In this document: positions 1 through 64,000 of the stretch, piece by piece | Position numbering within the stretch: position 1 is the stretch's first letter | Layout of the letters: every line of letters starts with the position of its first letter | From: Acetatifactor muris | Lineage (GTDB): Bacteria > Bacillota > Clostridia > Lachnospirales > Lachnospiraceae | Reading direction: 5' to 3' | NCBI GenBank assembly: GCA_023664365.1 | Contig: JAMPFR010000007.1 | Coordinates: forward strand, 1 to 64,000 | DNA length: 64,000 bases | Notes under the pieces: generated by a model | Told to the model about the DNA's origin: nothing | The model's database searches: none | Seen by the model: the letters and a program-made list of their open reading frames with translations, nothing else | Position numbers and translations under genes: made by a program

Positions 1-82
1 CAACTTCTTTGTTATCTATTCCTATTATACACAGCAATCCGGCAAATTACAATAAAGCATTCTCCTTCCCTTTGCTGTTTTT

Positions 83-280
83 TTATTCTTTCAAGATAAC
101 CAGTTTATTCGGATAACACTCTACCCTGACACTGCATCCGGCTTCAAATCCGCACTGCTCCAGCCAGTTCCCCTGCAAAACAATCTGCGGAATCATCTTT
201 CCTCTGCTTGTTGTGGCTGCATCGGCTTTTATAATTGCAGAGTTCCATAAAATCTCGTTTTCCCTGTGTTTCTTTATCAT
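83..280 (-). CDS. SymE-like small protein (AbrB/MazE-type fold)
   Basis: This 65-residue protein ends in a segment (IPQIVLQGNWLEQCGFEAG, then a V-V-I-L strand pair) that matches the core of the SymE family: IPxIxLxGxWLExxGF-G. SymE of E. coli is an SOS-induced endoribonuclease that evolved from an AbrB-like fold and is controlled by an antisense RNA. The start is an ATG; the ribosome site (AGCTAGGT) is weak. It lies about 115 bp downstream of rlmH on the same strand. No antisense RNA promoter is evident on the plus strand. Family membership is a motif call; toxicity is inference. Confidence 0.65.
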   Translation of the reverse strand: MIKKHRENEILWNSAIIKADAATTSRGKMIPQIVLQGNWLEQCGFEAGCSVRVECYPNKLVILKE

Positions 281-395
281 ACCTAGCTTTCCGGAATAAT
301 TGCTGCCTGTTTTTATACAAGAACCCGGACAACATCCAGAAGTTGTTTAATTCTTATTCTCTTTATTTCACATGAACATACATACCCTTTCGCAC

Positions 396-875
396 TTACT
401 TGTGATACGGCTCTCCGTTTATAATACGGAATGCTCGGTAAAGCTGCTCCGTCAGGAGCACCCGCATAAGCTGGTGCGGAAAAGTCATGTCCGAAAAACT
501 CAGGCTCATGTTCGAACGCCTGCATACATCCTCATGCAGGCCGAGAGAGCCTCCTATAATAAAGGCAATGTGGCTGGTTCCGCCGATTGTCAGCTTTTCC
601 AGCCACTGTGCCAGACCCCGGGAGGAAAGCTTTCTGCCGCCGATTTCCAATGTGCAGACATAGGCGTCCTCCTTCAGCTTTTCTAAAATCCTTCTGCCTT
701 CCCTGGCCTTAATCTGTTCCTCCATAACAGGGCTTGCGCCCTCCGGCGTCCTTTCATCCGGCACCTCGATAATCTCCGGCTTACAATATCTGCCCAGACG
801 CTTTACATATTCCTCCACAGCCTCCCGATAAAAGCTCTCCTTTAATTTTCCCACGCATACTATGGAAATTTTCAT
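396..875 (-). CDS. rlmH: 23S rRNA (pseudouridine1915-N3)-methyltransferase RlmH
   Basis: The 159-residue product has the family's full length and hallmarks: an N-terminal MKISIVCVGKLKE strand, the knotted SPOUT region with FIIGGSLGL near residue 107, and the conserved C-terminus FPHQLMRVLLTEQLYRAF...GEPYHK. RlmH methylates pseudouridine 1915 in helix 69 of 23S rRNA using S-adenosylmethionine, acting as a homodimer on 70S ribosomes. The ATG overlaps the stop of the upstream zinc-ribbon gene by four bases (ATGA), so the two are probably translationally coupled. Confidence 0.95.
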   Translation of the reverse strand: MKISIVCVGKLKESFYREAVEEYVKRLGRYCKPEIIEVPDERTPEGASPVMEEQIKAREGRRILEKLKEDAYVCTLEIGGRKLSSRGLAQWLEKLTIGGTSHIAFIIGGSLGLHEDVCRRSNMSLSFSDMTFPHQLMRVLLTEQLYRAFRIINGEPYHK

Positions 876-1624
876 TCCGCCCTTTCTCCGAAAATCCTGT
901 CATAGATGTAATCGTCAATAAACTGTTCCAGGAATCCCTGATTTAAATTCACAAACTGGTGGTTCAGTTTTTCCCTGATACAGGCGGAACGCCTGAAATA
1001 TGCCACTTCATCTGCTATTCCCTCCGCGCAGACTTCAGCGTCAATTTCCTCTGCCTTCAGGTTTTCCCCGCACCAGTCCAAAAGCGTCTGCCGGAGGGAA
1101 TTTTCGGACTCCGCCTTTTTCTCAAAGATTCTGGCGTTTTTCATAGATACTATGCCCGCCACCACAAACAGAATAAAGATTGCTCCCATAACGCCGTAAA
1201 ACAGATAGGGATTGCCCAGACGCAGGGGCAGAACTCCTGCCGCTCCCAGCACCACTGCAATCAGACCCACAATCCCAAGCCCCAACAGCACCCATGCCGA
1301 AGAGCGATTATCGCTAGCCCGCTCAGAGCTGTCCTGATACAGGCCGTCGGTTCTCCCCTGCCTGCCGTCCTTTTTACCGTCCGTGTATGTAACAGCCGCA
1401 TCTGCCGGCTCTTCTGCGGAATCCGCCGCAGATTCCCCTGACGAAAAACCGTCTGCCCACGGGATTTCCTCCTGCAATTCCCCGTCGGAATCGGCTTCCC
1501 ACTCCTCCCGGTATGCGGCTTCGGCCCCTTCCTTCGGCTCTTCCCGCACCAGCTGGCTGCCGCAGTCTGCACAGACTGTAAACCCTTCCCTGTACTCCGT
1601 CTTACATTTAGGACACCATGGCAT
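872..1624 (-). CDS. Zinc-ribbon membrane protein, function unknown
   Basis: The 250-residue protein begins with a zinc ribbon (CPKC at residues 4-7 and CADC at about 18-21), followed by a long acidic linker (residues 28-95) and two hydrophobic helices (about 110-160). A soluble C-terminal helical domain of about 85 residues follows. Zinc ribbon plus short acidic linker plus two membrane spans is a common layout of uncharacterised Firmicute proteins. It is preceded by an AAGAAGG ribosome site lying inside the third copy of a tandem repeat derived from the nfnB tail, and it overlaps rlmH by four bases. The specific role is not recognisable. Confidence 0.7.
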   Translation of the reverse strand: MPWCPKCKTEYREGFTVCADCGSQLVREEPKEGAEAAYREEWEADSDGELQEEIPWADGFSSGESAADSAEEPADAAVTYTDGKKDGRQGRTDGLYQDSSERASDNRSSAWVLLGLGIVGLIAVVLGAAGVLPLRLGNPYLFYGVMGAIFILFVVAGIVSMKNARIFEKKAESENSLRQTLLDWCGENLKAEEIDAEVCAEGIADEVAYFRRSACIREKLNHQFVNLNQGFLEQFIDDYIYDRIFGERAE

Positions 1625-1640
1625 AGTATTTTACCTTCTT

Positions 1641-1830
1641 TCGTCTATCCCTTTCGCCGCCTTGCCTGCGCCTCATAGCAACCTATGGGCGCCGGATTAC
1701 TTGCTGCTCAGGTATTCGTCTATCCCTTTTGCTGCCGCCTTGCCTGCGCCTCATAGCAACCTATGGGCGCCGGATTACTTGCCGCTTAAGTATTCATCTA
1801 TCCCTTTCGCTGCCGCCTTGCCTGCGCCCA
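1641..1830. repeat. Tandem 75-78 bp repeats derived from the 3' end of nfnB
   Basis: The last coding bases of nfnB, stop codon included, recur downstream: units begin at about 1794 (the real gene tail), 1716 and 1641, spaced 78 and 75 bp. The second unit still spells the same protein tail (KGIDEYLS-SK-stop) with several synonymous differences (GAT/GAC, TTA/CTG). The third unit is cut off and runs into the ribosome site of the next gene. The two downstream units carry an imperfect palindrome (1668-1692 and 1746-1770; 5+5 bp stem, one bulge, loop of four). There is no T run, so it is not a classical terminator. Confidence 0.85.
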
Positions 1831-3160
1831 TAGCTAGGATGACGGTAGCCGCGCCGGTAACCGCGTCGCCTCCGGCGTATACGCCTTCCTTGCTGGTCCG
1901 GCCGTTCTCCTCCTCCGCCACGATACACTTCCACTTATTGGTCTCTAATCCTTCTGTGGTGGAAGAAATCAGAGGATTGGGGGATGTGCCAAGAGACATG
2001 ATAACCGTATCCAGTTCCATGGTAAACTCGGAATCCGGTATCTCCACAGGACGGCGGCGTCCGGATGCATCCGGCTCTCCCAGCTCCATCCGGATACACT
2101 TCATACCGGTGACCCAGCCCTTTTCGTCAGCCAGAATTTCCGTGGGATTCGTCAGCAGGTCAAAAATAATGCCCTCCTCCTTTGCATGGTGAACCTCCTC
2201 CACCCTCGCAGGCAACTCCTCCTCGCTGCGGCGGTATACGATATGTACCTCCGCTCCCAGGCGCAGAGCAGTCCTGGCCGCATCCATAGCCACGTTTCCG
2301 CCGCCCACTACGGCTACCTTTCTGCTCCTCATAATAGGCGTGTTGGAATTCTCATCAAAGGCCTTCATCAGGTTGCTTCTGGTCAGATACTCGTTTGCGG
2401 AAAACACCCCGTTTGCATTCTCTCCGGGGATCCCCATAAACTTGGGCAGTCCTGCGCCGGAACCGATAAACACGGCGTCAAAGCCCTCCTCCCCGATCAA
2501 CTCGTCAATGGTGACGGACTTGCCCACCACCACATTGGTCTCAATCTTTACACCCAGAGACTTTACATTTTCAATTTCCTTCGCCACCACGTCCTGTTTC
2601 GGCAGACGGAACTCGGGAATCCCGTAGACCAGCACGCCGCCGGGTTCATGCAGCGCCTCGAAAATCGTCACCTCATACCCCAGCTTTGCCAGATCTCCCG
2701 CACAGGTCAGACCTGCAGGGCCGGAACCGATAACCGCAACCTTTTTGCCGTTCTTCTCACTTGCCCCCGCCGGCTTGATTCCCTTTTCCCTGGCCCAGTC
2801 AGCCACAAAGCGCTCCAGCTTTCCAATGGAAATAGGATCTCCCTTGATGCCGCGGATACATTTTCCCTCGCACTGGCTTTCCTGCGGGCATACCCGTCCG
2901 CAGACAGCAGGCAGGGCGCTGGATTTGCTGATAATCTGATAGGCTTCCTCAATATTCCCTGCCTTTACCTGCTCGATAAAGCCGGGAATGTCAATTGCCA
3001 CAGGGCATCCCTTAATACACTGCGCATTTTTACAGTTAATACACCTGGCAGCCTCCGCCCGGGCCTCCTCCTGATTATATCCCAGACAAACCTCCCGGAA
3101 GTTTGCAGCGCGTTCTTTTGCGTCCTGTTCTCTCACAGGAATCTTGGTCAAAACGTCCAT
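1775..3160 (-). CDS. nfnB: NfnB / SudA-type subunit (annotated as glutamate synthase small subunit)
   Basis: The protein of about 461 residues carries two cysteine clusters for [4Fe-4S] centres (CINCKNAQCIKGCP at residues 40-53, CGRVCPQESQCEGKC at 87-101). An FAD Rossmann motif GSGPAGL follows, then an NADPH Rossmann motif VVGGGNVAMDAARTA. The family is shared by GltD and NfnB/SudA. No large glutamate synthase subunit is present and the upstream gene is a ferredoxin-NADP reductase-like partner, so an NfnAB (NADH-dependent ferredoxin:NADP+ oxidoreductase) or sulfide dehydrogenase role is more likely. I chose the ATG at 3160 because GGAGG lies seven bases ahead; an in-frame ATG at 3175 overlaps that site. 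Confidence 0.85.
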   Translation of the reverse strand: MDVLTKIPVREQDAKERAANFREVCLGYNQEEARAEAARCINCKNAQCIKGCPVAIDIPGFIEQVKAGNIEEAYQIISKSSALPAVCGRVCPQESQCEGKCIRGIKGDPISIGKLERFVADWAREKGIKPAGASEKNGKKVAVIGSGPAGLTCAGDLAKLGYEVTIFEALHEPGGVLVYGIPEFRLPKQDVVAKEIENVKSLGVKIETNVVVGKSVTIDELIGEEGFDAVFIGSGAGLPKFMGIPGENANGVFSANEYLTRSNLMKAFDENSNTPIMRSRKVAVVGGGNVAMDAARTALRLGAEVHIVYRRSEEELPARVEEVHHAKEEGIIFDLLTNPTEILADEKGWVTGMKCIRMELGEPDASGRRRPVEIPDSEFTMELDTVIMSLGTSPNPLISSTTEGLETNKWKCIVAEEENGRTSKEGVYAGGDAVTGAATVILAMGAGKAAAKGIDEYLSGK

Positions 3161-3330
3161 TCTTGTTTCCTCCATTCTCTTATTCCCGTCCCGGGAAATA
3201 TTTCTGAATCTTATTCTCCTGAGGGAATTCCCCTTATCGCCGGATCCACGATCTCATCCACAGTGGGTTCCGGAGGGAGCCCCACCAATGTGGGATAATA
3301 GATCAAATCAGTTTCTCCAACCTATGTAAG

Positions 3331-4206
3331 TCAGCAATTCCCGCAACCGCCGTGGTGGGTATCGCCCTCTTCCAGCTTCAGCATGGCTCTGCCCTCCGCT
3401 GTCTTATACATCTGCTGGCGTCTCATGGCTTCGTCAAAATTCACTGCATGACCGTCGAACTCAGGGCCGTCCACACAGGCAAATTTCACCTTCCCGTCCA
3501 CCGTCACACGGCAGGCGCCGCACATTCCCGTTCCGTCCACCATTATGGGATTCAGGCTGACAATGGTAGGGATATTCAGTTCCTTCGTCAGAAGGCATAC
3601 AAATTTCATCATAATCATAGGGCCGATAGCAATACACACATCATACTCTTTGCCCTCTGCCACCAAATCCTTAATGGTCTGAGTCACCATTCCGCTTCTG
3701 CCATAGGAACCGTCATCCGTGGTGACATAAAGATTTCCGGCAACCGCCTCCATCTCCTTCTCCAGAATCAAAAGCTCCTTTGTCTTGCTTCCCACAATCA
3801 CATCCGCACCCACGCCGTTTTCATGGAGCCATTTGACCTGGGGATACACGGGAGCCGCCCCCACTCCCCCGGCCACAAACAGAATCCTTTTCTTTTTCAG
3901 CTCCTCCGGCGCCTCATTTACCAGCTCGGAAGCACAGCCCAAGGGCCCCACAAAATCATGGAAGAAGTCTCCCTCCTGCAGTGCCGCCATCATTTTGGTG
4001 GCCGCACCCACGCACTGGAACACAATGGTGACCGTTCCCTTCTCCCTGTCATAGTCACAGATTGTCAGAGGGATCCGTTCTCCCTCCTCATCCATTCTGA
4101 CAATTACAAACTGTCCCGGCAGGCAGGCCTTCGCCACCCGCTTTGCCTCCACCTCCATCAGATAAATGTTTGCGGTAAGCTCTTCTCTTTTTACAATCTT
4201 ATACAT
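3331..4206 (-). CDS. nfnA: NfnA / SudB-type FAD/NAD-binding [2Fe-2S] subunit
   Basis: The 291 residues form a ferredoxin-NADP+ reductase fold: an N-terminal FAD-binding barrel (QFVIVRMDEEGERIPLTI), a nucleotide-binding GGVGAAPVYP at about 113, and a C-terminal cysteine set (GMCGACRVTV...FACVDGPEFD) for a [2Fe-2S] cluster. This is the layout of NfnA and SudB, which electron-bifurcating complexes use to couple NADH, NADPH and ferredoxin. It sits 170 bp upstream of nfnB on the same strand, with ribosome site AGAGGTGG. Whether the pair works as Nfn or as sulfide dehydrogenase cannot be settled from sequence alone. Confidence 0.85.
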   Translation of the reverse strand: MYKIVKREELTANIYLMEVEAKRVAKACLPGQFVIVRMDEEGERIPLTICDYDREKGTVTIVFQCVGAATKMMAALQEGDFFHDFVGPLGCASELVNEAPEELKKKRILFVAGGVGAAPVYPQVKWLHENGVGADVIVGSKTKELLILEKEMEAVAGNLYVTTDDGSYGRSGMVTQTIKDLVAEGKEYDVCIAIGPMIMMKFVCLLTKELNIPTIVSLNPIMVDGTGMCGACRVTVDGKVKFACVDGPEFDGHAVNFDEAMRRQQMYKTAEGRAMLKLEEGDTHHGGCGNC

Positions 4207-4228
4207 AATCCACCTCTTTTTATTTGAT

Positions 4229-5899
4229 TCAGAACAGCCCTGTGATTACGCCGTCCTCATTTACATCTATTCCGTAAGCCGTCGGTTTCTTAGACAGCCC
4301 CGGCATGGTCACCACATCTCCCGTCAGCGCCACTACGAACCCTGCGCCTGCCGCCACATAAGCCTCTCTCACATAAAGCTCAAAGCCCTCCGGCCTGCCG
4401 AGCAGCTTGGGGTCGTCGGAAAGGGAATACTGGTTCTTCGCCATGCACACCGGTAAATTGCCAAAGCCCATTTCCGTAATTTTCTGCAGCTCCTTTTTGG
4501 CTCCCGCAGAAAAGTTCACGCTGCCGGCTCCGTAAATTTCAACTGCTACCCTTGAAATCTTTTCCTCCAGGGACAAACTATCCTCATAAAGCACATGAAA
4601 ATCACTTGTTTTTGTCTCCAGCGTTTTCAGTACCTTCTCAGCCAGAGGGATTCCGCCCTCACCTCCCTTCTCCCACACCTGGGACAGAGCAAATTCACAG
4701 CCTCTCGATTCGCAGAAGCTCCTGACAAAATCCGTCTCCGCCCGGGTGTCCGTCACAAAGGAATTCAACGTCACCACCACGGGTATTCCGTACTTCTGCA
4801 GATTTTCAATATGCTTCTCCAGATTCACGATTCCCTTTTTCAGCGCCTCCAGATCTTCGGAATTTAAGTCCGCCTTTGCAACGCCACCGTTATACTTCAG
4901 CGCTCTGACCGTTGCCACCAGTACCGCCGCGTCCGGTTTTAAATCCGCAATACGGCACTTGATGTCAAAGAATTTCTCCGCCCCCAAATCCGCGCCGAAG
5001 CCGGCCTCCGTAATGCAGTAATCCGCCATCCGCATTGCCGCCCGGGTGGCTCGCACGGAGTTACAGCCATGGGCAATATTGGCAAAAGGCCCCCCATGTA
5101 CCAGCGCCGGCGTCTGCTCCAGGGTCTGAATCAGATTGGGCTTCATGGCGTCCTTCAAAAGCGCCGCCATGGCCCCTACTGCGTTCAAATCTCCTGCCGT
5201 AACAGGTTCCCCCGCCACATTATATGCAACAATAATGCGGGCAAGTCTGGCCTTCAGATCCTGCATATTCTCCGCCAGGCAGAGAATCGCCATGATCTCG
5301 CTTGCCACCGTAATGACAAAATGGTCTTCCCGCACCACGCCGTCCGCCTTTTTCCCCAGGCCCACCACAATGTTGCGCAGCACTCTGTCGTTCATATCCA
5401 TACAGCGTTTCCATACGATCTGCCTGGTGTCAATCTGCAGCTCGTTTCCCTGCTGAATATGATTATCCAGCAGAGCCGCCAGCAGATTGTTGGCTGAGGT
5501 AATGGCATGAAAGTCCCCTGTGAAATGCAGGTTCAAATCCTCCATGGGAACCACCTGGGCGTATCCTCCCCCCGCAGCGCCTCCCTTGATACCGAAGCAG
5601 GGCCCCAGAGAAGGCTCTCTGAGAGCAATTACCGCCTTTTTCCCAAGCTTTCCGAAAGCCTCCCCCAATCCTACGCTGGTGGTTGTCTTTCCCTCCCCCG
5701 CAGGCGTGGGGTTAATAGCCGTCACCAGAATCAGTTTCCCGTATGGCTTATCCTTTAAGCTGTCCAGATATTCTTCCGTCAGCTTTGCCTTATACCTGCC
5801 GTAAAATTCAAGCTCCTCCTGCCTGATTCCAAGCCCGGCCGCCACCTTTTCAATGGGCGCCATAACGGCTTCCTGGGCAATTTCAATGTCTGTCTTCAT
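4229..5899 (-). CDS. fhs: Formate--tetrahydrofolate ligase
   Basis: The 556-residue protein is a full-length FTHFS. The P-loop variant [20 protein letters not shown] lies at 65-84, [21 protein letters not shown] follows, and the C-terminus carries the conserved [13 protein letters not shown] segment. The enzyme joins formate to THF with ATP to give 10-formyl-THF, feeding purine synthesis, formyl-methionine or the methyl branch of the Wood-Ljungdahl pathway. It is 22 bp upstream of nfnA on the same strand, so the three redox/one-carbon genes may be one transcript. No other Wood-Ljungdahl genes are seen here. Confidence 0.97.
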
Positions 5900-6029
5900 T
5901 CTCTGTTCTCCGTTCCTGCATAATCTCCTCTATCCGCCATTTTCCTTATCGGATGCCCCACGGTTCCTCTGCCTGCTGTTTTCCCTCACCGGATGCCCTA
6001 AGACTCCTCTATACTTCCCGGTATCCATG

Positions 6030-8774
6030 TCAGACGATCTCTTCTACCAACTGCTCAAATTGCTCCGGCCCCATCAATACCTTTCTGGGCTTCGTTCCCT
6101 CGCCTTTATCCACAACGCCGTACTCACAGAGCTGATCCATGATTCGCGCGGCACGGTTGAATCCGATTTTCAAAAGCCTCTGCAGCGCGCCGATGGACGC
6201 TTTATCCTGCTCAATGATAAATCTGCCCGCCTTCTCGAAAAATTCATCCAAATCCGCGTCGCCGCCCCCGGAGCCGCCCACGCCGCTTCCTATATTCAAA
6301 ATTTTCTCTTCCACTTCCTCCGCATAGACATTGCCCAGCGCCTGGTTCTTCAGGAAATCCACCACATCCGAAACCTCCCTGTCGGATACAAAGGCTCCCT
6401 GAATACGGGCCGGCTTGGAATAGCCCTGGGGATAAAAGAGCATATCTCCCTTTCCCAGCAGCTTCTCCGCCCCGTTCATGTCAAGGATGGTACGGGAATC
6501 CACACCGCTGGAAACTGCAAATGCCACTCTGCTGGGCATATTTGCCTTAATCAGTCCGGTGATGACGTCCACACTGGGCCGCTGGGTGGCTATAATCAAA
6601 TGAATGCCTGCCGCTCTCGCCAGCTGTGCCAGACGGCAGATAGACTCCTCCACCTCCCCCGGCGAAACCATCATCAAATCGGCAAGCTCGTCCACAATAA
6701 TGACAATCTGGGGCATTTTTGCAGGCGCTTCCTCATCGCCGCCTTCCCGCATGGACTCCACCTTTTTATTATAGCCCTTCAAATCTCTTACATTAAAATC
6801 CGCAAATTTGCGGTAGCGATCCTCCATTTCAGACACGCCCCAGTGCAGCGCTGCGGACGCCTTTTTCGGGTCTGTCACCACAGGTATCAGCAGGTGGGGA
6901 ATGCCGTTATATACGCTTAACTCCACCACCTTCGGATCCACCATAATCAGCTTTACGTCATCGGGATGTGCCTTGTACAGAATGCTCATAATCAGCGTAT
7001 TGATGCACACCGACTTACCGGAGCCCGTTGCGCCTGCAATCAGCATATGGGGCATCTTTGCAATGTCCGCAACCACTGTCTGCCCGGCGATATCCTTGCC
7101 CACCGCAAAGGCAATGTTGGAGGGAAATTCCTTAAACTCTTTTGTCTCCAGCAAATCCCGCAGGGCCACCGTCATATTTTCCTTATTGGGCACCTCGATG
7201 CCCACCGCCGCCTTTCCCGGAATCGGCGCTTCAATACGGATGTCGGTAGCCGCCAGATTCAGTTTAATATCGTCTGCAAGCCCCACTATCTTTGACACCT
7301 TGACGCCTTGCTCCGGCTGCAGCTCATACCGGGTAACACTGGGCCCCTGACTGATATCCGTGACAGTCACTCTTACGCCGAAGGTGTTCAGCGTCTGCTG
7401 GAGGTGCATTGCCGTCTCCTTCAGTTCCCTGGTGGAATCTCCTGTAGCCGCCACACCCTTCTGCAGTCTGGACAGAGGGGGAAACATATACTTCTTTGGC
7501 GCTCTCTGCATATCCTTGACCGGCGGCGGGGACGCCGAAGGCCGCTCGGTTGCCCCGGAACGTTCCCCTGCTCCCTGACGGCCGAAGCCGGATGCCGCAT
7601 GTATCCGCCCGGCTTCCCCCTCATTACCTTCCTTATGGATACGGATTGCCTGCAAATCACTTTCATAGGCAGCAGGCATGGGCTCCGGCTCTTCCCACAA
7701 ATCATCCGCGGTATTTCCTTCCGGCTCCTCTGCCTCTTCCGGTTCCATATCGTTCAGGGATACCTGGTGCATACTTCTGATATGTACCTTTTCAAAGTCA
7801 AATCCTGCTGAAGAAGACGGCGTCCGTTCCTCTGCAAAACCCTCCGGCGCCTCTTCATACTCCTCGGAAAACATGATTTCATGTATATCATCCCGGTGCG
7901 TTTGCTCTTCCGGCTTCAGCAAGGTGGTATCCAGCATGACGCCGGAAACCTTTTTCTCCATGCGGAGAATTTTCTCGTTTTCTTTCGCCTCTGCCTTCAG
8001 CCTGCGCTGCTCTTCCTGCTCCTGACGTTTCTGCCGAGCGTTTTCCCTGCGGCGCTCTGCATCTTCTTTTCGGCGTCCTGCCTCTTCCCTGCGCTGTTCC
8101 GCAAGCTCTCTGCGGCGCTCCGCGTCTTCTCGGGAAAGCTCCCGCATACGGCTTCCGCCCTCCTTCACGCTTTTCAGCAGGGAGCGCTCCGTCACAAGAA
8201 TCAGACTTATCACGGCACAGAGCAGAACCACCAGTACCGTTCCGATGGTGCCCAGATAATGCTGTAAAAGGAAGCTTATGCTGCCCCCCAGGACTCCTCC
8301 GCCGTTCTTCGCGTCCCGGCAGCTCTCATAAATTGTCTTTACGCTGTAATCTGCCATTCCGGCAGTGCCGCCCACTATCAAATCGCATACTGCCCCCAGC
8401 ATGAGAAATAATACAAAACCCGCTGCCATCTTTCGCACCGCATTGGGATTCCCTTCATTGGCAAACCGAAAGGCTGCCGCAAGAAACAGGAGCACCGGCG
8501 CCGCATATGCGGTAAATCCGAATACACCAAAAAGGAAGCCGCTGACCGCGTCTCCCACAGGCCCGATAATACCGAAATTACAACAGAACAAAATAACCAT
8601 CAGTACAAAAAGCGCGATCAGCCCAATCTCATGGAACAGTGCGCCGTCTCCGGCAGACGTCTGCATATCCTCCGCCTTATTTCCTGTCTTCCTGTTCTGT
8701 CCTCCCGATTTTACGCTTCCGGAATTCTTTCTATTTTGTGAAGATGATGTCTTTTTGCCGTTAGAAGCTGCCAT
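6030..8774 (-). CDS. ftsK: DNA translocase FtsK/SpoIIIE
   Basis: The 914-residue protein has a basic N-terminus, four or five membrane spans (about residues 40-190) and a long charged linker rich in RRREEAERRRE-type coiled coil (200-275). The alpha-beta motor follows, with Walker A GATGSGKS near 583 and Walker [13 protein letters not shown] near 695, and a C-terminal gamma winged helix ([23 protein letters not shown]). It pumps chromosomal DNA through the division or sporulation septum, oriented by KOPS/SRS sequences read by gamma. The ATG follows a good sigma-A promoter at 8813-8841. In Bacillus the neighbour is tepA; here tepA lies 37 kb away. Confidence 0.96.
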
Positions 8775-8812
8775 CTGTCATCATACCCCTCTTACCTGTC
8801 CTCTTTCCGCTT

Positions 8813-8841
8813 ATTATATAATGCCCTGATAAATTTTACAA
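8813..8841 (-). promoter_or_regulatory. Sigma-A promoter of ftsK
   Basis: On the minus strand TTGTAA (8841-8836) is followed after 17 bases by TATAAT (8818-8813), about 40 bp ahead of the ftsK start. The promoter abuts the stop of the S26 peptidase gene, so ftsK can be transcribed independently of the accessory cluster. Confidence 0.7.
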
Positions 8842-8844
8842 GAT

Positions 8845-9321
8845 TCATTTCTTTCCTTTCAGCACCCGCTTCACCTTTGCCGCCGCTTTTGACAAAAACG
8901 GCCGGGCAGGCCGAAGCCAAAGCCAGACAGCCGCCGGTATCCGGTAAAGGAGATTGCTTACGGAAAAGCATTTTCCCCTGCGCACCACCTGGCACAGAAT
9001 CCCTTTGATTTGTTCCGCCCGCAGCGGGCCTTCCACCTCGCTCTGATTATCCCCCACCATATAGAAGCCCTCCGGTTTCCGCTTCCAGATACGGTGCAGC
9101 ACCAGAATACTTCCCTCACGACGATAAAGCACTACATCCCCCCGCTTTAATTTCCTCGTCTCCACAGGAGCAATAACCGCCTCGTCCCTGCCGGGGACAA
9201 ACAGGGGATACATACTGTAACCCTGGGGATGAATCCGAATGCTTTTTCCTTCCGAAAGCAAAGCCTCTATATCCACGCCTTTTCTCCCGTCGCCCTTCTT
9301 AGCCGTCTCCTTTTCTTCCAT
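8845..9321 (-). CDS. S24/S26-family (signal peptidase I-like) serine peptidase
   Basis: The 158-residue protein contains the S26 nucleophile box GYSMYPL (Ser36), the strand RGDVVLYR (61-68) and VLHRIW (His76). It has a His where bacterial signal peptidase I has its catalytic Lys, as in the ER/SipW-type branch. There is no N-terminal membrane anchor; a hydrophobic, basic C-terminal part (about 120-158) may be membrane associated. Proteins of this small family are often found beside PqqD/HprK-like proteins and exporters in peptide or polysaccharide clusters. It lies downstream of the ABC exporter and the three leader-bearing genes, and it is a good candidate to cut their leaders, although that is inference. 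Confidence 0.75.
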   Translation of the reverse strand: MEEKETAKKGDGRKGVDIEALLSEGKSIRIHPQGYSMYPLFVPGRDEAVIAPVETRKLKRGDVVLYRREGSILVLHRIWKRKPEGFYMVGDNQSEVEGPLRAEQIKGILCQVVRRGKCFSVSNLLYRIPAAVWLWLRPARPFLSKAAAKVKRVLKGKK

Positions 9322-9368
9322 GATTGACCGTCCTGCCCCCTTGATTTATTGCGGATTTATCAAAAGTA

Positions 9369-9551
9369 CTATAACAAATATTGATACGCTTGATAATACC
9401 TGTTGATCTGTTCTCCGGTGCACGCAAGATTATGCTCCCCATGATAATCCTCCAACACTTCCTTACTGATTAATAACTCCGGTAATACACAAGCATTTTT
9501 CGGATCACTCATTGTGAGCCGGGTATATTGTATCGCTCTATCCAAAAACAT
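9369..9551 (-). CDS. Small hypothetical protein, possibly a gene remnant
   Basis: This 60-residue frame (MFLDRAIQYTRLTM...) reads like the C-terminal end of a longer soluble protein. The frame stays open upstream of the ATG for only about 15 more codons before a stop, and the ribosome site is poor. I recognise no family with certainty. It lies between the ABC exporter and the S26 peptidase. It could be a decayed gene or a genuine small protein; the AT-rich 120 bp upstream hold no other recognisable feature. Confidence 0.35.
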   Translation of the reverse strand: MFLDRAIQYTRLTMSDPKNACVLPELLISKEVLEDYHGEHNLACTGEQINRYYQAYQYLL

Positions 9552-9672
9552 CTTTTTTTGTCCGGATCCGCTGAAAATCTCAACGCTCGTTTAACTTCAT
9601 TTCCGATATTTACCATTTGCTGTACAAGACAAACCATTTTTCATCTAAAATAATCATTTTTTACATCTCCTC

Positions 9673-11439
9673 TCAGAAATTCCGTATCATCTCTTCGATC
9701 TCGCTCTCCTCAAGGCAGACGCACTGCCTGTCCCGTATGGCGTAAACTCTGCTGCACATACTTAAGACCGTGGGACGATGGGTCGTCAGAATGCAGGTAC
9801 GGGGATAGGAATCCTTCAGGATATTCTGCAGAACTTTTCGCTCTGTAGCCACATCCAGCGCCGAAGTCGCCTCATCCATCAGCAGAATGGGAGATTTCCG
9901 GATCAGCGATCTGGCTATGGACAACCGCTGGGCCTGGCCTTCCGAAAAGCCGCCGCCCCGCTCGCCTACTTTTGCGTTGATTCCGTCACCCAGCCTGCTC
10001 ACAAAGTCCCAGGCACAGGCCATCTTCAGGGCTTCCTCAATCTCCTCATCCGTGGCGTCCGGCTTCACGTTCCGCATGTTTTCCGCAATGGTACCTGAAA
10101 ACATGGTATTCCCCTGGGGCACATAAGAAAACAGCTTTCTGGTGGAGGGGCTCATCTCCATCCTGTCCTCTCCCGAAAAAATGCAAATGCTTCCCTCCTT
10201 CGGAGAAATCAGAGAAAGCAGCAGCCGCAGCATGGTTGTCTTCCCTTCCCCGGAAGGCCCCACCAGTGCAATAATCTCATGAGGATGGGCCTCAATGGAT
10301 GCGCCTGCAAAAACAGGATCGCCGCCGCGATAGGCATAGTCCACGTCCGTCAGCTGAAGGGACACCCCCTCCGCCCTGTGCCGTTCGCCAAACGCTGCCG
10401 CCTCCTCATCATGGCTGAAATCCTCCCGGGGCATTTCCACAATATCCATGAGCCGTCCTGCAGAGGTAGTCAGGCTGATGACGGAAGGCACCAGAGAAGT
10501 CAGATTATGCAGCGTTCCCGTCAGCGTTCCGGACAGGCTTAAGAATAATGTCATCGTACCATAGTCAATGGCGCCGCTCCACACCCGGTAAATGCCCCAG
10601 CCGTATGCCCCGTAGGAAACCAGCATGGATACCACAGACAACAGCAGCGACGTTCCCATGGACATCCGCTGGAACTCCAGCCGCATACTGATATAATCGG
10701 CCTGAAGACGCTTCAGCCTGCCTGTATAGAAGGGAATCAGATCAAAAGCTTTAATGGTCTGAATATTGGAAAATGTCTCCTGGTTAAAGCCGGACATCTT
10801 TGCCCCCATGGCGGCGCTGCGCTTGTTATTGTTCACCATGCGCCGCATAAGCGTCCTGGAAAGCAGCAGGCTCACCGGCATGCCTAAGAATGCAAAAACG
10901 GCGAAGGACACATCATTGGCAACCACCACCACAAAGGCGCTGATAAAGCGGAACAGGTAGATAATCAGGTTCGGGACAAAGTTTAAAACACCGTTGGAAA
11001 TATTGGAGGCGTCGCTGCTCCAGCGGGTCAGCAGATCCCCGGTGTGGTACTGGGTCAGAGACTCCCAGTCCGTCACCAGTATCTTGGAAAAAATGTCGGA
11101 CTTAATTTCCGAATCCACCCGCATACCAATCCAGGAAGAGGCATAATTGGCAATCTGGTTTACAATCGTGCTGCCTATCCCCAAGCCTATCATGGCCGCA
11201 AAGGTCTTCACCACTGCTCCCGCCTGAAAACCCGTGATGATATTTACCAAATCTCTGGAGACAAAGCTGGACAGCAGCGACACCACCGTCCCCACCAGCC
11301 CCAACAGGGTATAAAAAATCATGGCAAGCCAATAGTGGCGGGCATATTCATAGATCCACCGGGTCTGCCGCAGCATCTCCTGAATGCGTCCGGCCTTGAT
11401 TCTTCCCATATAAAATTTTACCCGTTCCCGAACGCTCAT
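9673..11439 (-). CDS. ABC exporter, fused permease and ATPase
   Basis: The 588-residue half transporter has six membrane spans in the first 330 residues and a C-terminal ATPase: Walker A VGPSGEGKTT (about 394-403), signature FSEGQAQRLS (near 500) and Walker B ILLMDEATSALD (near 522). The signature is slightly divergent (SEGQ in place of SGGQ). No N-terminal C39 peptidase domain is present, so it cannot itself cleave double-glycine leaders. It lies directly downstream of three small leader-bearing genes, separated by a hairpin, and upstream of an S26-type peptidase. Export of those products is the natural guess. Multidrug or lipid export is the alternative. Confidence 0.85.
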   Translation of the reverse strand: MSVRERVKFYMGRIKAGRIQEMLRQTRWIYEYARHYWLAMIFYTLLGLVGTVVSLLSSFVSRDLVNIITGFQAGAVVKTFAAMIGLGIGSTIVNQIANYASSWIGMRVDSEIKSDIFSKILVTDWESLTQYHTGDLLTRWSSDASNISNGVLNFVPNLIIYLFRFISAFVVVVANDVSFAVFAFLGMPVSLLLSRTLMRRMVNNNKRSAAMGAKMSGFNQETFSNIQTIKAFDLIPFYTGRLKRLQADYISMRLEFQRMSMGTSLLLSVVSMLVSYGAYGWGIYRVWSGAIDYGTMTLFLSLSGTLTGTLHNLTSLVPSVISLTTSAGRLMDIVEMPREDFSHDEEAAAFGERHRAEGVSLQLTDVDYAYRGGDPVFAGASIEAHPHEIIALVGPSGEGKTTMLRLLLSLISPKEGSICIFSGEDRMEMSPSTRKLFSYVPQGNTMFSGTIAENMRNVKPDATDEEIEEALKMACAWDFVSRLGDGINAKVGERGGGFSEGQAQRLSIARSLIRKSPILLMDEATSALDVATERKVLQNILKDSYPRTCILTTHRPTVLSMCSRVYAIRDRQCVCLEESEIEEMIRNF

Positions 11440-11455
11440 GCCGTACCCTCTCGAA

Positions 11456-11494
11456 AAAACAGCATTACCTCACATAAGGGGGTAATGCTGTTTT
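11456..11494 (-). terminator. Hairpin terminator/attenuator ahead of the ABC exporter gene
   Basis: A 14-bp perfect stem (AAAACAGCATTACC / GGTAATGCTGTTTT) with an 11-base loop is followed on the minus strand by a run of T. It lies between the last small leader gene (stop at 11526) and the exporter ATG at 11439. It could end most transcripts from the small genes while letting a fraction read into the exporter, which would give high precursor and low transporter expression. The stem is nearly symmetric, so it could also act on the other strand. Confidence 0.75.
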
Positions 11495-11525
11495 AAAGTT
11501 TTTCAAATGTCGGTTCAATGTGCAA

Positions 11526-11963
11526 TCAGTCAAATCCGCCCTGAACATTTACAGCATGAGTACAGGTTATGGTTGCACTCTCACAGGTAATTAACTTGGT
11601 TGTAGCTTCATCAGCAGCTTTTACCCACACCTTATATGTCATGTTGTCACCGGAATTATATGCGTTTGCATGTAATTGACGGGTAACAGTAACCTGCGTT
11701 CCGCTGAACGTACACGGAAATTCCGAATATGCATCCGTCACTGATGTGCTAAAAGTCAATGAGACTTTCGTTTGTGATGAAATATGTACCACATCCGTGG
11801 AATGCTTACAACTGATTTCAAAAACATGATGACTGCCGTTCCAATCTTGGACAGATTTTGCCTCCACGGTCCAACAGTCAGTACTCGTTTCTCCACTGGC
11901 CGTATATACGCCTTCTGCAACATCCTCATTTGCCAACACTACCGGCTTCTCATAATCTGTCAT
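11526..11963 (-). CDS. Leader-bearing small protein 1 of 3 (predicted exported beta-sandwich)
   Basis: The 145-residue protein starts MTDYEKPVVLANEDVAEGVY followed by TASGETSTDCW. The first 23 residues are nearly identical in the next two genes. The rest (about 120 residues, rich in T, S and V) looks like an all-beta domain. Its SGTQVTVTRQLHANAYNSGD stretch resembles the pattern of family-2 carbohydrate-binding modules, but that is a visual impression. Three Cys lie in the last half and one directly after the leader. The leader is hydrophilic, so it is not a Sec signal peptide. Ribosome site GGAAGGGG. Nearby exporter and S26 peptidase suggest leader-directed processing. Confidence 0.75.
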   Translation of the reverse strand: MTDYEKPVVLANEDVAEGVYTASGETSTDCWTVEAKSVQDWNGSHHVFEISCKHSTDVVHISSQTKVSLTFSTSVTDAYSEFPCTFSGTQVTVTRQLHANAYNSGDNMTYKVWVKAADEATTKLITCESATITCTHAVNVQGGFD

Positions 11964-12000
11964 CTTTATCCCCTTCCTTCTCTATGCGCTACCAATATTT

Positions 12001-12426
12001 TTACCATGTATGCTGTCCGCAGTCATGGTTGCAGATTAATTGTGCACCCGAAACAGAAAGCCCGGCATCAGATTCCACAATAACATCTCCCAAGCCGATA
12101 TTATCATAAGCATTATTATGATAAGCATAATCGATGGAAATACTTGAGGTTCCATCCCCTCCTGCCAAAGCTCCGTTAGAGCCTTTGTAGGTTACTGCCT
12201 GGTTAAAATAAAGCACAAGCGTCTGCTTTCCGCTGTGATGATTATCTCCTGCCGCATGTACCGCATTTACCTGAATCCGAAAATCTCCTCTTCCGGTTTC
12301 AGGAGTCTGATGAATATACGCCGTAACCGAATAGCAATCTGCTCCCACTCCTGCACCGCTTGCCGCATATACCCCTTCCGCGACATCTTCATTTGCCAGT
12401 ATTACAGGCTTTTCATAGTTCAACAT
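12001..12426 (-). CDS. Leader-bearing small protein 2 of 3 (predicted exported beta-sandwich)
   Basis: The 141-residue paralogue begins MLN-YEKPVILANEDVAEGVY-AASGAGVGADC. The tail is predicted beta-rich and is loosely alignable with protein 1. Shared features are a Cys just after the leader, an alternating polar/hydrophobic core, the NNAYDNIGLGD segment in place of NAYNSGD, and a C-terminal C-N-H motif in place of C-T-H. Ribosome site GGGAGAGGG, seven bases ahead of the ATG. It lies 37 bp upstream of protein 1 on the same strand. Function unknown; a displayed adhesin-like or carbohydrate-binding module is one possibility. Confidence 0.75.
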   Translation of the reverse strand: MLNYEKPVILANEDVAEGVYAASGAGVGADCYSVTAYIHQTPETGRGDFRIQVNAVHAAGDNHHSGKQTLVLYFNQAVTYKGSNGALAGGDGTSSISIDYAYHNNAYDNIGLGDVIVESDAGLSVSGAQLICNHDCGQHTW

Positions 12427-12498
12427 TTTAACCCTCTCCCTTCTTCCCTTACCATTCTCTTCAGGATTTTAAACACAACGCATAAAATCTCCAAACCA

Positions 12499-12849
12499 TT
12501 ACATATTCCAATCGGTTACAGGATCCTCCGGCTTATAACCCTTTTTCTCCCATGAAGGCTTTCTGTTGCCATTGTCAACATCATAAGAAGCCGCTTCACC
12601 CGAATCAATATAATGGGTTAATAAACCGCAGCCGTTATCCGTGTTTGCAGGACATCCAAGACATGCAAACTGCTGCTTATAACCGCGGGTTGTTCCGCCC
12701 CAATTAGAATAATCCGGTGCCTGCCAAACACCCATCATATATTGACTGTCACATTTAAGTCCGTTACCTGAAGTATCTCCGCTCGCCGCATATACCCCTT
12801 CTGCCACGTCCTCATTCGCCAGTATTACCGGCTTTTCATAATTTATCAC
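12499..12849 (-). CDS. Leader-bearing small protein 3 of 3 (Cys-rich tail)
   Basis: The 116-residue protein uses a GTG start, supported by GGAGGGG six bases upstream. It begins with the same leader (MIN-YEKPVILANEDVAEGVY-AASG). Its tail differs from the other two: aromatic and glycine rich, with a cluster of four Cys (LKC, ACLGC, NGCG) and a charged end (WEKKGYKPEDPVTDW). Conserved leader with unrelated tails is the arrangement expected of precursors that share one processing or export machine. It is the first gene of the presumed transcript. Confidence 0.75.
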   Translation of the reverse strand: MINYEKPVILANEDVAEGVYAASGDTSGNGLKCDSQYMMGVWQAPDYSNWGGTTRGYKQQFACLGCPANTDNGCGLLTHYIDSGEAASYDVDNGNRKPSWEKKGYKPEDPVTDWNM

Positions 12850-12967
12850 CTTTACCCCTCCTTTCTCTTTTCTGCTGTTTCACCAACAAACAATTTTCTG
12901 TTTTCTTCCCGCCGAAACCTATAATGTTAGAAATATATTAACATATTGTAACAAAAAAAACAAGTAG
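12850..12967 (-). other. AT-rich upstream region of the leader-gene cluster
   Basis: About 118 bp of AT-rich sequence lies ahead of the first leader gene. It contains the inverted repeat TGTTA-N9-TAACA (about 12924-12942) and several TATA-like hexamers, but I cannot place one confident -35/-10 pair. It probably holds the cluster promoter and perhaps an operator. Confidence 0.4.
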
Positions 12968-13030
12968 CTTTCCTGAAATTGGTAAAGATTCTGCTGCCTT
13001 CTATCCGACGAAATATATAGGAAGCCCATT
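12968..13030 (+). repeat. Left copy of a 63-bp direct repeat flanking hicA-hicB
   Basis: The copy starts ctttcctgaaattggta and aligns without gaps over 63 bp to 13799-13861, with roughly 80% identity by eye. The two copies are in direct orientation and bracket the hicB/hicA genes. No transposase is seen. Confidence 0.75.
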
Positions 13031-13064
13031 TTTAATGCGGGCAGTTTGAGTTATTATTTTCCTC

Positions 13065-13403
13065 TTAAACCTCTCCAACCATATTTCCAATAGCTTCTTC
13101 GACGGCAGCATTTAAACTTTTCCCATGCTCAATCGCATACACCGCAATGTTCCGATGCAGCTCCGGACTAATTCTAACATTAAAGGTTCCCTTATAAGGC
13201 TGCTCCGGCTGTACATTCCGCTCTCTGCAATCTTCCATGTATTCATCAATTACATTCTGAAAATCCTGCTCTAATTCTTTTACAGAACCTCCCTCATAAG
13301 ATAATAATGATCTTATTCCAACAACTTTCCCAAAAAGGCAATTATCTTCTTTTGAATATTCCACTGTTCCATTATAGTTTCGATATGATAAAAGATTACT
13401 CAT
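13065..13403 (-). CDS. hicB: HicB-family antitoxin
   Basis: The 112-residue protein has the HicB layout: a degenerate RNase H-like N-terminal half (YSKEDNCLFGKVVGIRSLLSYEG, then an acidic helix DFQNVIDEYMEDC) and a ribbon-helix-helix C-terminus (GTFNVRISPELHRNIAVYAIEHGKSLN). The antitoxin sequesters HicA and binds the operon operator through the RHH domain. Its ATG overlaps the hicA stop by four bases. Toxin first, antitoxin second is the usual hicAB order. The region is clearly more AT-rich than its surroundings. Confidence 0.92.
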   Translation of the reverse strand: MSNLLSYRNYNGTVEYSKEDNCLFGKVVGIRSLLSYEGGSVKELEQDFQNVIDEYMEDCRERNVQPEQPYKGTFNVRISPELHRNIAVYAIEHGKSLNAAVEEAIGNMVGEV

Positions 13404-13651
13404 ACTAATCCATCCTTTCTTAATTTTTCTATAACCTGATCCAGAATATACCGTTTTAATATTCCACTTGGATGTGGCCTATGAAAATTTATGACATCAT
13501 AACCGCCATCCATTATAAATTTTACACCTGAACCTGTTCCACCCTCTTTCAATTTATATCCAAAATATGATAGCAACGATTCCATCTCATCAAATGTAAA
13601 ATCTTTTGGTTTCTTCAATAATCTATCTATCAATTTATCTTTCTGACTCAT
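13400..13651 (-). CDS. hicA: HicA-family mRNA interferase toxin
   Basis: This protein of about 83 residues has the dsRBD-like HicA fold: SQKDKLIDRLLKKPKDFTFDE, YKLKEGGTGSG, and the catalytic-His segment INFHRPHPSGILK. HicA toxins cleave mRNA independently of ribosomes and are neutralised by HicB. I placed the start at the ATG at 13651 because AAGGAG lies eight bases ahead; an in-frame TTG two codons upstream is too close. Promoter and palindromic operator are visible just upstream. Confidence 0.92.
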   Translation of the reverse strand: MSQKDKLIDRLLKKPKDFTFDEMESLLSYFGYKLKEGGTGSGVKFIMDGGYDVINFHRPHPSGILKRYILDQVIEKLRKDGLV

Positions 13652-13672
13652 AAGCAATTCTCCTTTATATAT

Positions 13673-13701
13673 AATATATCACTTCTTCGGAATGTATGCA
13701 A
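13673..13701 (-). promoter_or_regulatory. hicAB promoter
   Basis: On the minus strand TTGCAT (13701-13696) and TATATT (13678-13673) are spaced by 17 bases, about 22 bp ahead of the hicA start. The -35 box lies inside the palindrome at 13698-13715, which fits autoregulation by HicB. Confidence 0.65.
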
Positions 13702-13715
13702 CTATTCTTAGTTGC
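13698..13715. promoter_or_regulatory. Palindromic operator of hicAB
   Basis: The perfect inverted repeat GCAACTA-ttct-TAGTTGC overlaps the -35 box of the hicAB promoter. It is a plausible binding site for the ribbon-helix-helix domain of HicB. Confidence 0.6.
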
Positions 13716-13798
13716 TGATTTATATCAAGCAATTATTTTTCTGCATTCTTTGCCGTTATCCTGATGTTTGTCAGTCACGGGAATTCCTTTCGTACAGT

Positions 13799-13861
13799 CT
13801 TTCCTGAAATTGGTATAGATTCTGCTGTCTCCCATCCGTTGAATCATATATGGAACTCATT
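13799..13861 (+). repeat. Right copy of the 63-bp direct repeat
   Basis: This is the second copy of the repeat at 12968-13030. Its last bases run into the -35 box of the toxI promoter (13860-13865), whereas the left copy lacks that promoter. The pair may mark recombination ends or an old duplication of a toxIN upstream region. Confidence 0.75.
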
Positions 13862-13888
13862 GACATATTTTCCTGCTTTGTGTATAAT
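13860..13888 (+). promoter_or_regulatory. toxI promoter
   Basis: A consensus sigma-A promoter is present: TTGACA (13860-13865), a 17-base spacer and TATAAT (13883-13888). It lies about 30 bp ahead of the antitoxin repeats. Strong constitutive transcription of the RNA antitoxin is what type III systems need. Confidence 0.85.
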
Positions 13889-13918
13889 AATATTTATGAG
13901 TAGCGATACTCAAAAAAA

Positions 13919-14025
13919 GCGGTGTACCCTACCAATTAAGTGGGAGTTAAAAAAGCGGTGTACCCTGCCAACAAATGGGAGTTAAAAAAGCGGTGTACCC
14001 TACCAATTAAGTGGGAGTTAAAAAA
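13919..14025 (+). ncRNA. toxI: ToxI-type RNA antitoxin, three tandem repeats
   Basis: Three tandem units of 36, 35 and 36 nt start at 13919, 13955 and 13990. Each opens gcggtgtaccct and closes tgggagttaaaaaa; units 1 and 3 are identical and unit 2 differs in the middle (gccaacaaa for accaattaagt). In type III systems the toxin cuts the precursor into single repeats that fold as pseudoknots and hold the toxin in a closed ring. Unit length, copy number, upstream promoter, trailing hairpin and the following ToxN gene all match the toxIN/abiQ layout. Confidence 0.9.
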
Positions 14026-14027
14026 GA

Positions 14028-14057
14028 GAAGGGCTGAGCCACAAAGTTCAGCCCTTC
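14028..14057 (+). terminator. Hairpin between toxI and toxN
   Basis: The stem GAAGGGCTGA / TCAGCCCTTC (10 bp, 10-base loop) lies directly after the last antitoxin repeat and before the toxN ribosome site. In known toxIN loci such a hairpin is a leaky terminator that sets the antitoxin:toxin transcript ratio. The T run after it is weak. Confidence 0.8.
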
Positions 14058-14075
14058 ACCTTTGGAGAGAATACT

Positions 14076-14591
14076 ATGAATTTTGCTTTTTACACAGTCG
14101 ATACAACCTACTGTGATTTTTTAAGAAAGACGGATCTCCGTGTACCCTATACGATGGACCAAAAATCTATTCGTCCGTTTGTGGGTATTGTCTTTTCCGT
14201 AAATAGCTTTCACTATTATGCACCGCTTACATCTCCTAAGCACAAACATTTGCATATGAAAAATCAACTTGACTTTCTGAAAATCAAAGACGGCGAATGG
14301 GGCGCAATCAATTTCAACAACATGATACCCGTGCCGCCGGCATGCTTGACAAAGGTAGAATTCCGAATTCTGGAAACCGATACAAAACCCGATATTGATT
14401 ACAAGAACCTGCTCTCCAATCAGCTTTCATGGTGTAACACCCACAAAGACACCATACTGAAACAGGCTGAAAAACTGTACAGCATGATTATACACAGAAA
14501 AGCTTGGAATACCTTGGCGGAACGTTGCTGCGATTTTACTCTTTGCGAACAACAATGTCTACTCTATGAAGAGGGCTTCAGCAAAACTTAA
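14076..14591 (+). CDS. toxN: Type III toxin-antitoxin endoribonuclease, ToxN/AbiQ family
   Basis: The 171-residue protein matches the ToxN/AbiQ family in length and motifs: an FAFYTVDTTYCDFLR N-terminus, RPFVGIVFSVNSFHYYAPLTSPK (residues about 32-54), GAINFNNMIPVP (about 80-91), and a helical C-terminus with repeated Cys. ToxN enzymes are metal-independent RNases of the Kid/MazF-like fold that cut mRNA at adenine-rich sites. They are freed during phage infection, causing abortive infection. The start follows TTTGGAGAG by six bases. It is one of the few plus-strand genes, and its AT-rich composition points to transfer. Confidence 0.93.
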   Translation: MNFAFYTVDTTYCDFLRKTDLRVPYTMDQKSIRPFVGIVFSVNSFHYYAPLTSPKHKHLHMKNQLDFLKIKDGEWGAINFNNMIPVPPACLTKVEFRILETDTKPDIDYKNLLSNQLSWCNTHKDTILKQAEKLYSMIIHRKAWNTLAERCCDFTLCEQQCLLYEEGFSKT

Positions 14592-14704
14592 TTATGTTTA
14601 ATCAAACTGCTGTTGGAATTTCACCGGCTCCGCAATGCTCAACAATTTCTTCCAAAAAATGTATCGTTGAAAACCATCTGTTATCATTTTCCATTCAGAT
14701 ATTT

Positions 14705-15256
14705 TTATTCTCCAACAAAGAAATCCGAAACCGTAATGCTCAGCCCGCTGTATATGCCGACTGTTATTTCCTGACAAAAGGGTATAATCGCAGGCGCTGC
14801 ATCCTCCTCATAGCGATATACTGTGGTAACTTCCTTCATAGGGTCAACAATCCAATACTCCCTGACGCCGGAATCCGAATAAAGCGCGTTTTTCGTGGAA
14901 TAATCCATCTTACGGCTGGAAGGCGACACTACTTCAATGATAAAATCAGGTGCTCCCTTACAGCCACGTTCCGTAATCTTGCTCTTATCACAGATAATGG
15001 AAATATCCGGCTCCACCCAGTTGGTTTCCTCCGCATCCAAATTGACGGCAAAGGGACCCGGAATCACTTCACAGTCTCCCCTGTTTGCCTTAATATAATC
15101 CCTTATGGATCCGGCTAATTCCATAATAAGCTTCTGATGTGTAAAATTGGGCGGCGCCATGTCATAGAATCTGCCGTTTATTAACTCAGCTCTCTTTCCC
15201 TCCGGCAGATTCCGGTAATCCTCTGCTGTATATATTTTTTTCTCAGGCAAATCCAT
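14705..15256 (-). CDS. Uma2-family (DUF820) endonuclease-like protein
   Basis: The product of about 183 residues shows the Uma2 PD-(D/E)XK pattern: YRNLPEGKRAELINGRFYDM near the start, VEPDISIICD, then PDFIIEVVSPSSRKMDY and REYWIVDP. These are restriction-endonuclease-fold proteins of unknown role, abundant in cyanobacteria and scattered in Clostridia. I prefer the ATG at 15256 (GGGAG ten bases ahead), although TTG/GTG starts three and two codons upstream are possible. It lies five or more bases from the hemerythrin-regulator gene on the same strand. Confidence 0.85.
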   Translation of the reverse strand: MDLPEKKIYTAEDYRNLPEGKRAELINGRFYDMAPPNFTHQKLIMELAGSIRDYIKANRGDCEVIPGPFAVNLDAEETNWVEPDISIICDKSKITERGCKGAPDFIIEVVSPSSRKMDYSTKNALYSDSGVREYWIVDPMKEVTTVYRYEEDAAPAIIPFCQEITVGIYSGLSITVSDFFVGE

Positions 15257-15270
15257 ACACACCAATCTCC

Positions 15271-16632
15271 CTACTGCACCTTACTCCTCTTTTCAAAGAA
15301 ATCGTCAATGCTCGCCTTGATCTCCTTCTCCGGCATGGTCTTTAACAGATACCCCTCCGGCTTCAGCGCGACCACCTTTTTAACACTCTCACGATCTCCT
15401 CTGCCGGTCAGGAAAAATACGGGGGTATCCGCCATATCTGTCTCCGAGCGAATCATCTCAAGGGCCTGCTTCCCGTCGCAGATGGGCATTTCATAATCCA
15501 ACAGCACCAGATCCGGCCGGTTCAGCGCTATCTTTTTGATTGCAGATATGCTGGAGCTGGCTTCTATCACTTCATAATCACCGGAAAGCAGCTTGCTCAT
15601 ACTGGCACGCAGGAAATCCGAATCGTCCACCACAAGGATCTTGCGCTTTTCTCTGGCCTGTTCTTCCTTTTCTCTGTCCAGATAGTTATGAATGATGCCC
15701 ATGGCGTGCTGTGCGTCGATGGCAGGGGAAAGCTTGCCGTTGACCGTACCTGAAGAGGTCGCATAGAATGCAAAATACCCTTTACCGGTGTCAAACAGCA
15801 GGCTGCACAGCTTCTCATCCCGCTCATAGGACTTCACAATCTGCTCATGGGTCAGCAGACTCTCCTTCTCCAATGTCAGCAGATCTATAGCCGGAAAGCT
15901 CTCCCTGACCTGCTCCAGAAACTGACGCGCCACATACCGGATCACATTAATCACCATATCGTCAACTCTCGGATATTCCACATTCAATATCTTGCCCACC
16001 ACGCTGAGCACAAAGCGCTCCTCCATAATGAGGGTCACTTCCCACTTGTTTTTCTGCCCTCCCCGGTAGCAGAAACGGCAGCAGATCATCTTGCCGAAAT
16101 TCTCCCCGGCATACTGCTCACTGATTAGCTTTGCATTAAAGCCCACTACCTCTCGGGTCAGCTGCATAATCACCGTCTCAAGCGCCTCTATCTCTTTTCC
16201 CGGCAGAAGCTTCACAGTCCTGCCGGCAGGACTTTTCGCGGCGATTCTCTGATCCTCCGTCTTGGTATGGGCGATCACCCAGCCGATGCAGACCCCCAGG
16301 AAATGCTTGACGGCCTCCTCCGAATACTGTGTCTCCTCCAGCTCCGCTTCCAGAGAGGGAAGAGTGTGGTATCGAAAATCATCATGCAGGCGCTTATGTA
16401 TCTCATATTCTTCATGCTGGATGGACTGCATATATTTTTCCTCATGTTCAAAATGCTCCACCGCATGATTTTTTAAGTATTTTACGCCCTCCCGGCACGC
16501 CCACTCGCTTTTCTCTTCACTCTCGATGATCCTGAGCAGCTTGTTCATGGTGGCAAAAAGCGTCTGATGCTCCCTGTCAATAAAATCCACATTGATTATA
16601 TAGCGGTCATCCCATTCAAGATGTCTCATCAC
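15271..16632 (-). CDS. Hemerythrin-CheX-like-response regulator fusion
   Basis: The 453-residue protein combines three parts. Residues 1-135 are a bacteriohemerythrin domain with the di-iron ligand pattern (REHQTL, HFEHEEKY, HKRLHDDF, HTKTEDQ). Residues about 150-310 form a domain loosely like CheX/CheC phosphatases. Residues about 325-450 are a receiver domain (ILVVDDSD, phospho-Asp in LVLLDYEMP, GYLLK). An oxygen- or redox-sensing di-iron domain feeding a receiver module is a likely design. No kinase gene is adjacent. The output is unknown because no DNA-binding domain follows the receiver. Confidence 0.8.
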   Translation of the reverse strand: MMRHLEWDDRYIINVDFIDREHQTLFATMNKLLRIIESEEKSEWACREGVKYLKNHAVEHFEHEEKYMQSIQHEEYEIHKRLHDDFRYHTLPSLEAELEETQYSEEAVKHFLGVCIGWVIAHTKTEDQRIAAKSPAGRTVKLLPGKEIEALETVIMQLTREVVGFNAKLISEQYAGENFGKMICCRFCYRGGQKNKWEVTLIMEERFVLSVVGKILNVEYPRVDDMVINVIRYVARQFLEQVRESFPAIDLLTLEKESLLTHEQIVKSYERDEKLCSLLFDTGKGYFAFYATSSGTVNGKLSPAIDAQHAMGIIHNYLDREKEEQAREKRKILVVDDSDFLRASMSKLLSGDYEVIEASSSISAIKKIALNRPDLVLLDYEMPICDGKQALEMIRSETDMADTPVFFLTGRGDRESVKKVVALKPEGYLLKTMPEKEIKASIDDFFEKRSKVQ

Positions 16633-16699
16633 CGTACCCCCTTACGAATACCGTTAAAATATATTTTACTATATTCTCCTGTTTTCGTCCAGAAAAAAA

Positions 16700-18280
16700 T
16701 CAACTTTGCTTTTCCAGCCGCTCTATCACGCAGCTATGCGGTTTATTGACGTTATCCCTGTCGTAATTTATCCCTACAGTCAGTATCTCGCCCGTATATC
16801 CTTCGAAGCTTCGGGTATAATGCCTGTCTTTTATCTGCTGAATTGCGGTATGAGCAGTCTTATCATATTTCAGTTCCACCACAATCGCCGGCTTACTTAC
16901 AGAGGGCAGCGGCAAAAAAACAATATCGGCGTAACCATGGCCTGCCGGAAGCTCCCTTATAAGTCTGTAATCCTTTCTTGCACTGTAATACGCAAGTCCA
17001 ATCGCACAGGCAAGTGAATTTTCATCATTATAGGTCAGTATAGAAGCTGCTTCCGTATGCGCCCGGTCAAGCCCTGCAGCGACGCCGGCAGCATCACCCT
17101 TCAGCGTATCCTGCAGCAGCTTGTCTGATGCCTTCAGAATACGCATAATTTCCGGCCAACCGCTGACACTCATGGCATTTTCAAATTCTTCAATTATTTC
17201 TCTGTTAGGAATAAATGCCGTTTCCTCCTCCGAATCATAAGCAAGATATCCCAGATGGATCAGCAGCGTAAGCACATCGTCCTTTGTCTTGAAATTTCGC
17301 ATATCATTCTGAAAGCTCCGGGTATTGACCCGAACGTCCCCGCCTCCCAGCATGTGCGCAATATCCGTGCGAAGCCCGTCAAAGTCCATATCAATATAGA
17401 TTTTCAGAGCCTCATAGGATTCCGTGGCCGTCCAATAATTTGAAAACCGATGCCGTGACATAGCCTCCACCACAGACTTGGGATTATAAATATGCTTAAA
17501 ACTCGTAAACCGATATCCGTCATACCAGCTGCCCGCCTCGGCAAAATCCATGCCATACCGCCTGCACAGTGCCTTTACCTCACTCTCTGTAAAGCCGGTA
17601 TATTCCTCTAGAAAATTCTGATCCGTCATGGAAAGCTCTCTGAACATATTTAATGCCGAATGCAGACCGTACTTCTTCACAGGCAGAATACCCGTCATAT
17701 AAACAAGCGCGGCATAAACCTGATCCTTAAAAAGATTTCTTAAAAAATCCAGATATTGTCTCTGCAGTGCCTCCGACTCCTGCCGCTCCCGCATAACACA
17801 GTCCCACTCATCTATCAGAAAAATAAACTGCTTTTCCGTTTTGGCATAAATCCTTCTGAATGCAGCGGCAAGCCCCATATCCCGCCCCTGCAGAATATCC
17901 CCATATTCCTCCTTAAGCTCTTCCAGCACCTCCTGTTCCAAGTATTCCGTCACTTTCCCGGCCTCCGACTCGATCAGGAACTGCTGCATATTCAGAAAAA
18001 CCACATCGTATTTGTTCAAATGCTCCTTATAGCTCGGATAACTCTCGATCGCTCTCCCTGCAAACAGGTCTCCGGATTCACAGCCCCGGCTGTAATAAGC
18101 GGCCAGCATCTTCAGCGTCATGGATTTCCCGAAACGCCGTGGTCTGCTGACGCAGACATATTTCTGTTCTGTATTGATAAATTTGTTCATGTCTGCGATC
18201 AGACCCGTCTTGTCAACATATATCTCAGAACGTACAGACTCCCAAAATCCCTTATTTCCCGGATTCAGATAGATACCCAT
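16700..18280 (-). CDS. AAA-ATPase-like / PD-(D/E)XK nuclease-like protein
   Basis: This protein of about 526 residues starts MGIYLNPGNKGFWESV, the typical beginning of the AAA-ATPase_like (PF09820-type) family. The Walker A variant RPRRFGKSMTL is at 47-57 and Walker B FIFLIDEWD follows. A C-terminal PDDEXK_9-type domain ends with IVVELKYDKTAHTAIQQI. The family is highly expanded in gut anaerobes and of unknown function. I placed the start at 18280; a longer reading to 18409 would run into the preceding gene and adds a non-family N-terminus. Ribosome site AAAGGCAG. Confidence 0.85.
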   Translation of the reverse strand: MGIYLNPGNKGFWESVRSEIYVDKTGLIADMNKFINTEQKYVCVSRPRRFGKSMTLKMLAAYYSRGCESGDLFAGRAIESYPSYKEHLNKYDVVFLNMQQFLIESEAGKVTEYLEQEVLEELKEEYGDILQGRDMGLAAAFRRIYAKTEKQFIFLIDEWDCVMRERQESEALQRQYLDFLRNLFKDQVYAALVYMTGILPVKKYGLHSALNMFRELSMTDQNFLEEYTGFTESEVKALCRRYGMDFAEAGSWYDGYRFTSFKHIYNPKSVVEAMSRHRFSNYWTATESYEALKIYIDMDFDGLRTDIAHMLGGGDVRVNTRSFQNDMRNFKTKDDVLTLLIHLGYLAYDSEEETAFIPNREIIEEFENAMSVSGWPEIMRILKASDKLLQDTLKGDAAGVAAGLDRAHTEAASILTYNDENSLACAIGLAYYSARKDYRLIRELPAGHGYADIVFLPLPSVSKPAIVVELKYDKTAHTAIQQIKDRHYTRSFEGYTGEILTVGINYDRDNVNKPHSCVIERLEKQS

Positions 18281-18359
18281 AAATTTCTGCCTTTCACTGT
18301 TTTTTATTTTAACTTCAAGCATACTATGCAAATGCCGGCATTTTTTCTCTTCGCAAGCC

Positions 18360-19574
18360 CTATTTATCCAGCCCCATCTGCTGCAGCAGTCTGCTGCGGT
18401 TTCCGGCATTGCGCAGAATATCCTTCACCCTGCCCCGGTTCAGCTTTCGATTATTTCTCAGGAATACCACCAGCGTAATCACCCACAGCCCCGGCCACAG
18501 AATCACATAACGGGATGTTTTCGGATGATTCATTTTCATCTGGTAATGAAACTCCTTAATGTAGGCCCACAGACTGTTCTCCTGCACAATGACCATCCGA
18601 TCCCTGTCGGCTTTTCCGAATTCCTCCGCCGCAAACACATCCTGCAGAAATTCTTCCGCCAGTTTTCTGTCCCGGCTGCGTCCCATGGGCAAATCGCCTC
18701 TGAGTCCCAGAAATTCCTTGCAGACCATGGTGATCGTCTCAGAGAATTCCCTGACGTTACACTCCGCTGCAAGCTTCAGAAATTCAGGGACAACTTCCCG
18801 TGCCTCATCCCTGTTCCAGAATACTACCCAGTCGCAGAGCAGCTTCAGTCCGAATCCCGCCCGCAGAAAATGCTGCAGCATGTGAAGCAGCAGCTGCAGT
18901 GCCTGAAAGGGTTCGGCAAGCATGGGAAGGCTGAAGCCCATACAATCTCTGTATTCCTTTGCTGCGAAGCAGGCCGGGAGCAGCCGCTCCATGCACCGGT
19001 TAATCCTGCTGTCCCGAAAAGGCTCTGCCAGCATGGTATGCAGTTCCAGATCTATGCCGTCCCCGGAGTTGAATACCAGATGATGATTTGCATGCTGGTT
19101 CTCCCCCACCGCAAAGCCCTTTTCTGTCAAAAGCTCTGTGGCGGCCTCCAATCTGTCCCCGGGAATCAATACATCCACATCTCCGGATTTTCTAAGCTCG
19201 GGAACCGGATATAATTCCGCCACCCCGCTGCCCTTCAGCACCAGCACAGGCACCCCTGCTGCCTCCAGCAGCCTTACCAGATGACAGGTCAGAAACAGCA
19301 GATGATAACTCTGCCTGACTGTGGTGCGTGAAATACTCTCCACCCACTTCACATCTGCGGCATCCAAAGCAACATCCGGAACTTCACCCTGCCGTTCTTC
19401 GCACAATATTCCATACAGCAGCGGAAGCACCTTATGCTGCTGCGCCGTTCGGATGACCTCTTTCATATCCGCCTGCCGGTACAGCGCCGCCGATTCCCGG
19501 GAAGGCTCACCATTCAGTGCCTGACTGAGAAGCAGACACAGAAGTCTCTGTTCTTTACTCAGCTTTGTGTTCAT
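18360..19574 (-). CDS. Nucleotidyltransferase family protein (NTP_transf_5 type)
   Basis: The 404-residue protein carries the NTP_transf_5 core VLVLKGSGVAELYP...RKSGDVDVLIPGDR (about residues 115-145), with the acidic GDVDVLI pair expected of the polymerase-beta fold. Helical flanks include the LYGIL...Q-HKVLPL region typical of the family. Members sit in lasso-peptide, exopolysaccharide and PqqD/HprK-like clusters, where they are suspected to modify a peptide or carrier. The ATG overlaps the stop of the upstream glycosyltransferase by four bases (ATGA). The substrate is unknown. Confidence 0.75.
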   Translation of the reverse strand: MNTKLSKEQRLLCLLLSQALNGEPSRESAALYRQADMKEVIRTAQQHKVLPLLYGILCEERQGEVPDVALDAADVKWVESISRTTVRQSYHLLFLTCHLVRLLEAAGVPVLVLKGSGVAELYPVPELRKSGDVDVLIPGDRLEAATELLTEKGFAVGENQHANHHLVFNSGDGIDLELHTMLAEPFRDSRINRCMERLLPACFAAKEYRDCMGFSLPMLAEPFQALQLLLHMLQHFLRAGFGLKLLCDWVVFWNRDEAREVVPEFLKLAAECNVREFSETITMVCKEFLGLRGDLPMGRSRDRKLAEEFLQDVFAAEEFGKADRDRMVIVQENSLWAYIKEFHYQMKMNHPKTSRYVILWPGLWVITLVVFLRNNRKLNRGRVKDILRNAGNRSRLLQQMGLDK

Positions 19575-20659
19575 CGCTTCTCCTTCTTATTACGGGATTC
19601 CGTTATCCTCCCGTCCACATCCAGCTTTCTCAGCAGCGCGATTCCCAACACAAAGAGACCGTAGGCATGCATGTGAAACAGCAGCGCCGCCCCCTGAATC
19701 ATAACCCGCCAGGAAAAGGCGGAAATCTCCCTTATATACTTTCCCCCGGCCAGATCCGCCATGGCCTCTCTGACAAGGGAATTCTTCCCGTACTTCTTCA
19801 TCACACGGATGCTCTCCCGTATACCGTGCTTTTTGAACTGCAGCTCCTGCTTCACCAGGAAAAAGCTGCCGAAAAAGAAATGCAGATCCGTCCAGTCTCC
19901 ATAGTCCCCCTCAATCCCCCGGCGGCCCAGAAATTCCTTAAAATCAGCCGCTATTGCCACCCAGACAGGCATCAGGTTCTCCTTATAGCGGAAGGTCACC
20001 GACTCCGTATTGACCCGGTACAGATAGATGCTGTCTTCAATAAAGGCATAGCGGGGATGATATACATAGCAGTCCATATTGTGTGCCTTGTCCTGGGTAA
20101 AGGGATATGCGCAGCATCTCAGATCATGGGCGTCCAAAAAAGCCTTTTTGTACAGCTGTCCCCAGTTATGCGCCAGGTGTCCGTACATATAAAAGCCCTT
20201 AAACCGAAAGTCCACCGTCTCTGTATACTTTCCGCCATGGAGATGATGACGGTTCACCTGGCGGCAGCCGGAAGCATTAAACCGACGGTAACAGCCCACC
20301 GTAATATCCGCCTGCTCCTGCTCTGCCTTCTCCGCCAGCAGACGGATTGCCCCGGCTCCGTCCAGGCAGTCGTCCGAATCAATGAAAAAAATATATTTGC
20401 CATGAGCTGCCGACATCCCCGTATTGCGGGCCAGTCCCAGGCCCATGTTCTCCTGATGGATTACGCTGACATTCTCATGCGCGGCGGCATAACCGTCGCA
20501 AAGGGCCGGACAATTGTCCGGAGAGCTGTCGTCAATAAGCAATATCTCCAATGCCGGATAATCCTGCCGCAAAATACTCTGCATACAGTCATCCAGATAT
20601 TTTTCCGTCTTATATACCGGAACGACAATACTGACTAACGCTTCCTTCTTTTCCGCCAT
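19571..20659 (-). CDS. Glycosyltransferase family 2
   Basis: The GT-A fold is clear: LVSIVVPVYKTEKYLDDC at the start, LLIDDSSPDNCPAL, and FFIDSDDCLDG (the DxD-type motif) near residue 90. A C-terminal 200 residues without membrane spans follow. It probably adds a sugar to the exopolysaccharide repeat unit. I chose the ATG at 20659 because GGAGAG lies six bases ahead and because the longer reading to 20692 would begin inside the -10 box of its promoter. Confidence 0.88.
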   Translation of the reverse strand: MAEKKEALVSIVVPVYKTEKYLDDCMQSILRQDYPALEILLIDDSSPDNCPALCDGYAAAHENVSVIHQENMGLGLARNTGMSAAHGKYIFFIDSDDCLDGAGAIRLLAEKAEQEQADITVGCYRRFNASGCRQVNRHHLHGGKYTETVDFRFKGFYMYGHLAHNWGQLYKKAFLDAHDLRCCAYPFTQDKAHNMDCYVYHPRYAFIEDSIYLYRVNTESVTFRYKENLMPVWVAIAADFKEFLGRRGIEGDYGDWTDLHFFFGSFFLVKQELQFKKHGIRESIRVMKKYGKNSLVREAMADLAGGKYIREISAFSWRVMIQGAALLFHMHAYGLFVLGIALLRKLDVDGRITESRNKKEKR

Positions 20660-20690
20660 GGCAACTCTCCACTCCTTCGTAATATCAACC

Positions 20691-20719
20691 ATTATACTCT
20701 CTATTTTCCAAAAAGTCAG
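20691..20719 (-). promoter_or_regulatory. Promoter of the GT2/nucleotidyltransferase pair
   Basis: On the minus strand CTGACT (20719-20714), 17 bases, then TATAAT (20696-20691). It lies in the 145-bp divergent region shared with the plus-strand gene at 20805 and fixes the GT2 start downstream, at 20659. Confidence 0.6.
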
Positions 20720-20804
20720 CAGTTTCGGCAGAAAATGGTATTATGTCCGGCGGATTTATGCTACAATAAGGTCAATAACAGATTAAAACGCAGGAGAAGA
20801 AAAC

Positions 20805-21755
20805 ATGCAGCTGCCAAATACCCCAATGCCTCAGGAAACCGTACTCATATTTGAAAAACCGGAAAGCTATTTCTTTCCCCATTACGACGGCCTTGTGTTC
20901 CCGCCCTTCGGCGTTCCCCAGCCCAGCCTCCGCTACCTGATTTATAAGGTCCTGTATCTGCTCCGTCTCCCCTGCTGCAGCCTGTTCTGGGGCCCCTGGA
21001 AAACCCCGGCAAAGACGGCAAAGCAGGTGATTATCTTCGACTATGGTTATCAGCGGGGCATGGAGCGCTATATTCACCGCGTAAATCCCGACTGTCAGGT
21101 TTCCCTCTTTTTCTGGAACAAAATCAATCGCTATAACAAGGGACATCTGCATTTTTCCGACGCCCACGCCGTCTTTTCCACGGATCCGGAAGACTGCAAA
21201 AAATATAATCTGAAATACAACCACATCTTCTGGCCCAGGGAATTTTTCACGCCCCATACTCCTCCTGTGGGACAGGCTAACCTCTTCTTTCTGGGCGTTG
21301 ACAAGGGCAGAGCCCCCTATATTGCCTCTCTGAAAAGCGTTTTGGAGGAAAGCGGCCTTTCCTGCGACATCCGGGTTTTCTCCCGGTCCTCCGACTCCGC
21401 TTACCGGGAACGCTTCCGGGACATTCTGACAGACGAAAGACTTCCCTACAGTAAATACCTGGAACTGATTAAAGACTGCAGCGTTCTTCTGGACGTGAAT
21501 CAGGAGGGGCAAAGCGCTCTAACCATGCGGGTAATGGAATCCATCTATCTCTCCAAAAAGCTGATTACAAACAACCCCTATATACGGGATTACGATTTTT
21601 ATGATTCCCGCAATATTCTGGTGCTGCCCGAAGAAGGCCTGCCCGGCACAGAAGAAATACGGGATTTTTTAGAAAAGCCCTTCCGCCCGTACCCGGATTC
21701 CGTACTGGAGAATTACAGCTTTGAACACTGGGCGGCACAATTTGGAACCCATTGA
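20805..21755 (+). CDS. Glycosyltransferase-like protein (GT-B, capsule type)
   Basis: The 316-residue product has the look of a small GT-B enzyme. A Rossmann-like N-terminal half (KQVIIFDYGYQRGMERYI) is followed by a C-terminal half with PYSKYLELIKDCSVLLDVNQEGQSALTMRVMESIYLSKKLIT, close to the nucleotide-binding region of CgeB and capsular glycosyltransferases. AGGAGAAGAAAAC precedes the ATG. It is transcribed opposite to most of the cluster and converges on the GT2 gene at 21799. Donor and acceptor are unknown. Confidence 0.6.
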   Translation: MQLPNTPMPQETVLIFEKPESYFFPHYDGLVFPPFGVPQPSLRYLIYKVLYLLRLPCCSLFWGPWKTPAKTAKQVIIFDYGYQRGMERYIHRVNPDCQVSLFFWNKINRYNKGHLHFSDAHAVFSTDPEDCKKYNLKYNHIFWPREFFTPHTPPVGQANLFFLGVDKGRAPYIASLKSVLEESGLSCDIRVFSRSSDSAYRERFRDILTDERLPYSKYLELIKDCSVLLDVNQEGQSALTMRVMESIYLSKKLITNNPYIRDYDFYDSRNILVLPEEGLPGTEEIRDFLEKPFRPYPDSVLENYSFEHWAAQFGTH

Positions 21756-21798
21756 AAAAAGCGGCGAACCACGCCGGAGCGCTGACCTGACTTCTTTT

Positions 21799-22728
21799 CT
21801 ACAATATACAAAGCAGCGTCAGCACCTTCAGGGGAAGCCCCAGATAAGGATTGGCAAGAGCCGCCTTCCGATTCTTCCGGATTTCCCCGTGAAGCTGCCT
21901 GCAAAGGTTCTTCGCCTGTTCATCTTTTTTAAGCTTTCGCAGATTAACATAGCACCAGAGCAGTGTCTTACAGTACTTATACTGGGCGGCGGGAACCAAC
22001 TCCGGCGCCTTTTCCCTGACAAAATCCAGATTCTCCCTGCTGTTATAGACACAGTCAACCATCTTTATCGAAAAGGCGGAGGTGGTAATGCTGTTGGCCC
22101 TTTTGCGGTAAAAGTAGGTCTCGCAATCTAAAAACACAATCTTTTCCATACGCTGGTAAACACGCAGTATAAAGCATTCATCGTCATTGATCCGGCCCAG
22201 CGGAAAGCGCAGACTGCCCAGGGCCTCTTTCCTGAAGAGACGGTTCCAGGCCGCCGAACCCGACAGAAGCGTATGCTCCATCGCCTTCAACGCCGTTTCA
22301 CACCTGTCCCCTTTCTGCTCACAGTGTCGGACAGTCTTTTCTCCATTGTCTCCTTCCAGTACAGTGACACAGGCTCCCACACTGCAATCCGCCTGATAGT
22401 TCTGCAAGCCCTGATACAGCTTTTCCAGAGTATCCTCCGCCAGCCAGTCATCACTGTCTGCAAAAAAAAGATACTCTCCTGCAGCAAGTTCTATTCCCGT
22501 ATTCCTTGCCGCTGCCTGTCCGCAGTTTTTCTCCTTATGTATTACTCTGACTCTTGCGTCCTCCGCCGCATAGCGGTCGCAGATCGCCCCGCATCCGTCC
22601 GGCGATGCGTCATCCACCAGAATAATCTCCATATCCCTGTAAGTCTGGTTCACCACGCTGTCAAGACATTCCGCCAGATAGGCATCCACCTTATAGACGG
22701 GAATAATTACACTGATTTTTTCACCCAT
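21799..22728 (-). CDS. Glycosyltransferase family 2
   Basis: The 309-residue protein has the GT2 catalytic N-terminus: ISVIIPVYKVDAYLAECLDS, ILVDDASPDGC, and YLFFADSDDWL near residue 92. A C-terminal half of helices (CYVNLRKLKKDEQAKNL) is typical of capsule/EPS transferases. It lies about 100 bp downstream of the UDP-glucose dehydrogenase gene on the same strand. It is paralogous to the 19571 gene but not a recent duplicate. Confidence 0.88.
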   Translation of the reverse strand: MGEKISVIIPVYKVDAYLAECLDSVVNQTYRDMEIILVDDASPDGCGAICDRYAAEDARVRVIHKEKNCGQAAARNTGIELAAGEYLFFADSDDWLAEDTLEKLYQGLQNYQADCSVGACVTVLEGDNGEKTVRHCEQKGDRCETALKAMEHTLLSGSAAWNRLFRKEALGSLRFPLGRINDDECFILRVYQRMEKIVFLDCETYFYRKRANSITTSAFSIKMVDCVYNSRENLDFVREKAPELVPAAQYKYCKTLLWCYVNLRKLKKDEQAKNLCRQLHGEIRKNRKAALANPYLGLPLKVLTLLCIL

Positions 22729-22831
22729 GGATTTCCTTGCCTCCGATTCCTATTCCGTATATCTTCCATACCCTCTGCAGCTCCAACCGCTCAGCGGCCT
22801 TCACTGTGCGCATTTCCGGATGCTCCTTATG

Positions 22832-24067
22832 TCAGTCACGGCGGAAAATATCACGCGTATACACCTTCTCTTCCACGTCCTTCAGGCACTCGTCAAAGCG
22901 GTTCGCCACAATTACGGCCGAAAGCCTTTTAAATTCCTCAAAATCATTTACAATAAGCGAGCCGAAAAACGTACTGCCGTTTTCCAGCATAGGCTCATAA
23001 ATAATCACCCTGGCTCCCTTGGCCTTGATACGCTTCATAATCCCCTGAATAGATGACTGACGGAAATTGTCCGAATTATACTTCATCGTGAGACGATACA
23101 CACCCACAATAACTTCTTTTTCCCTGTCGGCGTCATAGCTGCTGTTTGCCTCATAGCCTCCGGCCATTTCCAACACACGATCTGCAATGAAATCCTTTCT
23201 TGTCCTGTTGCTTTCCACGATTGCGGACATCATGTTCTGAGGCACATCCTCATAATTTGCCAGCAGCTGCTTTGTATCCTTCGGCAGACAGTAACCGCCG
23301 TACCCGAAGCTGGGATTATTGTAATGGGAACCGATGCGGGGATCCAGACAAACACCGTCAATGATAGCACGGGTGTCAAGTCCCTTCATTTCCGCATAGG
23401 TATCCAGTTCATTAAAATAAGAAACCCGCAGGGCGAGATAGGTATTGGCAAACAGCTTGACCGCCTCTGCCTCCGTAAAACCCATAAACAGCGTATCAAT
23501 ATTTTTCTTGACAGCCCCCTCCTGCAGAAGCTCTGCAAAGACCCTTGCCGCTTCGTCCAGTCTCTCGGAACCGTCTGTCGAAACAATAATGCGGGAGGGA
23601 TAAAGATTGTCATACAATGCCATGGATTCCCGCAGGAACTCAGGACTGAACAGGATATTCCCACTGCCTGTTTTCTCTCTGATTCCGGCCGTATATCCCA
23701 CCGGAACAGTAGATTTAATCACCATAACGGCATTGGGATTTACGCTCATAACCAGCCTGATGACAGCTTCAACAGCCGAGGTGTCAAAATGATTCTTCCT
23801 GCTGTCATAGTTGGTGGGCGCAGCAATGATTACAAACTCCGCATCCTTATAGGCGGCCCCACCGTCCAGCGTAGCCTTCAGATCCAATTCCTTTTCGGCC
23901 AGGTATCTTACAATATATTCATCCATGACAGGACTCTTCCTGTGATTGATTAATTCCACCTTTTCCGGGATTACATCCACGGCGGTCACATGATTGTGCT
24001 GTGCCAGAAGTACTGCCATGGAAAGTCCCACATAACCTGTTCCGGCCACTGCAATTTTTTTATTCAT
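22832..24067 (-). CDS. ugd: UDP-glucose/UDP-hexose 6-dehydrogenase
   Basis: This is a full-length (411 residues) nucleotide-sugar dehydrogenase. An NAD Rossmann motif [15 protein letters not shown] lies at 8-22, KSTVPVGYT and [15 protein letters not shown] in the middle, and the catalytic-Cys segment [13 protein letters not shown] near 250. It oxidises UDP-glucose to UDP-glucuronate with two NAD+. The next upstream gene encodes a UDP-glucuronate-type epimerase, so the pair can supply UDP-GlcA and UDP-GalA to the exopolysaccharide. Gap between the two genes: 15 bp. Confidence 0.92.
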
Positions 24068-24082
24068 AGCTTACTCCCACCT

Positions 24083-25168
24083 TCATTTGTCCATGTAAAA
24101 TTCCCTGTACCACTCTGCGAACCTTCTCAGGCCTTCCCGCAGGTCTGTACACGGCTTAAATCCAAAGTCACGTTCCAGCGCCGACGTATCCGCATAAGTC
24201 ACAGCCACATCGCCGGGCTGCATGGGCGCCAGCTCCCTGTGCGCTTCGAAATCATAATCTGCCGGCAATACGCCGGCCCGAACCAGCTCCTGCTGCAGAA
24301 TGTCCACAAATTCCAGCAGGTTTTCCGGATGACTGTTTCCGATGTTATAAACGGCATAGGGCGGAACCGGCAGTCCGTCCTCCCCGTTTTTTCGTTCCGG
24401 CGCTCCCTGCATGACGCGGACGACGCCTTCCACAATATCATCTATATAAGTGAAATCCCGTCTGCAGCTGCCGTAGTTAAATATCTGAATGACTCCGCCC
24501 CTGCGCAGCTTGTCCGTAAATCCGAAGTAAGCCATATCCGGACGGCCCGCAGGACCGTAAACGGTAAAGAAACGCAGTCCGGTTGAAGGGATATTATACA
24601 GCTTGCTGTAAGCATGGGCCAGCAGCTCGTTCGACTTCTTGGTAGCCGCATAGAGAGATACCGGATTGTCTACCTTGTCATCCGTAGAGTAAGGCACCTT
24701 CTGATTGGATCCGTATACGCTGGAAGAGGATGCATACACCAGATGCTCCACCCCCTTTGCACCCTGATCATAAGAATGACGACAGGCCTCCAGAATATTA
24801 TAAAAGCCCTGCAGATTGCTCTCCATATACGCATCCGGATTTGTAATGCTGTAGCGCACCCCAGCCTGGGCTGCCAGGTTCACCACGATATCCGGCGCGT
24901 AAATCTGGAACAGCACCTGCACCACGGCCTTGTCCGCAATAGACGCCTTCACCAGCTGAAAGGTACCGGAAACCTCTTTTTCGATCTCCTGTATCTGCTT
25001 AAGGCGGTACTCTTTGATAGCAACATCATAATAGTCGTTCATATTATCGACGCCGATGACCCGGATATTCTCCACATCCCGCAATAACCGTACCGCCAGG
25101 CCGGCGCCGATAAACCCGGCGGCCCCGGTCACCAGAACCGTCTTACCCCGTAATTCAAGCTTCTGCAT
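24083..25168 (-). CDS. UDP-glucuronate 4-epimerase-like SDR
   Basis: The 361-residue extended SDR has TVLVTGAAGFIGAGLA at the N-terminus, VDNMNDYYDVAIKEYRL (a signature of the UDP-glucuronate 4-epimerase subgroup) and the catalytic SLYAATKKSNE (YxxxK) near 170. It should interconvert UDP-GlcA and UDP-GalA using bound NAD+. It stands first in an epimerase-ugd pair, divergent from the PqqD/HprK-like gene at 25307. AGAAGGTG precedes the start. Confidence 0.88.
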   Translation of the reverse strand: MQKLELRGKTVLVTGAAGFIGAGLAVRLLRDVENIRVIGVDNMNDYYDVAIKEYRLKQIQEIEKEVSGTFQLVKASIADKAVVQVLFQIYAPDIVVNLAAQAGVRYSITNPDAYMESNLQGFYNILEACRHSYDQGAKGVEHLVYASSSSVYGSNQKVPYSTDDKVDNPVSLYAATKKSNELLAHAYSKLYNIPSTGLRFFTVYGPAGRPDMAYFGFTDKLRRGGVIQIFNYGSCRRDFTYIDDIVEGVVRVMQGAPERKNGEDGLPVPPYAVYNIGNSHPENLLEFVDILQQELVRAGVLPADYDFEAHRELAPMQPGDVAVTYADTSALERDFGFKPCTDLREGLRRFAEWYREFYMDK

Positions 25169-25242
25169 ATTTTTACACCTTCTGAAATTTATTTATACTG
25201 CATAAATGCTAGCATTTAAAATATTTGACTGTCAAGTACATC

Positions 25243-25271
25243 TTGCTATTTTCCGTAAAGAACGGTACAAT
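25243..25271 (+). promoter_or_regulatory. Promoter of the PqqD/HprK-like gene
   Basis: TTGCTA (25243-25248), 17-base spacer, TACAAT (25266-25271), 35 bp ahead of the ATG at 25307. Between this and the divergent epimerase gene lies the palindrome TTGAC-T-GTCAA at 25225-25235, a possible operator. Confidence 0.55.
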
Positions 25272-25306
25272 AAACCTGAAAATAAACGCAAAGGAACAAA
25301 ACATTT

Positions 25307-26506
25307 ATGATACAAAGCGCCGATTATATGCTCTGTGAACTGAACGGAATCCCCTATCTCCTGCCCTTCGGCCAGGGTGTGGCCGACCTGCGGCGGGGCG
25401 TCCGGCTCAATGAGACGGGAGCTTATGTGTGGAAGCTGCTGGCTTCGGAAACCTCCGAGGAAAATATTGTCAATCTCTGTGCCTCCCACTTTCAGGCCCG
25501 CAGTGATGAATTTTCCCGGCTGAAAACCGACATATCCCTGTTTTTAGACCGGCTCCGTATTCTGGGAATCCTGAAGGAGGCTTCCGGGGAACCGGGTTCT
25601 GAAGCCGCAGACCTGTACCTGCGTATCGGCGGGTTGACCCTTGCCCTTCTGGGCCCCCGGGAATACTTTTCAAATGAGTTTATGCCTTTTTCCGTAAAAT
25701 CCCCCGACATGGACGCCGGTGGCACGGACACTGGTATCCATGCCGCCGATCAACGGATCCGGCTTCGTCCTTTTTCTCCTCCCACCCATCCTCTGGGACG
25801 GGTTCTCCAGCGCAACAGCCAGCTGCTTGTGCTGGAGAACGAAACCGGATATATCCTGTGTTTTCCCGGGGCGGAAAGTCCCCTGGAAGCATGGCTCTCC
25901 CGGGACGGTTCGGATGTACTTATCTTTGCCGCCGGACAGCCTACGGACATTTTTGTAAAAGACATCTTCCATGCCATCCGCCTGTGCTTTCTCTTCCTTG
26001 CCCAGCAGAAGGGCATGTTTGCGCTGCACTCTGCCTCTTTCCTGTATCGGGAGCATATCTGGCTGTTTTCGGGGCACTCCGGCGCAGGGAAAAGCACTCA
26101 TACCAATCTCTGGAAGGAACTTATGCAGGTTCCCCTGATCAACGGCGATCTGAATCTTCTGGAGCCCGGCGGTTCCATGCCCACGGTGCACGGCCTGCCC
26201 TGGTGCGGCACTTCCCAAATTGCCACCCCCGGCTCCTGGCCACTGGGCGGAATCATCTTTCTCCGGCAGGCTGCTCACAATGAAGTCATACAGCTTCCTG
26301 CCGATACCCGACAGCTGCTGATTGCCCAGCACCTGATTTCCCCTGTCTGGACCAGGGAACAAACAGCTTTAAACCTGAATGCAGCAGAAACGCTCTGCCG
26401 CCGGGTTCTTGTCTGCCGCCTCTGCTGCACCAAAGAGCCGGAAGCGGTAGATACTATCCGCGCCGCTTTGGATCAATGTCCGGATCAGTGTCCGGATAAA
26501 TGCTGA
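25307..26506 (+). CDS. PqqD-domain / HPr kinase-like fusion protein
   Basis: Residues 1-90 resemble a PqqD peptide-chaperone domain (PFGQGVADLRRGVRLNETGAYVWKLL, then a helical stretch ending FLDRLRILGIL). The rest matches HPr-kinase-like P-loop proteins found in lasso-peptide and EPS clusters: FSGHSGAGKSTHTNLWKE near 253-270 and INGDLNLLE. Such kinases phosphorylate a peptide Ser in the paeninodin-type lasso clusters; here the target is unknown. AAAGGAAC precedes the start. Its last 22 bp overlap the end of the convergent flippase gene. Confidence 0.75.
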   Translation: MIQSADYMLCELNGIPYLLPFGQGVADLRRGVRLNETGAYVWKLLASETSEENIVNLCASHFQARSDEFSRLKTDISLFLDRLRILGILKEASGEPGSEAADLYLRIGGLTLALLGPREYFSNEFMPFSVKSPDMDAGGTDTGIHAADQRIRLRPFSPPTHPLGRVLQRNSQLLVLENETGYILCFPGAESPLEAWLSRDGSDVLIFAAGQPTDIFVKDIFHAIRLCFLFLAQQKGMFALHSASFLYREHIWLFSGHSGAGKSTHTNLWKELMQVPLINGDLNLLEPGGSMPTVHGLPWCGTSQIATPGSWPLGGIIFLRQAAHNEVIQLPADTRQLLIAQHLISPVWTREQTALNLNAAETLCRRVLVCRLCCTKEPEAVDTIRAALDQCPDQCPDKC

Positions 26507-28035
26507 TGCTTTAATTTCTTTATTATCCCCAGCCCCTTTCTCATCAGCAGCCGGAACTCCTCCGTCCTGTGATACAGCAGCAGGTACACCAGATTCGGAA
26601 GCAGCAGGCAGCATGCCATCTTCCCTGCCAACACCACAGGCAGCGGCCCCGTGATCCGCCTGCACAGAAGATCCGTACAGAACCACACCCCAAAGGTCAC
26701 TGCCCCGTACAGAATATAGCGGGCAAAAAATTTCAGGGAAGAACAGTTCAGTTTATGCTTATACAAAATATAAGGCCCCACCCACAGAGAGGTTGTCACC
26801 GTGCTGATGGTCGTTCCCAGGAAAACCCCTGCCGTCCCCCAATACCTGCCCAGCAGGATGGAAACTGCCAGGTTTATGGCCGCTTCCAGAATTGAGACAT
26901 ATCTGTCATACCGGAACAGTCCCATGGAATCCCGGAATACCGTGGTGGCCCGGCAGGTGCCCATCAGATAAAAATTCAGGCATAGAATAAGCGTAATATC
27001 CTTCGAAAAGACAAACTGCCCGCCGAAGCTGAACTCCACAAAGGAGTCCAGCAGTTCATACAGACAGATTGCCGCAAATCCGAACGCCCACTGTCCCGCA
27101 AAAAAGGTGGCCTCAAAGACTCTTTTTATCCGCTCCCCCCTCTCCTCCACTCCCAGGTTGCCCACACTGGCGGAAATAGCCAGAAACATCCGATCCAGTA
27201 TCTGCTTCACAGAACCTATCACCAGATAATAATTGGAGTAGCAGCTTACGCTGGTAATCCCCACTATGGAGGACAGCAGCAGATTGTCCGTATTATTTAC
27301 CGCCACCCTCCCTATTTTATGCATCAGCATGGCCCGGACATTTCGGAATATATCATCCTTCTCCTGCTTTGAAAGGCTCTCCGTTTCCCTGTCCTTCAGA
27401 TAGGGATACATTTTGTCCGCCTTTTTGGAAATACAGAAATTATTCAGGATGGTGCAAAGAATAAAAATCAGCACATACAGGATAAAATTTTTCGTCAGCA
27501 AAAGCACCAGTATCTGAAGCAGATTCTGCACAATCAGAAACACGGTCTGATATAAAACCCCGATGTAATTCAGCTGATGTGCGTCCAGCAATGCCGCCTT
27601 GTATACCAGCAGATAAGAAATAACCGAGTTCAGCAGGTACATCAGATAGATAAAAATCAGATGATCCACCCTGTCCTGATCCCGAACCAGAATATCCATA
27701 AAGGGTATCACCAACAGCCCGCCAGCCAGCACGATACCCGCCACAATTCTGTAGAATTTGCGGTACAGCCGCATATAGGCCTTCTGCTTTTCCACATCGT
27801 CTTCCGCCACCGGCCTGTACAGGGCATAGGTGACGGCGCTCCCTATTCCCAGCTCCGATAAAGCCAGCACATTCAAAATATTGGTGAACAGCCCGTTGAT
27901 TCCCACATAGGCCTCTTCCAACGTATGTGTGAACACCACTCTGGTTAAATATCCCACCACTATGGCTGTGATATTTGCCGCCACCGCTACGCCGGTATTG
28001 CGCGCGGAGTATTCCGTCCTGCTTTTCTTTGCCAC
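26485..28035 (-). CDS. Polysaccharide flippase (Wzx/MATE-like)
   Basis: The 516-residue protein has about 12-14 hydrophobic spans. Its first segment (TGVAVAANITAIVVGYLTR) and internal features (YVGINGLFTNILNVLALSELGIGSAVTYALYRPV) are characteristic of Gram-positive Wzx-type oligosaccharide flippases. It would flip lipid-linked repeat units to the outer face of the membrane. The Pel-type PelG, another MATE-like transporter, is encoded 10 kb away, so the region may make two polymers. It lies 21 bp downstream of the GT4 gene. Confidence 0.87.
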   Translation of the reverse strand: MAKKSRTEYSARNTGVAVAANITAIVVGYLTRVVFTHTLEEAYVGINGLFTNILNVLALSELGIGSAVTYALYRPVAEDDVEKQKAYMRLYRKFYRIVAGIVLAGGLLVIPFMDILVRDQDRVDHLIFIYLMYLLNSVISYLLVYKAALLDAHQLNYIGVLYQTVFLIVQNLLQILVLLLTKNFILYVLIFILCTILNNFCISKKADKMYPYLKDRETESLSKQEKDDIFRNVRAMLMHKIGRVAVNNTDNLLLSSIVGITSVSCYSNYYLVIGSVKQILDRMFLAISASVGNLGVEERGERIKRVFEATFFAGQWAFGFAAICLYELLDSFVEFSFGGQFVFSKDITLILCLNFYLMGTCRATTVFRDSMGLFRYDRYVSILEAAINLAVSILLGRYWGTAGVFLGTTISTVTTSLWVGPYILYKHKLNCSSLKFFARYILYGAVTFGVWFCTDLLCRRITGPLPVVLAGKMACCLLLPNLVYLLLYHRTEEFRLLMRKGLGIIKKLKHQHLSGH

Positions 28036-28056
28036 AATGCTTCCTCCAAATTCCCC

Positions 28057-29160
28057 TTAGGACTGCGCCTCCCCGGATCCCAAAAGCCGTTCCAGAATGT
28101 TGTTCCAGCTCTTCAGCACATTTTCCGTCTGAAACCGTTCCAGCTTACAGTGGGTATTTTCCGAAAACCTCTGCCGCAGGCTTTCATTTTCCATCAGCAG
28201 CTCCAGCTTATCTGCCATGGCGACGCAGTCATAGGGCTTTACCAGGTACCCGTTGACTCCGTCCTCCATAATCTCTGCCGGGCCCGTAGCAACGTCAAAG
28301 CTGACGGCAGGCAGCTTGTAAAGCATTGCTTCCAGCAGACACATGGGCAGTCCCTCCCGCCGGGACGTGAGTACAAAGATCTTTGCCCTCCTTAAATACG
28401 AAGCCACATCACTGACTCTTCCCGTCAGAATCAGCTGTTCCTGCAGATTATTTTCCTGAATCAACCGTTCCAGATACGCCCGCTCGCTGCCCTCTCCCAC
28501 AATCAGCCACTTCCAGTCCGGATGCTTTTTGAGAATTTTTACCGCAACCTGCCCCAGATAATCCAGGCCCTTTACAGGCACCAGATTTCCTACCGTTATC
28601 AGCCGGTTCTCCCTTTCCGCCCCGTCCTCTTCAACGGCCTCCGGTATGGGATTGCCAACCACGGAAATATGCTCTCTTCTGCCCAGCTGCTCCCCGTAGC
28701 TGACCCTGTCCCGATCCGTCAGCGTTACCACATAGTCCGTCCGCTTTACGGAATATTTCAGAATAAAGCGCCTGTACAGGGACGTCAGCTCATACTCGCA
28801 GTTAAAATGCTCCCAGGAAACCACCTTCGTCTTCAGGCCCCTGGACGCCGGCAAAGAGAGCACGTCCAGTACAATATCAATATCCACAATCACATCAATA
28901 TCCCGCTCCTGCAAAAAATGCCGCAGCTTCGGAATCACTTTAAGGTACCCGGGACCCGGGTTCAGCCATTTGTCTCCCAGGGCAAAATGCTCCACCCCAT
29001 CATGCAGCGGAAAAAACAGCTTCTCCGACTGCTCCGTGAGGCTTAAGACCAGAATCCGGTATCCGCCCCGGGCCGCCAGTCCTCCCGCCACCGTGACCGC
29101 AGCCCGCTCCGTTCCGCCGCCCCGGGTAATATCTCCTGAAAAAAAGCATACTGTCTTCAA
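28057..29160 (-). CDS. Glycosyltransferase family 4
   Basis: The GT-B enzyme of 367 residues starts MKTVCFFSGDITRGGGTERAA and has the GT4 donor site: ITVGNLVPVKGLDYL near 190, WLIVGEGSERAYLE, and TSRREGLPMCLLEAMLYKLP (E-x7-E type motif). It probably builds the EPS repeat unit. The start lies 15 bp from the DUF4832 stop, so it is in the same operon. Confidence 0.9.
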   Translation of the reverse strand: MKTVCFFSGDITRGGGTERAAVTVAGGLAARGGYRILVLSLTEQSEKLFFPLHDGVEHFALGDKWLNPGPGYLKVIPKLRHFLQERDIDVIVDIDIVLDVLSLPASRGLKTKVVSWEHFNCEYELTSLYRRFILKYSVKRTDYVVTLTDRDRVSYGEQLGRREHISVVGNPIPEAVEEDGAERENRLITVGNLVPVKGLDYLGQVAVKILKKHPDWKWLIVGEGSERAYLERLIQENNLQEQLILTGRVSDVASYLRRAKIFVLTSRREGLPMCLLEAMLYKLPAVSFDVATGPAEIMEDGVNGYLVKPYDCVAMADKLELLMENESLRQRFSENTHCKLERFQTENVLKSWNNILERLLGSGEAQS

Positions 29161-29174
29161 GTTTCCTCACTCCT

Positions 29175-30854
29175 TCACGGGGTCTCGTCATTACCGCCGA
29201 AAAATTCCTGCCGCAGCTGCTCCCGCAGCTCCTCCGTCCCTCCCAGCGTCAACGTGCCCACCCGATAGCCGAGATTACCAGGCTCCTGCTCATTGCCAAG
29301 CAGTATTCTGTTCCCCGACAGGACATCGGTAACGGAGAAATAAACCTCCAGTTCTCCCTGGGGCAGCCCCCCCAGAGGCAGCTCCCAATACAGCGTCATC
29401 TGCTCCTGAGACCCCGTGCCGCCTGCAAGCCCTCTTATATCCTGCCCTGCATCCAGATTGTAGGCATACTCCCGTCCCTGCGCCCTGTCATACAGCACCA
29501 GCTTCACCTGCGCTTCCCGGTAGACAGGGGCAAAGCCTACATTTTGCAGCGTGATTCCCGCGGTCAGCCTGTCTGTCTTCCAGTCATAGTCCAGGGCCGC
29601 CTCCCGCAGTACCAGGCGATACCCCAGATGACGTTCCACATAGGTCAGCCCGTCCATACCGTCAAAGCAGCCCTCTTCCCGGACAACTGTCTGCCGCCAC
29701 TTTTCCAGCACCTTGCCGTCATAGTCCCGGTTCAGGTAGGTGATATGCATGGCCCGCATATCCTCCAATGCGTTTTCCAGGTCATTGTACTCATTATCGA
29801 TAATCACCTCGCCCCCGTTGGGCGCCGTTCTGCACAAAGCCTCCTGAAAGGAAAGCTCCTCACGGCGGCTCCACTGGGAAAAGGGCTTTTCCGCCGCCTG
29901 GTCTGCGGTACTGTAGGTTCCGCAGTCGGTAGCGCTCCCCAGCATACCGTCATTGAACAGCCCCAGCCTTGCCAGGGGATCTTCCTCCTCCGCTCCGGCC
30001 CGATCCGGATCTGTCGTCCCCGTGATAATGCGCCACTGTGCAGGCGTGCGCACTGCCATATAGGTAGTTTCCCCCACAGAGACAGATAATTTCCCCGCAA
30101 GAGCCTGTATTTCCTCCGTACTCAGATATTTGGAATTGTTCATCTCGCCGTAATTTCCCACAAACAGTCCCTGCACCAGAAAAATCCGATCCTCGTACTT
30201 TTTCAGCAGATCCGACACCTGCTCCATATGTCTTAAAATCACATCCAGGCTGTCCGGCTCCGACTGCAGATTTTTCCCGTCCCAGTCATACAGGAAACGC
30301 AGAATCAGCTGCTTATCCACTCCTGCCAGCGCTTCCAGAAGCTTATCCAGGTTTTCCAGTCCTTCCGCCGAAATTTCTCCCTTTCTGAAATTTCTGAGAT
30401 TCACCTCAATCAGGGTAAGCCCGCCCTGATCCTCCGCAAACCGCCCGGCAATATTCGCCTTATACTCGGCGGCAGAGTCTGTTATATAAAAACCGTGCAT
30501 ATGATAAAAGCCCCGGTTTGGGTTGTTCAGCTCTTTTTCGGACTCCGTAAAGGTAAAGCTTTCCGTTGTGCCGCTTCCGTGCCCTCTGGCCTCCAGATAC
30601 TGATCCAACAGCCTTATGGCTCCCCGGGACAATGCGGAATGCCGCCCGGCCAGGTCAATATGCTCTCCGGTCAGCTCCTCCAGTTCTCCCGACAGTTCCC
30701 CGTATTCTGCGGAAAGCTCCGAAAGCCTCCGGGAAGCCTCCTCCGCCTGGCCTGTACGCTGGTACAGCGTCCAAGCTGCTCCTCCCAAGAGTCCTCCCAA
30801 AAGCAGCAGCAGACAGACAATTAACAATCTCCCTAAAACACGCTTCATTCTCAC
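29175..30854 (-). CDS. DUF4874/DUF4832 protein, membrane anchored (copy 1)
   Basis: The 559-residue protein has an N-terminal membrane helix (RLLIVCLLLLLGGLLGGAAW), a short coiled coil (residues 40-75) and then the DUF4874-DUF4832 pair: LNNPNRGFYHMHGFY, QLILRFLYDWDGKN, FLVQGLFVGNYGEMNNSKYL. A beta-rich C-terminal domain follows. The first domain looks like a TIM-barrel glycoside hydrolase, so an outward-facing EPS-modifying or degrading role is plausible but unproven. A second copy lies on the other side of the 840-residue membrane protein. ATGA overlap with that gene indicates coupling. Confidence 0.78.
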   Translation of the reverse strand: MRMKRVLGRLLIVCLLLLLGGLLGGAAWTLYQRTGQAEEASRRLSELSAEYGELSGELEELTGEHIDLAGRHSALSRGAIRLLDQYLEARGHGSGTTESFTFTESEKELNNPNRGFYHMHGFYITDSAAEYKANIAGRFAEDQGGLTLIEVNLRNFRKGEISAEGLENLDKLLEALAGVDKQLILRFLYDWDGKNLQSEPDSLDVILRHMEQVSDLLKKYEDRIFLVQGLFVGNYGEMNNSKYLSTEEIQALAGKLSVSVGETTYMAVRTPAQWRIITGTTDPDRAGAEEEDPLARLGLFNDGMLGSATDCGTYSTADQAAEKPFSQWSRREELSFQEALCRTAPNGGEVIIDNEYNDLENALEDMRAMHITYLNRDYDGKVLEKWRQTVVREEGCFDGMDGLTYVERHLGYRLVLREAALDYDWKTDRLTAGITLQNVGFAPVYREAQVKLVLYDRAQGREYAYNLDAGQDIRGLAGGTGSQEQMTLYWELPLGGLPQGELEVYFSVTDVLSGNRILLGNEQEPGNLGYRVGTLTLGGTEELREQLRQEFFGGNDETP

Positions 30855-33373
30855 TCCTCCTCCCCGTGCAGGATACCAAGCTGGTACAGCCTTTGCGGGT
30901 TCTGCCTGATATAATAGCAGACAAAGCTTTCATCCTCATAGTATGTCTGCAGCTCCCCCGGATACAGGGCGGCAAATTTCTGACACCATCTGTAGGCCAG
31001 GGTTTCCACCATCGCACGCACCTCCAGCACGGAATAGGTGCTTGAATCCAGCTGGAACACATACTTCGTTCCGGTTAACTCTTCCTCCCCCAACAGATCG
31101 GAGGAAATGAAATCAGGGCTCCGGCTGGCGGAAAGCACATTAAAATAATCCGTATATTTTTCCCAGGCAAGCCATTCCGGGCCTGACGCCAGATGATACT
31201 GGGCATACTTGAAGGGCTTTTTTTCCACAAAGATAAAAAGATGCTCCGAAGGCAGGGTATATTCCTCTTCCTGCGCATTATTTACAAAGGCGGACAATTC
31301 CTCGTGCCAGCCGTACTGAATCTGCTGGTACAGCTCGTCTGTGGGAGATACGATGGTAAAGCTGTAGAGCGGCATTGTTTCCGTAATGGAATGAGTGGTC
31401 AGCACCGCGCTGTTCAGCCGGGTCAGATACCCCATAAGGTATCCGTGAAAATTTCCCGTCACCAGAGCCAGCACATAAATGCCCATTACCACCCAGGCGG
31501 AACCCACCTTGAGAAGTCCTTCCCACATAAACAGATGCAAAAAAGTGAACACCACATCCAGAGATACCCCGGCCACGGCATACATCAGCAGCTCTTCCAG
31601 GGCACATATCCGGTAGGTTTCAATCAGTTCAGGCAGCCCCAGGGCAGGCGCGCAGAACAGCACCATGAAAATAAAGGATGCCAGCGCCAGGGAAAAGTAC
31701 CCGTCGAAGTATTCCGGCCTGGGCTTCCGCTTTTTTCTGCGGAGTATCAGCTTCAGAATGCCCGCCGGAATCCTGTAGCAGATCCATATAAACAGCGCCA
31801 GAAGGGTAACGTCCAGAGCAAGACCTAACCTTTCCTCCCGAAACAGCACCCTATATCCTCTCTGATATAAAATCTGCCACTTTGCCAGGGCAAAATCCCT
31901 CAGGCGGCGATACAGTCTTTCCAGCCGCACCGTCAACGGTTCCGGCTCCGGCTCCGGCGAAACCGCTGCCCCGGGAACCGAATCCCCCGGCGTTTCCTGA
32001 TTTCCTGCCAGCCCCGGGTTTTCCGCTGTCCCCGAAGCGCCTGAGGGCTGTCCCGCACCTCCCTGCGCAGTTCCCTCCTGGAGACTTCCGGAACCGCCCG
32101 ATTGTGCAGTTCCTCCCTGGACGCTTCCGGAACCGCCCGATTGTGCAGTTCCCCCCTGCTGTGTGGTGTTCCCCTGCTGCGAACCCTTTGACCCCTGAAT
32201 GACGCTCACAGCCCAGTTGATGGAGCCCTGGAAGTGCATACCTGTGGCAAGGGCCGCCGCCATAGGCAGCACCGCTGCCATGACGCCTGCCGCCACCGAC
32301 ACAGCCAGGGGCACAAACCGTTTCCCCGACAAAATCTTTTTCAAATGTACCGGCACAACAGCCACACACAGCAAAAAGGCCATAATCGTTGGATAAAAAT
32401 GAATGGCAAGAGATTCCGCAAGAGAAAGAGCCAGGATCAGCAGATTCTCATCCCAGTAGCCCTTCGTCAGCTTTCCCCGAAACGCCGCTTTTTTAGCGGA
32501 GCCCAGATACCGCACCAGAAAAGCGGCGCACAGGAAGACAGTGTGAAACCCGAATTCCTGCGGCAGCGTCCACTGGAGCCTGGACATACTGACTACCGAG
32601 CTTGCAGTAGCCGTGTCCATAGTCAGAAAAGCCGCCAGCACAAACATGGGCGTATATTTCCAATGAAACATCTCCTTTAAAAACAGGTAAACCGACAAAA
32701 GAAATACTGCCACATGTATGGGCTGCAGAAACAGCATACAGCTGTACACGCGGACGCCGAACAGCGCATACAGCCCATAGACAAAGCAGTGCATTCCCTC
32801 CGGATAAACACCGGAGGAAAATACCTTTCCCTGGGTCATATTGTATATCCAGGCATGATGCAGATACATATCGCCGGAACCATAGGAATAATTTTGAAAA
32901 ATCCCCCAGGAAAAATAAATCATCCCGTAGATAATAATGACAGAAAGCAGGCCGTACTCCCACCAATGCCCGCGAAGACGCCCCCCAAGCACATGGAAAA
33001 ACCCCCGAAGCCTTCTCCCTATGCCGCAAAGCACATTATGGCAGAACATCTTCATCCCGTATGTTCCGTTCAGAAGATGCTGAACATTGCGTCCTTCCTT
33101 CCTTCCCCAGCCAAGCCACTTTATTATCTCCACCAGCAGCGGAATGTAAAACAGCCCCCGAACCACCCATATATTCAGCAAATGGCACAAGCCCAGCACA
33201 ATCACCACCGTATTGACCAGCACAGGCTGAAAGGTGACGCAGAACCCGAACCAGAATGTCGTGGAGCGCCCCCTGAAGTATTTGCGCAGCACAAAGGAAG
33301 GCCAGATAAACATCAGAAAGACATATCCCGCCAGCACCTTTGCATATTCTGCTGCCCAATACCATGTAACCAA
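30851..33373 (-). CDS. Large multispanning membrane protein, possible GT-C or polymerase
   Basis: The 840-residue protein has about 12 membrane spans, a long extracytoplasmic linker (residues about 394-480) rich in Gly, Ser and Gln, and a C-terminal soluble domain. The hydrophobic core with YMIYFSWGIFQNYSYGSGDMYLHHAWIY resembles DUF6541/GT-C type sugar transferases or Wzy-type polymerases. The start is a TTG at 33371-33373 with GGAGAG ten bases upstream; no in-frame ATG is nearby. It sits between two DUF4832 proteins with 4-bp and 7-bp spacing, which suggests a three-protein complex. Confidence 0.6.
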   Translation of the reverse strand: MVTWYWAAEYAKVLAGYVFLMFIWPSFVLRKYFRGRSTTFWFGFCVTFQPVLVNTVVIVLGLCHLLNIWVVRGLFYIPLLVEIIKWLGWGRKEGRNVQHLLNGTYGMKMFCHNVLCGIGRRLRGFFHVLGGRLRGHWWEYGLLSVIIIYGMIYFSWGIFQNYSYGSGDMYLHHAWIYNMTQGKVFSSGVYPEGMHCFVYGLYALFGVRVYSCMLFLQPIHVAVFLLSVYLFLKEMFHWKYTPMFVLAAFLTMDTATASSVVSMSRLQWTLPQEFGFHTVFLCAAFLVRYLGSAKKAAFRGKLTKGYWDENLLILALSLAESLAIHFYPTIMAFLLCVAVVPVHLKKILSGKRFVPLAVSVAAGVMAAVLPMAAALATGMHFQGSINWAVSVIQGSKGSQQGNTTQQGGTAQSGGSGSVQGGTAQSGGSGSLQEGTAQGGAGQPSGASGTAENPGLAGNQETPGDSVPGAAVSPEPEPEPLTVRLERLYRRLRDFALAKWQILYQRGYRVLFREERLGLALDVTLLALFIWICYRIPAGILKLILRRKKRKPRPEYFDGYFSLALASFIFMVLFCAPALGLPELIETYRICALEELLMYAVAGVSLDVVFTFLHLFMWEGLLKVGSAWVVMGIYVLALVTGNFHGYLMGYLTRLNSAVLTTHSITETMPLYSFTIVSPTDELYQQIQYGWHEELSAFVNNAQEEEYTLPSEHLFIFVEKKPFKYAQYHLASGPEWLAWEKYTDYFNVLSASRSPDFISSDLLGEEELTGTKYVFQLDSSTYSVLEVRAMVETLAYRWCQKFAALYPGELQTYYEDESFVCYYIRQNPQRLYQLGILHGEEE
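32063..32158. repeat. 39-bp in-frame tandem repeat within the membrane-protein gene
   Basis: Units start at about 32085 (cttccggaaccgcccgattg) and 32124, with a diverged partial unit before. Period 39 bp encodes 13-residue GGSGS-QGGTAQS-type units in the flexible linker. Such repeats expand and contract by slippage, so linker length may vary between strains. Confidence 0.75.
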
Positions 33374-33379
33374 TCTTTA

Positions 33380-34777
33380 TTATCTCTCCAGTTCCCCGAT
33401 TTTAGTCCTTCCGTCCTTATCGCAGCCGTTTGCGAAACGAATCACCGCTCCGTCCGCCTTCCTGTTTGCCCGAAGCCACAACTGCCGGGGCTTCAGCAGA
33501 ACATTGCAGGATAAGCATCTGACCTCTCCGCTGTTCCAGACGGTATCCGGATTCTTTCCCTCCGGCGTCAGGCACAGCAGCCTCGAACTCTGCTTTTGAG
33601 GCCCCGCCTGCCCGGACGACAGCTCCCCGGACGGCTGCTCCTCGGATAAAGCTTCCCCTCCGGCGTTTCCCGCGTCCCCGCTCTCCAGCCGGAATTCCGT
33701 CTCCTGATAAAGAGAGGCAAATCCCGTATTCTCCACGGTAATCTCCAACTTTCCGCTGTCTCCTCCCCGGCCGGCCTGAAACCGGACGTCCCGGATCACC
33801 AGCCGGTATCCCAGATGGGCGCCGATATAGTCATACAGGCTCTTCCCGTTCCACGCCTCCGCCCCGGAATATTTCCACTGTCTCCAGATATCCAGTATGC
33901 CTGCGTCATACACTTTGTTCAGATAGGTAATATGCATCCTGCGTAAGAGATCCTCCACCAGCTTCGGCGTCAGCTGCGCCTGAAAGGCTTCCCCGTAAAC
34001 CGCCTCTCCTCCGTTTGGCACACTGCGGCACAACTCCTCTTCAAAACACAGCTCCTCTTCCCGCTTCCAGGCTTCTCCCCATCCGTTTTCGCGGCTCAGT
34101 GTCCCGAAGGTGCCCAGATGATCCGCAGAGGCAAACATGGCGTCGTCAAACAGGCCCATATCCCCCGGCCCGTATTTCCCGTTTTTCTGTTCCCCGTGAA
34201 GCTGCCGCCAGTATGCGGGCCGCCGCACGGCCCCATAGGTGCCCGCCGGTCTGTACTCCTGCAGAATGCTCCAGAGTTCTTTTCTCTTTTTTTCATCCTG
34301 AAAGCGGGTGGTGTGCATTTCTCCCCAGTTTCCCGTCAGCAGGCCCTGATAAATGAAAATGCTCTCCCCGTACTCCTGCAGCAGCTCTCCCACCTGGCGC
34401 ATATGCTCCTTCACCTGATCCCAGAAATAAGGCTCCCGCTCCACAGCCTTTCCCTGATGGTCGTACGCCACCCGCAGGATCATATCATATTGATTATCTC
34501 GGAAAAAGGACAGAATACGCCTTATCCGGTCAAGGGCCTCCGGATCCAGCCTTCTGTCCCTGAAGCCTCCTATGTCCACAAAAACCAGTGCCAGGGACGC
34601 TTTCCTGTCCAGGCACCACTCCAGTTCTCCGAAATCCGGCTCTTCATCCGCCTGAAAGGTATGAATCTGATACCAACCCCGGCACGGGTTACATACGTCC
34701 TCCGGCCGCTCTGCAAGGTCAGCCGCATTCAGTTTCCAGCCCGATTCCGGTTTTCTTAATTTTTCCAAAAACTTCAT
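33380..34777 (-). CDS. DUF4874/DUF4832 protein, no anchor (copy 2)
   Basis: This 465-residue paralogue of the 29175 gene shares CNPCRGWYQIHTFQ, MILRVAYDHQGKA, FIYQGLLTGNWGEMHTTRF and GGEAVYGE, but it lacks a signal peptide or membrane helix. It therefore appears cytoplasmic or is exported by another route. The C-terminal beta domain carries an inserted low-complexity stretch (GGEALSEEQPSGELSSGQ). GGGAGG precedes the ATG. Two compartments for one fold within one operon is unusual. Confidence 0.75.
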   Translation of the reverse strand: MKFLEKLRKPESGWKLNAADLAERPEDVCNPCRGWYQIHTFQADEEPDFGELEWCLDRKASLALVFVDIGGFRDRRLDPEALDRIRRILSFFRDNQYDMILRVAYDHQGKAVEREPYFWDQVKEHMRQVGELLQEYGESIFIYQGLLTGNWGEMHTTRFQDEKKRKELWSILQEYRPAGTYGAVRRPAYWRQLHGEQKNGKYGPGDMGLFDDAMFASADHLGTFGTLSRENGWGEAWKREEELCFEEELCRSVPNGGEAVYGEAFQAQLTPKLVEDLLRRMHITYLNKVYDAGILDIWRQWKYSGAEAWNGKSLYDYIGAHLGYRLVIRDVRFQAGRGGDSGKLEITVENTGFASLYQETEFRLESGDAGNAGGEALSEEQPSGELSSGQAGPQKQSSRLLCLTPEGKNPDTVWNSGEVRCLSCNVLLKPRQLWLRANRKADGAVIRFANGCDKDGRTKIGELER

Positions 34778-34880
34778 TTCGGCCTCCCGTTATCTCTCCG
34801 GATTTTCCGTTATCCCCCGAATTTCCCGTCATGCCCACACTCTCGAAAACGCCGCAGACATATCCGCTTCGGAACAATCC

Positions 34881-35666
34881 TTACACCTGCTTGAACAGCC
34901 TGATACGCATCCACACCGCAATAATGGAATACATCATGCGGAACATATAGATCAGCGGTTTAATAATCCCATGATGCATACTGACTCCCTCATGCCGGGC
35001 AAACATCAGCGCCGGCATCTCCTCCACCTGATAGCCCAGCAGCAGCATCTGCATAATCATATTTGCGTCCGGATACTGATCGTCAAAATGCCGGAATTCC
35101 GCATAATAGGAAAAAGCCCGTCTGCTCAGGCCCTGGAGCCCTGTGGTGGGATCCTTTATCCTCCTGCCGGTTCCAAGCCGGATCAGCAGCCGGAAAAAGC
35201 TGTAGGCAATCCTCTTTACAAGGGATATGGGATACGTCTCACTGCCCTCCACAAAGCGGGAACCCAGCACAATATCCGGCTGTTTTCCCTCTGCATCCTC
35301 CGCAAGCAGCCTGTCGTATATCTTTTTTATGTTGCTGACCGCATGCTGTCCGTCCGCGTCCATCTGAATCACATACTCATAGCCCCTGGACACGGCATAT
35401 TTATACCCCACCTGCAGCCCGCTGCCGTAGCCCAGATTATAAACATGGGTCACCACCGGGTAATTCTTCTGTTTTACAATTTCCGCCGTCCTGTCCCCGG
35501 AAGCGTCGTTCATAACCAGAATATCCGCCCAGGCCGGAATCCCTGCGGCTTCCAGCGTCTCCAGCGTATCTCCTATATTTTTTTCCTCATTGTATGCCGG
35601 AATGATAATCAGCAGCTTCTTCTGTGTCTTGTCCCCCATTTTCTCCCCCATCTCTTCACGGTGCAA
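34881..35666 (-). CDS. Glycosyltransferase family 2, polyprenyl-phosphate type
   Basis: The enzyme has the DPM1-like core KLLIIIPAYNEEKNIGDTLE, VMNDASGDRT and VIQMDADGQH (DxD) near 105, then an amphipathic C-terminus. It probably loads a sugar on polyprenyl phosphate for GT-C enzymes. The start is uncertain: a TTG at 35666, ATG at 35651 and ATG at 35639 are in frame, and the last is preceded by GGGGGAG at very short spacing. The DUF2304 gene two genes upstream is a common partner of this subfamily. Confidence 0.85.
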   Translation of the reverse strand: MHREEMGEKMGDKTQKKLLIIIPAYNEEKNIGDTLETLEAAGIPAWADILVMNDASGDRTAEIVKQKNYPVVTHVYNLGYGSGLQVGYKYAVSRGYEYVIQMDADGQHAVSNIKKIYDRLLAEDAEGKQPDIVLGSRFVEGSETYPISLVKRIAYSFFRLLIRLGTGRRIKDPTTGLQGLSRRAFSYYAEFRHFDDQYPDANMIMQMLLLGYQVEEMPALMFARHEGVSMHHGIIKPLIYMFRMMYSIIAVWMRIRLFKQV

Positions 35667-35675
35667 AGTGCAGAG

Positions 35676-36875
35676 CTATATAAGCTCCAGCAGCTTGTCC
35701 GGCTCCGCCCTGTCCCCAAAGGAGCGCTCCGCGGCCGCTTTGCCCAGCCTGTCCCGCAGCTCCGGATGATGCGCCAGTCTCTGTATCCCCTCACAGATGC
35801 TCTCCGGCGTCAAATCGCAGAACAGCCCGTCCACATTTTCGGTTACCTGCTCCCTGTTGCCGCTGCAGTCGGATACAAGAACAGGTTTTCCCAGAATCTG
35901 CGCCTCCTGTATGGCAATGCTCTTTCCCTCAAACCGGGTGGCGTGGACATAAATATCCGCCTGCCGGAAATAAGGATAGGGATTCTTCACGGCTCCCGGC
36001 AGGAGAAAATCCTCCTCCAGTCCCAGCTTTTTCCGTTTCTCCTCCAAAAGCCTCCTCTGGTTTCCCTCCCCCAGCACATACCACCGCACCTGCTCTCCTC
36101 TATCTTTAAGCAGGCTCATGGCTTCCAGCGCGGCGTCATAAGCTTTCTGCGCAGTGAGCCGCCCCACCGTCAGAACGCGGATTCCCTGAAAATCATCCTC
36201 AAAGCCCCCCGGCAGAGACGCCTTTCTCCGAATTTCTTCCACATCCAGCAGATTGTGAAATACAAAGCTTCGTTCCGCGCATTCCGGGTAGACGCTGTCA
36301 AAGGAAGCCTTCACCTCGTCGGACACCCCGAAGATTCTGTCAAACTCCAGGTAACAGTCCCTGTCCAGCTGCCTGTTATAGCCTGCCCGGCTGTAATCCA
36401 CATGCACAAAAGCCGCCTTTTTTGCCGCCTTTACATGGTCTGCCACATAATAAGCGGAGCCTCCCTCCAGATATGCCACCGCCAGATCATAATTTTCCGA
36501 AAAACGCTGTCCGCCGTCGGACAAAAGTCTCCACAACAGCTTGTCTGCCTGCACCCGTCCCTTTGCCGCCATGGCAAAAAAATTCCGAATCAGATAGGGA
36601 AGCAAACGGAAAACCGTGCCCCTGCAAAAGGCTGCCGCCATAACCCGCCGCGCCATCAGGCCTCTGCCCGCCCCGCTTAAGACCGGACTGTCATGGAAGG
36701 ATCGGTTCAGCAGCCTCACATACTCCGGAAGCTCGCTTACCATTTCTCCCTGTCCCATCAGCACATAGAGAGAAACCTCGTACTCTTTCGGATCTATCTG
36801 CCGGAGCAGATTCAGCAGCGCCGTTTCCGCCCCCGCCTGTCCCAGGGTATTGATTACAAACAGAAGCTTTTTCAT
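35676..36875 (-). CDS. Glycosyltransferase family 4
   Basis: The 399-residue GT-B protein opens KKLLFVINTLGQAGAETALLNLL and has the GT4 donor site (VLTVGRLTAQKAYDAALEA, WYVLGEGNQRR, VHATRFEGKSIAIQEAQILG). It should act on the lipid-linked or nascent EPS chain at the inner membrane face. Its ATG overlaps the DUF2304 stop by four bases, so it is translated with the preceding membrane protein. Confidence 0.9.
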   Translation of the reverse strand: MKKLLFVINTLGQAGAETALLNLLRQIDPKEYEVSLYVLMGQGEMVSELPEYVRLLNRSFHDSPVLSGAGRGLMARRVMAAAFCRGTVFRLLPYLIRNFFAMAAKGRVQADKLLWRLLSDGGQRFSENYDLAVAYLEGGSAYYVADHVKAAKKAAFVHVDYSRAGYNRQLDRDCYLEFDRIFGVSDEVKASFDSVYPECAERSFVFHNLLDVEEIRRKASLPGGFEDDFQGIRVLTVGRLTAQKAYDAALEAMSLLKDRGEQVRWYVLGEGNQRRLLEEKRKKLGLEEDFLLPGAVKNPYPYFRQADIYVHATRFEGKSIAIQEAQILGKPVLVSDCSGNREQVTENVDGLFCDLTPESICEGIQRLAHHPELRDRLGKAAAERSFGDRAEPDKLLELI

Positions 36876-37267
36876 ACGGACCTTTCCTCCATATGTCCGG
36901 ACATCTCCTCAAGCTCCTCAAGCTTCTTCCGGATTTCATCCTTTTCCAGATTCAGGAGGGACACCTGCATGGCAAGCTCCTGGTTCTTCCGCATCAGCTC
37001 CGATACCCGGGTACTGAGGAAAAAGGCTATGTAAACCACAGCAAAGCCCAAAAGCAGCACAAGGAACATACCTGTAATGCTGATATAGCGGTTCCACATG
37101 GTAGGACGCAGCAGAATGCCCGCCAGTATCAGCGCTACGCTGATAATTCCCCAGACCAGGCAGAAGGACTCCGTCATCTTCCGTCTGGCAAGGGAAGACA
37201 TGGTAATACCCAGAAGCACTACGCCCCCGCAGCAAATAATGACCCGCAGTATATCCCCTGTTTCCAT
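36872..37267 (-). CDS. DUF2304 small membrane protein
   Basis: The 131-residue protein has three hydrophobic helices (about 5-22, 34-52, 64-88) and a C-terminal coiled coil (KNQELAMQVSLLNLEKDEIRKKLEELEEM). This is the DUF2304 layout. DUF2304 proteins are usually found next to DPM1-like GT2 enzymes in polysaccharide clusters, as here, and may anchor or assist them. It lies 3 bp from the pelG stop, linking the Pel-type block to the downstream EPS genes in one operon. Confidence 0.82.
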   Translation of the reverse strand: METGDILRVIICCGGVVLLGITMSSLARRKMTESFCLVWGIISVALILAGILLRPTMWNRYISITGMFLVLLLGFAVVYIAFFLSTRVSELMRKNQELAMQVSLLNLEKDEIRKKLEELEEMSGHMEERSV

Positions 37268-37270
37268 TCT

Positions 37271-38761
37271 TTACGCCCCCCCCATTTTCTTTTTTTCCCT
37301 CTGCACTGCCGGCTGCTTTACATTTCCGCCCTTCACATAGACCAGATTGGAGGGCTTTCTTCCCTTTCCCTTTTTTAAAATACTGCCATTGCAGAAGATA
37401 TGCACATCCAGCGTTTTCTCCATCCTGCGCAGACGGTGGTACGCCACTATCCAGCCTGCAAAGGATCCTGCCACCACGCCCATCCCGAACCACAGCGGAC
37501 TTTGGCGGCTGGCATAGATACTTCCCAGCAGAGTCACTCCGAAAAAGGTGACGGACGTCATCATAGCCCCTGTCATATCGTTGAAATAATACTGAAAAAT
37601 AATGGCGGCATACATGATAAACAAAATGAAGTAGCCCGCGGCCAGACAGGGATAAATCCTCATAATCTGTCCGCCGAAGCCTATCTTGGGAAGCAGAATG
37701 AAGCAGATGAAGAAAATCACCACAGACACAATGAACTGCAGCCGGGCCAGGTTCATCAGTTCTTCCGCGAGCTGCCCGAACATCATTTTCTTGGCGTCCT
37801 GAATATCCGCGCCCCTGCCGCCTATAACCGCCTCGGAATATGCCTTGTATCTCTCGTGAAAGTGCATTTCCACCCTGGAAATAAAAATCATGCTTGCGGT
37901 GATATTGGTGAACATGGCAAGACAGGTAGCCATATCATAAGTGGGCATGCAGACAAACCCTCCCTTCACCTCCATACGCATATCCGTAGACCAGAAGACA
38001 AAATTATGGACATACATCCCCACAGTGTAAAGAGTGTTTGTAATTGTCAGCTGCCAGTGGCTCTTAAAATACTCCAGCACCTCCCTGTATTTGCCGCTGT
38101 TATGCCGGAAGTAGCTCTTTATCAGCGCCAGCTCCAGACAGCTGATAACCAGAAAGCCCACCGTCAGCGAAACCACAATACTGTAAATCACATTTACCCT
38201 GAACAGCTTTACCAGCACAAAGGACAGCAGAATTGCCGCCGCCATGCCTATCAGGAAAAACACGGAAATTTTCTTATAGTCCTTGCATATGGACAGGTAC
38301 AGCATGGAATAAAACACCATCACAAGGCTCATATAACCGCAGTAGCTGATAAAGACGAATCCCGGCTCCACCCCCAGCAGATACTCCCGGATGCAGAAAG
38401 GGATTCCCACAATGCAGCTCAGCACAATATTCAGCATCAGCCCCACATAAAAGCAGGGCAGAATATCATCGTAGGTCTCATTGTAAATCACATCCGAAAG
38501 ATACCGGGACAGCACCGCGTTAAAGGGCGCCGCCGTAGTAAGGGAAAAAATGAAAATATACAGCACCGTACAGGAACACAGCTCTCTGGAAGCATAATCC
38601 AGCTTTGAATACCCCAGTATCTGCTGCATGACAATCAATGCGCCGATGACAAGAAACATGGGCGCAATGGTGATAACCATACTGTAACCGAAGCCTATCA
38701 GATTAGTGGTAATGGTATTCTTGCTGAATATCCGGTTTAATCTTACGCCTATGCCTGCCAT
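37271..38761 (-). CDS. pelG: Pel polysaccharide transporter PelG
   Basis: The 496-residue protein with about 12 spans starts GIGVRLNRIFSKNTITTNLIGFGYSMVITIAPM, the characteristic PelG N-terminus. It keeps the family length and the LYASRELCSCTVLYIFIFSLT-type core. PelG is a MATE/PST-like inner-membrane protein that works with the glycosyltransferase PelF to make and move Pel. AGGAGG precedes the ATG, and the gene begins inside the last 13 bp of pelF. A C-terminal cytoplasmic basic tail (KKGKGRKPSN...QREKKKMGG) is present. Confidence 0.9.
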   Translation of the reverse strand: MAGIGVRLNRIFSKNTITTNLIGFGYSMVITIAPMFLVIGALIVMQQILGYSKLDYASRELCSCTVLYIFIFSLTTAAPFNAVLSRYLSDVIYNETYDDILPCFYVGLMLNIVLSCIVGIPFCIREYLLGVEPGFVFISYCGYMSLVMVFYSMLYLSICKDYKKISVFFLIGMAAAILLSFVLVKLFRVNVIYSIVVSLTVGFLVISCLELALIKSYFRHNSGKYREVLEYFKSHWQLTITNTLYTVGMYVHNFVFWSTDMRMEVKGGFVCMPTYDMATCLAMFTNITASMIFISRVEMHFHERYKAYSEAVIGGRGADIQDAKKMMFGQLAEELMNLARLQFIVSVVIFFICFILLPKIGFGGQIMRIYPCLAAGYFILFIMYAAIIFQYYFNDMTGAMMTSVTFFGVTLLGSIYASRQSPLWFGMGVVAGSFAGWIVAYHRLRRMEKTLDVHIFCNGSILKKGKGRKPSNLVYVKGGNVKQPAVQREKKKMGGA

Positions 38762-40710
38762 GTTCCGTCCTCCTGCCTTTTATCCAGATCTTCCACAGAA
38801 AAATCCTGCATTTCCGCGTCTTCCGTATCATAGACATCCAGATCGAATTCCTCCGCGTCCAGGTCTTCTATGTCGTAATCGTCTGTACCCGCGCCTCTGA
38901 ACGCATCTATGGAGAAGCCTTCCGGGTCAAAATCCGCCCCGCCCGCGGCGTCCGCCCCATAGTCGTCATCCGCCGAAACCGCCCTCCCGTAATCGCCGCT
39001 CTCCGCAGTCTCCGTCCCGTGATTTCCGTCCTCCACAGCCGCCCTTCCGTAATCGTCATCCGCTGAAGCCGCCGCAGAATCCGGCTGCCGGAGCGTCCAA
39101 CCGTATCCGCCTGCGGCAACATCTCCGTATTCATATTCCTCATGATACCTATCGTAATATTCCTGCGATCCTTTTCCGTGACCCTCCGTATCTGCAGCCT
39201 CCGAAAGCTCCGCTCCATAACCGTCCGCATCCTCCGAAGGCGCCCTGCCGTAGCCGTCCTCCTCCGCATCCTCTCCCGGCCAGATCTTCCCGTATTCCCA
39301 GCCTATTTTTGTATAAAGCTGCTCATAGGTCTCTATCATCTGCCCCAGCTGATAATTTGCCTTCAGCCTGGCGTAGCCGCACTCTCCCATGGCTTTCCGC
39401 TTTTCCGGAGACTGTGCAAGCTCCCGGATAGCCGCCGTGATTTCCTCCACATTCATGATGTGGGTCAGAATTCCCGCGGCTCCCAGATTGTCTCCTCCCT
39501 CGCCGTAGATCAGCCCTCTGCAATTCCCCACATCCGTGGCAATCACAGGCTTTTTGGCCGCATAGCTCTCCAGAATAGTCAGAGGCTGTCCCTCACTGAT
39601 GCTGGTCAGAATGGTAAAATCCATCCTGCCCAGATATTCCGCCACATTAATACGTCCGGTGAAAATCACATCCTTAACCCGCATTGCCTCCACCAGCTGA
39701 TAGCACTCCTCCGCATACTCCTTATCCTCGTCCACAGGCCCCATAATCCACAGCCTCAATGCGGGATTCTGCTCCTTTGCAAAGGCAAACGCCCGAATCA
39801 TGGTCTTAACGTCCTTGATGGGCGCCACACGAAGCACCGCGCCCACGTTCACATAGCCTTCATCCTCCGGCTGCCTCCCCGGAATATCTGCAAACCGGCT
39901 CATATCAATGCCGTTCGGCGTAACCTTTGTCTTTTCCTCCGCACACCCCAGCCCCAGCTGCAGCTGCCTCGCATGCTCATAAAGACTGGTGACTCCGTCC
40001 GCCCTTTCATAGGCGAGCCGGGACATTTTCCGGAACTGGTCAATCCACACGTTTTTGTAAATGCCCGCAACCCAGTTTGCCTTCAGCAGCTCCTCCTCAC
40101 GCTCTCTTGTGTAAATGCCGTGTTCGGATATCAGCAGACCGCTCCGGTAAAAATGCTTAGCCATGCTTCCCAGCACACCTGCATACCCCGTTGCCACGCA
40201 GTGGTAAATATCCGCCTTGGGCAGGGGGGTCTGTAAAATCAGGAAAAGCGGCATATAGATAGAGCGCATGGTCCAGAGAAAATCGGAAAAGACAATCAGC
40301 GGATACCGTCTCTGATAGCATTCCTTCACGATATTCAGAAAATCCGCTCCCATCAGCATATCGTCAACGGAAAAATGCTTTTTCTGAAACAGATTAAAGA
40401 CAGTATCCCAGTCCACATCCTCATCCAGCAGAATACTTCTCAGCGCCTTGTATTCTTCTTTATTCAACTGGGTTCTCTTCCCGCTTTTGCGCTTATGGCC
40501 CCAGTCCAGATCCTCCAGATACGCCTCGTAAACCTCCGTCAGGTTATCCGGCAGTTCATAAGAAAATTTCCCGCTCTGGGAGCGGTTGGAAATTATGGCA
40601 AGCACCACAAATTCCACCTGCGGAAAGGCCCTTATCATACTGTGAATCCAGCTGGACACCCCGCCCACCACATAGGGGTAACAGCCCTCTGCTACAATAC
40701 ATATTTTCAA
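38749..40710 (-). CDS. pelF: Pel glycosyltransferase PelF with a long acidic C-terminal tail
   Basis: Residues 1-475 are PelF: KICIVAEGCYPYVVGGVSSWIHSMI, LLISEHGIYTREREEELL, KVTPNGIDMSRF, VLRVAPIKDVKTMIRA and LTSISEGQPLTILESYAAKKP (GT4 donor site). PelF polymerises the Pel chain from UDP-sugars in the cytoplasm. The last 178 residues or so are extra to the family: an acidic, low-complexity tail built of DGYGRA/DDDYG units ending in DIEDLDAEEFDLDVYDTEDAEMQDFSVEDL. It could bind a basic partner, for example the basic tail of PelG. It follows the DUF2194 gene by 28 bp. Confidence 0.9.
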   Translation of the reverse strand: MKICIVAEGCYPYVVGGVSSWIHSMIRAFPQVEFVVLAIISNRSQSGKFSYELPDNLTEVYEAYLEDLDWGHKRKSGKRTQLNKEEYKALRSILLDEDVDWDTVFNLFQKKHFSVDDMLMGADFLNIVKECYQRRYPLIVFSDFLWTMRSIYMPLFLILQTPLPKADIYHCVATGYAGVLGSMAKHFYRSGLLISEHGIYTREREEELLKANWVAGIYKNVWIDQFRKMSRLAYERADGVTSLYEHARQLQLGLGCAEEKTKVTPNGIDMSRFADIPGRQPEDEGYVNVGAVLRVAPIKDVKTMIRAFAFAKEQNPALRLWIMGPVDEDKEYAEECYQLVEAMRVKDVIFTGRINVAEYLGRMDFTILTSISEGQPLTILESYAAKKPVIATDVGNCRGLIYGEGGDNLGAAGILTHIMNVEEITAAIRELAQSPEKRKAMGECGYARLKANYQLGQMIETYEQLYTKIGWEYGKIWPGEDAEEDGYGRAPSEDADGYGAELSEAADTEGHGKGSQEYYDRYHEEYEYGDVAAGGYGWTLRQPDSAAASADDDYGRAAVEDGNHGTETAESGDYGRAVSADDDYGADAAGGADFDPEGFSIDAFRGAGTDDYDIEDLDAEEFDLDVYDTEDAEMQDFSVEDLDKRQEDGTWQA

Positions 40711-40738
40711 AATAATCCTTCTCCCTCTGTAATGTCCT

Positions 40739-42553
40739 TTACGAGAAATAGAATCCCGTCTGTCCGGCTTCCTTTTCCAGTTCTATCTGTGCCTCGGAAC
40801 CGGTGACATGTATCAGATAAACATTTTCCTCCAGCATACTGCTTTCCCCGCCCTTTACAGCCGCTACTGCTTCTCCGTGGGTCCGCAGAAGGAACCAGGC
40901 CTCCCGGACTCCCTCCACCTTCAGCGTGACGGTATCCGCCTCTCTGCTCTGTGAATAGCTCAGATTCAGCAGATTCCGCACCCGGCCGTCGCTCTCGGTC
41001 AGTGTGACGCTGTCAAAGCCGGTCTGGCCGCTCCAATAGGTGTTGATGTTACTGGAAATCTCATCAAAATAATTTTCCCACTGATCCTCCCCGGATTCCG
41101 GCCAGAGCGCAGGCTTCAAATCAAGCAGCAGATTATAGTACCCAAGGGCTGTCTCCAGGCTCCTCCTCTGCAAATCCTGGGTATAGCTGTAGCTGTCCGC
41201 ATAGCCTGTGACGCTCTGCAGTGTAACCGCCTGATTATAGTAGGAAACCAGACCCTGTCCCTGCTGATAGCCGGTTGCCACCGTCCTTACATTCTCCAGG
41301 CTTCCCTTATCCAGCGCCTCTCTCTCTTCTCCGCTTAGTTCCCTGCCGGCGTAACAGGCGGAAAACTGATATGTCTCGGCGTTCTGCTCCCAAAAGGCTC
41401 TGTCCCTGTCCAGCTTTTCCGCCAGTGTCCCGCTGCCTCTGTATTCAAAGGTCTGACCCGCCTCTCCGCCGATTTCCTTCATTTGCTGCAGAAAGAAAAC
41501 CACATTGTCGCTTACGGGTTCACAGGCGTCGTCATAATCGTACTGCGCCATCAGGCAGAACGTAAGCTTCCGCCGGTTTTTCTCCGAAAGCGCATACAGC
41601 CCGGGCCACATAACGTCCTGCTGTACAGTGCCGGGACTGCGGCTGTACAGTTCCATAATCCTGTCCCCGTTTTCATCCGCAAACCCCGGGAATCCGGCCA
41701 CCGTCACATTCTCTGCATTGATGACCGGGTACAGGCTGTAATCCTGCCATTCATAGCAAATCGCATCCAGAAGGCCCAGCCCCGCCGGCTGCGTCATATA
41801 CTCTCCGCTTACCGCAAACACCATCGTTCCCCGGTAGCTGTTTCTCCAGATAACAGGCGGGAAAAGCTCCCTGTCTGTCTCATCCTCGTCCAGCAGCCCC
41901 GTCATGTATACCTTCGTGCCTGCCCCCAACTGATACCATGGCATAGTCAGTTCCATATCCTGAAGCTTCTTCTGCTTCTCGCTCATATCCTCCGTCGTCT
42001 TGTATACGGCCTCCCCTCCCAGAAGAAAGCCGGAATATATCTGAAGTCCTTCCGTCTCCACAGACAGCTGCTGCACCTTGGCAATTCCCAGAAGCCGCTG
42101 CATCCCCTGGCTTTTTTTCAGGGCAGCCGCATCCGGCAGCCGTAAGAACACCGTAGTGACATTCCTGTCCATCAGCTCCAGCAGCGCATCCTCCTGCTGC
42201 GGAAGCTGCAGCAGAGCCCCATCAATCAACAGCATCTCCGCCCTGTCTGTCTCTGCCGCCTCCTGCAGCTGCTCCGGGCTCTCCGCCACAGTCAGGCTGC
42301 GCTTCGTATACAGACACCACTGACTTACCACGTCGGCCAGTTCCCCCGACTCTTCCCCGAGGAAAAGGATTTTCGGCGCATCCGCATCTCCGTAAGGCTC
42401 CCACTGCTCCGCTCCCGACAAAACCGCTTCCCCCGCATATTCATTTATGTCGTAAGCGTTCCCGCTCTCCTTAAACAGCTGAAAGAACTGGAACATGAAA
42501 AACAGCACTGCCATCATGGTACATATGCTGAAAAAATTCCGACGAGATACCAT
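40739..42553 (-). CDS. DUF2194 protein (PelA-position), no deacetylase residues
   Basis: The 604-residue protein has an N-terminal membrane anchor (FFSICTMMAVLFFMFQFFQLF) and the DUF2194 body, a family that occupies the PelA position in Gram-positive pel operons. PelA proteins in Gram-negatives hydrolyse and deacetylate Pel. Here only two histidines exist in the entire chain (RTHGE and LIHVT), so the Asp-His-His metal site of CE4 deacetylases cannot form. A glutamate/aspartate-based hydrolase or an inactive scaffold is possible. It lies 20 bp downstream of the PelE-like gene. Confidence 0.72.
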   Translation of the reverse strand: MVSRRNFFSICTMMAVLFFMFQFFQLFKESGNAYDINEYAGEAVLSGAEQWEPYGDADAPKILFLGEESGELADVVSQWCLYTKRSLTVAESPEQLQEAAETDRAEMLLIDGALLQLPQQEDALLELMDRNVTTVFLRLPDAAALKKSQGMQRLLGIAKVQQLSVETEGLQIYSGFLLGGEAVYKTTEDMSEKQKKLQDMELTMPWYQLGAGTKVYMTGLLDEDETDRELFPPVIWRNSYRGTMVFAVSGEYMTQPAGLGLLDAICYEWQDYSLYPVINAENVTVAGFPGFADENGDRIMELYSRSPGTVQQDVMWPGLYALSEKNRRKLTFCLMAQYDYDDACEPVSDNVVFFLQQMKEIGGEAGQTFEYRGSGTLAEKLDRDRAFWEQNAETYQFSACYAGRELSGEEREALDKGSLENVRTVATGYQQGQGLVSYYNQAVTLQSVTGYADSYSYTQDLQRRSLETALGYYNLLLDLKPALWPESGEDQWENYFDEISSNINTYWSGQTGFDSVTLTESDGRVRNLLNLSYSQSREADTVTLKVEGVREAWFLLRTHGEAVAAVKGGESSMLEENVYLIHVTGSEAQIELEKEAGQTGFYFS

Positions 42554-42573
42554 GCCTGTCCCCTTCTTCCTAC

Positions 42574-43482
42574 TTACTGAAATACCCTGATGAGTTCCAG
42601 CATCTCATGATCCAGCACCACGGAAGAATGCTTCAGCTCATCAATTACCTCAAAGAATTTACGTTTCTGCCCGCTGTTAAAATACAGCTTCAGCAGGCAG
42701 GAAAAGGTAGCCAGCGTGTTGGGATAATGATACTCCGCCCTCTCACACCATCTTTCACAGCTTTCAAAATCTTCCAGCTCCAGATATCTTAAGCTGACTG
42801 CCTCATATCTGGCGCTGGTCATGCGAGCCCTGTCCTTGTTGTACAAAAGATCGCAAACCTCACCCATAATGCCTACATAACGTTCCTGCTCCATCTCCGT
42901 AAACACATGCTGTACCAGCACCTGATCCATATAATCTATCAATGCTTCCGCAAGCTCCAGCTGCTCCGGCTTTCCCTCCATAATGAGATTGTACTGCTTC
43001 TGCACATTGGCCCGGAAATCGTTGAGGGCGTCCTGCAGTACGCTGGCCGCATAGTGGGCCGTCTCCGTATCTTCACTGTTTAAGGCCAGCATAATAGAGG
43101 CCAGGGATTTCTGAATATCCCCCCGCACCACGTTCATCATTAATCCCCGGAGATTGTCGGTATCCGTAATCTCAATGGCTTCCTCCAGCGGCACCAGATT
43201 TCGTTCCCTGTCTTCCTCCGCATGCACAAAGGTGCGCTTTCTTTCCTTGCTGAATACCACATCCTCCAGATTCACAGGCGCTGAAAAGAACAGGCGGTAA
43301 AAAAGCTGGGACAGAGCAAAAAACAGAGGCCCCACCAACGGGCAGAGAAGCATAACCAGACTGCGGATGATACAGCTGCGGCTCTTTTTACGCTTCCGCA
43401 GCAGGTTCCAAGCCAGGTAAATCAGGACGATCAGCAGGTTTATCCCCAGCAGTATGCACAATATGATCTGCCTTGTAGTCAA
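42574..43482 (-). CDS. pelE: PelE-like protein (two spans plus helical repeats)
   Basis: The 302-residue protein has two N-terminal membrane helices (about 5-25 and 40-65) and a helical, TPR-like cytoplasmic region (LEDFESCERWCERAEYHYPNTLATFSCLLKLYF), the PelE layout. PelE links the c-di-GMP receptor PelD to PelF/PelG at the membrane. The start is a TTG (43480-43482), supported by GGCGG eight bases ahead. It sits between pelD and the DUF2194 gene, the order seen in Gram-positive pelDEA(DA)FG operons. Confidence 0.78.
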   Translation of the reverse strand: MTTRQIILCILLGINLLIVLIYLAWNLLRKRKKSRSCIIRSLVMLLCPLVGPLFFALSQLFYRLFFSAPVNLEDVVFSKERKRTFVHAEEDRERNLVPLEEAIEITDTDNLRGLMMNVVRGDIQKSLASIMLALNSEDTETAHYAASVLQDALNDFRANVQKQYNLIMEGKPEQLELAEALIDYMDQVLVQHVFTEMEQERYVGIMGEVCDLLYNKDRARMTSARYEAVSLRYLELEDFESCERWCERAEYHYPNTLATFSCLLKLYFNSGQKRKFFEVIDELKHSSVVLDHEMLELIRVFQ

Positions 43483-43497
43483 TTTCTGCCGCCCCCC

Positions 43498-45675
43498 TTA
43501 TCCGTTTGCAACAATACTGCTCTCATACCCAAGCTCCGCAAAACGCCGGATAACGAACTCCGCGTCCCCTCCATTGGTATTTGCAAGCAGGGTGTACAGC
43601 CTGCCATCCTCCAGTGTGCCGATATAGTCCGACTGGCGGAGCTTGCCGGTTAAAAGCTTTGCCGCCTCCATATAATCCTTTTCTTCCACCTGTACCGCCA
43701 GCAGGGTACACTCTGTCAGACCTCTGTTTCTGGCTGTCAGGTACGCCTTTACCAGCGTCTGGAAAGCTTCTGTCTTCAGCGTCTGCGTCCCTGCCACATA
43801 GCGCTGCTCCTCCAGCGCCACCAGATACCGATTGGCCCGCAGCACGGCGTTTTGAATCAACGCGCTGATGACTACCAGCTGATTGGCCTGTCCCAGCGTC
43901 ATACGCTCCCAGGGAATACCCCAAACCATAATAATCATCTGCATCTCTTCATTTTCAAAAATGGCGTTTGCCATCAGCGGATAATGCTCCTCCATCTTCC
44001 GGTTGATAAATACCTTCCGCTCCACCAGCGTCTCGTACAGCTCACCCATATTCGTATACTGGATGGAACTGCCCAGCTGGCGCGCCTTCTGGGAGGTAGA
44101 GGAAAACAATCTGGCGTACGCCCGGTTTGACACCGTATAGATGGCTACATCCTTGCTTTTCAACAGCTTGCCCAGCATTTCTGCAGCATAAAACAACACT
44201 TCTTCAGGGCTGTACTGATCCAGCGCCGAGGTGATACTGTAGATCTTTCCCACGCTGTCGTTCTGGTTGACTATCTGCGTCTCCAGGGCTGCCTTTACAC
44301 GCACGTTGCTGCTGTTGATATCCTGGATGTCCACAAGCTGCATATCCAGAAACTCTCTTTCGCTTTTGCTCTCCTGCTTCAGCTTGGTAATCTGGTCCCT
44401 CATATAGCCCACCACCAGTCCCAGAATAAACAGCTGCGCTATCCACACATATGTATTGGCGTCCAGCATGACCTCAAACGCCGATCGGGTATACATCTGC
44501 CGGAAACAGTAACCCGCCACCGAAAGCACCGCGGAAAGAGTCGCCTGATGCTGGCCGTAAACAATGGCAAACAATAAAACATACAACAGATAAAAGTCCA
44601 GATTGGCAAAATATTCACTGCCCACCGCCCGGTTGTTCAGCATGAAGAAGGGAATAAACAATATGACATTTTCCGCAAAGGGCAGCAGGGTTTTAAACAG
44701 CCAGCCCGCCTTGTCCCTAATCCTGTCCCCCAGGGGCTTGTCTTCTTCTCCCCCGTTGAGGAACAGATGGGATTTCCTTTTCATCTGCGCCGTAATCTTT
44801 TTTACCGTATCCTGCACCTCGCAGAAAAACGGATTCCCGAACTCGCTCTCATATAAGACGTCGGAAAGGATGGCCCTGCTCTCCTGCCCCTGTACGGGAA
44901 TCAGCTCCAGCGGCTCCTCCCATACCTGACATATCATATCCGCCAGGGCAGTCTCCGTCAGTTCCCGCATGGAAGACAGATTATAGACGGAGCTTCTGTG
45001 TTCCCGGCACATGGCCAGACGGTGTATAAATTCCACTGCATCCGTCACATAGAGAAGGGAAAATACATGGTTCTCCCCCACGGTAATGCGTTTACTCTCC
45101 AGCGCCTCCAGACACATACGGCTGCAGATATCCCTTGCATCCCTGCGGCTCTCCGGAATACCGTACACATGATCCAGCCGCAGTACAATAATGTCCTTCC
45201 CACAGCTTTTCCGATAGTTTTCACACATTTCCTCGCCCTGGGACCACACCATGGCAGGAATGCCTTCCGGCGTCACAGGCTCCGTTTCCGATATGTTCTC
45301 CGGATAGCTGCCCCCGTACACATCCTGAGTGGAAAGATACAGGAACCTGCCATCCGTATACTGGGAATAGGCCATAAGTATGTTCATCAGGCTGGCGGAA
45401 AACCGCACCGCTTCCCGCTCCACGCCATCGCCCGTCCATTTGAAATTCGTATCGTATGCCCCCATAAAAACAGTAAGCTCCGGCCTGACGCTCTCAAAAA
45501 TCTCCTTCAGGCTGTCGCTTTCATAGGGGAAATTATATTTCTCAAATATGTTCTGATAGGAAGCCTTTCCATAGCGGTCTCCCGTCAGCAGAGATATTCT
45601 GTGCCCCTCTTTATTCAGTTTGATAATCAGATTATTAATCAGATTACCGGCCCCGCCAATCAGCAATATATTCAT
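43498..45675 (-). CDS. pelD: PelD-like c-di-GMP receptor fused to an SDR domain
   Basis: This 725-residue fusion has four parts: an SDR-like domain (1-300, NILLIGGAGNLINNL), about four membrane spans (335-440), a GAF domain (470-620) and a GGDEF-like domain. The last keeps an inhibitory-site RxxD (LRQSDYIG), while the GGDEF motif is replaced by TLEDG, so it should bind c-di-GMP without making it. In PelD, this binding switches on polymer synthesis. In the SDR domain the usual YxxxK is replaced (VWSQGEEM), so catalysis is doubtful. No GGDEF cyclase lies in the window. SDR-PelD fusions are known in Gram-positive pel operons. Confidence 0.82.
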   Translation of the reverse strand: MNILLIGGAGNLINNLIIKLNKEGHRISLLTGDRYGKASYQNIFEKYNFPYESDSLKEIFESVRPELTVFMGAYDTNFKWTGDGVEREAVRFSASLMNILMAYSQYTDGRFLYLSTQDVYGGSYPENISETEPVTPEGIPAMVWSQGEEMCENYRKSCGKDIIVLRLDHVYGIPESRRDARDICSRMCLEALESKRITVGENHVFSLLYVTDAVEFIHRLAMCREHRSSVYNLSSMRELTETALADMICQVWEEPLELIPVQGQESRAILSDVLYESEFGNPFFCEVQDTVKKITAQMKRKSHLFLNGGEEDKPLGDRIRDKAGWLFKTLLPFAENVILFIPFFMLNNRAVGSEYFANLDFYLLYVLLFAIVYGQHQATLSAVLSVAGYCFRQMYTRSAFEVMLDANTYVWIAQLFILGLVVGYMRDQITKLKQESKSEREFLDMQLVDIQDINSSNVRVKAALETQIVNQNDSVGKIYSITSALDQYSPEEVLFYAAEMLGKLLKSKDVAIYTVSNRAYARLFSSTSQKARQLGSSIQYTNMGELYETLVERKVFINRKMEEHYPLMANAIFENEEMQMIIMVWGIPWERMTLGQANQLVVISALIQNAVLRANRYLVALEEQRYVAGTQTLKTEAFQTLVKAYLTARNRGLTECTLLAVQVEEKDYMEAAKLLTGKLRQSDYIGTLEDGRLYTLLANTNGGDAEFVIRRFAELGYESSIVANG

Positions 45676-45702
45676 ATTTTCCTGTTGTACCCCCGCCGCT
45701 GC

Positions 45703-45990
45703 TCAATCCTTAACAATAACAACCCCCTGTGCTTCCAGGCCTGCCACAAAGCCGCGCACATCCGCCAGCGCCCTTTCCCGTTCAATCTGATACCGGCTGC
45801 TCAGCTGTTCCGCAACAGCTTCCTCCCGCATCCCCTGTTGTAAAAATCCCCAAATTTCCGCTCCGGCCTGATTCATTGAAAACGGCGGCTTCCTGCTTTC
45901 CGGCCCCTGCAGCATATCCAGCAGCCAGTAGGAGCCTGCCGCATGCCTCAGCTGCCACCGTCCCGGTTCCTTTATCCTGTTCTCTGCCAC
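45703..45990 (-). CDS. PqqD-family small protein
   Basis: The 95-residue protein has the winged-helix PqqD pattern: YWLLDMLQGPESRKPPFSMNQAGAEIWGFLQQG, a helix EEAVAEQLSSRYQIE, and a C-terminal GLEAQGVVIV strand. PqqD domains normally deliver a precursor peptide to a radical SAM or other RiPP enzyme; neither is present here. It uses a GTG start nine bases from CGGAG, and an out-of-frame ATG lies closer to that site. As the first gene of the pel-type operon, it suggests a peptide component in EPS assembly or its control. Confidence 0.78.
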   Translation of the reverse strand: MAENRIKEPGRWQLRHAAGSYWLLDMLQGPESRKPPFSMNQAGAEIWGFLQQGMREEAVAEQLSSRYQIERERALADVRGFVAGLEAQGVVIVKD

Positions 45991-46021
45991 GCATTTATTC
46001 TCCGATTAAAATAGTAATTAT

Positions 46022-46049
46022 ATTATACCATAAAATCACGATTTTGCAA
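46022..46049 (-). promoter_or_regulatory. Promoter of the pqqD-pel operon
   Basis: On the minus strand TTGCAA (46049-46044), 16 bases, then TATAAT (46027-46022), 32 bp ahead of the PqqD-like start. The -35 box overlaps the last codons of tepA, so the EPS operon has its own promoter immediately downstream of the core gene. Confidence 0.7.
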
Positions 46050-46737
46050 CTATTGCTATCAGATCGTGAAGCTTCTTCATCGCCTTGTCGATTCCGCCCA
46101 CCTCGTCAATAATTCCATGCTTTACCGCTTCCTCTCCCACAAGTATGGTTCCCATGTCCTTTGTCAGTACCCCCGTCTCCATCATCAGCTGCTCCAGCTT
46201 CTTCTTATCCGCTCTGCAGTGGCTGCATATAAAGCCTGTGATTCTGTCCTGAATCAGCTTGAAATAATCAAAGGTCTGGGGCACGCCGATGACCATGCCG
46301 CTCATGCGCACCGGATGAAGCACCATAGTGCCTGTGGGTACAATATAAGAATAATCCGTGCTCACCGCAATGGGGACCCCTATGGAATGGCTGCCCCCCA
46401 GCACCAGCGAAACCGTGGGCTTGCTTAAGGATGCTATCATCTCCGCAATGGCAAGCCCCGCCTCCACGTCGCCGCCCATGGTATTTAACAGCACCAGCAC
46501 ACCCTGAATGTCGCTGCTGTCCTCAATGGCTGCCAGGCTGGGCAGAATATGCTCATATTTGGTGGTCTTGGAATTGCTGTTCAGATTGTCATGGCCTTCC
46601 ACTTCCCCGATAATGGAAATCAGATGAATATTTTCCAGCCGGTTATTCTCATCCAGAGTAGCCTGCCCCGTCTTTTCGATTCTCTCGTCTCTGTGCTGCT
46701 CCTTTTCCATCTTTGTGTCTTTTTTTTCTTCCGACAT
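46036..46737 (-). CDS. tepA: ClpP-like serine peptidase TepA
   Basis: The 233-residue protein is a ClpP/crotonase-fold member: GVLVLLNTMGGDVEAGLAIAEMIASL, GGSHSIGVPIAVS (nucleophile region) and TGTMVLHPVRMSG. TepA of Bacillus was described as a translocation-enhancing protein that acts in signal-peptide turnover. In Bacillus it sits beside spoIIIE/ftsK. Here ftsK is 37 kb downstream with the accessory region in between. The first 35 residues are a charged, probably disordered N-terminus. Confidence 0.88.
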   Translation of the reverse strand: MSEEKKDTKMEKEQHRDERIEKTGQATLDENNRLENIHLISIIGEVEGHDNLNSNSKTTKYEHILPSLAAIEDSSDIQGVLVLLNTMGGDVEAGLAIAEMIASLSKPTVSLVLGGSHSIGVPIAVSTDYSYIVPTGTMVLHPVRMSGMVIGVPQTFDYFKLIQDRITGFICSHCRADKKKLEQLMMETGVLTKDMGTILVGEEAVKHGIIDEVGGIDKAMKKLHDLIAIVAKS

Positions 46738-46802
46738 AGTTCTCCTCCGTTTCTGCGCCGAATTTCGGATTTCCCGCCAACAATGGAATTGTCATGAATA
46801 AA

Positions 46803-46821
46803 GGGAGCGCATCGCGCTCCC
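46803..46821 (-). terminator. Terminator after the 46859 membrane-protein gene
   Basis: Stem GGGAGCGC / GCGCTCCC (8 bp, 3-base loop), followed on the minus strand by TTTATT. It separates the glycosylation pair at 46859-49441 from tepA. Confidence 0.7.
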
Positions 46822-46858
46822 CAGTTATCATCTCCATATTCGGAAAAAGAATACACAA

Positions 46859-48421
46859 TCAAATGTCAAAATCGTCCTTCTCGTCCACCTCCAGATCAAA
46901 ATCATCCTTGCCGGCCGGTACAGCCACGCCGTAATCCAGCGTCCGCTTTACATGCTTTTTCGGAAGGGGCAGAGGATTTTCAATCAGTTTTACCTTTACA
47001 GGCTCCGTGGCGGCCGTCGGCTCATCGCCTGGCTGCGGAGCCGTCCCTCCCCCCGGCTGCGGCATGTCTTCCTGCATCTTTTCAGGCTGCGGGGCAAGTT
47101 CACTCCCCGGCTGCGGCTTTTGAGACGGCCCTGCCGCCCCTTCGGACTCTGCAGGCATCACCGCTCCCTCCGCAGGCAGCGGCGCCGTCGGCCCGGACGC
47201 CGGCTTTGCTTTCCGGACGCACTCTTCCACGGCGATTCCCGCCATAATTATCAACACCAGATACAGGTATAGTCCCATAGGTATCTCCTCCGTAAAAATA
47301 CCGAAACAGCCTGCAGGCAGCAGCACTGTCAGAAGCAGTATCCAACCCTTGCGGTAATCCCTCTGTCTGTTCCTCCAAAATGAAAATATTCCCAGTGTCA
47401 GAACACAGAATAAAACAATATATTCCGCCACGGCCTCCGCCATTGTGCCCGGCACAGCCGCTGAAACAGGCAGCCGAAAGCCCTGCGGGCTATACAGCTG
47501 AAGCCACCCTGACAGCACCTCCGTGAAGGCCATTCCGCACAGCAGGGAATCCGCCAGCACACAACCGGCAAAGCCCGCTCCTGCACTCAACAGGAACAGC
47601 AGGAGACGTATTCCGCGCCTTCCCTTCTCCGGTTCCTCCTTCTCACAAAAAACAGCGGCAGCGGAAATCAAAAGCAAAAGCCAGCCCGCCACATCCAGAT
47701 AGCCCGTAAAGGCAATCACAAGGCCCGCAAGGACTGATTTCCACATGCCTTTTTTTGCCGTTACCGCCCGGACGGCCAAAAGCAGCGCCGCCGCCCAGAG
47801 GAAAAGGTACAGCATAGCCGGAGACAGCCGATAAGCCTCCTCCGGCAGATAAGAAGAAAGCATGCCAAATCCCAGCATTACCACCGCCGCAAGCCTGCCC
47901 GCCAGCCGCCTGACGGCCAAATACAGCAGCAGCATTGCGCCCATCTGCAGAAAAAGCTGCGCCCCTGCCGCAACAGCCGGCTTATTGCCCAGAAAGTAAA
48001 ACAGCCCGTGCAGCAGCTGAATATAAAGCCCCACAGCGCCGTGGGCAAACCGTGGGATGTTCTCTCCCGATACCATAACCGCCAGTTCATAATATAGATT
48101 CTCCGCCCCGGCAGTTTCCATTCCCCTGACTCTCAGCACAAGCCCCGTCACCAGAAGGAGTACCACGGCAGCGGCCTCTGCCGCTCTCCCTGCAGAATGC
48201 TTTCTCCCATCCGTCCCGGAATGTTTCGCCACAAAGCGGTGTATCAGAAGGACGCCCAGCCCGACTGTTATTATGTACAGTGCACAGGCCACCGTTCCGA
48301 TATAAATTTCCACCCCTGCAAAGTCACACGCCGCATCCGCCAGACATACCAGCCCCACTTCTGCCGTTACCGCATAAAAGACCCACAGCAGATAACTGAA
48401 TACATTTTTCTTCCAACTCAT
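46859..48421 (-). CDS. GT-C-like membrane protein with Pro/Gln-rich and acidic tail
   Basis: The 520-residue protein has about 10 membrane spans (residues 10-390), with ENLYYELAVMVSGENIPRFAHG in the first large outer loop, in the style of ArnT/PMT-like GT-C transferases. A cytoplasmic tail of about 120 residues begins near 400: a Pro/Gln/Glu-rich stretch, KLIENPLPLPKKHVKRTLDY, and a final acidic DDFDLEVDEKDDFDI. The upstream DPM1-like GT2, whose stop is 9 bp away, would make the polyprenyl-phosphate sugar donor. Acceptor unknown. Confidence 0.65.
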   Translation of the reverse strand: MSWKKNVFSYLLWVFYAVTAEVGLVCLADAACDFAGVEIYIGTVACALYIITVGLGVLLIHRFVAKHSGTDGRKHSAGRAAEAAAVVLLLVTGLVLRVRGMETAGAENLYYELAVMVSGENIPRFAHGAVGLYIQLLHGLFYFLGNKPAVAAGAQLFLQMGAMLLLYLAVRRLAGRLAAVVMLGFGMLSSYLPEEAYRLSPAMLYLFLWAAALLLAVRAVTAKKGMWKSVLAGLVIAFTGYLDVAGWLLLLISAAAVFCEKEEPEKGRRGIRLLLFLLSAGAGFAGCVLADSLLCGMAFTEVLSGWLQLYSPQGFRLPVSAAVPGTMAEAVAEYIVLFCVLTLGIFSFWRNRQRDYRKGWILLLTVLLPAGCFGIFTEEIPMGLYLYLVLIIMAGIAVEECVRKAKPASGPTAPLPAEGAVMPAESEGAAGPSQKPQPGSELAPQPEKMQEDMPQPGGGTAPQPGDEPTAATEPVKVKLIENPLPLPKKHVKRTLDYGVAVPAGKDDFDLEVDEKDDFDI

Positions 48422-48430
48422 AGTGTATTC

Positions 48431-49441
48431 CTACTTTTCGTCTCTGATGAAAATTTCATCTCTGTTAAAAATTTCATCTCCGGCGCCGGTTTCCCCGGAA
48501 GCCAGAATTTTCTCGATATTATACCGCGGTCTATGCTTCACCTCAATATATATTTTCCCGATATACTGCCCCACCATACCAATGGCAAGCAGCTGCAGCC
48601 CTCCCAGAAACCAAATGGAGAGAATCAGCGACGTCCAGCCCGGCACCACATGGCCGGTGCAGTAGGAAATCAGAGCATATACCAGCGCAATGGCCGACAT
48701 AAAAATAATAAACAGCCCCAGTCCCATTATCAGACTGATGGGTTTTACACTGAAGGAGGAAATGCCGTTGAAGGCCAGGGCCAGCATTTTCTTCAGCGGG
48801 TACTTGGACTCCCCTGCCGCCCGCTCCTTTCGGTCATAGTAAACGCTGTCCGTCTGATACCCAATCAGAGGCATCATGCCTCGCAGAAACAGATTCGTCT
48901 CCTTATACTTGGAAAACTCTTCTACCGCCCGCTTGGACATCAGCCGGAAATCCGCATGATTATATACGGTTTTTACCCCCATGAGGTTCATAAGCTTATA
49001 AAACAACTGGGCTGAGGTACGCTTAAAAAAGGTATCCGTCTTCCTCTCCCGCCGTACGCCGTACACAATGTCGCAGCCCTCATGGAACTTGTCAATCATC
49101 TCTTCAATGACGTTTACGTCATCCTGCAGATCCGCGTCGATAGACACCGTCACATCGCTCATGTCCTTTGCAGTCATCAGTCCTGCAGTCAACGCAAACT
49201 GATGTCCCACATTTCCCGCAAGCTTGACGCCCCAGACCTTATCCGGATAAGCCCTATGCTCTTCCTCAATCAGCTCCCAGGTTCTGTCCTTACTGCCGTC
49301 GTTGACAAACAAGACAAAGCTGTCCCCTGAAATTTTCCCCTTGCCAATCAAATCCTCCAACACGTCGCGAAGGGCCTTTGACGCCAGTCTCAAAACCTCT
49401 TCTTCGTTATAGCAGGGCACCACGATTGCCAGCCTGTCCAT
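48431..49441 (-). CDS. Glycosyltransferase family 2 with C-terminal spans (GtrB/DPM1-like)
   Basis: The 336-residue protein has a DPM1-type catalytic domain (LAIVVPCYNEEEVLRLASKAL, FVNDGSKDRT, VSIDADLQDD) and two C-terminal membrane helices (about 235-255 and 270-300). This is the layout of GtrB-like polyprenyl-phosphate glucosyltransferases. It should supply the lipid-linked sugar to the adjacent GT-C-like protein. A short linker near the C-terminus repeats as DEIFNRDEIFIRDE, a small duplication at its 3' end. Confidence 0.9.
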   Translation of the reverse strand: MDRLAIVVPCYNEEEVLRLASKALRDVLEDLIGKGKISGDSFVLFVNDGSKDRTWELIEEEHRAYPDKVWGVKLAGNVGHQFALTAGLMTAKDMSDVTVSIDADLQDDVNVIEEMIDKFHEGCDIVYGVRRERKTDTFFKRTSAQLFYKLMNLMGVKTVYNHADFRLMSKRAVEEFSKYKETNLFLRGMMPLIGYQTDSVYYDRKERAAGESKYPLKKMLALAFNGISSFSVKPISLIMGLGLFIIFMSAIALVYALISYCTGHVVPGWTSLILSIWFLGGLQLLAIGMVGQYIGKIYIEVKHRPRYNIEKILASGETGAGDEIFNRDEIFIRDEK

Positions 49442-49490
49442 ATATTTGTCCCTTTCCTCTTACCCTGAAATACATATCAAAATGCGCAAA

Positions 49491-49512
49491 GCACCACCGT
49501 CAGAGGTGGTGC
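49491..49512 (-). terminator. Terminator after yebC
   Basis: Stem GCACCACC / GGTGGTGC (8 bp, 6-base loop), followed on the minus strand by TTT. It separates yebC from the downstream GT2 gene. Confidence 0.7.
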
Positions 49513-49552
49513 CGTCAAATTAACTCTTTCTCCGGCGGACACTGCCGCCGTT

Positions 49553-50281
49553 TTATTCATCCCAGTTGTGGTAAACCGCCTGGACGTCGTCATCCTCCTC
49601 CAGTAAATCCAGCGTCTTCTGCAGATTCTTAACGGCTGTCTCATCGGTCAGGCTCACATAATTCTGGGGAATCATAGTCACCTCCGCGCTCATCATGGGA
49701 ATGCCCGCCTTTTCCAACGCCGCCCGAACCTCCTCAAGGCTGTCCGGGTCGGTGAGTACCTCAAAGCTGTCCTCCTCCTCGCTGAAATCCTCAGCGCCCG
49801 CGTCCAGCGCCGTCATCATCAGGTCGTCCGCTTCCAGGTCACACTCCTCCCTGTCAATGATAATCTGTCCCTTCTTGTCAAACATAAAGGATACGCAGCC
49901 CGGGGTGCCCACATTTCCCTGACCCTTTGTAAATGCGCTCCTCACATTTGCCGCAGTACGGTTTTTATTGTCCGTGAGAGCGTCAACGATAATTGCGATC
50001 CCATTGGGACCATACCCTTCATAGGTGACATATTCGTAGGTGACGTTTCCCACGTCTCCCGCCGCCTTCTTGATGCCTCTCTCTATGGTATCGTTGGGCA
50101 TATTGTTAGCCTTTGCCTTGGCAATCACCGTAGCCAGCTTGAAATTATTGGCAGGATCGGGACCGCCCTCCTTCACAGCTACCGCAATCTCTCTTCCGAT
50201 AATGGTAAATACCTTGCCCTTGGCTGCGTCATTCTTTTCCTTTTTATGCTTAATGTTTGCAAATTTTGAATGTCCTGACAT
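49553..50281 (-). CDS. yebC: YebC/PmpR-family transcription/translation regulator
   Basis: The 242 residues match YebC throughout: [25 protein letters not shown] at the N-terminus, [34 protein letters not shown], and [23 protein letters not shown]. The family was described as DNA-binding regulators, and members of the group have since been shown to ease translation of proline-rich stretches. It stands alone with its own terminator. Confidence 0.95.
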
Positions 50282-50381
50282 ACCTGTTTACTCCTTTTTC
50301 TTCTGATTTATCCTTCTGAATTTACCTTTTTGATTGTATCACAGCCCGATTCCATATTCAAGGCATAATTGCACATGTATA

Positions 50382-51761
50382 CTAGGCACGCCGGGCCTGA
50401 TCCTCCGACGACGCCTCATCCTCCGCCAGCTTTGTTACCAGCACGCTCTGTATCATTTTATTCTCCACCTTAAGTACCTTAAAGTGGAATCCGCTGTAAT
50501 CCACATCAAACTGATCGTCCGGTTCGGGGATCCTGTCCATTCTGGAAATCAGGAAGCCGTTCAGCGTCTCAAATTCTTCCTCCTCGAAGGAAATGCCGAA
50601 GCGCTCCTCCAGCTCCTCCAGGGGCGTTATTCCCTCTATGACATATTCGTCATTTCCCTTCTCCTCAATGTATTCGCTTTCCACATCATACTCATCCAGG
50701 ATATTTCCTACGATTTCCTCCAGAATATCCTCCATGGCCACAAGACCGTCCGTCTGGCCGTACTCGTCCACCACGATAACCATCTGCAGCTTCTGGGCCT
50801 GCATCTCCCGGAACAGCTCATCCACATTTTTGGTCTGGGGCACGAAATAAGGCTCCCGCATCAGCCCCTCCAGCGCTTTAAGCGGCACGTCCTGGGTTTC
50901 CCCGGAGCCGTGAAAACGCATGGCGTCCTTTAAGTGCAGAATACCCACGATATGATCCAGATTCTCCTCATATACCGGATAGCGGCTGTTTGTCCCCGCC
51001 AACATAAAGGCAATGGCGTCCTTCAGCAGGGTGTCTGCATCAATAGCCACCACATTGTTGCGGTGGGTCATAATATTCTGTGCTTCCTTGTCGCCCAGTT
51101 CAAAGATATTGGAAATCATCTTCGCCTCGCTGGCCTGGATAATGCCCTGCTCATGGCCTTCATTTACCATATGGATGATTTCTTCCTCTGTCACATCCCC
51201 TTCATTTGTATCGCCGCCCGCGCCAAACAGCCTCAAAATGCCCTTCACCGTCACTGTCACCAGCCCTGTAAAGGGAGAGAGCAGCTTCGTCACAAAATAT
51301 ACGGGATTGATACAGGTATAAGCCCATTTTTCCGGCACTCTGGCGGCAATCTTCTTCGGCAGAAGAACCCCCAGCGTCAGTGTTATGTATAAAATCAACA
51401 GCGCAGACAATATGGCCGCGGCCACCAGAAACACCTGCACTGTCACAATCTTCAGTCCCAGCTGCTTTTCCACAAAGAAAAGAAGCCCGTTTCGTATGGA
51501 ACGCAGCAGGATTCCCAGATAGGTGGCGCCGATAATCACATTAATCAGCGTGGTTATCAGCTGTACCGTATTTACATATTCCGCGGGATTACCGATAATC
51601 TTTTTCAGCTTTATGGACTTTTTGTCCTTTTCCTCATCGGCTTTCCGTTCCACCTCCTTTTCATTCAGGGCGCTGATAGCCGCCCCGAAGCCATAGAAAA
51701 ACATATCGATCAGCAGTAAAACAACAAATAAAATTATACTGGCCGCAGAACCGTCGTCCAT
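50382..51761 (-). CDS. CNNM/CBS-domain membrane protein (hemolysin C family)
   Basis: The 459-residue protein has an N-terminal CNNM (DUF21) membrane domain with about four spans, a CBS pair (VAIDADTLLKDAIAFMLAGTNSRYPVYEENLDHIVGILHLKDAM and MVIVVDEYGQTDGLVAMEDILEEIVGNI), and a C-terminal CorC_HlyC domain (DQFDVDYSGFHFKVLKVEN). Members act in Mg2+ or Co2+ efflux and sensing; the hemolysin label is historical. GGAGGAAT lies 12 bases ahead of the ATG. Confidence 0.9.
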   Translation of the reverse strand: MDDGSAASIILFVVLLLIDMFFYGFGAAISALNEKEVERKADEEKDKKSIKLKKIIGNPAEYVNTVQLITTLINVIIGATYLGILLRSIRNGLLFFVEKQLGLKIVTVQVFLVAAAILSALLILYITLTLGVLLPKKIAARVPEKWAYTCINPVYFVTKLLSPFTGLVTVTVKGILRLFGAGGDTNEGDVTEEEIIHMVNEGHEQGIIQASEAKMISNIFELGDKEAQNIMTHRNNVVAIDADTLLKDAIAFMLAGTNSRYPVYEENLDHIVGILHLKDAMRFHGSGETQDVPLKALEGLMREPYFVPQTKNVDELFREMQAQKLQMVIVVDEYGQTDGLVAMEDILEEIVGNILDEYDVESEYIEEKGNDEYVIEGITPLEELEERFGISFEEEEFETLNGFLISRMDRIPEPDDQFDVDYSGFHFKVLKVENKMIQSVLVTKLAEDEASSEDQARRA

Positions 51762-51863
51762 TTTTTATTTTATTCCTCCAGTTTCAGTTTCTCATCGGTC
51801 ACAAGACCAAGTTATCCATAAATATACCATTTTACCCGTTGTTCGTCAAGAACTGCGTGAGGC

Positions 51864-52205
51864 TTATGTATCCAGTTCCAGACTCACCATCAGCGCATGG
51901 TTTACCCGCCGCATAATATCTCCGTCCAGATGGCATACTTTGTCCTTTAAGCGCTTCTTGTCAATGGTGCGCAACTGCTCCAGAAGCACCACGGAATCTT
52001 TATCCATATCATACAGGGCAGCGTTCAGTTCAATGTGCGTAGGCAGCTTCGCCTTGTTCATCTTAGAGGTGATTGCCGCGCAGATAACCGTAGGGCTGTG
52101 CTTGTTTCCCACATCGTTCTGCACAATCAGCACCGGCCTGATGCCTCCCTGCTCAGAACCGATAACCGGTCTTAAGTCTGCGTAATATACATCTCCTCGT
52201 CTCAT
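51864..52205 (-). CDS. mazF: MazF/PemK-family mRNA interferase
   Basis: The 113-residue protein matches NdoA/MazF of Bacillus: [45 protein letters not shown], then [13 protein letters not shown]. It cuts mRNA at short specific sites. In Bacillus it lies after alr and the antitoxin ndoAI. Here it starts 56 bp after alr with no antitoxin frame between them. The antitoxin may be elsewhere, or the enzyme may be restrained in another way. GGAGG lies four bases ahead of the ATG. Confidence 0.93.
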
Positions 52206-52260
52206 TTTCCCTCCAGATTGCTGTTATGTTCAGGAAAAAGTATTGCCGCTTTCCGGCACT

Positions 52261-53433
52261 TTATTCAGTGTAATTTTCTTCTCCTCTGTAAATTCTGGGG
52301 ATCCGCTCTCCAAAGCTGCAGACCAGCTCATAATTGAACCGTCCGGACAGTTCTCCAAGCTCCTCTGCGCTGATGCGGGCTTCCCCGTCAGCGCCTAAAA
52401 GCACCACTCGGCCGCCTTCCTCCGCCTCCGGGATCTCCGAAACATCCACCATAAACTGATCCATGCAGATTCTGCCCAGAATAGGCGCTTTCTTCCCGCA
52501 AATCAACACATACCCCTTCCCCGACAGACTTCTGGGATAACCGTCCCCGTACCCCAACGGCACCGTGGCGATCCGCATATCCCGCTCCGCCGTAAAGGTG
52601 CCGCCGTAGCTGACAGACTGGCCCCTGTGAATGGTTTTGAGATAGACAATGCGGCTGTAAAGGGACAGGGCCGGTTTCAGCCCCAGCTTCTCCCCCCGCA
52701 CCTCCGCCGATGGATTCAGGCCGTAAAGGGAAATCCCCGCCCGCACCAGATCCATATCCGCCCGGCGCATTTCCAGAATGCTGGCGCTGTTGGAGCAATG
52801 CTTCAACGGAATGGCACAGCCCAGCCGCTCCTCCGCCCTGTCCGCAAAGCGCCGGAACACCTCAAGCTGCCGCTCCGCGCTTGTTTTGTCCGCCTCATCC
52901 GCCCGGGCAAAATGGGTAAAAATTCCTTCTACCCGGATTTCCTTTCTTTTTCCGATCTCCTCAAGCAGCTTCAATCCCTCTTCATCCGGCGCAATGCCAA
53001 TCCGGCTCATGCCCGTGTCTACCTTGATATGCACCTTTATGGGCCTGCCCGTCCGTTTCGCCGCAGCCTGCAGCTGTTCCAGGCTGTCCCTGCGGAATAC
53101 CGCCGGGCGGATTTCTTCCTCCGCCAGCTGCTCGTAGCAATAGGGGAAGGTGTAGCCCAGAATCAATATGGGCTTCTGTATGCCCGCCAGCCGCAGCACA
53201 TGGGCCTCCTCCGCCGTAGCCACTGCAAATCCCCACATATACTCCTGTTTTTCCAGCTTTTTCGCAATGGGTACGCTGCCATGGCCGTAGCCGTCTGTCT
53301 TGATGACCCCCATGATTCGCGTCCCGCAGGTAAGCCGCTCCTGCATGGCCCGCACATTTCCGGCAACGGCGTCCAAATCCACCTCTATATAACCTCTGCT
53401 GCAGTAATCCGGTATATTCTGTCTTTCGCTCAT
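52261..53433 (-). CDS. alr: Alanine racemase
   Basis: The 390-residue PLP enzyme carries the lysine motif MGVIKTDGYGHGSVPIAK (Lys near residue 44), the C-terminal VSYGGTFTAE with the catalytic Tyr, and the GRICMDQFMVDVSEIP segment. It converts L- to D-Ala for peptidoglycan. AGGAGA precedes the ATG. It is 26 bp downstream of nnrDE on the same strand, an arrangement common in Firmicutes (nnr-alr-mazF). Confidence 0.95.
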   Translation of the reverse strand: MSERQNIPDYCSRGYIEVDLDAVAGNVRAMQERLTCGTRIMGVIKTDGYGHGSVPIAKKLEKQEYMWGFAVATAEEAHVLRLAGIQKPILILGYTFPYCYEQLAEEEIRPAVFRRDSLEQLQAAAKRTGRPIKVHIKVDTGMSRIGIAPDEEGLKLLEEIGKRKEIRVEGIFTHFARADEADKTSAERQLEVFRRFADRAEERLGCAIPLKHCSNSASILEMRRADMDLVRAGISLYGLNPSAEVRGEKLGLKPALSLYSRIVYLKTIHRGQSVSYGGTFTAERDMRIATVPLGYGDGYPRSLSGKGYVLICGKKAPILGRICMDQFMVDVSEIPEAEEGGRVVLLGADGEARISAEELGELSGRFNYELVCSFGERIPRIYRGEENYTE

Positions 53434-53458
53434 TTCATTTCTCCTGGATCTGTCTTCC

Positions 53459-54994
53459 CTATTTTTCCCTTATCTTAAGCAGGCCGCAATAGGTTTCCCC
53501 GCTTCCCCCGCGGCGGCCCTGCTTCACCAGGTCTCCCGCCATACAGGCGTGCTCTCCCCGTTCGGCGGCAGCCCTGTCCCCTGCCAGACCGTGGAGATAT
53601 ACCCCCACGCAGGCCGCCCGGTATGCTTCCATCCCCTGTGCCATAAGACCCGCGATACCCCCCGCAAGCACATCTCCGCTTCCCGCGGTGGCAAGCCCGC
53701 TGTTGCCGCTTACATTCACACAGACAGGCTCGCCCTCTTTGCAGATAAAGGTTCTGGCGTCCTTTGCCGCCACCACAGTCTGAAGCTCCATGGCCAGATT
53801 CCTGCCCCAGGCGGCAACGTTCTCCTGAATCTCCGGTATTTCTTTTCCCAGCAGCCTGGCAAGCTCGCCCACATGAGGCGTCAGCACAATGCTTCTCCCC
53901 GACCTGCCCTGCTCCGCCAGAATCCGCCGCAGCAAAGCGCTCTCCGCCAACAGATTCAGCCCGTCCCCGTCAATCAAAAGGGGAAGCGTGGCGTCTGAAA
54001 TCACCTTTTCCAGCATCTGCCGGGCAGCGGCGCTTTTCCCCAGGCCGGGACCGATTGCAATCACATCCGCCCAGTCAAAACAGGATGCCAGTTCTTCTTC
54101 CGTTCCCACCAACGCCTCCGGCAGGGACACCTGTATTATCTCCCTGTTCTCAGCCGGTGTGACGACCTTTACCATCCCCGCTCCTGCACGATACGCAGCC
54201 CCTGCGGCCAGCACGGCGGCTCCTGCCATATTTAAGCTCCCTGCAATCAGCAGCACCTTTCCGAAGGTGCCCTTATTTCCCCAGGGACACCGCCCGGGCA
54301 GCAGTTCCTCCGGGCTTTCGTCCAGGACAAACATCCCGGGCAGAGCACCGTCAAAAGCCGCTTCCGGAATTCCTATGTGTGCCGTAGTGACCCTGCCCGC
54401 CGCCAGACAACCGGGATACAGCGCCAGGCCCCGCTTGCAGAAGCCGAAGGTCAACGTCTCATCCGCCCGGACACTGTCCTTTCCCAGAATCCGGCCTGTG
54501 TCTGAGTCCACACCGCTGGGCACATCCAGGGCAATTTTCCACCCCCGCAGTCCGTTGAACCGCTCCACGGCGCTTTCAAAAACGCCGGATATTTCTCTGG
54601 ACAGCCCTACGCCGAACAAGGCGTCGACTAAGATAGTATATTCACTTTTTTGCGGATTGGAACAGAATCCCGGGGAATAATGCTCCAAAATTTTTCGCTG
54701 CTGCCGCCACTGCTCCGAAGCCTTTTCCGTATCTCCCACAATCCAGACCTCCACGGAAAAGTCAGCCTCCGCAAGCATTCTTGCCAGCGCCAGCCCGTCT
54801 CCGCCGTTATTGCCCACTCCGGCCATAACAAGCACTGTATTTCCCGCATCGGGATGTTCCCTGCAGTAACCTTCCACCGCCTCAAGGGCGGCCAGCGCAG
54901 CCCGCTCCATAAGCACCACGGCGGGAATGCCGATTTCCGTTATGGTAAAACTGTCAGCCCTGCGCATTTCCTCCGCAGTTACCAGATATTTCAC
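53459..54994 (-). CDS. nnr: Bifunctional NAD(P)H-hydrate epimerase/dehydratase
   Basis: The protein of about 511 residues joins a YjeF_N epimerase (GVGNNGGDGLALARMLAEADFSV) and a carbohydrate-kinase-like NnrD dehydratase (VLIAGSLNMAGAAVLAAGAAYRAGAGMV; TAGSGDVLAGGIAGLMAQG). It repairs hydrated NAD(P)H using ADP. The start is a GTG at 54994 with GGAGG six bases ahead. An upstream in-frame TTG at 55015 would place the ribosome site inside the gene. Confidence 0.94.
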   Translation of the reverse strand: MKYLVTAEEMRRADSFTITEIGIPAVVLMERAALAALEAVEGYCREHPDAGNTVLVMAGVGNNGGDGLALARMLAEADFSVEVWIVGDTEKASEQWRQQRKILEHYSPGFCSNPQKSEYTILVDALFGVGLSREISGVFESAVERFNGLRGWKIALDVPSGVDSDTGRILGKDSVRADETLTFGFCKRGLALYPGCLAAGRVTTAHIGIPEAAFDGALPGMFVLDESPEELLPGRCPWGNKGTFGKVLLIAGSLNMAGAAVLAAGAAYRAGAGMVKVVTPAENREIIQVSLPEALVGTEEELASCFDWADVIAIGPGLGKSAAARQMLEKVISDATLPLLIDGDGLNLLAESALLRRILAEQGRSGRSIVLTPHVGELARLLGKEIPEIQENVAAWGRNLAMELQTVVAAKDARTFICKEGEPVCVNVSGNSGLATAGSGDVLAGGIAGLMAQGMEAYRAACVGVYLHGLAGDRAAAERGEHACMAGDLVKQGRRGGSGETYCGLLKIREK

Positions 54995-55047
54995 ACTTTC
55001 CCTCCTCACCGACAACAGAATTCATGCCGTAATTTTCTATTATATAA

Positions 55048-55077
55048 AAAAGACCGCGGCCTCCGCAGCAGTCTTTT
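55048..55077 (-). terminator. Terminator overlapping the stop of the 55076 gene
   Basis: Inverted repeat AAAAGAC / GTCTTTT with an inner GCGG/CCGC stem is followed on the minus strand by TTTTTTATATAAT. The TAA stop lies in the ascending arm. The same T/A tract forms a TATAAT that may serve as -10 for nnr. Confidence 0.7.
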
Positions 55078-55684
55078 ATCTCGGATGTTGTTCCTCCGGA
55101 TTATATGTCATATCAAAAAGCTCCAACACCTCTGCGCCGAAGACATCGTGCATATAAGAGTAAATGGTATGATTCCTCTGCTCCATCTCCTGCTTTCTCA
55201 CCAGCTGCTTCTTCAATTCAATGCGGACATCCTTCACCCACTTTGAAATCTCCCGAATTCCCTCTGTGTTTTCCTGCATGGCGGTATAACAACAGTCCAT
55301 GGTTGCAAGCATCAGGTCAAAATTCAGCCGATCGATTTCACGGGGAAGCTCAATCAGCTCGTCCTGATATTCCTCCAGACGCTCATTACATTCCTCCACC
55401 AGCTTTTTATGCTGCTCCAGCTTCTTCGTCAGCCCGGCGTCTCCCGTCTGCTCTGCCTCGTCCGCCATGGTTACGATTTCACCCATCAGCTTCTTTTTCA
55501 GCTTCTTGATGTCCTTTGTCTCCGTGTTCAGTTTACCCTGCCTTTTCAGAAGAGCATTCAACTGTTCCTCTGTCCCCGCTACACTCTTTCTGGCCTCCTC
55601 GTCCAACAGACGATACCACTTGTTATCCAGTGTGAGAATCGGGATTTTCTTCCCCCGAAGCGCCTCGGAAAACTGTTGTTTCAT
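55076..55684 (-). CDS. Conserved coiled-coil protein, function unknown
   Basis: The 202-residue protein begins MKQQFSEALRGKKIPILTLDNKWYRLL and is mostly helical coiled coil (about 35-115 and 120-175), with no membrane span or signal peptide. The sequence reads like a conserved clostridial protein of unknown function that is located near rex. It lies 47 bp downstream of rex on the same strand and ends in a strong terminator. No enzymatic motif is seen. Confidence 0.75.
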   Translation of the reverse strand: MKQQFSEALRGKKIPILTLDNKWYRLLDEEARKSVAGTEEQLNALLKRQGKLNTETKDIKKLKKKLMGEIVTMADEAEQTGDAGLTKKLEQHKKLVEECNERLEEYQDELIELPREIDRLNFDLMLATMDCCYTAMQENTEGIREISKWVKDVRIELKKQLVRKQEMEQRNHTIYSYMHDVFGAEVLELFDMTYNPEEQHPR

Positions 55685-55731
55685 AAAGCGTCACGCCTTT
55701 CCACAGGTCAGTCAGCGTACTTTGCCTGCAT

Positions 55732-56388
55732 TTACTTCCCGGCCTGCTCATTTTCATAACGGTTAATATTATAGGACAGCTTCATCAGGCTGTCGGAAAG
55801 GTGTACGTTTTCCACCTGTATCCCCTCCGGAACATTCAAATCCACATGGGCAAAATTCCAGATTGCCTTGATTCCGTTCTGTACCAGCTGTTCCGCCGCC
55901 GCCTCGGCGCCGGTCTTCGGTATGGTCAGCACGGCAATGTCAATATCGTTCTCACGCACAAAGGAATTCAGCTTCTCCATGGGCATAATCTCCACGCCCC
56001 TGACTCGCTTTCCCACCAGATCCGGATCCCGGTCAAACATGCCTCTGAAAATAAAGCCCCGACGCTCAAAATTCATATAGTTTCCCAACGCCCGCCCCAG
56101 ATTTCCCGCACCTACAATAATAAAATTATGCTTCCTGTTCAGTCCCAGTATCTTGCCGATTTCGTCATACAGATATTCCACGTTATAGCCGTAGCCCTGC
56201 TGTCCGAAACCGCCGAAATTATTGAAATCCTGCCGGATCTGGGACGCCGTAACCTTCATGAGGGCGCTCAGATCCTGGGATGATATCCTCTCCACGCCCT
56301 CGTCCTTCAACTCCCCCAGATACCTGAAATATCGGGGCAGCCGCCCGATGACGGCCTGCGAAATTTCCTTTTCTTCCATCTCTGTCAA
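55732..56388 (-). CDS. rex: Redox-sensing transcriptional repressor Rex
   Basis: The 218-residue protein has an N-terminal winged helix (RLPRYFRYLGELKDEGVERISSQDLSALM...QIRQDFNNFGGFG) and a Rossmann domain (FIIVGAGNLGRALGNY near 92-107). Rex binds DNA when NAD+ is abundant and releases it when NADH rises, controlling fermentation and hydrogen genes. No TTGTTAA-N-TTAACAA-type Rex site was found in this window by eye. Confidence 0.95.
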   Translation of the reverse strand: MTEMEEKEISQAVIGRLPRYFRYLGELKDEGVERISSQDLSALMKVTASQIRQDFNNFGGFGQQGYGYNVEYLYDEIGKILGLNRKHNFIIVGAGNLGRALGNYMNFERRGFIFRGMFDRDPDLVGKRVRGVEIMPMEKLNSFVRENDIDIAVLTIPKTGAEAAAEQLVQNGIKAIWNFAHVDLNVPEGIQVENVHLSDSLMKLSYNINRYENEQAGK

Positions 56389-56447
56389 TTCTCCATAATC
56401 CTATCATAGCAGTTTACCGAAAAAAGTCAACGGATTGTGGAATAATA

Positions 56448-57656
56448 CTACAGCAATCCCTCCAGCGTGGCCCGGATAGCACGGATAAAATCCAGGCTGT
56501 TTAAAATTACAGGGTTCTCACAGGTGGAGATGAGCGAAAGGCTCTTTGTCATCTTTCCGTCCTCCACCGTCCTGACGCAGGCCGTCTCCAGCTTCTCCGC
56601 AAAGGTCTGCAGCTCACTGTTTCCGTCCAGTTCTCCCCGCTTCTTGAGCGCTCCCGTCCATGCAAAAATTGTAGCAATGGAATTGGTGGACGTCTCCTCC
56701 CCCTTCAGGTGCTTATAATAATGACGCTGTACCGTGCCGTGGGCCGCCTCATACTCATATACGCCATTGGGAGACACCAGCACGGAGGTCATCATGGACA
56801 AGTCGCCGTAAGCGGTAGCCACCATATCAGACATGACGTCTCCGTCATAATTCTTGCAGGCCCAGATAAAGCCGCCCTCAGAGCGGATAACCCGCGCCAC
56901 CGCATCGTCAATCAGAGTGTAGAAATATTCGATTCCAAGCTCCTCAAACTGCTTTCTGAACTCCCTGTCATAAATCTCCTGGAAGATATCCTTAAAAGTA
57001 TGGTCATACTTTTTGGAGATAGTATCCTTGGTAGAGAACCATAAATCCTGCTTTGTATCCACCGCATAGCTGAAGCAGGCTCTGGCAAAGCTGGAGATAG
57101 ATTTCTCCGTATTATGGATGCCCTGGATAATGCCTGCGCCGTCAAACTCATGAATCAGCTCCCTGGTCTCCGTTCCGTCTGCTGCGGTAAATACCAGTTC
57201 CGCCCTGCCGGCGCCGGGCACCTTGATTTCCGTATTCTTATACACATCACCGTAGGCGTGACGGGCAATGGTAATGGGCCTGGTCCAGTTTTTCACATAG
57301 GGCACAATGCCTTTCACCAGAATAGGCGCACGGAACACGGTGCCGTCCAGAATGGCGCGGATGGTTCCGTTGGGACTCTTCCACATCTCCTTCAGATCGT
57401 ACTCCTTCATTCTTGCCCCGTTGGGCGTAATGGTGGCGCACTTCACGGCCACACCGTATTTCAGGGCAGCATTGGCGGAATCCACCGTCACCCGGTCGTC
57501 TGTGGCATTGCGGTTTTCCAGCCCCAGATCATAGTACTCGGTCTTCAAATCAATGTAGGGCAGCAACAGCTCCTCCTTGATCATCTGCCAGAGAATCCGG
57601 GTCATCTCGTCTCCGTCCATCTCCACAAGGGGTGTAGTCATTTTAATCTTTTCCAT
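56448..57656 (-). CDS. icd: NADP-dependent isocitrate dehydrogenase
   Basis: The 402-residue enzyme is of the homodimeric, eukaryote-like type: [66 protein letters not shown], and a [19 protein letters not shown] segment. It oxidatively decarboxylates isocitrate to 2-oxoglutarate. The two genes upstream encode a GntR regulator and Re-citrate synthase. This gives two of the three steps from oxaloacetate to 2-oxoglutarate; aconitase is not in the window. Confidence 0.95.
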
Positions 57657-57701
57657 ATTTTCTCTCCTTCCGCCGCACTCACCACATACTATCTATCGTC
57701 C

Positions 57702-58388
57702 TCATTCCGTATAGGCTTCATGCAGTCCGTTCTTTACCATATTTTCATAAGCGTTAATCATATGCTGGTGGGCAAGCTGTTCCGCCAGATCGGCGTTTCC
57801 CGCCTTGATGGCCTCCATGATTTTCCTGTGTTCCTCATTGGACTTAGGCCCTCTGTTGGCATTTGCCAGGGTCTTCTTCCGTACCCGCAGCACATACTGA
57901 TGAAAATCCTTCAGCTGATGCTCCAGCATCTTACTGTCGCATGCTTCATAGAGAATATCGTGAAAGCGGTTGTCCAGCTCCGCCATCTGCTCCAGCTGTC
58001 CCTTTGCCGCATGAAATTCCCCCAGATAGACATTCTCCTCCATCTCATCCATCTGTTCCTTTGTGATATGCTCCGTGGCCCATCGGGCGCAAAGCCCTTC
58101 CAGATGCGAACGAATCATATAAATGTCCTTTACATCCTTCTCCGTGATGCCGGTAACATAGGCCCCCTTATTGGGGATAATCTGAATCAGCCCCTCCAGC
58201 TCCAGCTGACGGAATGCCTCTCTGACCGGAGTACGGCTGACTCCCAGCTCCTCGCCGATTGCCACCTCTCTCAGTTCCTCATGCTCCTCATATTTCCCGC
58301 TTAAGATATCTTCCCTCAGCTTATGAAAAACCCGTCCCCGCAGGGAGTACTTGTCCGTAACCTCCTGCTTTACATCATAATGACTCAT
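57702..58388 (-). CDS. GntR-family (FCD) transcriptional regulator
   Basis: The 228-residue protein has a GntR winged helix (LREDILSGKYEEHEELREVAIGEELGVSRTPVREAFRQLELEGLIQI) and a helical FCD effector domain (HLEGLCARWATEHIT...ELDNRFHDILYEACDSKML). It starts three bases after the reCS stop and lies 45 bp before icd. The 12-bp palindrome in the operon promoter (59867-59878) is a reasonable binding site for it. The effector is unknown; a citrate-cycle acid is a guess. Confidence 0.9.
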   Translation of the reverse strand: MSHYDVKQEVTDKYSLRGRVFHKLREDILSGKYEEHEELREVAIGEELGVSRTPVREAFRQLELEGLIQIIPNKGAYVTGITEKDVKDIYMIRSHLEGLCARWATEHITKEQMDEMEENVYLGEFHAAKGQLEQMAELDNRFHDILYEACDSKMLEHQLKDFHQYVLRVRKKTLANANRGPKSNEEHRKIMEAIKAGNADLAEQLAHQHMINAYENMVKNGLHEAYTE

Positions 58389-58391
58389 TTC

Positions 58392-59813
58392 TTATCCATC
58401 CTTATTACAAATCGTCAGACCTTTTTCCAGGCAGACCCGGTTCACACATGCCACGATCTCCTCATCCGTCATAACCGTCACACGTCCGTCCGCATATTGT
58501 TCGTCCACCCACTTTTTGATTTCCGTCACAAGCTCCGAATTTTTCTCCACCTGGCTGTCGCCCTTCAGCTTGTAATAGGTATTAATCCAGTGGGCAATGC
58601 CCGCCAGGCCGGAGGTATTGGAAATAGCGCAGAGCACCGGCCGCTTCAGGAATTTTTCCGTGTCAAAGATATTGTAGATTTCTTCGTTTTTCAACAGTCC
58701 GTCCGCATGGATACCCGCTCTTGTCACGTTAAAATTCTTGCCTACAAAAGGCGTCCTGGGCGGAATCTGATAGCCGATCTCCTTCTCATAATACTCTGCC
58801 AGCTCCGTGATCACCGTGGTGTCCATGCCGTTTAAATCACCCTTAAGCTGGGCATATTCAAACACCATTGCCTCTAAAGGCGTATTGCCTGTTCTCTCAC
58901 CAATACCAAAGAGGGACGTGTTGACGCCGGAACAGCCGTAAAGCCATGCAGTGGTGGAATTGCTCACCGCTTTATAAAAATCGTTATGTCCATGCCACTC
59001 AATCAGCTCGTGGGGTACGCCCGCATGAGTATGTATAGCATAGACAATTCCCTGGACGCTTCGGGGAATAACGGCTCCCGGGAAATTCACTCCGTACCCC
59101 ATTGTGTCGCAGGCCCGGATTTTAACAGGAATTCCGTACTCCTCCATCAGCTTCATCAGCTCCAGGCAGAATGGAACCACATAACCGTAAATATCCGCCC
59201 GGGTGATATCCTCCAGATGACAGCGGGGGCTGATGCCCTCCTCCAGACACTCCCTGATAACACTTAAATAATGCTCCATGGCCTGCCGCCTTGTCATTTT
59301 CAGTTTCAGAAAAATATGATAATCGGAGCAGCTGACGAGAATCCCCGTCTCCTTCATACCGATTTCCTTCACCAGCTTAAAGTCCTCCTTGCTGGCCCGT
59401 ATCCAGCTGGTAACCTCAGGAAACTCATATCCCCGCTCCATACACTTGTACACCGCGTCCCTGTCCTTCCTGCTGTACAGGAAAAACTCACTGGCCCGTA
59501 TCATTCCGTTGGGTCCGCCCAGCTTATGTAAATAATCAAAAATCCTGACAATCTGCTCCGTAGTATACGGCGCCCTGGACTGCTGTCCGTCCCGGAAGGT
59601 GGTGTCCGTAATCCAGATATTCTTCGGCATATTATGGGGCACAATCCTATCATTGAAGGGAATCTTGGGTATTTCGGAGTAAGGGAACATATTGCGGAAT
59701 ACATTTGGCTTTTCCACGTCATCCAGAATATACATATGCTCTTCTATTTCCAGAAGATTATTTTTCTGGTTCATTGCGACCGGACGATTCTGAAATGTTG
59801 TATTATCTCTCAT
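58392..59813 (-). CDS. Re-citrate synthase (2-isopropylmalate/homocitrate synthase family)
   Basis: The 473-residue HMGL-like TIM-barrel enzyme shows WITDTTFRDGQQSRAPYTTEQIV near 70 and LIEWHGHNDFYKAVSNSTTAWLYG. Sequence style and length fit the clostridial Re-face stereospecific citrate synthase rather than LeuA: there is no C-terminal regulatory LeuA domain, and the gene is paired with icd. It makes citrate from acetyl-CoA and oxaloacetate for glutamate synthesis in anaerobes. Homocitrate or 2-isopropylmalate synthase are alternatives. The ATG at 59813 is preceded by AGAGAG. Confidence 0.8.
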   Translation of the reverse strand: MRDNTTFQNRPVAMNQKNNLLEIEEHMYILDDVEKPNVFRNMFPYSEIPKIPFNDRIVPHNMPKNIWITDTTFRDGQQSRAPYTTEQIVRIFDYLHKLGGPNGMIRASEFFLYSRKDRDAVYKCMERGYEFPEVTSWIRASKEDFKLVKEIGMKETGILVSCSDYHIFLKLKMTRRQAMEHYLSVIRECLEEGISPRCHLEDITRADIYGYVVPFCLELMKLMEEYGIPVKIRACDTMGYGVNFPGAVIPRSVQGIVYAIHTHAGVPHELIEWHGHNDFYKAVSNSTTAWLYGCSGVNTSLFGIGERTGNTPLEAMVFEYAQLKGDLNGMDTTVITELAEYYEKEIGYQIPPRTPFVGKNFNVTRAGIHADGLLKNEEIYNIFDTEKFLKRPVLCAISNTSGLAGIAHWINTYYKLKGDSQVEKNSELVTEIKKWVDEQYADGRVTVMTDEEIVACVNRVCLEKGLTICNKDG

Positions 59814-59840
59814 AGTCTCTCTGCACCTTTCCGTATTAAT

Positions 59841-59858
59841 CGGCGGCTTTGCGCCGCC
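59841..59858 (-). other. 5' leader hairpin of the reCS transcript
   Basis: The leader carries the stem GGCGGC / GCCGCC with a 5-base loop about 30 bp ahead of the reCS ATG and just downstream of the predicted start of transcription. There is no T run. It may stabilise the mRNA or modulate translation. Confidence 0.5.
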
Positions 59859-59866
59859 CTTGTATG

Positions 59867-59895
59867 ATTGTATACAATTATACGAAATGTGTCAA
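59867..59895 (-). promoter_or_regulatory. reCS-gntR-icd promoter with palindromic operator
   Basis: On the minus strand TTGACA (59895-59890), 17 bases, then TACAAT (59872-59867). The -10 box lies inside the perfect 12-bp palindrome ATTGTATACAAT (59867-59878), an arrangement expected for repression by the GntR protein encoded in the operon. Confidence 0.7.
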
Positions 59896-59927
59896 CTTTT
59901 TTGTTGCTTAAGTTTCAAAATACATCC

Positions 59928-60821
59928 TCACCCCAGCAGCCTTTTCACATTCACCATTCCCCAGCCCTGCTGATTCCAGGGCAGGTGCAGATCCGTGGCG
60001 GTAAACAGCAGCTTCTGCCTGCATGACTCGTTAGTCATATGAGGATACCGCTGAAATGCAAGGGCCGCCGCTCCGGCCACAATGGGTGTTGCCATGGAGG
60101 TACCGCTTTTTGCCACATAAGCGCTTCGTCTGTAGTAATGCACACTGCAGGACATAATATCCGTTCCCGGCGCCACAATATCCGGCTTGCGGGGGCTGCC
60201 GTTTCTGACGCCCCTGCCGGAATAGGCGGCGCAGAGTCCCGATTCGTTTCTGCGATATGCGCCGTCATAGCATCCCACCGTGATTACCTTGCCGCTTCCG
60301 CCCACATCTGAAATCGTCCCGTCTCCGGGACCTTTATTTCCCGCCGCGCAGACCACCAGAATACCGCTGTCCCACACCTGCTCCACCTTCTGACGCAGTG
60401 CGCGCTCCTTGCCTTTTTCCTCCAGATTTCCGATACCCACGGAAATATTTAAAATACGAATGCGGTATCTTCTGCGCATGGCCAGGATCCAATCCAATCC
60501 GGATAACATGGCTTCCGTGGAGCCGCCTCCGTTTTTATCCAGCACCTTTCCCACCACAAGTCCGGCCCCCGGCGCCATACCCCGGTATCTGCCGCCGGAC
60601 AATTTCCCGGTTCCGCAGAGGATGCCGCACACATGGGTTCCGTGCCCGTTATCGTCATAGGGAAGCTCGCGATTTCCTACAAAATCACGGAATTCATATG
60701 TTTTCCCTTCCAGATCCGGGTGTCCGCATATGCCGGTATCCAGCACCGCTATGGTTACTCCCCCGCCGTCCGCCATCCCGTATTCAGGAAAAAAATCTAT
60801 CTGTTTCCGCACCCGCTGCAT
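59928..60821 (-). CDS. Subtilisin-like serine protease (S8), no signal peptide
   Basis: The 297-residue protease has the full catalytic triad: Asp in VTIAVLDTGI (near 29), His in DDNGHGTHVCGIL (near 61) and Ser in KSGTSMATPIVAGA (near 245), with the oxyanion Asn in CAAGNKGPG. It lacks a signal peptide and pro-domain, as in intracellular subtilases (IspA-like). The ATG at 60821 has no clear ribosome site. Its 5' flank is the terminator hairpin of the previous gene, so translation start and expression level are uncertain. Confidence 0.87.
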   Translation of the reverse strand: MQRVRKQIDFFPEYGMADGGGVTIAVLDTGICGHPDLEGKTYEFRDFVGNRELPYDDNGHGTHVCGILCGTGKLSGGRYRGMAPGAGLVVGKVLDKNGGGSTEAMLSGLDWILAMRRRYRIRILNISVGIGNLEEKGKERALRQKVEQVWDSGILVVCAAGNKGPGDGTISDVGGSGKVITVGCYDGAYRRNESGLCAAYSGRGVRNGSPRKPDIVAPGTDIMSCSVHYYRRSAYVAKSGTSMATPIVAGAAALAFQRYPHMTNESCRQKLLFTATDLHLPWNQQGWGMVNVKRLLG

Positions 60822-60827
60822 AAAAGT

Positions 60828-60873
60828 AAGCGCCCCGGCATATCATTTACTGATATTTTATGCCCGGACGCTT
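60828..60873 (-). terminator. Terminator after the LRR surface-protein gene
   Basis: Long imperfect stem (AAGCG...CGGCATA with TATGCCCGGACGCTT, 16-base AT-rich loop), followed on the minus strand by ACTTTTAT. It lies immediately ahead of the subtilase ATG. Confidence 0.65.
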
Positions 60874-60912
60874 CTCTTTGTTCTGCATACAGGAAATGAA
60901 ACCTGTTTGCGT

Positions 60913-63069
60913 TTATCCTCTCTTCTTTCTCCGCAGCACTTCCGGCAGGCACAGTCCCATGCCCGTAACCAGTATGGCCGCCCCCAGGACAAATTTCAGA
61001 ACCAGCATACTGTTTTCACCGTTTCCTCCCCCATCCTGACTGCCCGGCCCGGCGCTCATGCTGTTCAGGGAAGCATTCACTTCCCGGATCTCCGATTCAC
61101 CGATGCCTGCGCCGTAAACTCCGAACATCGACAGATGCGTGGTGCGGAACCGGAAGCACTCCACTCCCTCCAGCGTCACCCGCTCCACTCCCACTGCCTC
61201 CAGCTGCCCGTTCCGATCCAGTGTCACCAGCTTCAATTCCTGGCCGGAAAGAGCTTCCGGCAGCGGCAGCACCACATTCAGGCCGCTGCGCCCCAGCTTA
61301 GTCAGCGGTATACCGCTGTTGTCCGTCAGCTGCAAATCATATACCGCCATGTTTTCCGGCATTTCACTGTTCATCGCCCGCTTCCATGCGGTCTCCAGTT
61401 CTGATCTGTCCGTCTTCTGCTCTACATTCAGAGTGTAACTCCTTGTGGCGCCCTCCAGACGCGCTGCAGAAGGCGCCGCTCCCACTACCGTCACTCCCGG
61501 CTGCCCGGCATCCTGCACCACGTCTCTGTATTGCTCATTGGAAAGCCTGGTGGCAGAAAGCTCATAGGTCTCTTCCGGCCTGCTTCCGCTGTATATCACC
61601 TCTGCATTCCCAAAGGCCTGCACTCCCACAGCCTGCACGGAAGCAGGGACCTTCACCGCTTCAAGGCCGGTGCAGCCCGCAAAAGCCCTGTCCTTGATCT
61701 GCTCCACACCTGTGCCCAGATTCACCTGCCGCAGGCCGGTACAGCCTTCAAAAGCCGCCTCTCCCACCACCAGCACAGTGTCCGGCAGACGGATACTCTC
61801 TATTTCTCCATGGCCTGCAAAGACCTCTGCCGCAATGACACGAATTCCTCCCGGCACAAACACCTGACTGTCGCTGCCGTTATAAGCCAGCAGCACGCCC
61901 CCGTTCACCAGAAAAGCCGTCCCGTCGTTTTTAAAGTTTTCCATCATAGCCGTATATTCGAAAGCCTTAGGCTCCACATTCATCACGGAATCCGGCAGCG
62001 ACACACTCTCCAGACTGTCACAGTGATAAAAGGCTCCATAACCGATATTCGTCACGCCATCGGGAAGCTCTATTTTTTTCAGCGTACTCCTGGCAAACGC
62101 AAACTGCCCTATCTCCGTAATTCCCTGCTTCAGAGAAACCTCATCAAGGGAATCGCTTCTGTAAAATGCCTGATCCGCCACTATTCTCCCATCCACCACA
62201 GTATATTTCGGAATACCTGAAACCGGCCCTGCCGTTATCATATTTCCCATCAGCTCCGCAAGATCCGTCAGCACAGAAGGCACGGAAACCTCCGGTGTGG
62301 GAACCGGCGCAGGCGTGGGTTCAATTACTTCCATTTCCGCCGACGGCAGAAATACCACTGCCTGATTTCCAACCACGCTTGTGCTTCCCATGGTTTCCCC
62401 TTCCGTATATACAGGCGTGGGGGTGGACACGGGCTCCGGAACCGATGTATTCCCCTGATTTACGTCATCCGGCTGATAATCCGGCACATCCTCATACTCC
62501 GGCATTTCCTTCTGCCTCTCGTAAAAAGCCTGGGCATAGGTATCCGCCACCGTTCCCTCATCACAGTGAATCGTCAGCCTGGCACATCCGTCAAAGGCGC
62601 TTTCATGAATATATCTGGTCTCCCCGGGAATGGAAATATCCGTCATGTTCACACAATCTCCGAAGGCCTGCACACCGATTGACGTCACATTGGAGGGAAT
62701 TGACATCTGCCGCAGCCCCTTACATCCTGCGAAAGCATAATCACCTACACTTGTAAGTCCCCTGCCCAGCACCACGGTATCCAGGTTGTCACAGCCCCAG
62801 AAAGCATAGGGCTCAATCCGCACTACGGAGTTGGGAATCACCACCAGTTCTATATTGGTGTTGTCCTCAAAGGCATTTTCCCCTATGACTTCCACGGTAT
62901 CGGGAACAGACACGTTTTTCTCCGTGCCCCGATACTTTACCAGTGTGCTTCCCTCCATTACAAAATCGGAAGCAGGCGTCGCTGCGTCTGCCTCCGAAAC
63001 GGGAAGTGTCATAATGACCAGTGCCGCCGCAATCAGCAGGACACCAAAGAGTGTTCTTCTCTTTCTCAT
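60913..63069 (-). CDS. BspA-type leucine-rich repeat surface protein
   Basis: The 718-residue protein has a signal peptide (RRTLFGVLLIAAALVIMTLPVSEADA) and two blocks of BspA-like LRR_5 repeats (about 50-180 and 290-510, pattern IPxxVxxIGxxAFxxCxxL). Between them is a Pro/Thr-rich linker (PEPVSTPTPVYTEG; EPTPAPVPTPE). A beta domain (570-670) and a C-terminal membrane helix with RRKKRG follow. There is no LPXTG motif, so it is membrane- rather than sortase-anchored. BspA-type proteins mediate adhesion. GGGAG precedes the ATG. The C-terminal beta domain resembles one in the next gene. Confidence 0.87.
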   Translation of the reverse strand: MRKRRTLFGVLLIAAALVIMTLPVSEADAATPASDFVMEGSTLVKYRGTEKNVSVPDTVEVIGENAFEDNTNIELVVIPNSVVRIEPYAFWGCDNLDTVVLGRGLTSVGDYAFAGCKGLRQMSIPSNVTSIGVQAFGDCVNMTDISIPGETRYIHESAFDGCARLTIHCDEGTVADTYAQAFYERQKEMPEYEDVPDYQPDDVNQGNTSVPEPVSTPTPVYTEGETMGSTSVVGNQAVVFLPSAEMEVIEPTPAPVPTPEVSVPSVLTDLAELMGNMITAGPVSGIPKYTVVDGRIVADQAFYRSDSLDEVSLKQGITEIGQFAFARSTLKKIELPDGVTNIGYGAFYHCDSLESVSLPDSVMNVEPKAFEYTAMMENFKNDGTAFLVNGGVLLAYNGSDSQVFVPGGIRVIAAEVFAGHGEIESIRLPDTVLVVGEAAFEGCTGLRQVNLGTGVEQIKDRAFAGCTGLEAVKVPASVQAVGVQAFGNAEVIYSGSRPEETYELSATRLSNEQYRDVVQDAGQPGVTVVGAAPSAARLEGATRSYTLNVEQKTDRSELETAWKRAMNSEMPENMAVYDLQLTDNSGIPLTKLGRSGLNVVLPLPEALSGQELKLVTLDRNGQLEAVGVERVTLEGVECFRFRTTHLSMFGVYGAGIGESEIREVNASLNSMSAGPGSQDGGGNGENSMLVLKFVLGAAILVTGMGLCLPEVLRRKKRG

Positions 63070-63095
63070 ATGTCTCCCTTTTTTGTACCTCTCTT

Positions 63096-64000
63096 TCAGG
63101 CCCGGGCCTTAACCTTTACCTTTTCCTTCTTTTTATTGTCCCTCTGCATGAACATCACGAAGGACAGGCAGGCCAAGCCGATAGACAGGAACCACTTAGG
63201 ATGGATTCCGTCTCCTGTTTTCGGGGTACTGTCAGCCACCATTCCCTCTGACAGCCTTGAAATGTCCACATAAATCACATAGGGCGAAAAATGCTCCGCT
63301 GTAAACGTCACACAGGATACGCCGTCAATGGTGGTAAACCTGGGCGAAAGCTTATCCAGCCTGTCGTTTACCACTCCTGCCACCTTGTTATTCCCCGCAT
63401 AGGGAATCAGGGAATCCGGCAGCGGCAGCGTAATGCTGATTCTGAGTCCCGTGGTATCCGTGATCCTTGTGGTTCCCGTGGAATCATAAAGGGAAATATC
63501 CATGGGAAAATACTTAATATTGCTCAAATCATTTCCGTACTCCGCAACCAACGCCCTTAAAACTGCCTCCGTCGCTTCACTGCTCTCGGAAATTTTAATG
63601 GTAAAGTTATCCGATGAACCGTTCACCACTGCCGACACAACTCCCGTGTTAGACAGTCCGTTCTTGTCAATTACCACCGTAGTGCCGCCGTTTGTCACCG
63701 TCCCCGTAGTGCCGTTGGGCCGGTTGGAATTGTTGACGGATGAGTTCCCGCTTCCCGTGCTGCTGCCGGTACTTACTTTATAATTTGCCGTCACCGTCAC
63801 ATTGGCTGCCGGCATAGTTATCACCGATGCGGAAAGCGTGGTGCTGGCAATGGGCGTATTCGCCGGAGAAATCGTCCAATGGCTGAACACCTGCCCTGAC
63901 GCCGGGTTATTGGCAATAATCACAGGCTGGGAGCCTGCCGCATAGCTGCCGGAACCGCTTCCGTTCTGTACTGTCAGAACATACAGACCGGAACTGTTGC
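63096..64000 (-). CDS. Sortase-anchored surface protein (5' part outside the window)
   Basis: The reading frame stays open to the right edge, so this is only the C-terminal 301 residues. They begin in a bacterial repeat domain of the InlB-B/Flg_new type (YVLTVQNGSGSGSYAAGSQP...NNPASGQVFSHW), go through a Ser/Asn-rich linker to a beta domain like that of the LRR protein (GLRISITLPLP; FTAEHFSPYVIY), and end with TPKTGDG, a membrane helix and a basic tail. TPKTG is the common clostridial variant of LPXTG. It is 27 bp upstream of the LRR gene, probably one operon. Confidence 0.82.
   Translation of the reverse strand, partial: NSSGLYVLTVQNGSGSGSYAAGSQPVIIANNPASGQVFSHWTISPANTPIASTTLSASVITMPAANVTVTANYKVSTGSSTGSGNSSVNNSNRPNGTTGTVTNGGTTVVIDKNGLSNTGVVSAVVNGSSDNFTIKISESSEATEAVLRALVAEYGNDLSNIKYFPMDISLYDSTGTTRITDTTGLRISITLPLPDSLIPYAGNNKVAGVVNDRLDKLSPRFTTIDGVSCVTFTAEHFSPYVIYVDISRLSEGMVADSTPKTGDGIHPKWFLSIGLACLSFVMFMQRDNKKKEKVKVKARA

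What the first reader, a model, noticed from the sequence alone, without database searches (positions are those of the whole stretch)
8845..12849. Three small genes with one near-identical leader and variable tails, next to an ABC exporter and an S26 peptidase
Seen: three consecutive genes (12849-12499, 12426-12001, 11963-11526) share the first 23 residues almost perfectly (EKPVILANEDVAEGVY plus AASG or TASG), then diverge. The leader is hydrophilic and not a Sec signal. Downstream on the same strand are an ABC exporter without a C39 domain and an S26-type peptidase with Ser/His catalytic boxes. Known: constant leader, variable cargo plus dedicated exporter and protease is the logic of RiPPs and peptide-export systems. 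Inferred: a leader-directed export system for small folded or Cys-rich proteins, possibly displayed on the surface.
Basis: partly seen in the sequence, partly recalled or inferred. Interest (0 to 1): 0.88.

Follow-up and report, generated by a model that had tools for sequence, protein, structure and literature searches.

The report
Leader-tagged small proteins beside Pel genes
Some gut bacteria put one fixed leader of 24 residues in front of small, probably exported proteins of many kinds, and keep the genes that should read, mark, export and cut it close to genes for a biofilm polysaccharide; the machinery looks like a new branch of a peptide family described in 2026.

Summary
Three genes share a leader (20 of 24 columns invariant) kept by selection at the protein level. 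The leader precedes 63 proteins of 11 sequence clusters. In a family sample of 348 genomes, 19 of 20 leader genomes have the fusion and 0 of 328 others do at E<1e-110; 19 of 20 have PelG against 40 of 328, mostly within 16 kb. The gene set matches the linear polyphosphorylated peptides (LPP) of Popov et al. 2026 (PMC13381572): SpI-like leader protease, RRE, HprK-like kinase, NTP transferase, MsbA-like pump, YxxPxVL leader. Differences: RRE and kinase are fused, the leader tail reads AEGVYAASG, not FETxxS, and cargos look like folded domains, some CBM2-like. By homology the cut is probably AEG/VYAASG with the Ser as phosphosite, not after AASG. Verdict: real; a new variant of a known kind; binding, cutting, phosphorylation and export are untested.

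The parts
12499..12849 (-). leader cargo gene 1 (116 aa), Cys-containing 'type C' cargo; leader codons 12849-12778
   Evidence: four Cys invariant in the 11 type C proteins aligned
12001..12426 (-). leader cargo gene 2 (141 aa), 'type A' cargo; leader codons 12426-12355
11526..11963 (-). leader cargo gene 3 (145 aa), 'type B' cargo, in the same sequence cluster as gene 2; leader codons 11963-11892
11456..11494 (.). terminator-like hairpin (16 pairs, near-palindromic; the scan lists it on the + strand) between the cargo genes and the ABC gene
   Evidence: 7 terminator-like sites found, 4.2 expected; this one has the most pairs
9673..11439 (-). MsbA-like ABC exporter, no C39 domain found (LppD-like)
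   Evidence: best NCBIfam match TIGR02204 MsbA_rel, 244.6 bits, below its cut-off 780.4; ABC of this kind in 37 of 47 leader loci
8845..9321 (-). S26-type, archaeal/SipW-like signal peptidase homologue without a clear membrane helix; presumed leader peptidase (LppS-like)
25307..26506 (+). PqqD (RRE) domain fused to an HPrK-like P-loop domain; presumed leader reader and kinase (LppB+LppK-like)
   Evidence: (PF05402 36.1 bits, cut-off 23.4)
18360..19574 (-). NTP_transf_5 nucleotidyltransferase (LppN-like)
   Evidence: PF14907, 146.7 bits; in 26 of 47 leader loci
19571..20692 (-). family-2 glycosyltransferase overlapping the NTP_transf_5 gene; a GT2 domain is fused to NTP_transf_5 in L038
26485..28035 (-). 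flippase-like membrane protein (no Pfam match at E<=0.001; name from appearance), relatives in 22 leader loci
29175..30854 (-). DUF4874/DUF4832 protein; DUF4832 is a described accessory of Gram-positive pel loci; relatives in 21 leader loci (second copy 33380-34777)
37271..38761 (-). PelG
   Evidence: PF16933, 487.3 bits
38749..40710 (-). PelF-like glycosyltransferase (DUF3492)
   Evidence: the name PelF rests on position and recall
43498..45675 (-). epimerase-headed PelD-like protein
   Evidence: Epimerase domain only; PelD naming follows the architecture in passages of PMC7112168
45703..45990 (-). free-standing PqqD domain just upstream of the pelD-like gene
   Evidence: PF05402 47.5 bits

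Best explanation
This is a branch of the LPP type of RRE-guided leader system, in Lachnospiraceae-type gut bacteria, turned into a sorting route for small proteins. The PqqD domain of the PqqD-HPrK fusion binds the YxKPxVL part of the leader as an extra beta strand. The fused kinase phosphorylates Ser23 of AASG, just inside the retained N-terminus, and the NTP transferase may add to that phosphate. The S26 protease, with the RRE presenting the precursor, cuts the leader, most likely at AEG/VYAASG. The MsbA-like ABC pump exports the cargo. The cargos, one type of which resembles carbohydrate-binding modules, then act outside the cell with the Pel-type exopolysaccharide made by the neighbouring genes. 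Shown here: the conserved leader, its near one-to-one occurrence with the fusion, the shared cassette, the Pel linkage. Inferred, from homology with the experimentally studied LPP system and from gene context: binding, phosphorylation, cutting, export and glycan binding.
For: Leader and fusion: 19 of 20 leader genomes have it and 0 of 328 others at E<1e-110, Fisher p=2e-30, not corrected for kinship. In the genus, 17 of 18 leader genomes and 0 of 10 leader-free genomes tested have it. Of 47 leader loci, 23 hold all five parts and 37 the ABC gene, in many gene orders. The PqqD domain is over Pfam's cut-off, and its nearest solved structures are lasso and LPP RREs: TbiB1 5v1u/5v1v E=1.3e-4, PbaB1 9x90 E=0.007, LppB 9x8z E=0.023 (the last two named by the paper). 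Popov et al. (PMC13381572; sections 6-9, 11, 12 read) show for the same kinds of genes that YxxP is needed for RRE binding, that LppS cuts together with LppB after T-1, and that LppK phosphorylates core Ser3. MAFFT puts E17 opposite the E, and G18 opposite the T, of FET in LPP-like precursors of L106 and L112; G18 is Gly in 59 of 63 leaders. PelG: 19 of 20 leader genomes, 40 of 328 others, p=2.5e-15, again uncorrected; same contig in 26 genomes, median gap 11.4 kb. CBM_2 is over its cut-off for one cargo, 26 against 24 bits, and just below it for a second.
Against: No binding, cutting, phosphorylation or transport was measured here, and the LPP sections I read do not test export. The kinase half has NGDLN in 15 of 16 aligned proteins (NGDIN in one) where an Asp pair would be expected from the HKDD motif described for PadeK-type kinases, so its activity is uncertain. 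Three genomes with a divergent leader (G008, G032, G156) have no linked S26 gene; none of this type was found in G032 (85% complete) or G156, while G008 has one on another contig, so there something else cuts or no cut is needed. The same three lack PelG. G206 has three leader genes but no fusion (68% complete). 40 leader-free genomes have PelG, so Pel does not need the cassette. The commonest cargo cluster (36 of 63) has no Pfam match over cut-off in the 7 members scanned and no PDB match better than E=0.34. The structure tool was off, so no fold was checked.
Confidence: 0.68

Rival explanations
1. The cassette makes bacteriocin-like or signalling RiPPs: the cargos are toxins or signals aimed at other bacteria, and the Pel linkage only reflects a shared genomic island.
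For: RRE, kinase and leader logic are those of RiPPs. In two sister genomes (L065, L066) the type A cargo core is 51% identical while its leader is 100% and fusion, S26, NTPt5 and type C cargo are 96-99%, a pattern of fast diversification that conflict systems also show.
Against: I recognised no immunity gene among the 30 widest-spread neighbour families printed, but did not search for one specifically. Cores are 56-140 aa and many look like folded domains. PelG goes with the leader in 19 of 20 genomes.
Confidence: 0.15
2. The cargos stay inside the cell; the MsbA-like ABC moves a lipid-linked glycan for the polysaccharide genes, and the leader is a docking tag for a cytoplasmic kinase circuit.
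For: The best NCBIfam match of the ABC is MsbA_rel, below cut-off. NTP_transf_5, flippase-like and DUF4832 genes are frequent neighbours. The S26 protein has no clear membrane helix.
Against: The ABC gene is the partner found most often with leader genes (36 of 37 cassette genomes). In the sister pair the diverged type A cargo goes with a diverged membrane half of the ABC (75-77% DNA identity, most of the locus 92-99%), though three other pairs do not show this.
Confidence: 0.14
3. The shared N-terminus is a structural part of one protein family, not a leader.
For: 36 of 63 cargos form one sequence cluster.
Against: The same N-terminus precedes 11 clusters that blastp at E<=1e-3 does not join, and conservation falls off after S23-G24.
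Confidence: 0.03

Closest known systems
Linear polyphosphorylated peptides (LPP; LppA/B/K/S/D/N), Popov et al. 2026, PMC13381572
   Same: SpI-like peptidase, RRE, HprK-like kinase, NTP transferase, MsbA-like transporter; one to three precursors of 35-200 aa with a conserved N-terminus and variable C-terminus; YxxPxVL motif; position in polysaccharide loci.
   Different: RRE and kinase are one polypeptide here; the leader tail ANEDxAEGVYAASG replaces HQxIxFETxxS; cores of 56-140 aa look like folded domains, the LPP studied has a 45-residue core; the neighbours are Pel genes. The terms Lachnospir, Clostridi and Pel polysaccharide do not occur in that paper's main text; its supplements were not seen.
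Paeninodin-type phosphorylated lasso peptides (PadeK; pseudomycoidin PsmK/PsmN)
   Same: HPrK-like kinase with a nucleotidyltransferase and an RRE reading [Y/W]xxP (passages and sections).
   Different: Lasso cyclase and B2 protease were not recognised in the cassette; PadeK acts on a C-terminal Ser, which these cargos do not share.
Gram-positive Pel loci (pelDEADAFG with accessories), PMC7112168
   Same: PelG, PelF-like, epimerase-headed PelD-like and DUF4832 proteins in the window.
   Different: The passages I saw name CotH, a polyphosphate polymerase, DUF4956 and DUF4832 as accessories; PqqD does not occur in the text, and I saw no leader genes or S26.
Radical-SAM clusters with PqqD, HPrK-like kinase and S26 (L104, L106, L107, L108, L112)
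   Same: Same chassis with YxKP precursors; L106 and L112 also hold FET..S precursors of the LPP kind.
   Different: Radical SAM enzyme by Pfam in L104, L106 and L108, by eye in L107 and L112; short precursors; PqqD and kinase are separate genes.

Membership tests
LPP family | archaeal/SipW-type SpI-like peptidase gene | tested here: met
   best match TIGR02228 (below cut-off), SipW model weak; Ser and His invariant in 16 of 16 aligned; in 31 of 47 leader loci. Direct comparison with LppS not done
LPP family | discrete RRE | tested here: not met
   PqqD domain present but fused to the kinase; a free PqqD stands beside the pelD-like gene, its role unknown
LPP family | HprK-like kinase | tested here: inconclusive
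   P-loop and His invariant, one Asp; only weak profile links: ScmC, PEPCK and, for a sibling protein, HprK_rel_A
LPP family | NTP transferase and MsbA-like transporter | tested here: met
   PF14907 over cut-off; TIGR02204 best NCBIfam match but below cut-off; NTP_transf_5 seen in 26 of 47 leader loci
LPP family | leader consensus YxxPxVLxHQxIxFETxxS | tested here: not met
   YxxPxVL part met, tail differs
LPP family | polyphosphorylation of a core Ser and RRE-dependent cut by SpI | not testable with these tools
   needs bench work; S23 is a candidate
Lasso peptides | macrolactam cyclase and B2 protease beside the precursor | tested here: inconclusive
   not recognised among the 30 widest-spread neighbour families printed; no search with their models was run
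Sec-exported proteins | hydrophobic N-terminal signal | tested here: not met
   no hydrophobic core in 63 of 63 leaders by Kyte-Doolittle; no signal-peptide predictor was at hand
C39 peptidase-type peptide exporters | N-terminal C39 domain on the ABC protein | tested here: not met
   no C39 model among 19 Pfam matches at E<=1 for the window protein

The most novel reading that the evidence does not exclude
An RRE, otherwise known for guiding peptide modification, here guides a general secretion route: a fixed leader sends diverse folded glycan-binding proteins, encoded in the cassette and elsewhere in the genome, out of the cell, and the phosphate (or a sugar-phosphate added by the NTP transferase) on the N-terminal Ser couples them to the Pel-type matrix.
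Probability: 0.3. Interest if true: 0.87.

Novelty: new variant of a known kind. Interest (0 to 1): 0.63.

Why it matters
The roles of LPPs and paeninodins are unknown, and the LPP authors only raise biofilm formation as an untested idea. Here the same kind of machinery goes almost one-to-one with one defined polysaccharide gene set and with cargos of which one type resembles carbohydrate-binding modules, which gives a testable function. If right, it also adds a leader-directed export route for folded proteins in gut bacteria, and a natural RRE–kinase fusion in which reading and marking of the leader can be studied in one protein.

Tried and rejected
Peptide exporter with a C39 domain: none found. 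Kinase acting on a C-terminal Ser as in paeninodin: cargo C-termini share no Ser. Cargo folds by sequence: PDB profile searches of types A/B and C gave best E 0.34 and 0.27, taken as chance. Leader outside the family: no convincing hit in 24 genomes of other families (four weak hits, one looked at, L054, and judged unrelated); among 295 order-level genomes the one non-family hit (G501, E=0.009) was judged chance. The genome-contig scan gave 3 loci. Fusions at about 1e-59 in G083 and G109 have no leader gene in their fetched loci; by eye the G109 one lacks the P-loop and sits among housekeeping genes. Literature searches: searches did not show the LPP paper; one search did. Papers seen as passages only: PMC12710340, PMC7470986, PMC9266682, PMC7533575, PMC7112168, PMC7112194.
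Full report
Observation. Three consecutive minus-strand genes at 12849-12499, 12426-12001 and 11963-11526 begin with M-x-[ND]-YEKPV[IV]LANEDVAEGVY[AT]ASG; 20 of 24 columns are invariant and the rest of the proteins diverges. Over 21 leader codons the three pairs differ by 8, 8 and 10 synonymous and by 0, 2 and 2 nonsynonymous codons, so the sequence is kept as protein. Downstream lie an ABC protein in which no C39 domain was found and an S26-type protease related to archaeal/SipW signal peptidases, below the curated cut-off. A 16-pair hairpin (11456-11494) separates the cargo genes from the ABC gene.

Two further parts lie outside the given coordinates: at 25307-26506 (+) a PqqD domain (PF05402, 36.1 bits, cut-off 23.4) fused to a P-loop domain, and at 18360-19574 (-) an NTP_transf_5 protein (PF14907, 146.7 bits). 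In relatives these often stand beside the leader genes. Of 47 leader loci (48 less L088, judged chance), 23 hold leader, ABC, fusion, S26 and NTP_transf_5; 6 lack only NTP_transf_5; 4 have leader, ABC and fusion; 5 have smaller sets, some on short contigs; 9 have the leader gene alone. Six of these nine are in genomes with the fusion elsewhere (G005, G033, G082, G094, G089, G364); three are in G206, a 68% complete genome in which no fusion was found. Cargos encoded in trans fit a routing tag. Gene order and strand vary widely.

Distribution. Among 37 same-genus genomes, own included, 17 have the leader, counting G008 at E=0.005 because of its neighbours. In a family sample of 348 genomes the leader is in 20 (19 at E<1e-6, plus G156 at 0.001). 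The fusion at E<1e-110 is in 19 genomes, each one of those 20, Fisher p=2e-30. Kinship is not corrected for, but the 20 span 18 genera. Two more genomes, G083 and G109, have weaker fusions at about 1e-59 and no leader hit. Within the genus 17 of 18 leader genomes and 0 of 10 leader-free genomes tested have the fusion; the exception G001 has its leader genes on a 9.4-kb contig. Among 295 order-level genomes convincing leader hits were confined to this family.

Leader and cargo. 63 leader proteins fall into 11 clusters by their cores. E17, S23 and G24 are the same in all 63; these residues were part of the pattern that placed the boundary, but no leader hit failed it. Cargo types: A/B (36 proteins, window genes 2 and 3), C (11 proteins, four invariant Cys, window gene 1), a CBM2-like type of three (one over the Pfam cut-off, one just below, one not scanned), a 56-62 aa Cys-containing type of three, and others. 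Leaders are acidic and not hydrophobic.

The closest known system. My last literature search found Popov et al. 2026 (PMC13381572; I read abstract, outline, passages and sections 6, 7, 8, 9, 11 and 12, not the supplements). They define linear polyphosphorylated peptides by the same five kinds of protein and by precursors of 35-200 aa with a constant N-terminus, consensus YxxPxVLxHQxIxFETxxS. They show RRE binding through YxxP, cutting by the SpI-like LppS after T-1 that needs the RRE, and phosphorylation of core Ser3 by LppK. Two of my PDB matches for the PqqD domain, 9x8z and 9x90, are their structures. My phylum search with the fusion profile, made before I knew the paper, led to loci with FET..S precursors near PqqD, HPrK-like, S26 and ABC genes (L106, L112). 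So the cassette works like this system and is a branch of its kind, although two defining features, the discrete RRE and the FETxxS tail, are not met.

How it differs. RRE and kinase are one protein. The leader tail is AEGVYAASG. The LPP product they studied has a 45-residue core; cores here have 56-140 residues. Aligning the leaders with LPP-like precursors puts E17 and G18 opposite E and T of FET, the residues before the LppS cut. G18 is Gly in 59 of 63 (otherwise Ser, Ala or Asn) and A16 is Ala in 50 of 63, which also suits a signal-peptidase-like cut. I therefore predict AEG/VYAASG, with S23 as phosphate acceptor, at about 0.55; a cut after AAS or ASG remains possible. The kinase half has an invariant P-loop and His but only one Asp where a pair would be expected, so its activity is likely but not certain.

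Pel. The window carries PelG (487 bits), a DUF3492/PelF-like glycosyltransferase, an epimerase-headed PelD-like protein and two DUF4874/DUF4832 proteins; DUF4832 is a described accessory of Gram-positive pel loci (passages of PMC7112168). PelG is in 19 of 20 leader genomes and in 40 of 328 others (p=2.5e-15, uncorrected). In the same genus 15 of 17 leader genomes and 0 of 10 leader-free ones have it. In 26 genomes both are on one contig, median gap 11.4 kb, 23 of 26 within 16 kb; in the window it is 24.5 kb. In L048 the leader gene lies 0.2 kb downstream of pelG on the same strand. The three leader genomes without PelG (G008, G032, G156) have a divergent leader and no linked S26; near G156's leader gene stand GH31, GH43 and CotH proteins. 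This favours an extracellular, glycan-related role, but 40 PelG genomes lack the leader.

An unexpected detail. In two sister genomes, G397 and G072, most of the locus is 92-99% identical in DNA, but the type A cargo core falls to 52%, one stretch beside the type C gene to 53% and the membrane half of the ABC gene to 75-77%, while the type A leaders are identical in protein. This is one pair. It suggests that cargo cores are replaced behind a fixed leader and that the pump may change with them; three other pairs do not show the pattern in the ABC.

Verdict. The system is a new variant of a known kind. Interest is moderate to high because it ties an orphan RiPP machine to a defined polysaccharide gene set and to possible glycan-binding cargos. 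A claim that this branch is not in print rests on searches of an open-access library only.

Noticed in passing
L065 about 6773-8169 and 10684-10883 against L066: In sister genomes the type A cargo core and the membrane half of the ABC gene are strongly diverged while most of the locus is 92-99% identical; possible joint replacement of cargo and pump.
   Followed up: partly
window 45703-45990 (-): A second, free-standing PqqD domain precedes the pelD-like gene; free PqqD matches lie on the cassette contig in several relatives too.
   Followed up: partly
window 13065-13657 (-): HicB/HicA-type toxin-antitoxin pair directly upstream of the cargo genes.
   Followed up: no
L104, L106, L107, L108, L112: Clusters with PqqD, a radical SAM enzyme (Pfam in three, by eye in two), YxKP precursors, HPrK-like kinase, S26 and, in four of five, an ABC gene; the four precursors scanned match no NCBIfam model at E<=0.1.
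   Followed up: partly
L114 9246-10442 (-): A PqqD-HPrK-like fusion whose P-loop seems to be gone, among housekeeping genes; maybe a reader put to another use.
   Followed up: no
L076 9666-10046, L077 9961-10353: Two leader cargos of G206 form a cluster of their own, with no cassette in the fetched stretches; they look beta-grasp-like by eye only.
   Followed up: no
window 16700-18409 (-): Large protein, AAA-type ATPase by eye (no family call), next to NTP_transf_5; a 94% identical copy lies between NTP_transf_5/fusion and the leader genes in L034.
   Followed up: no
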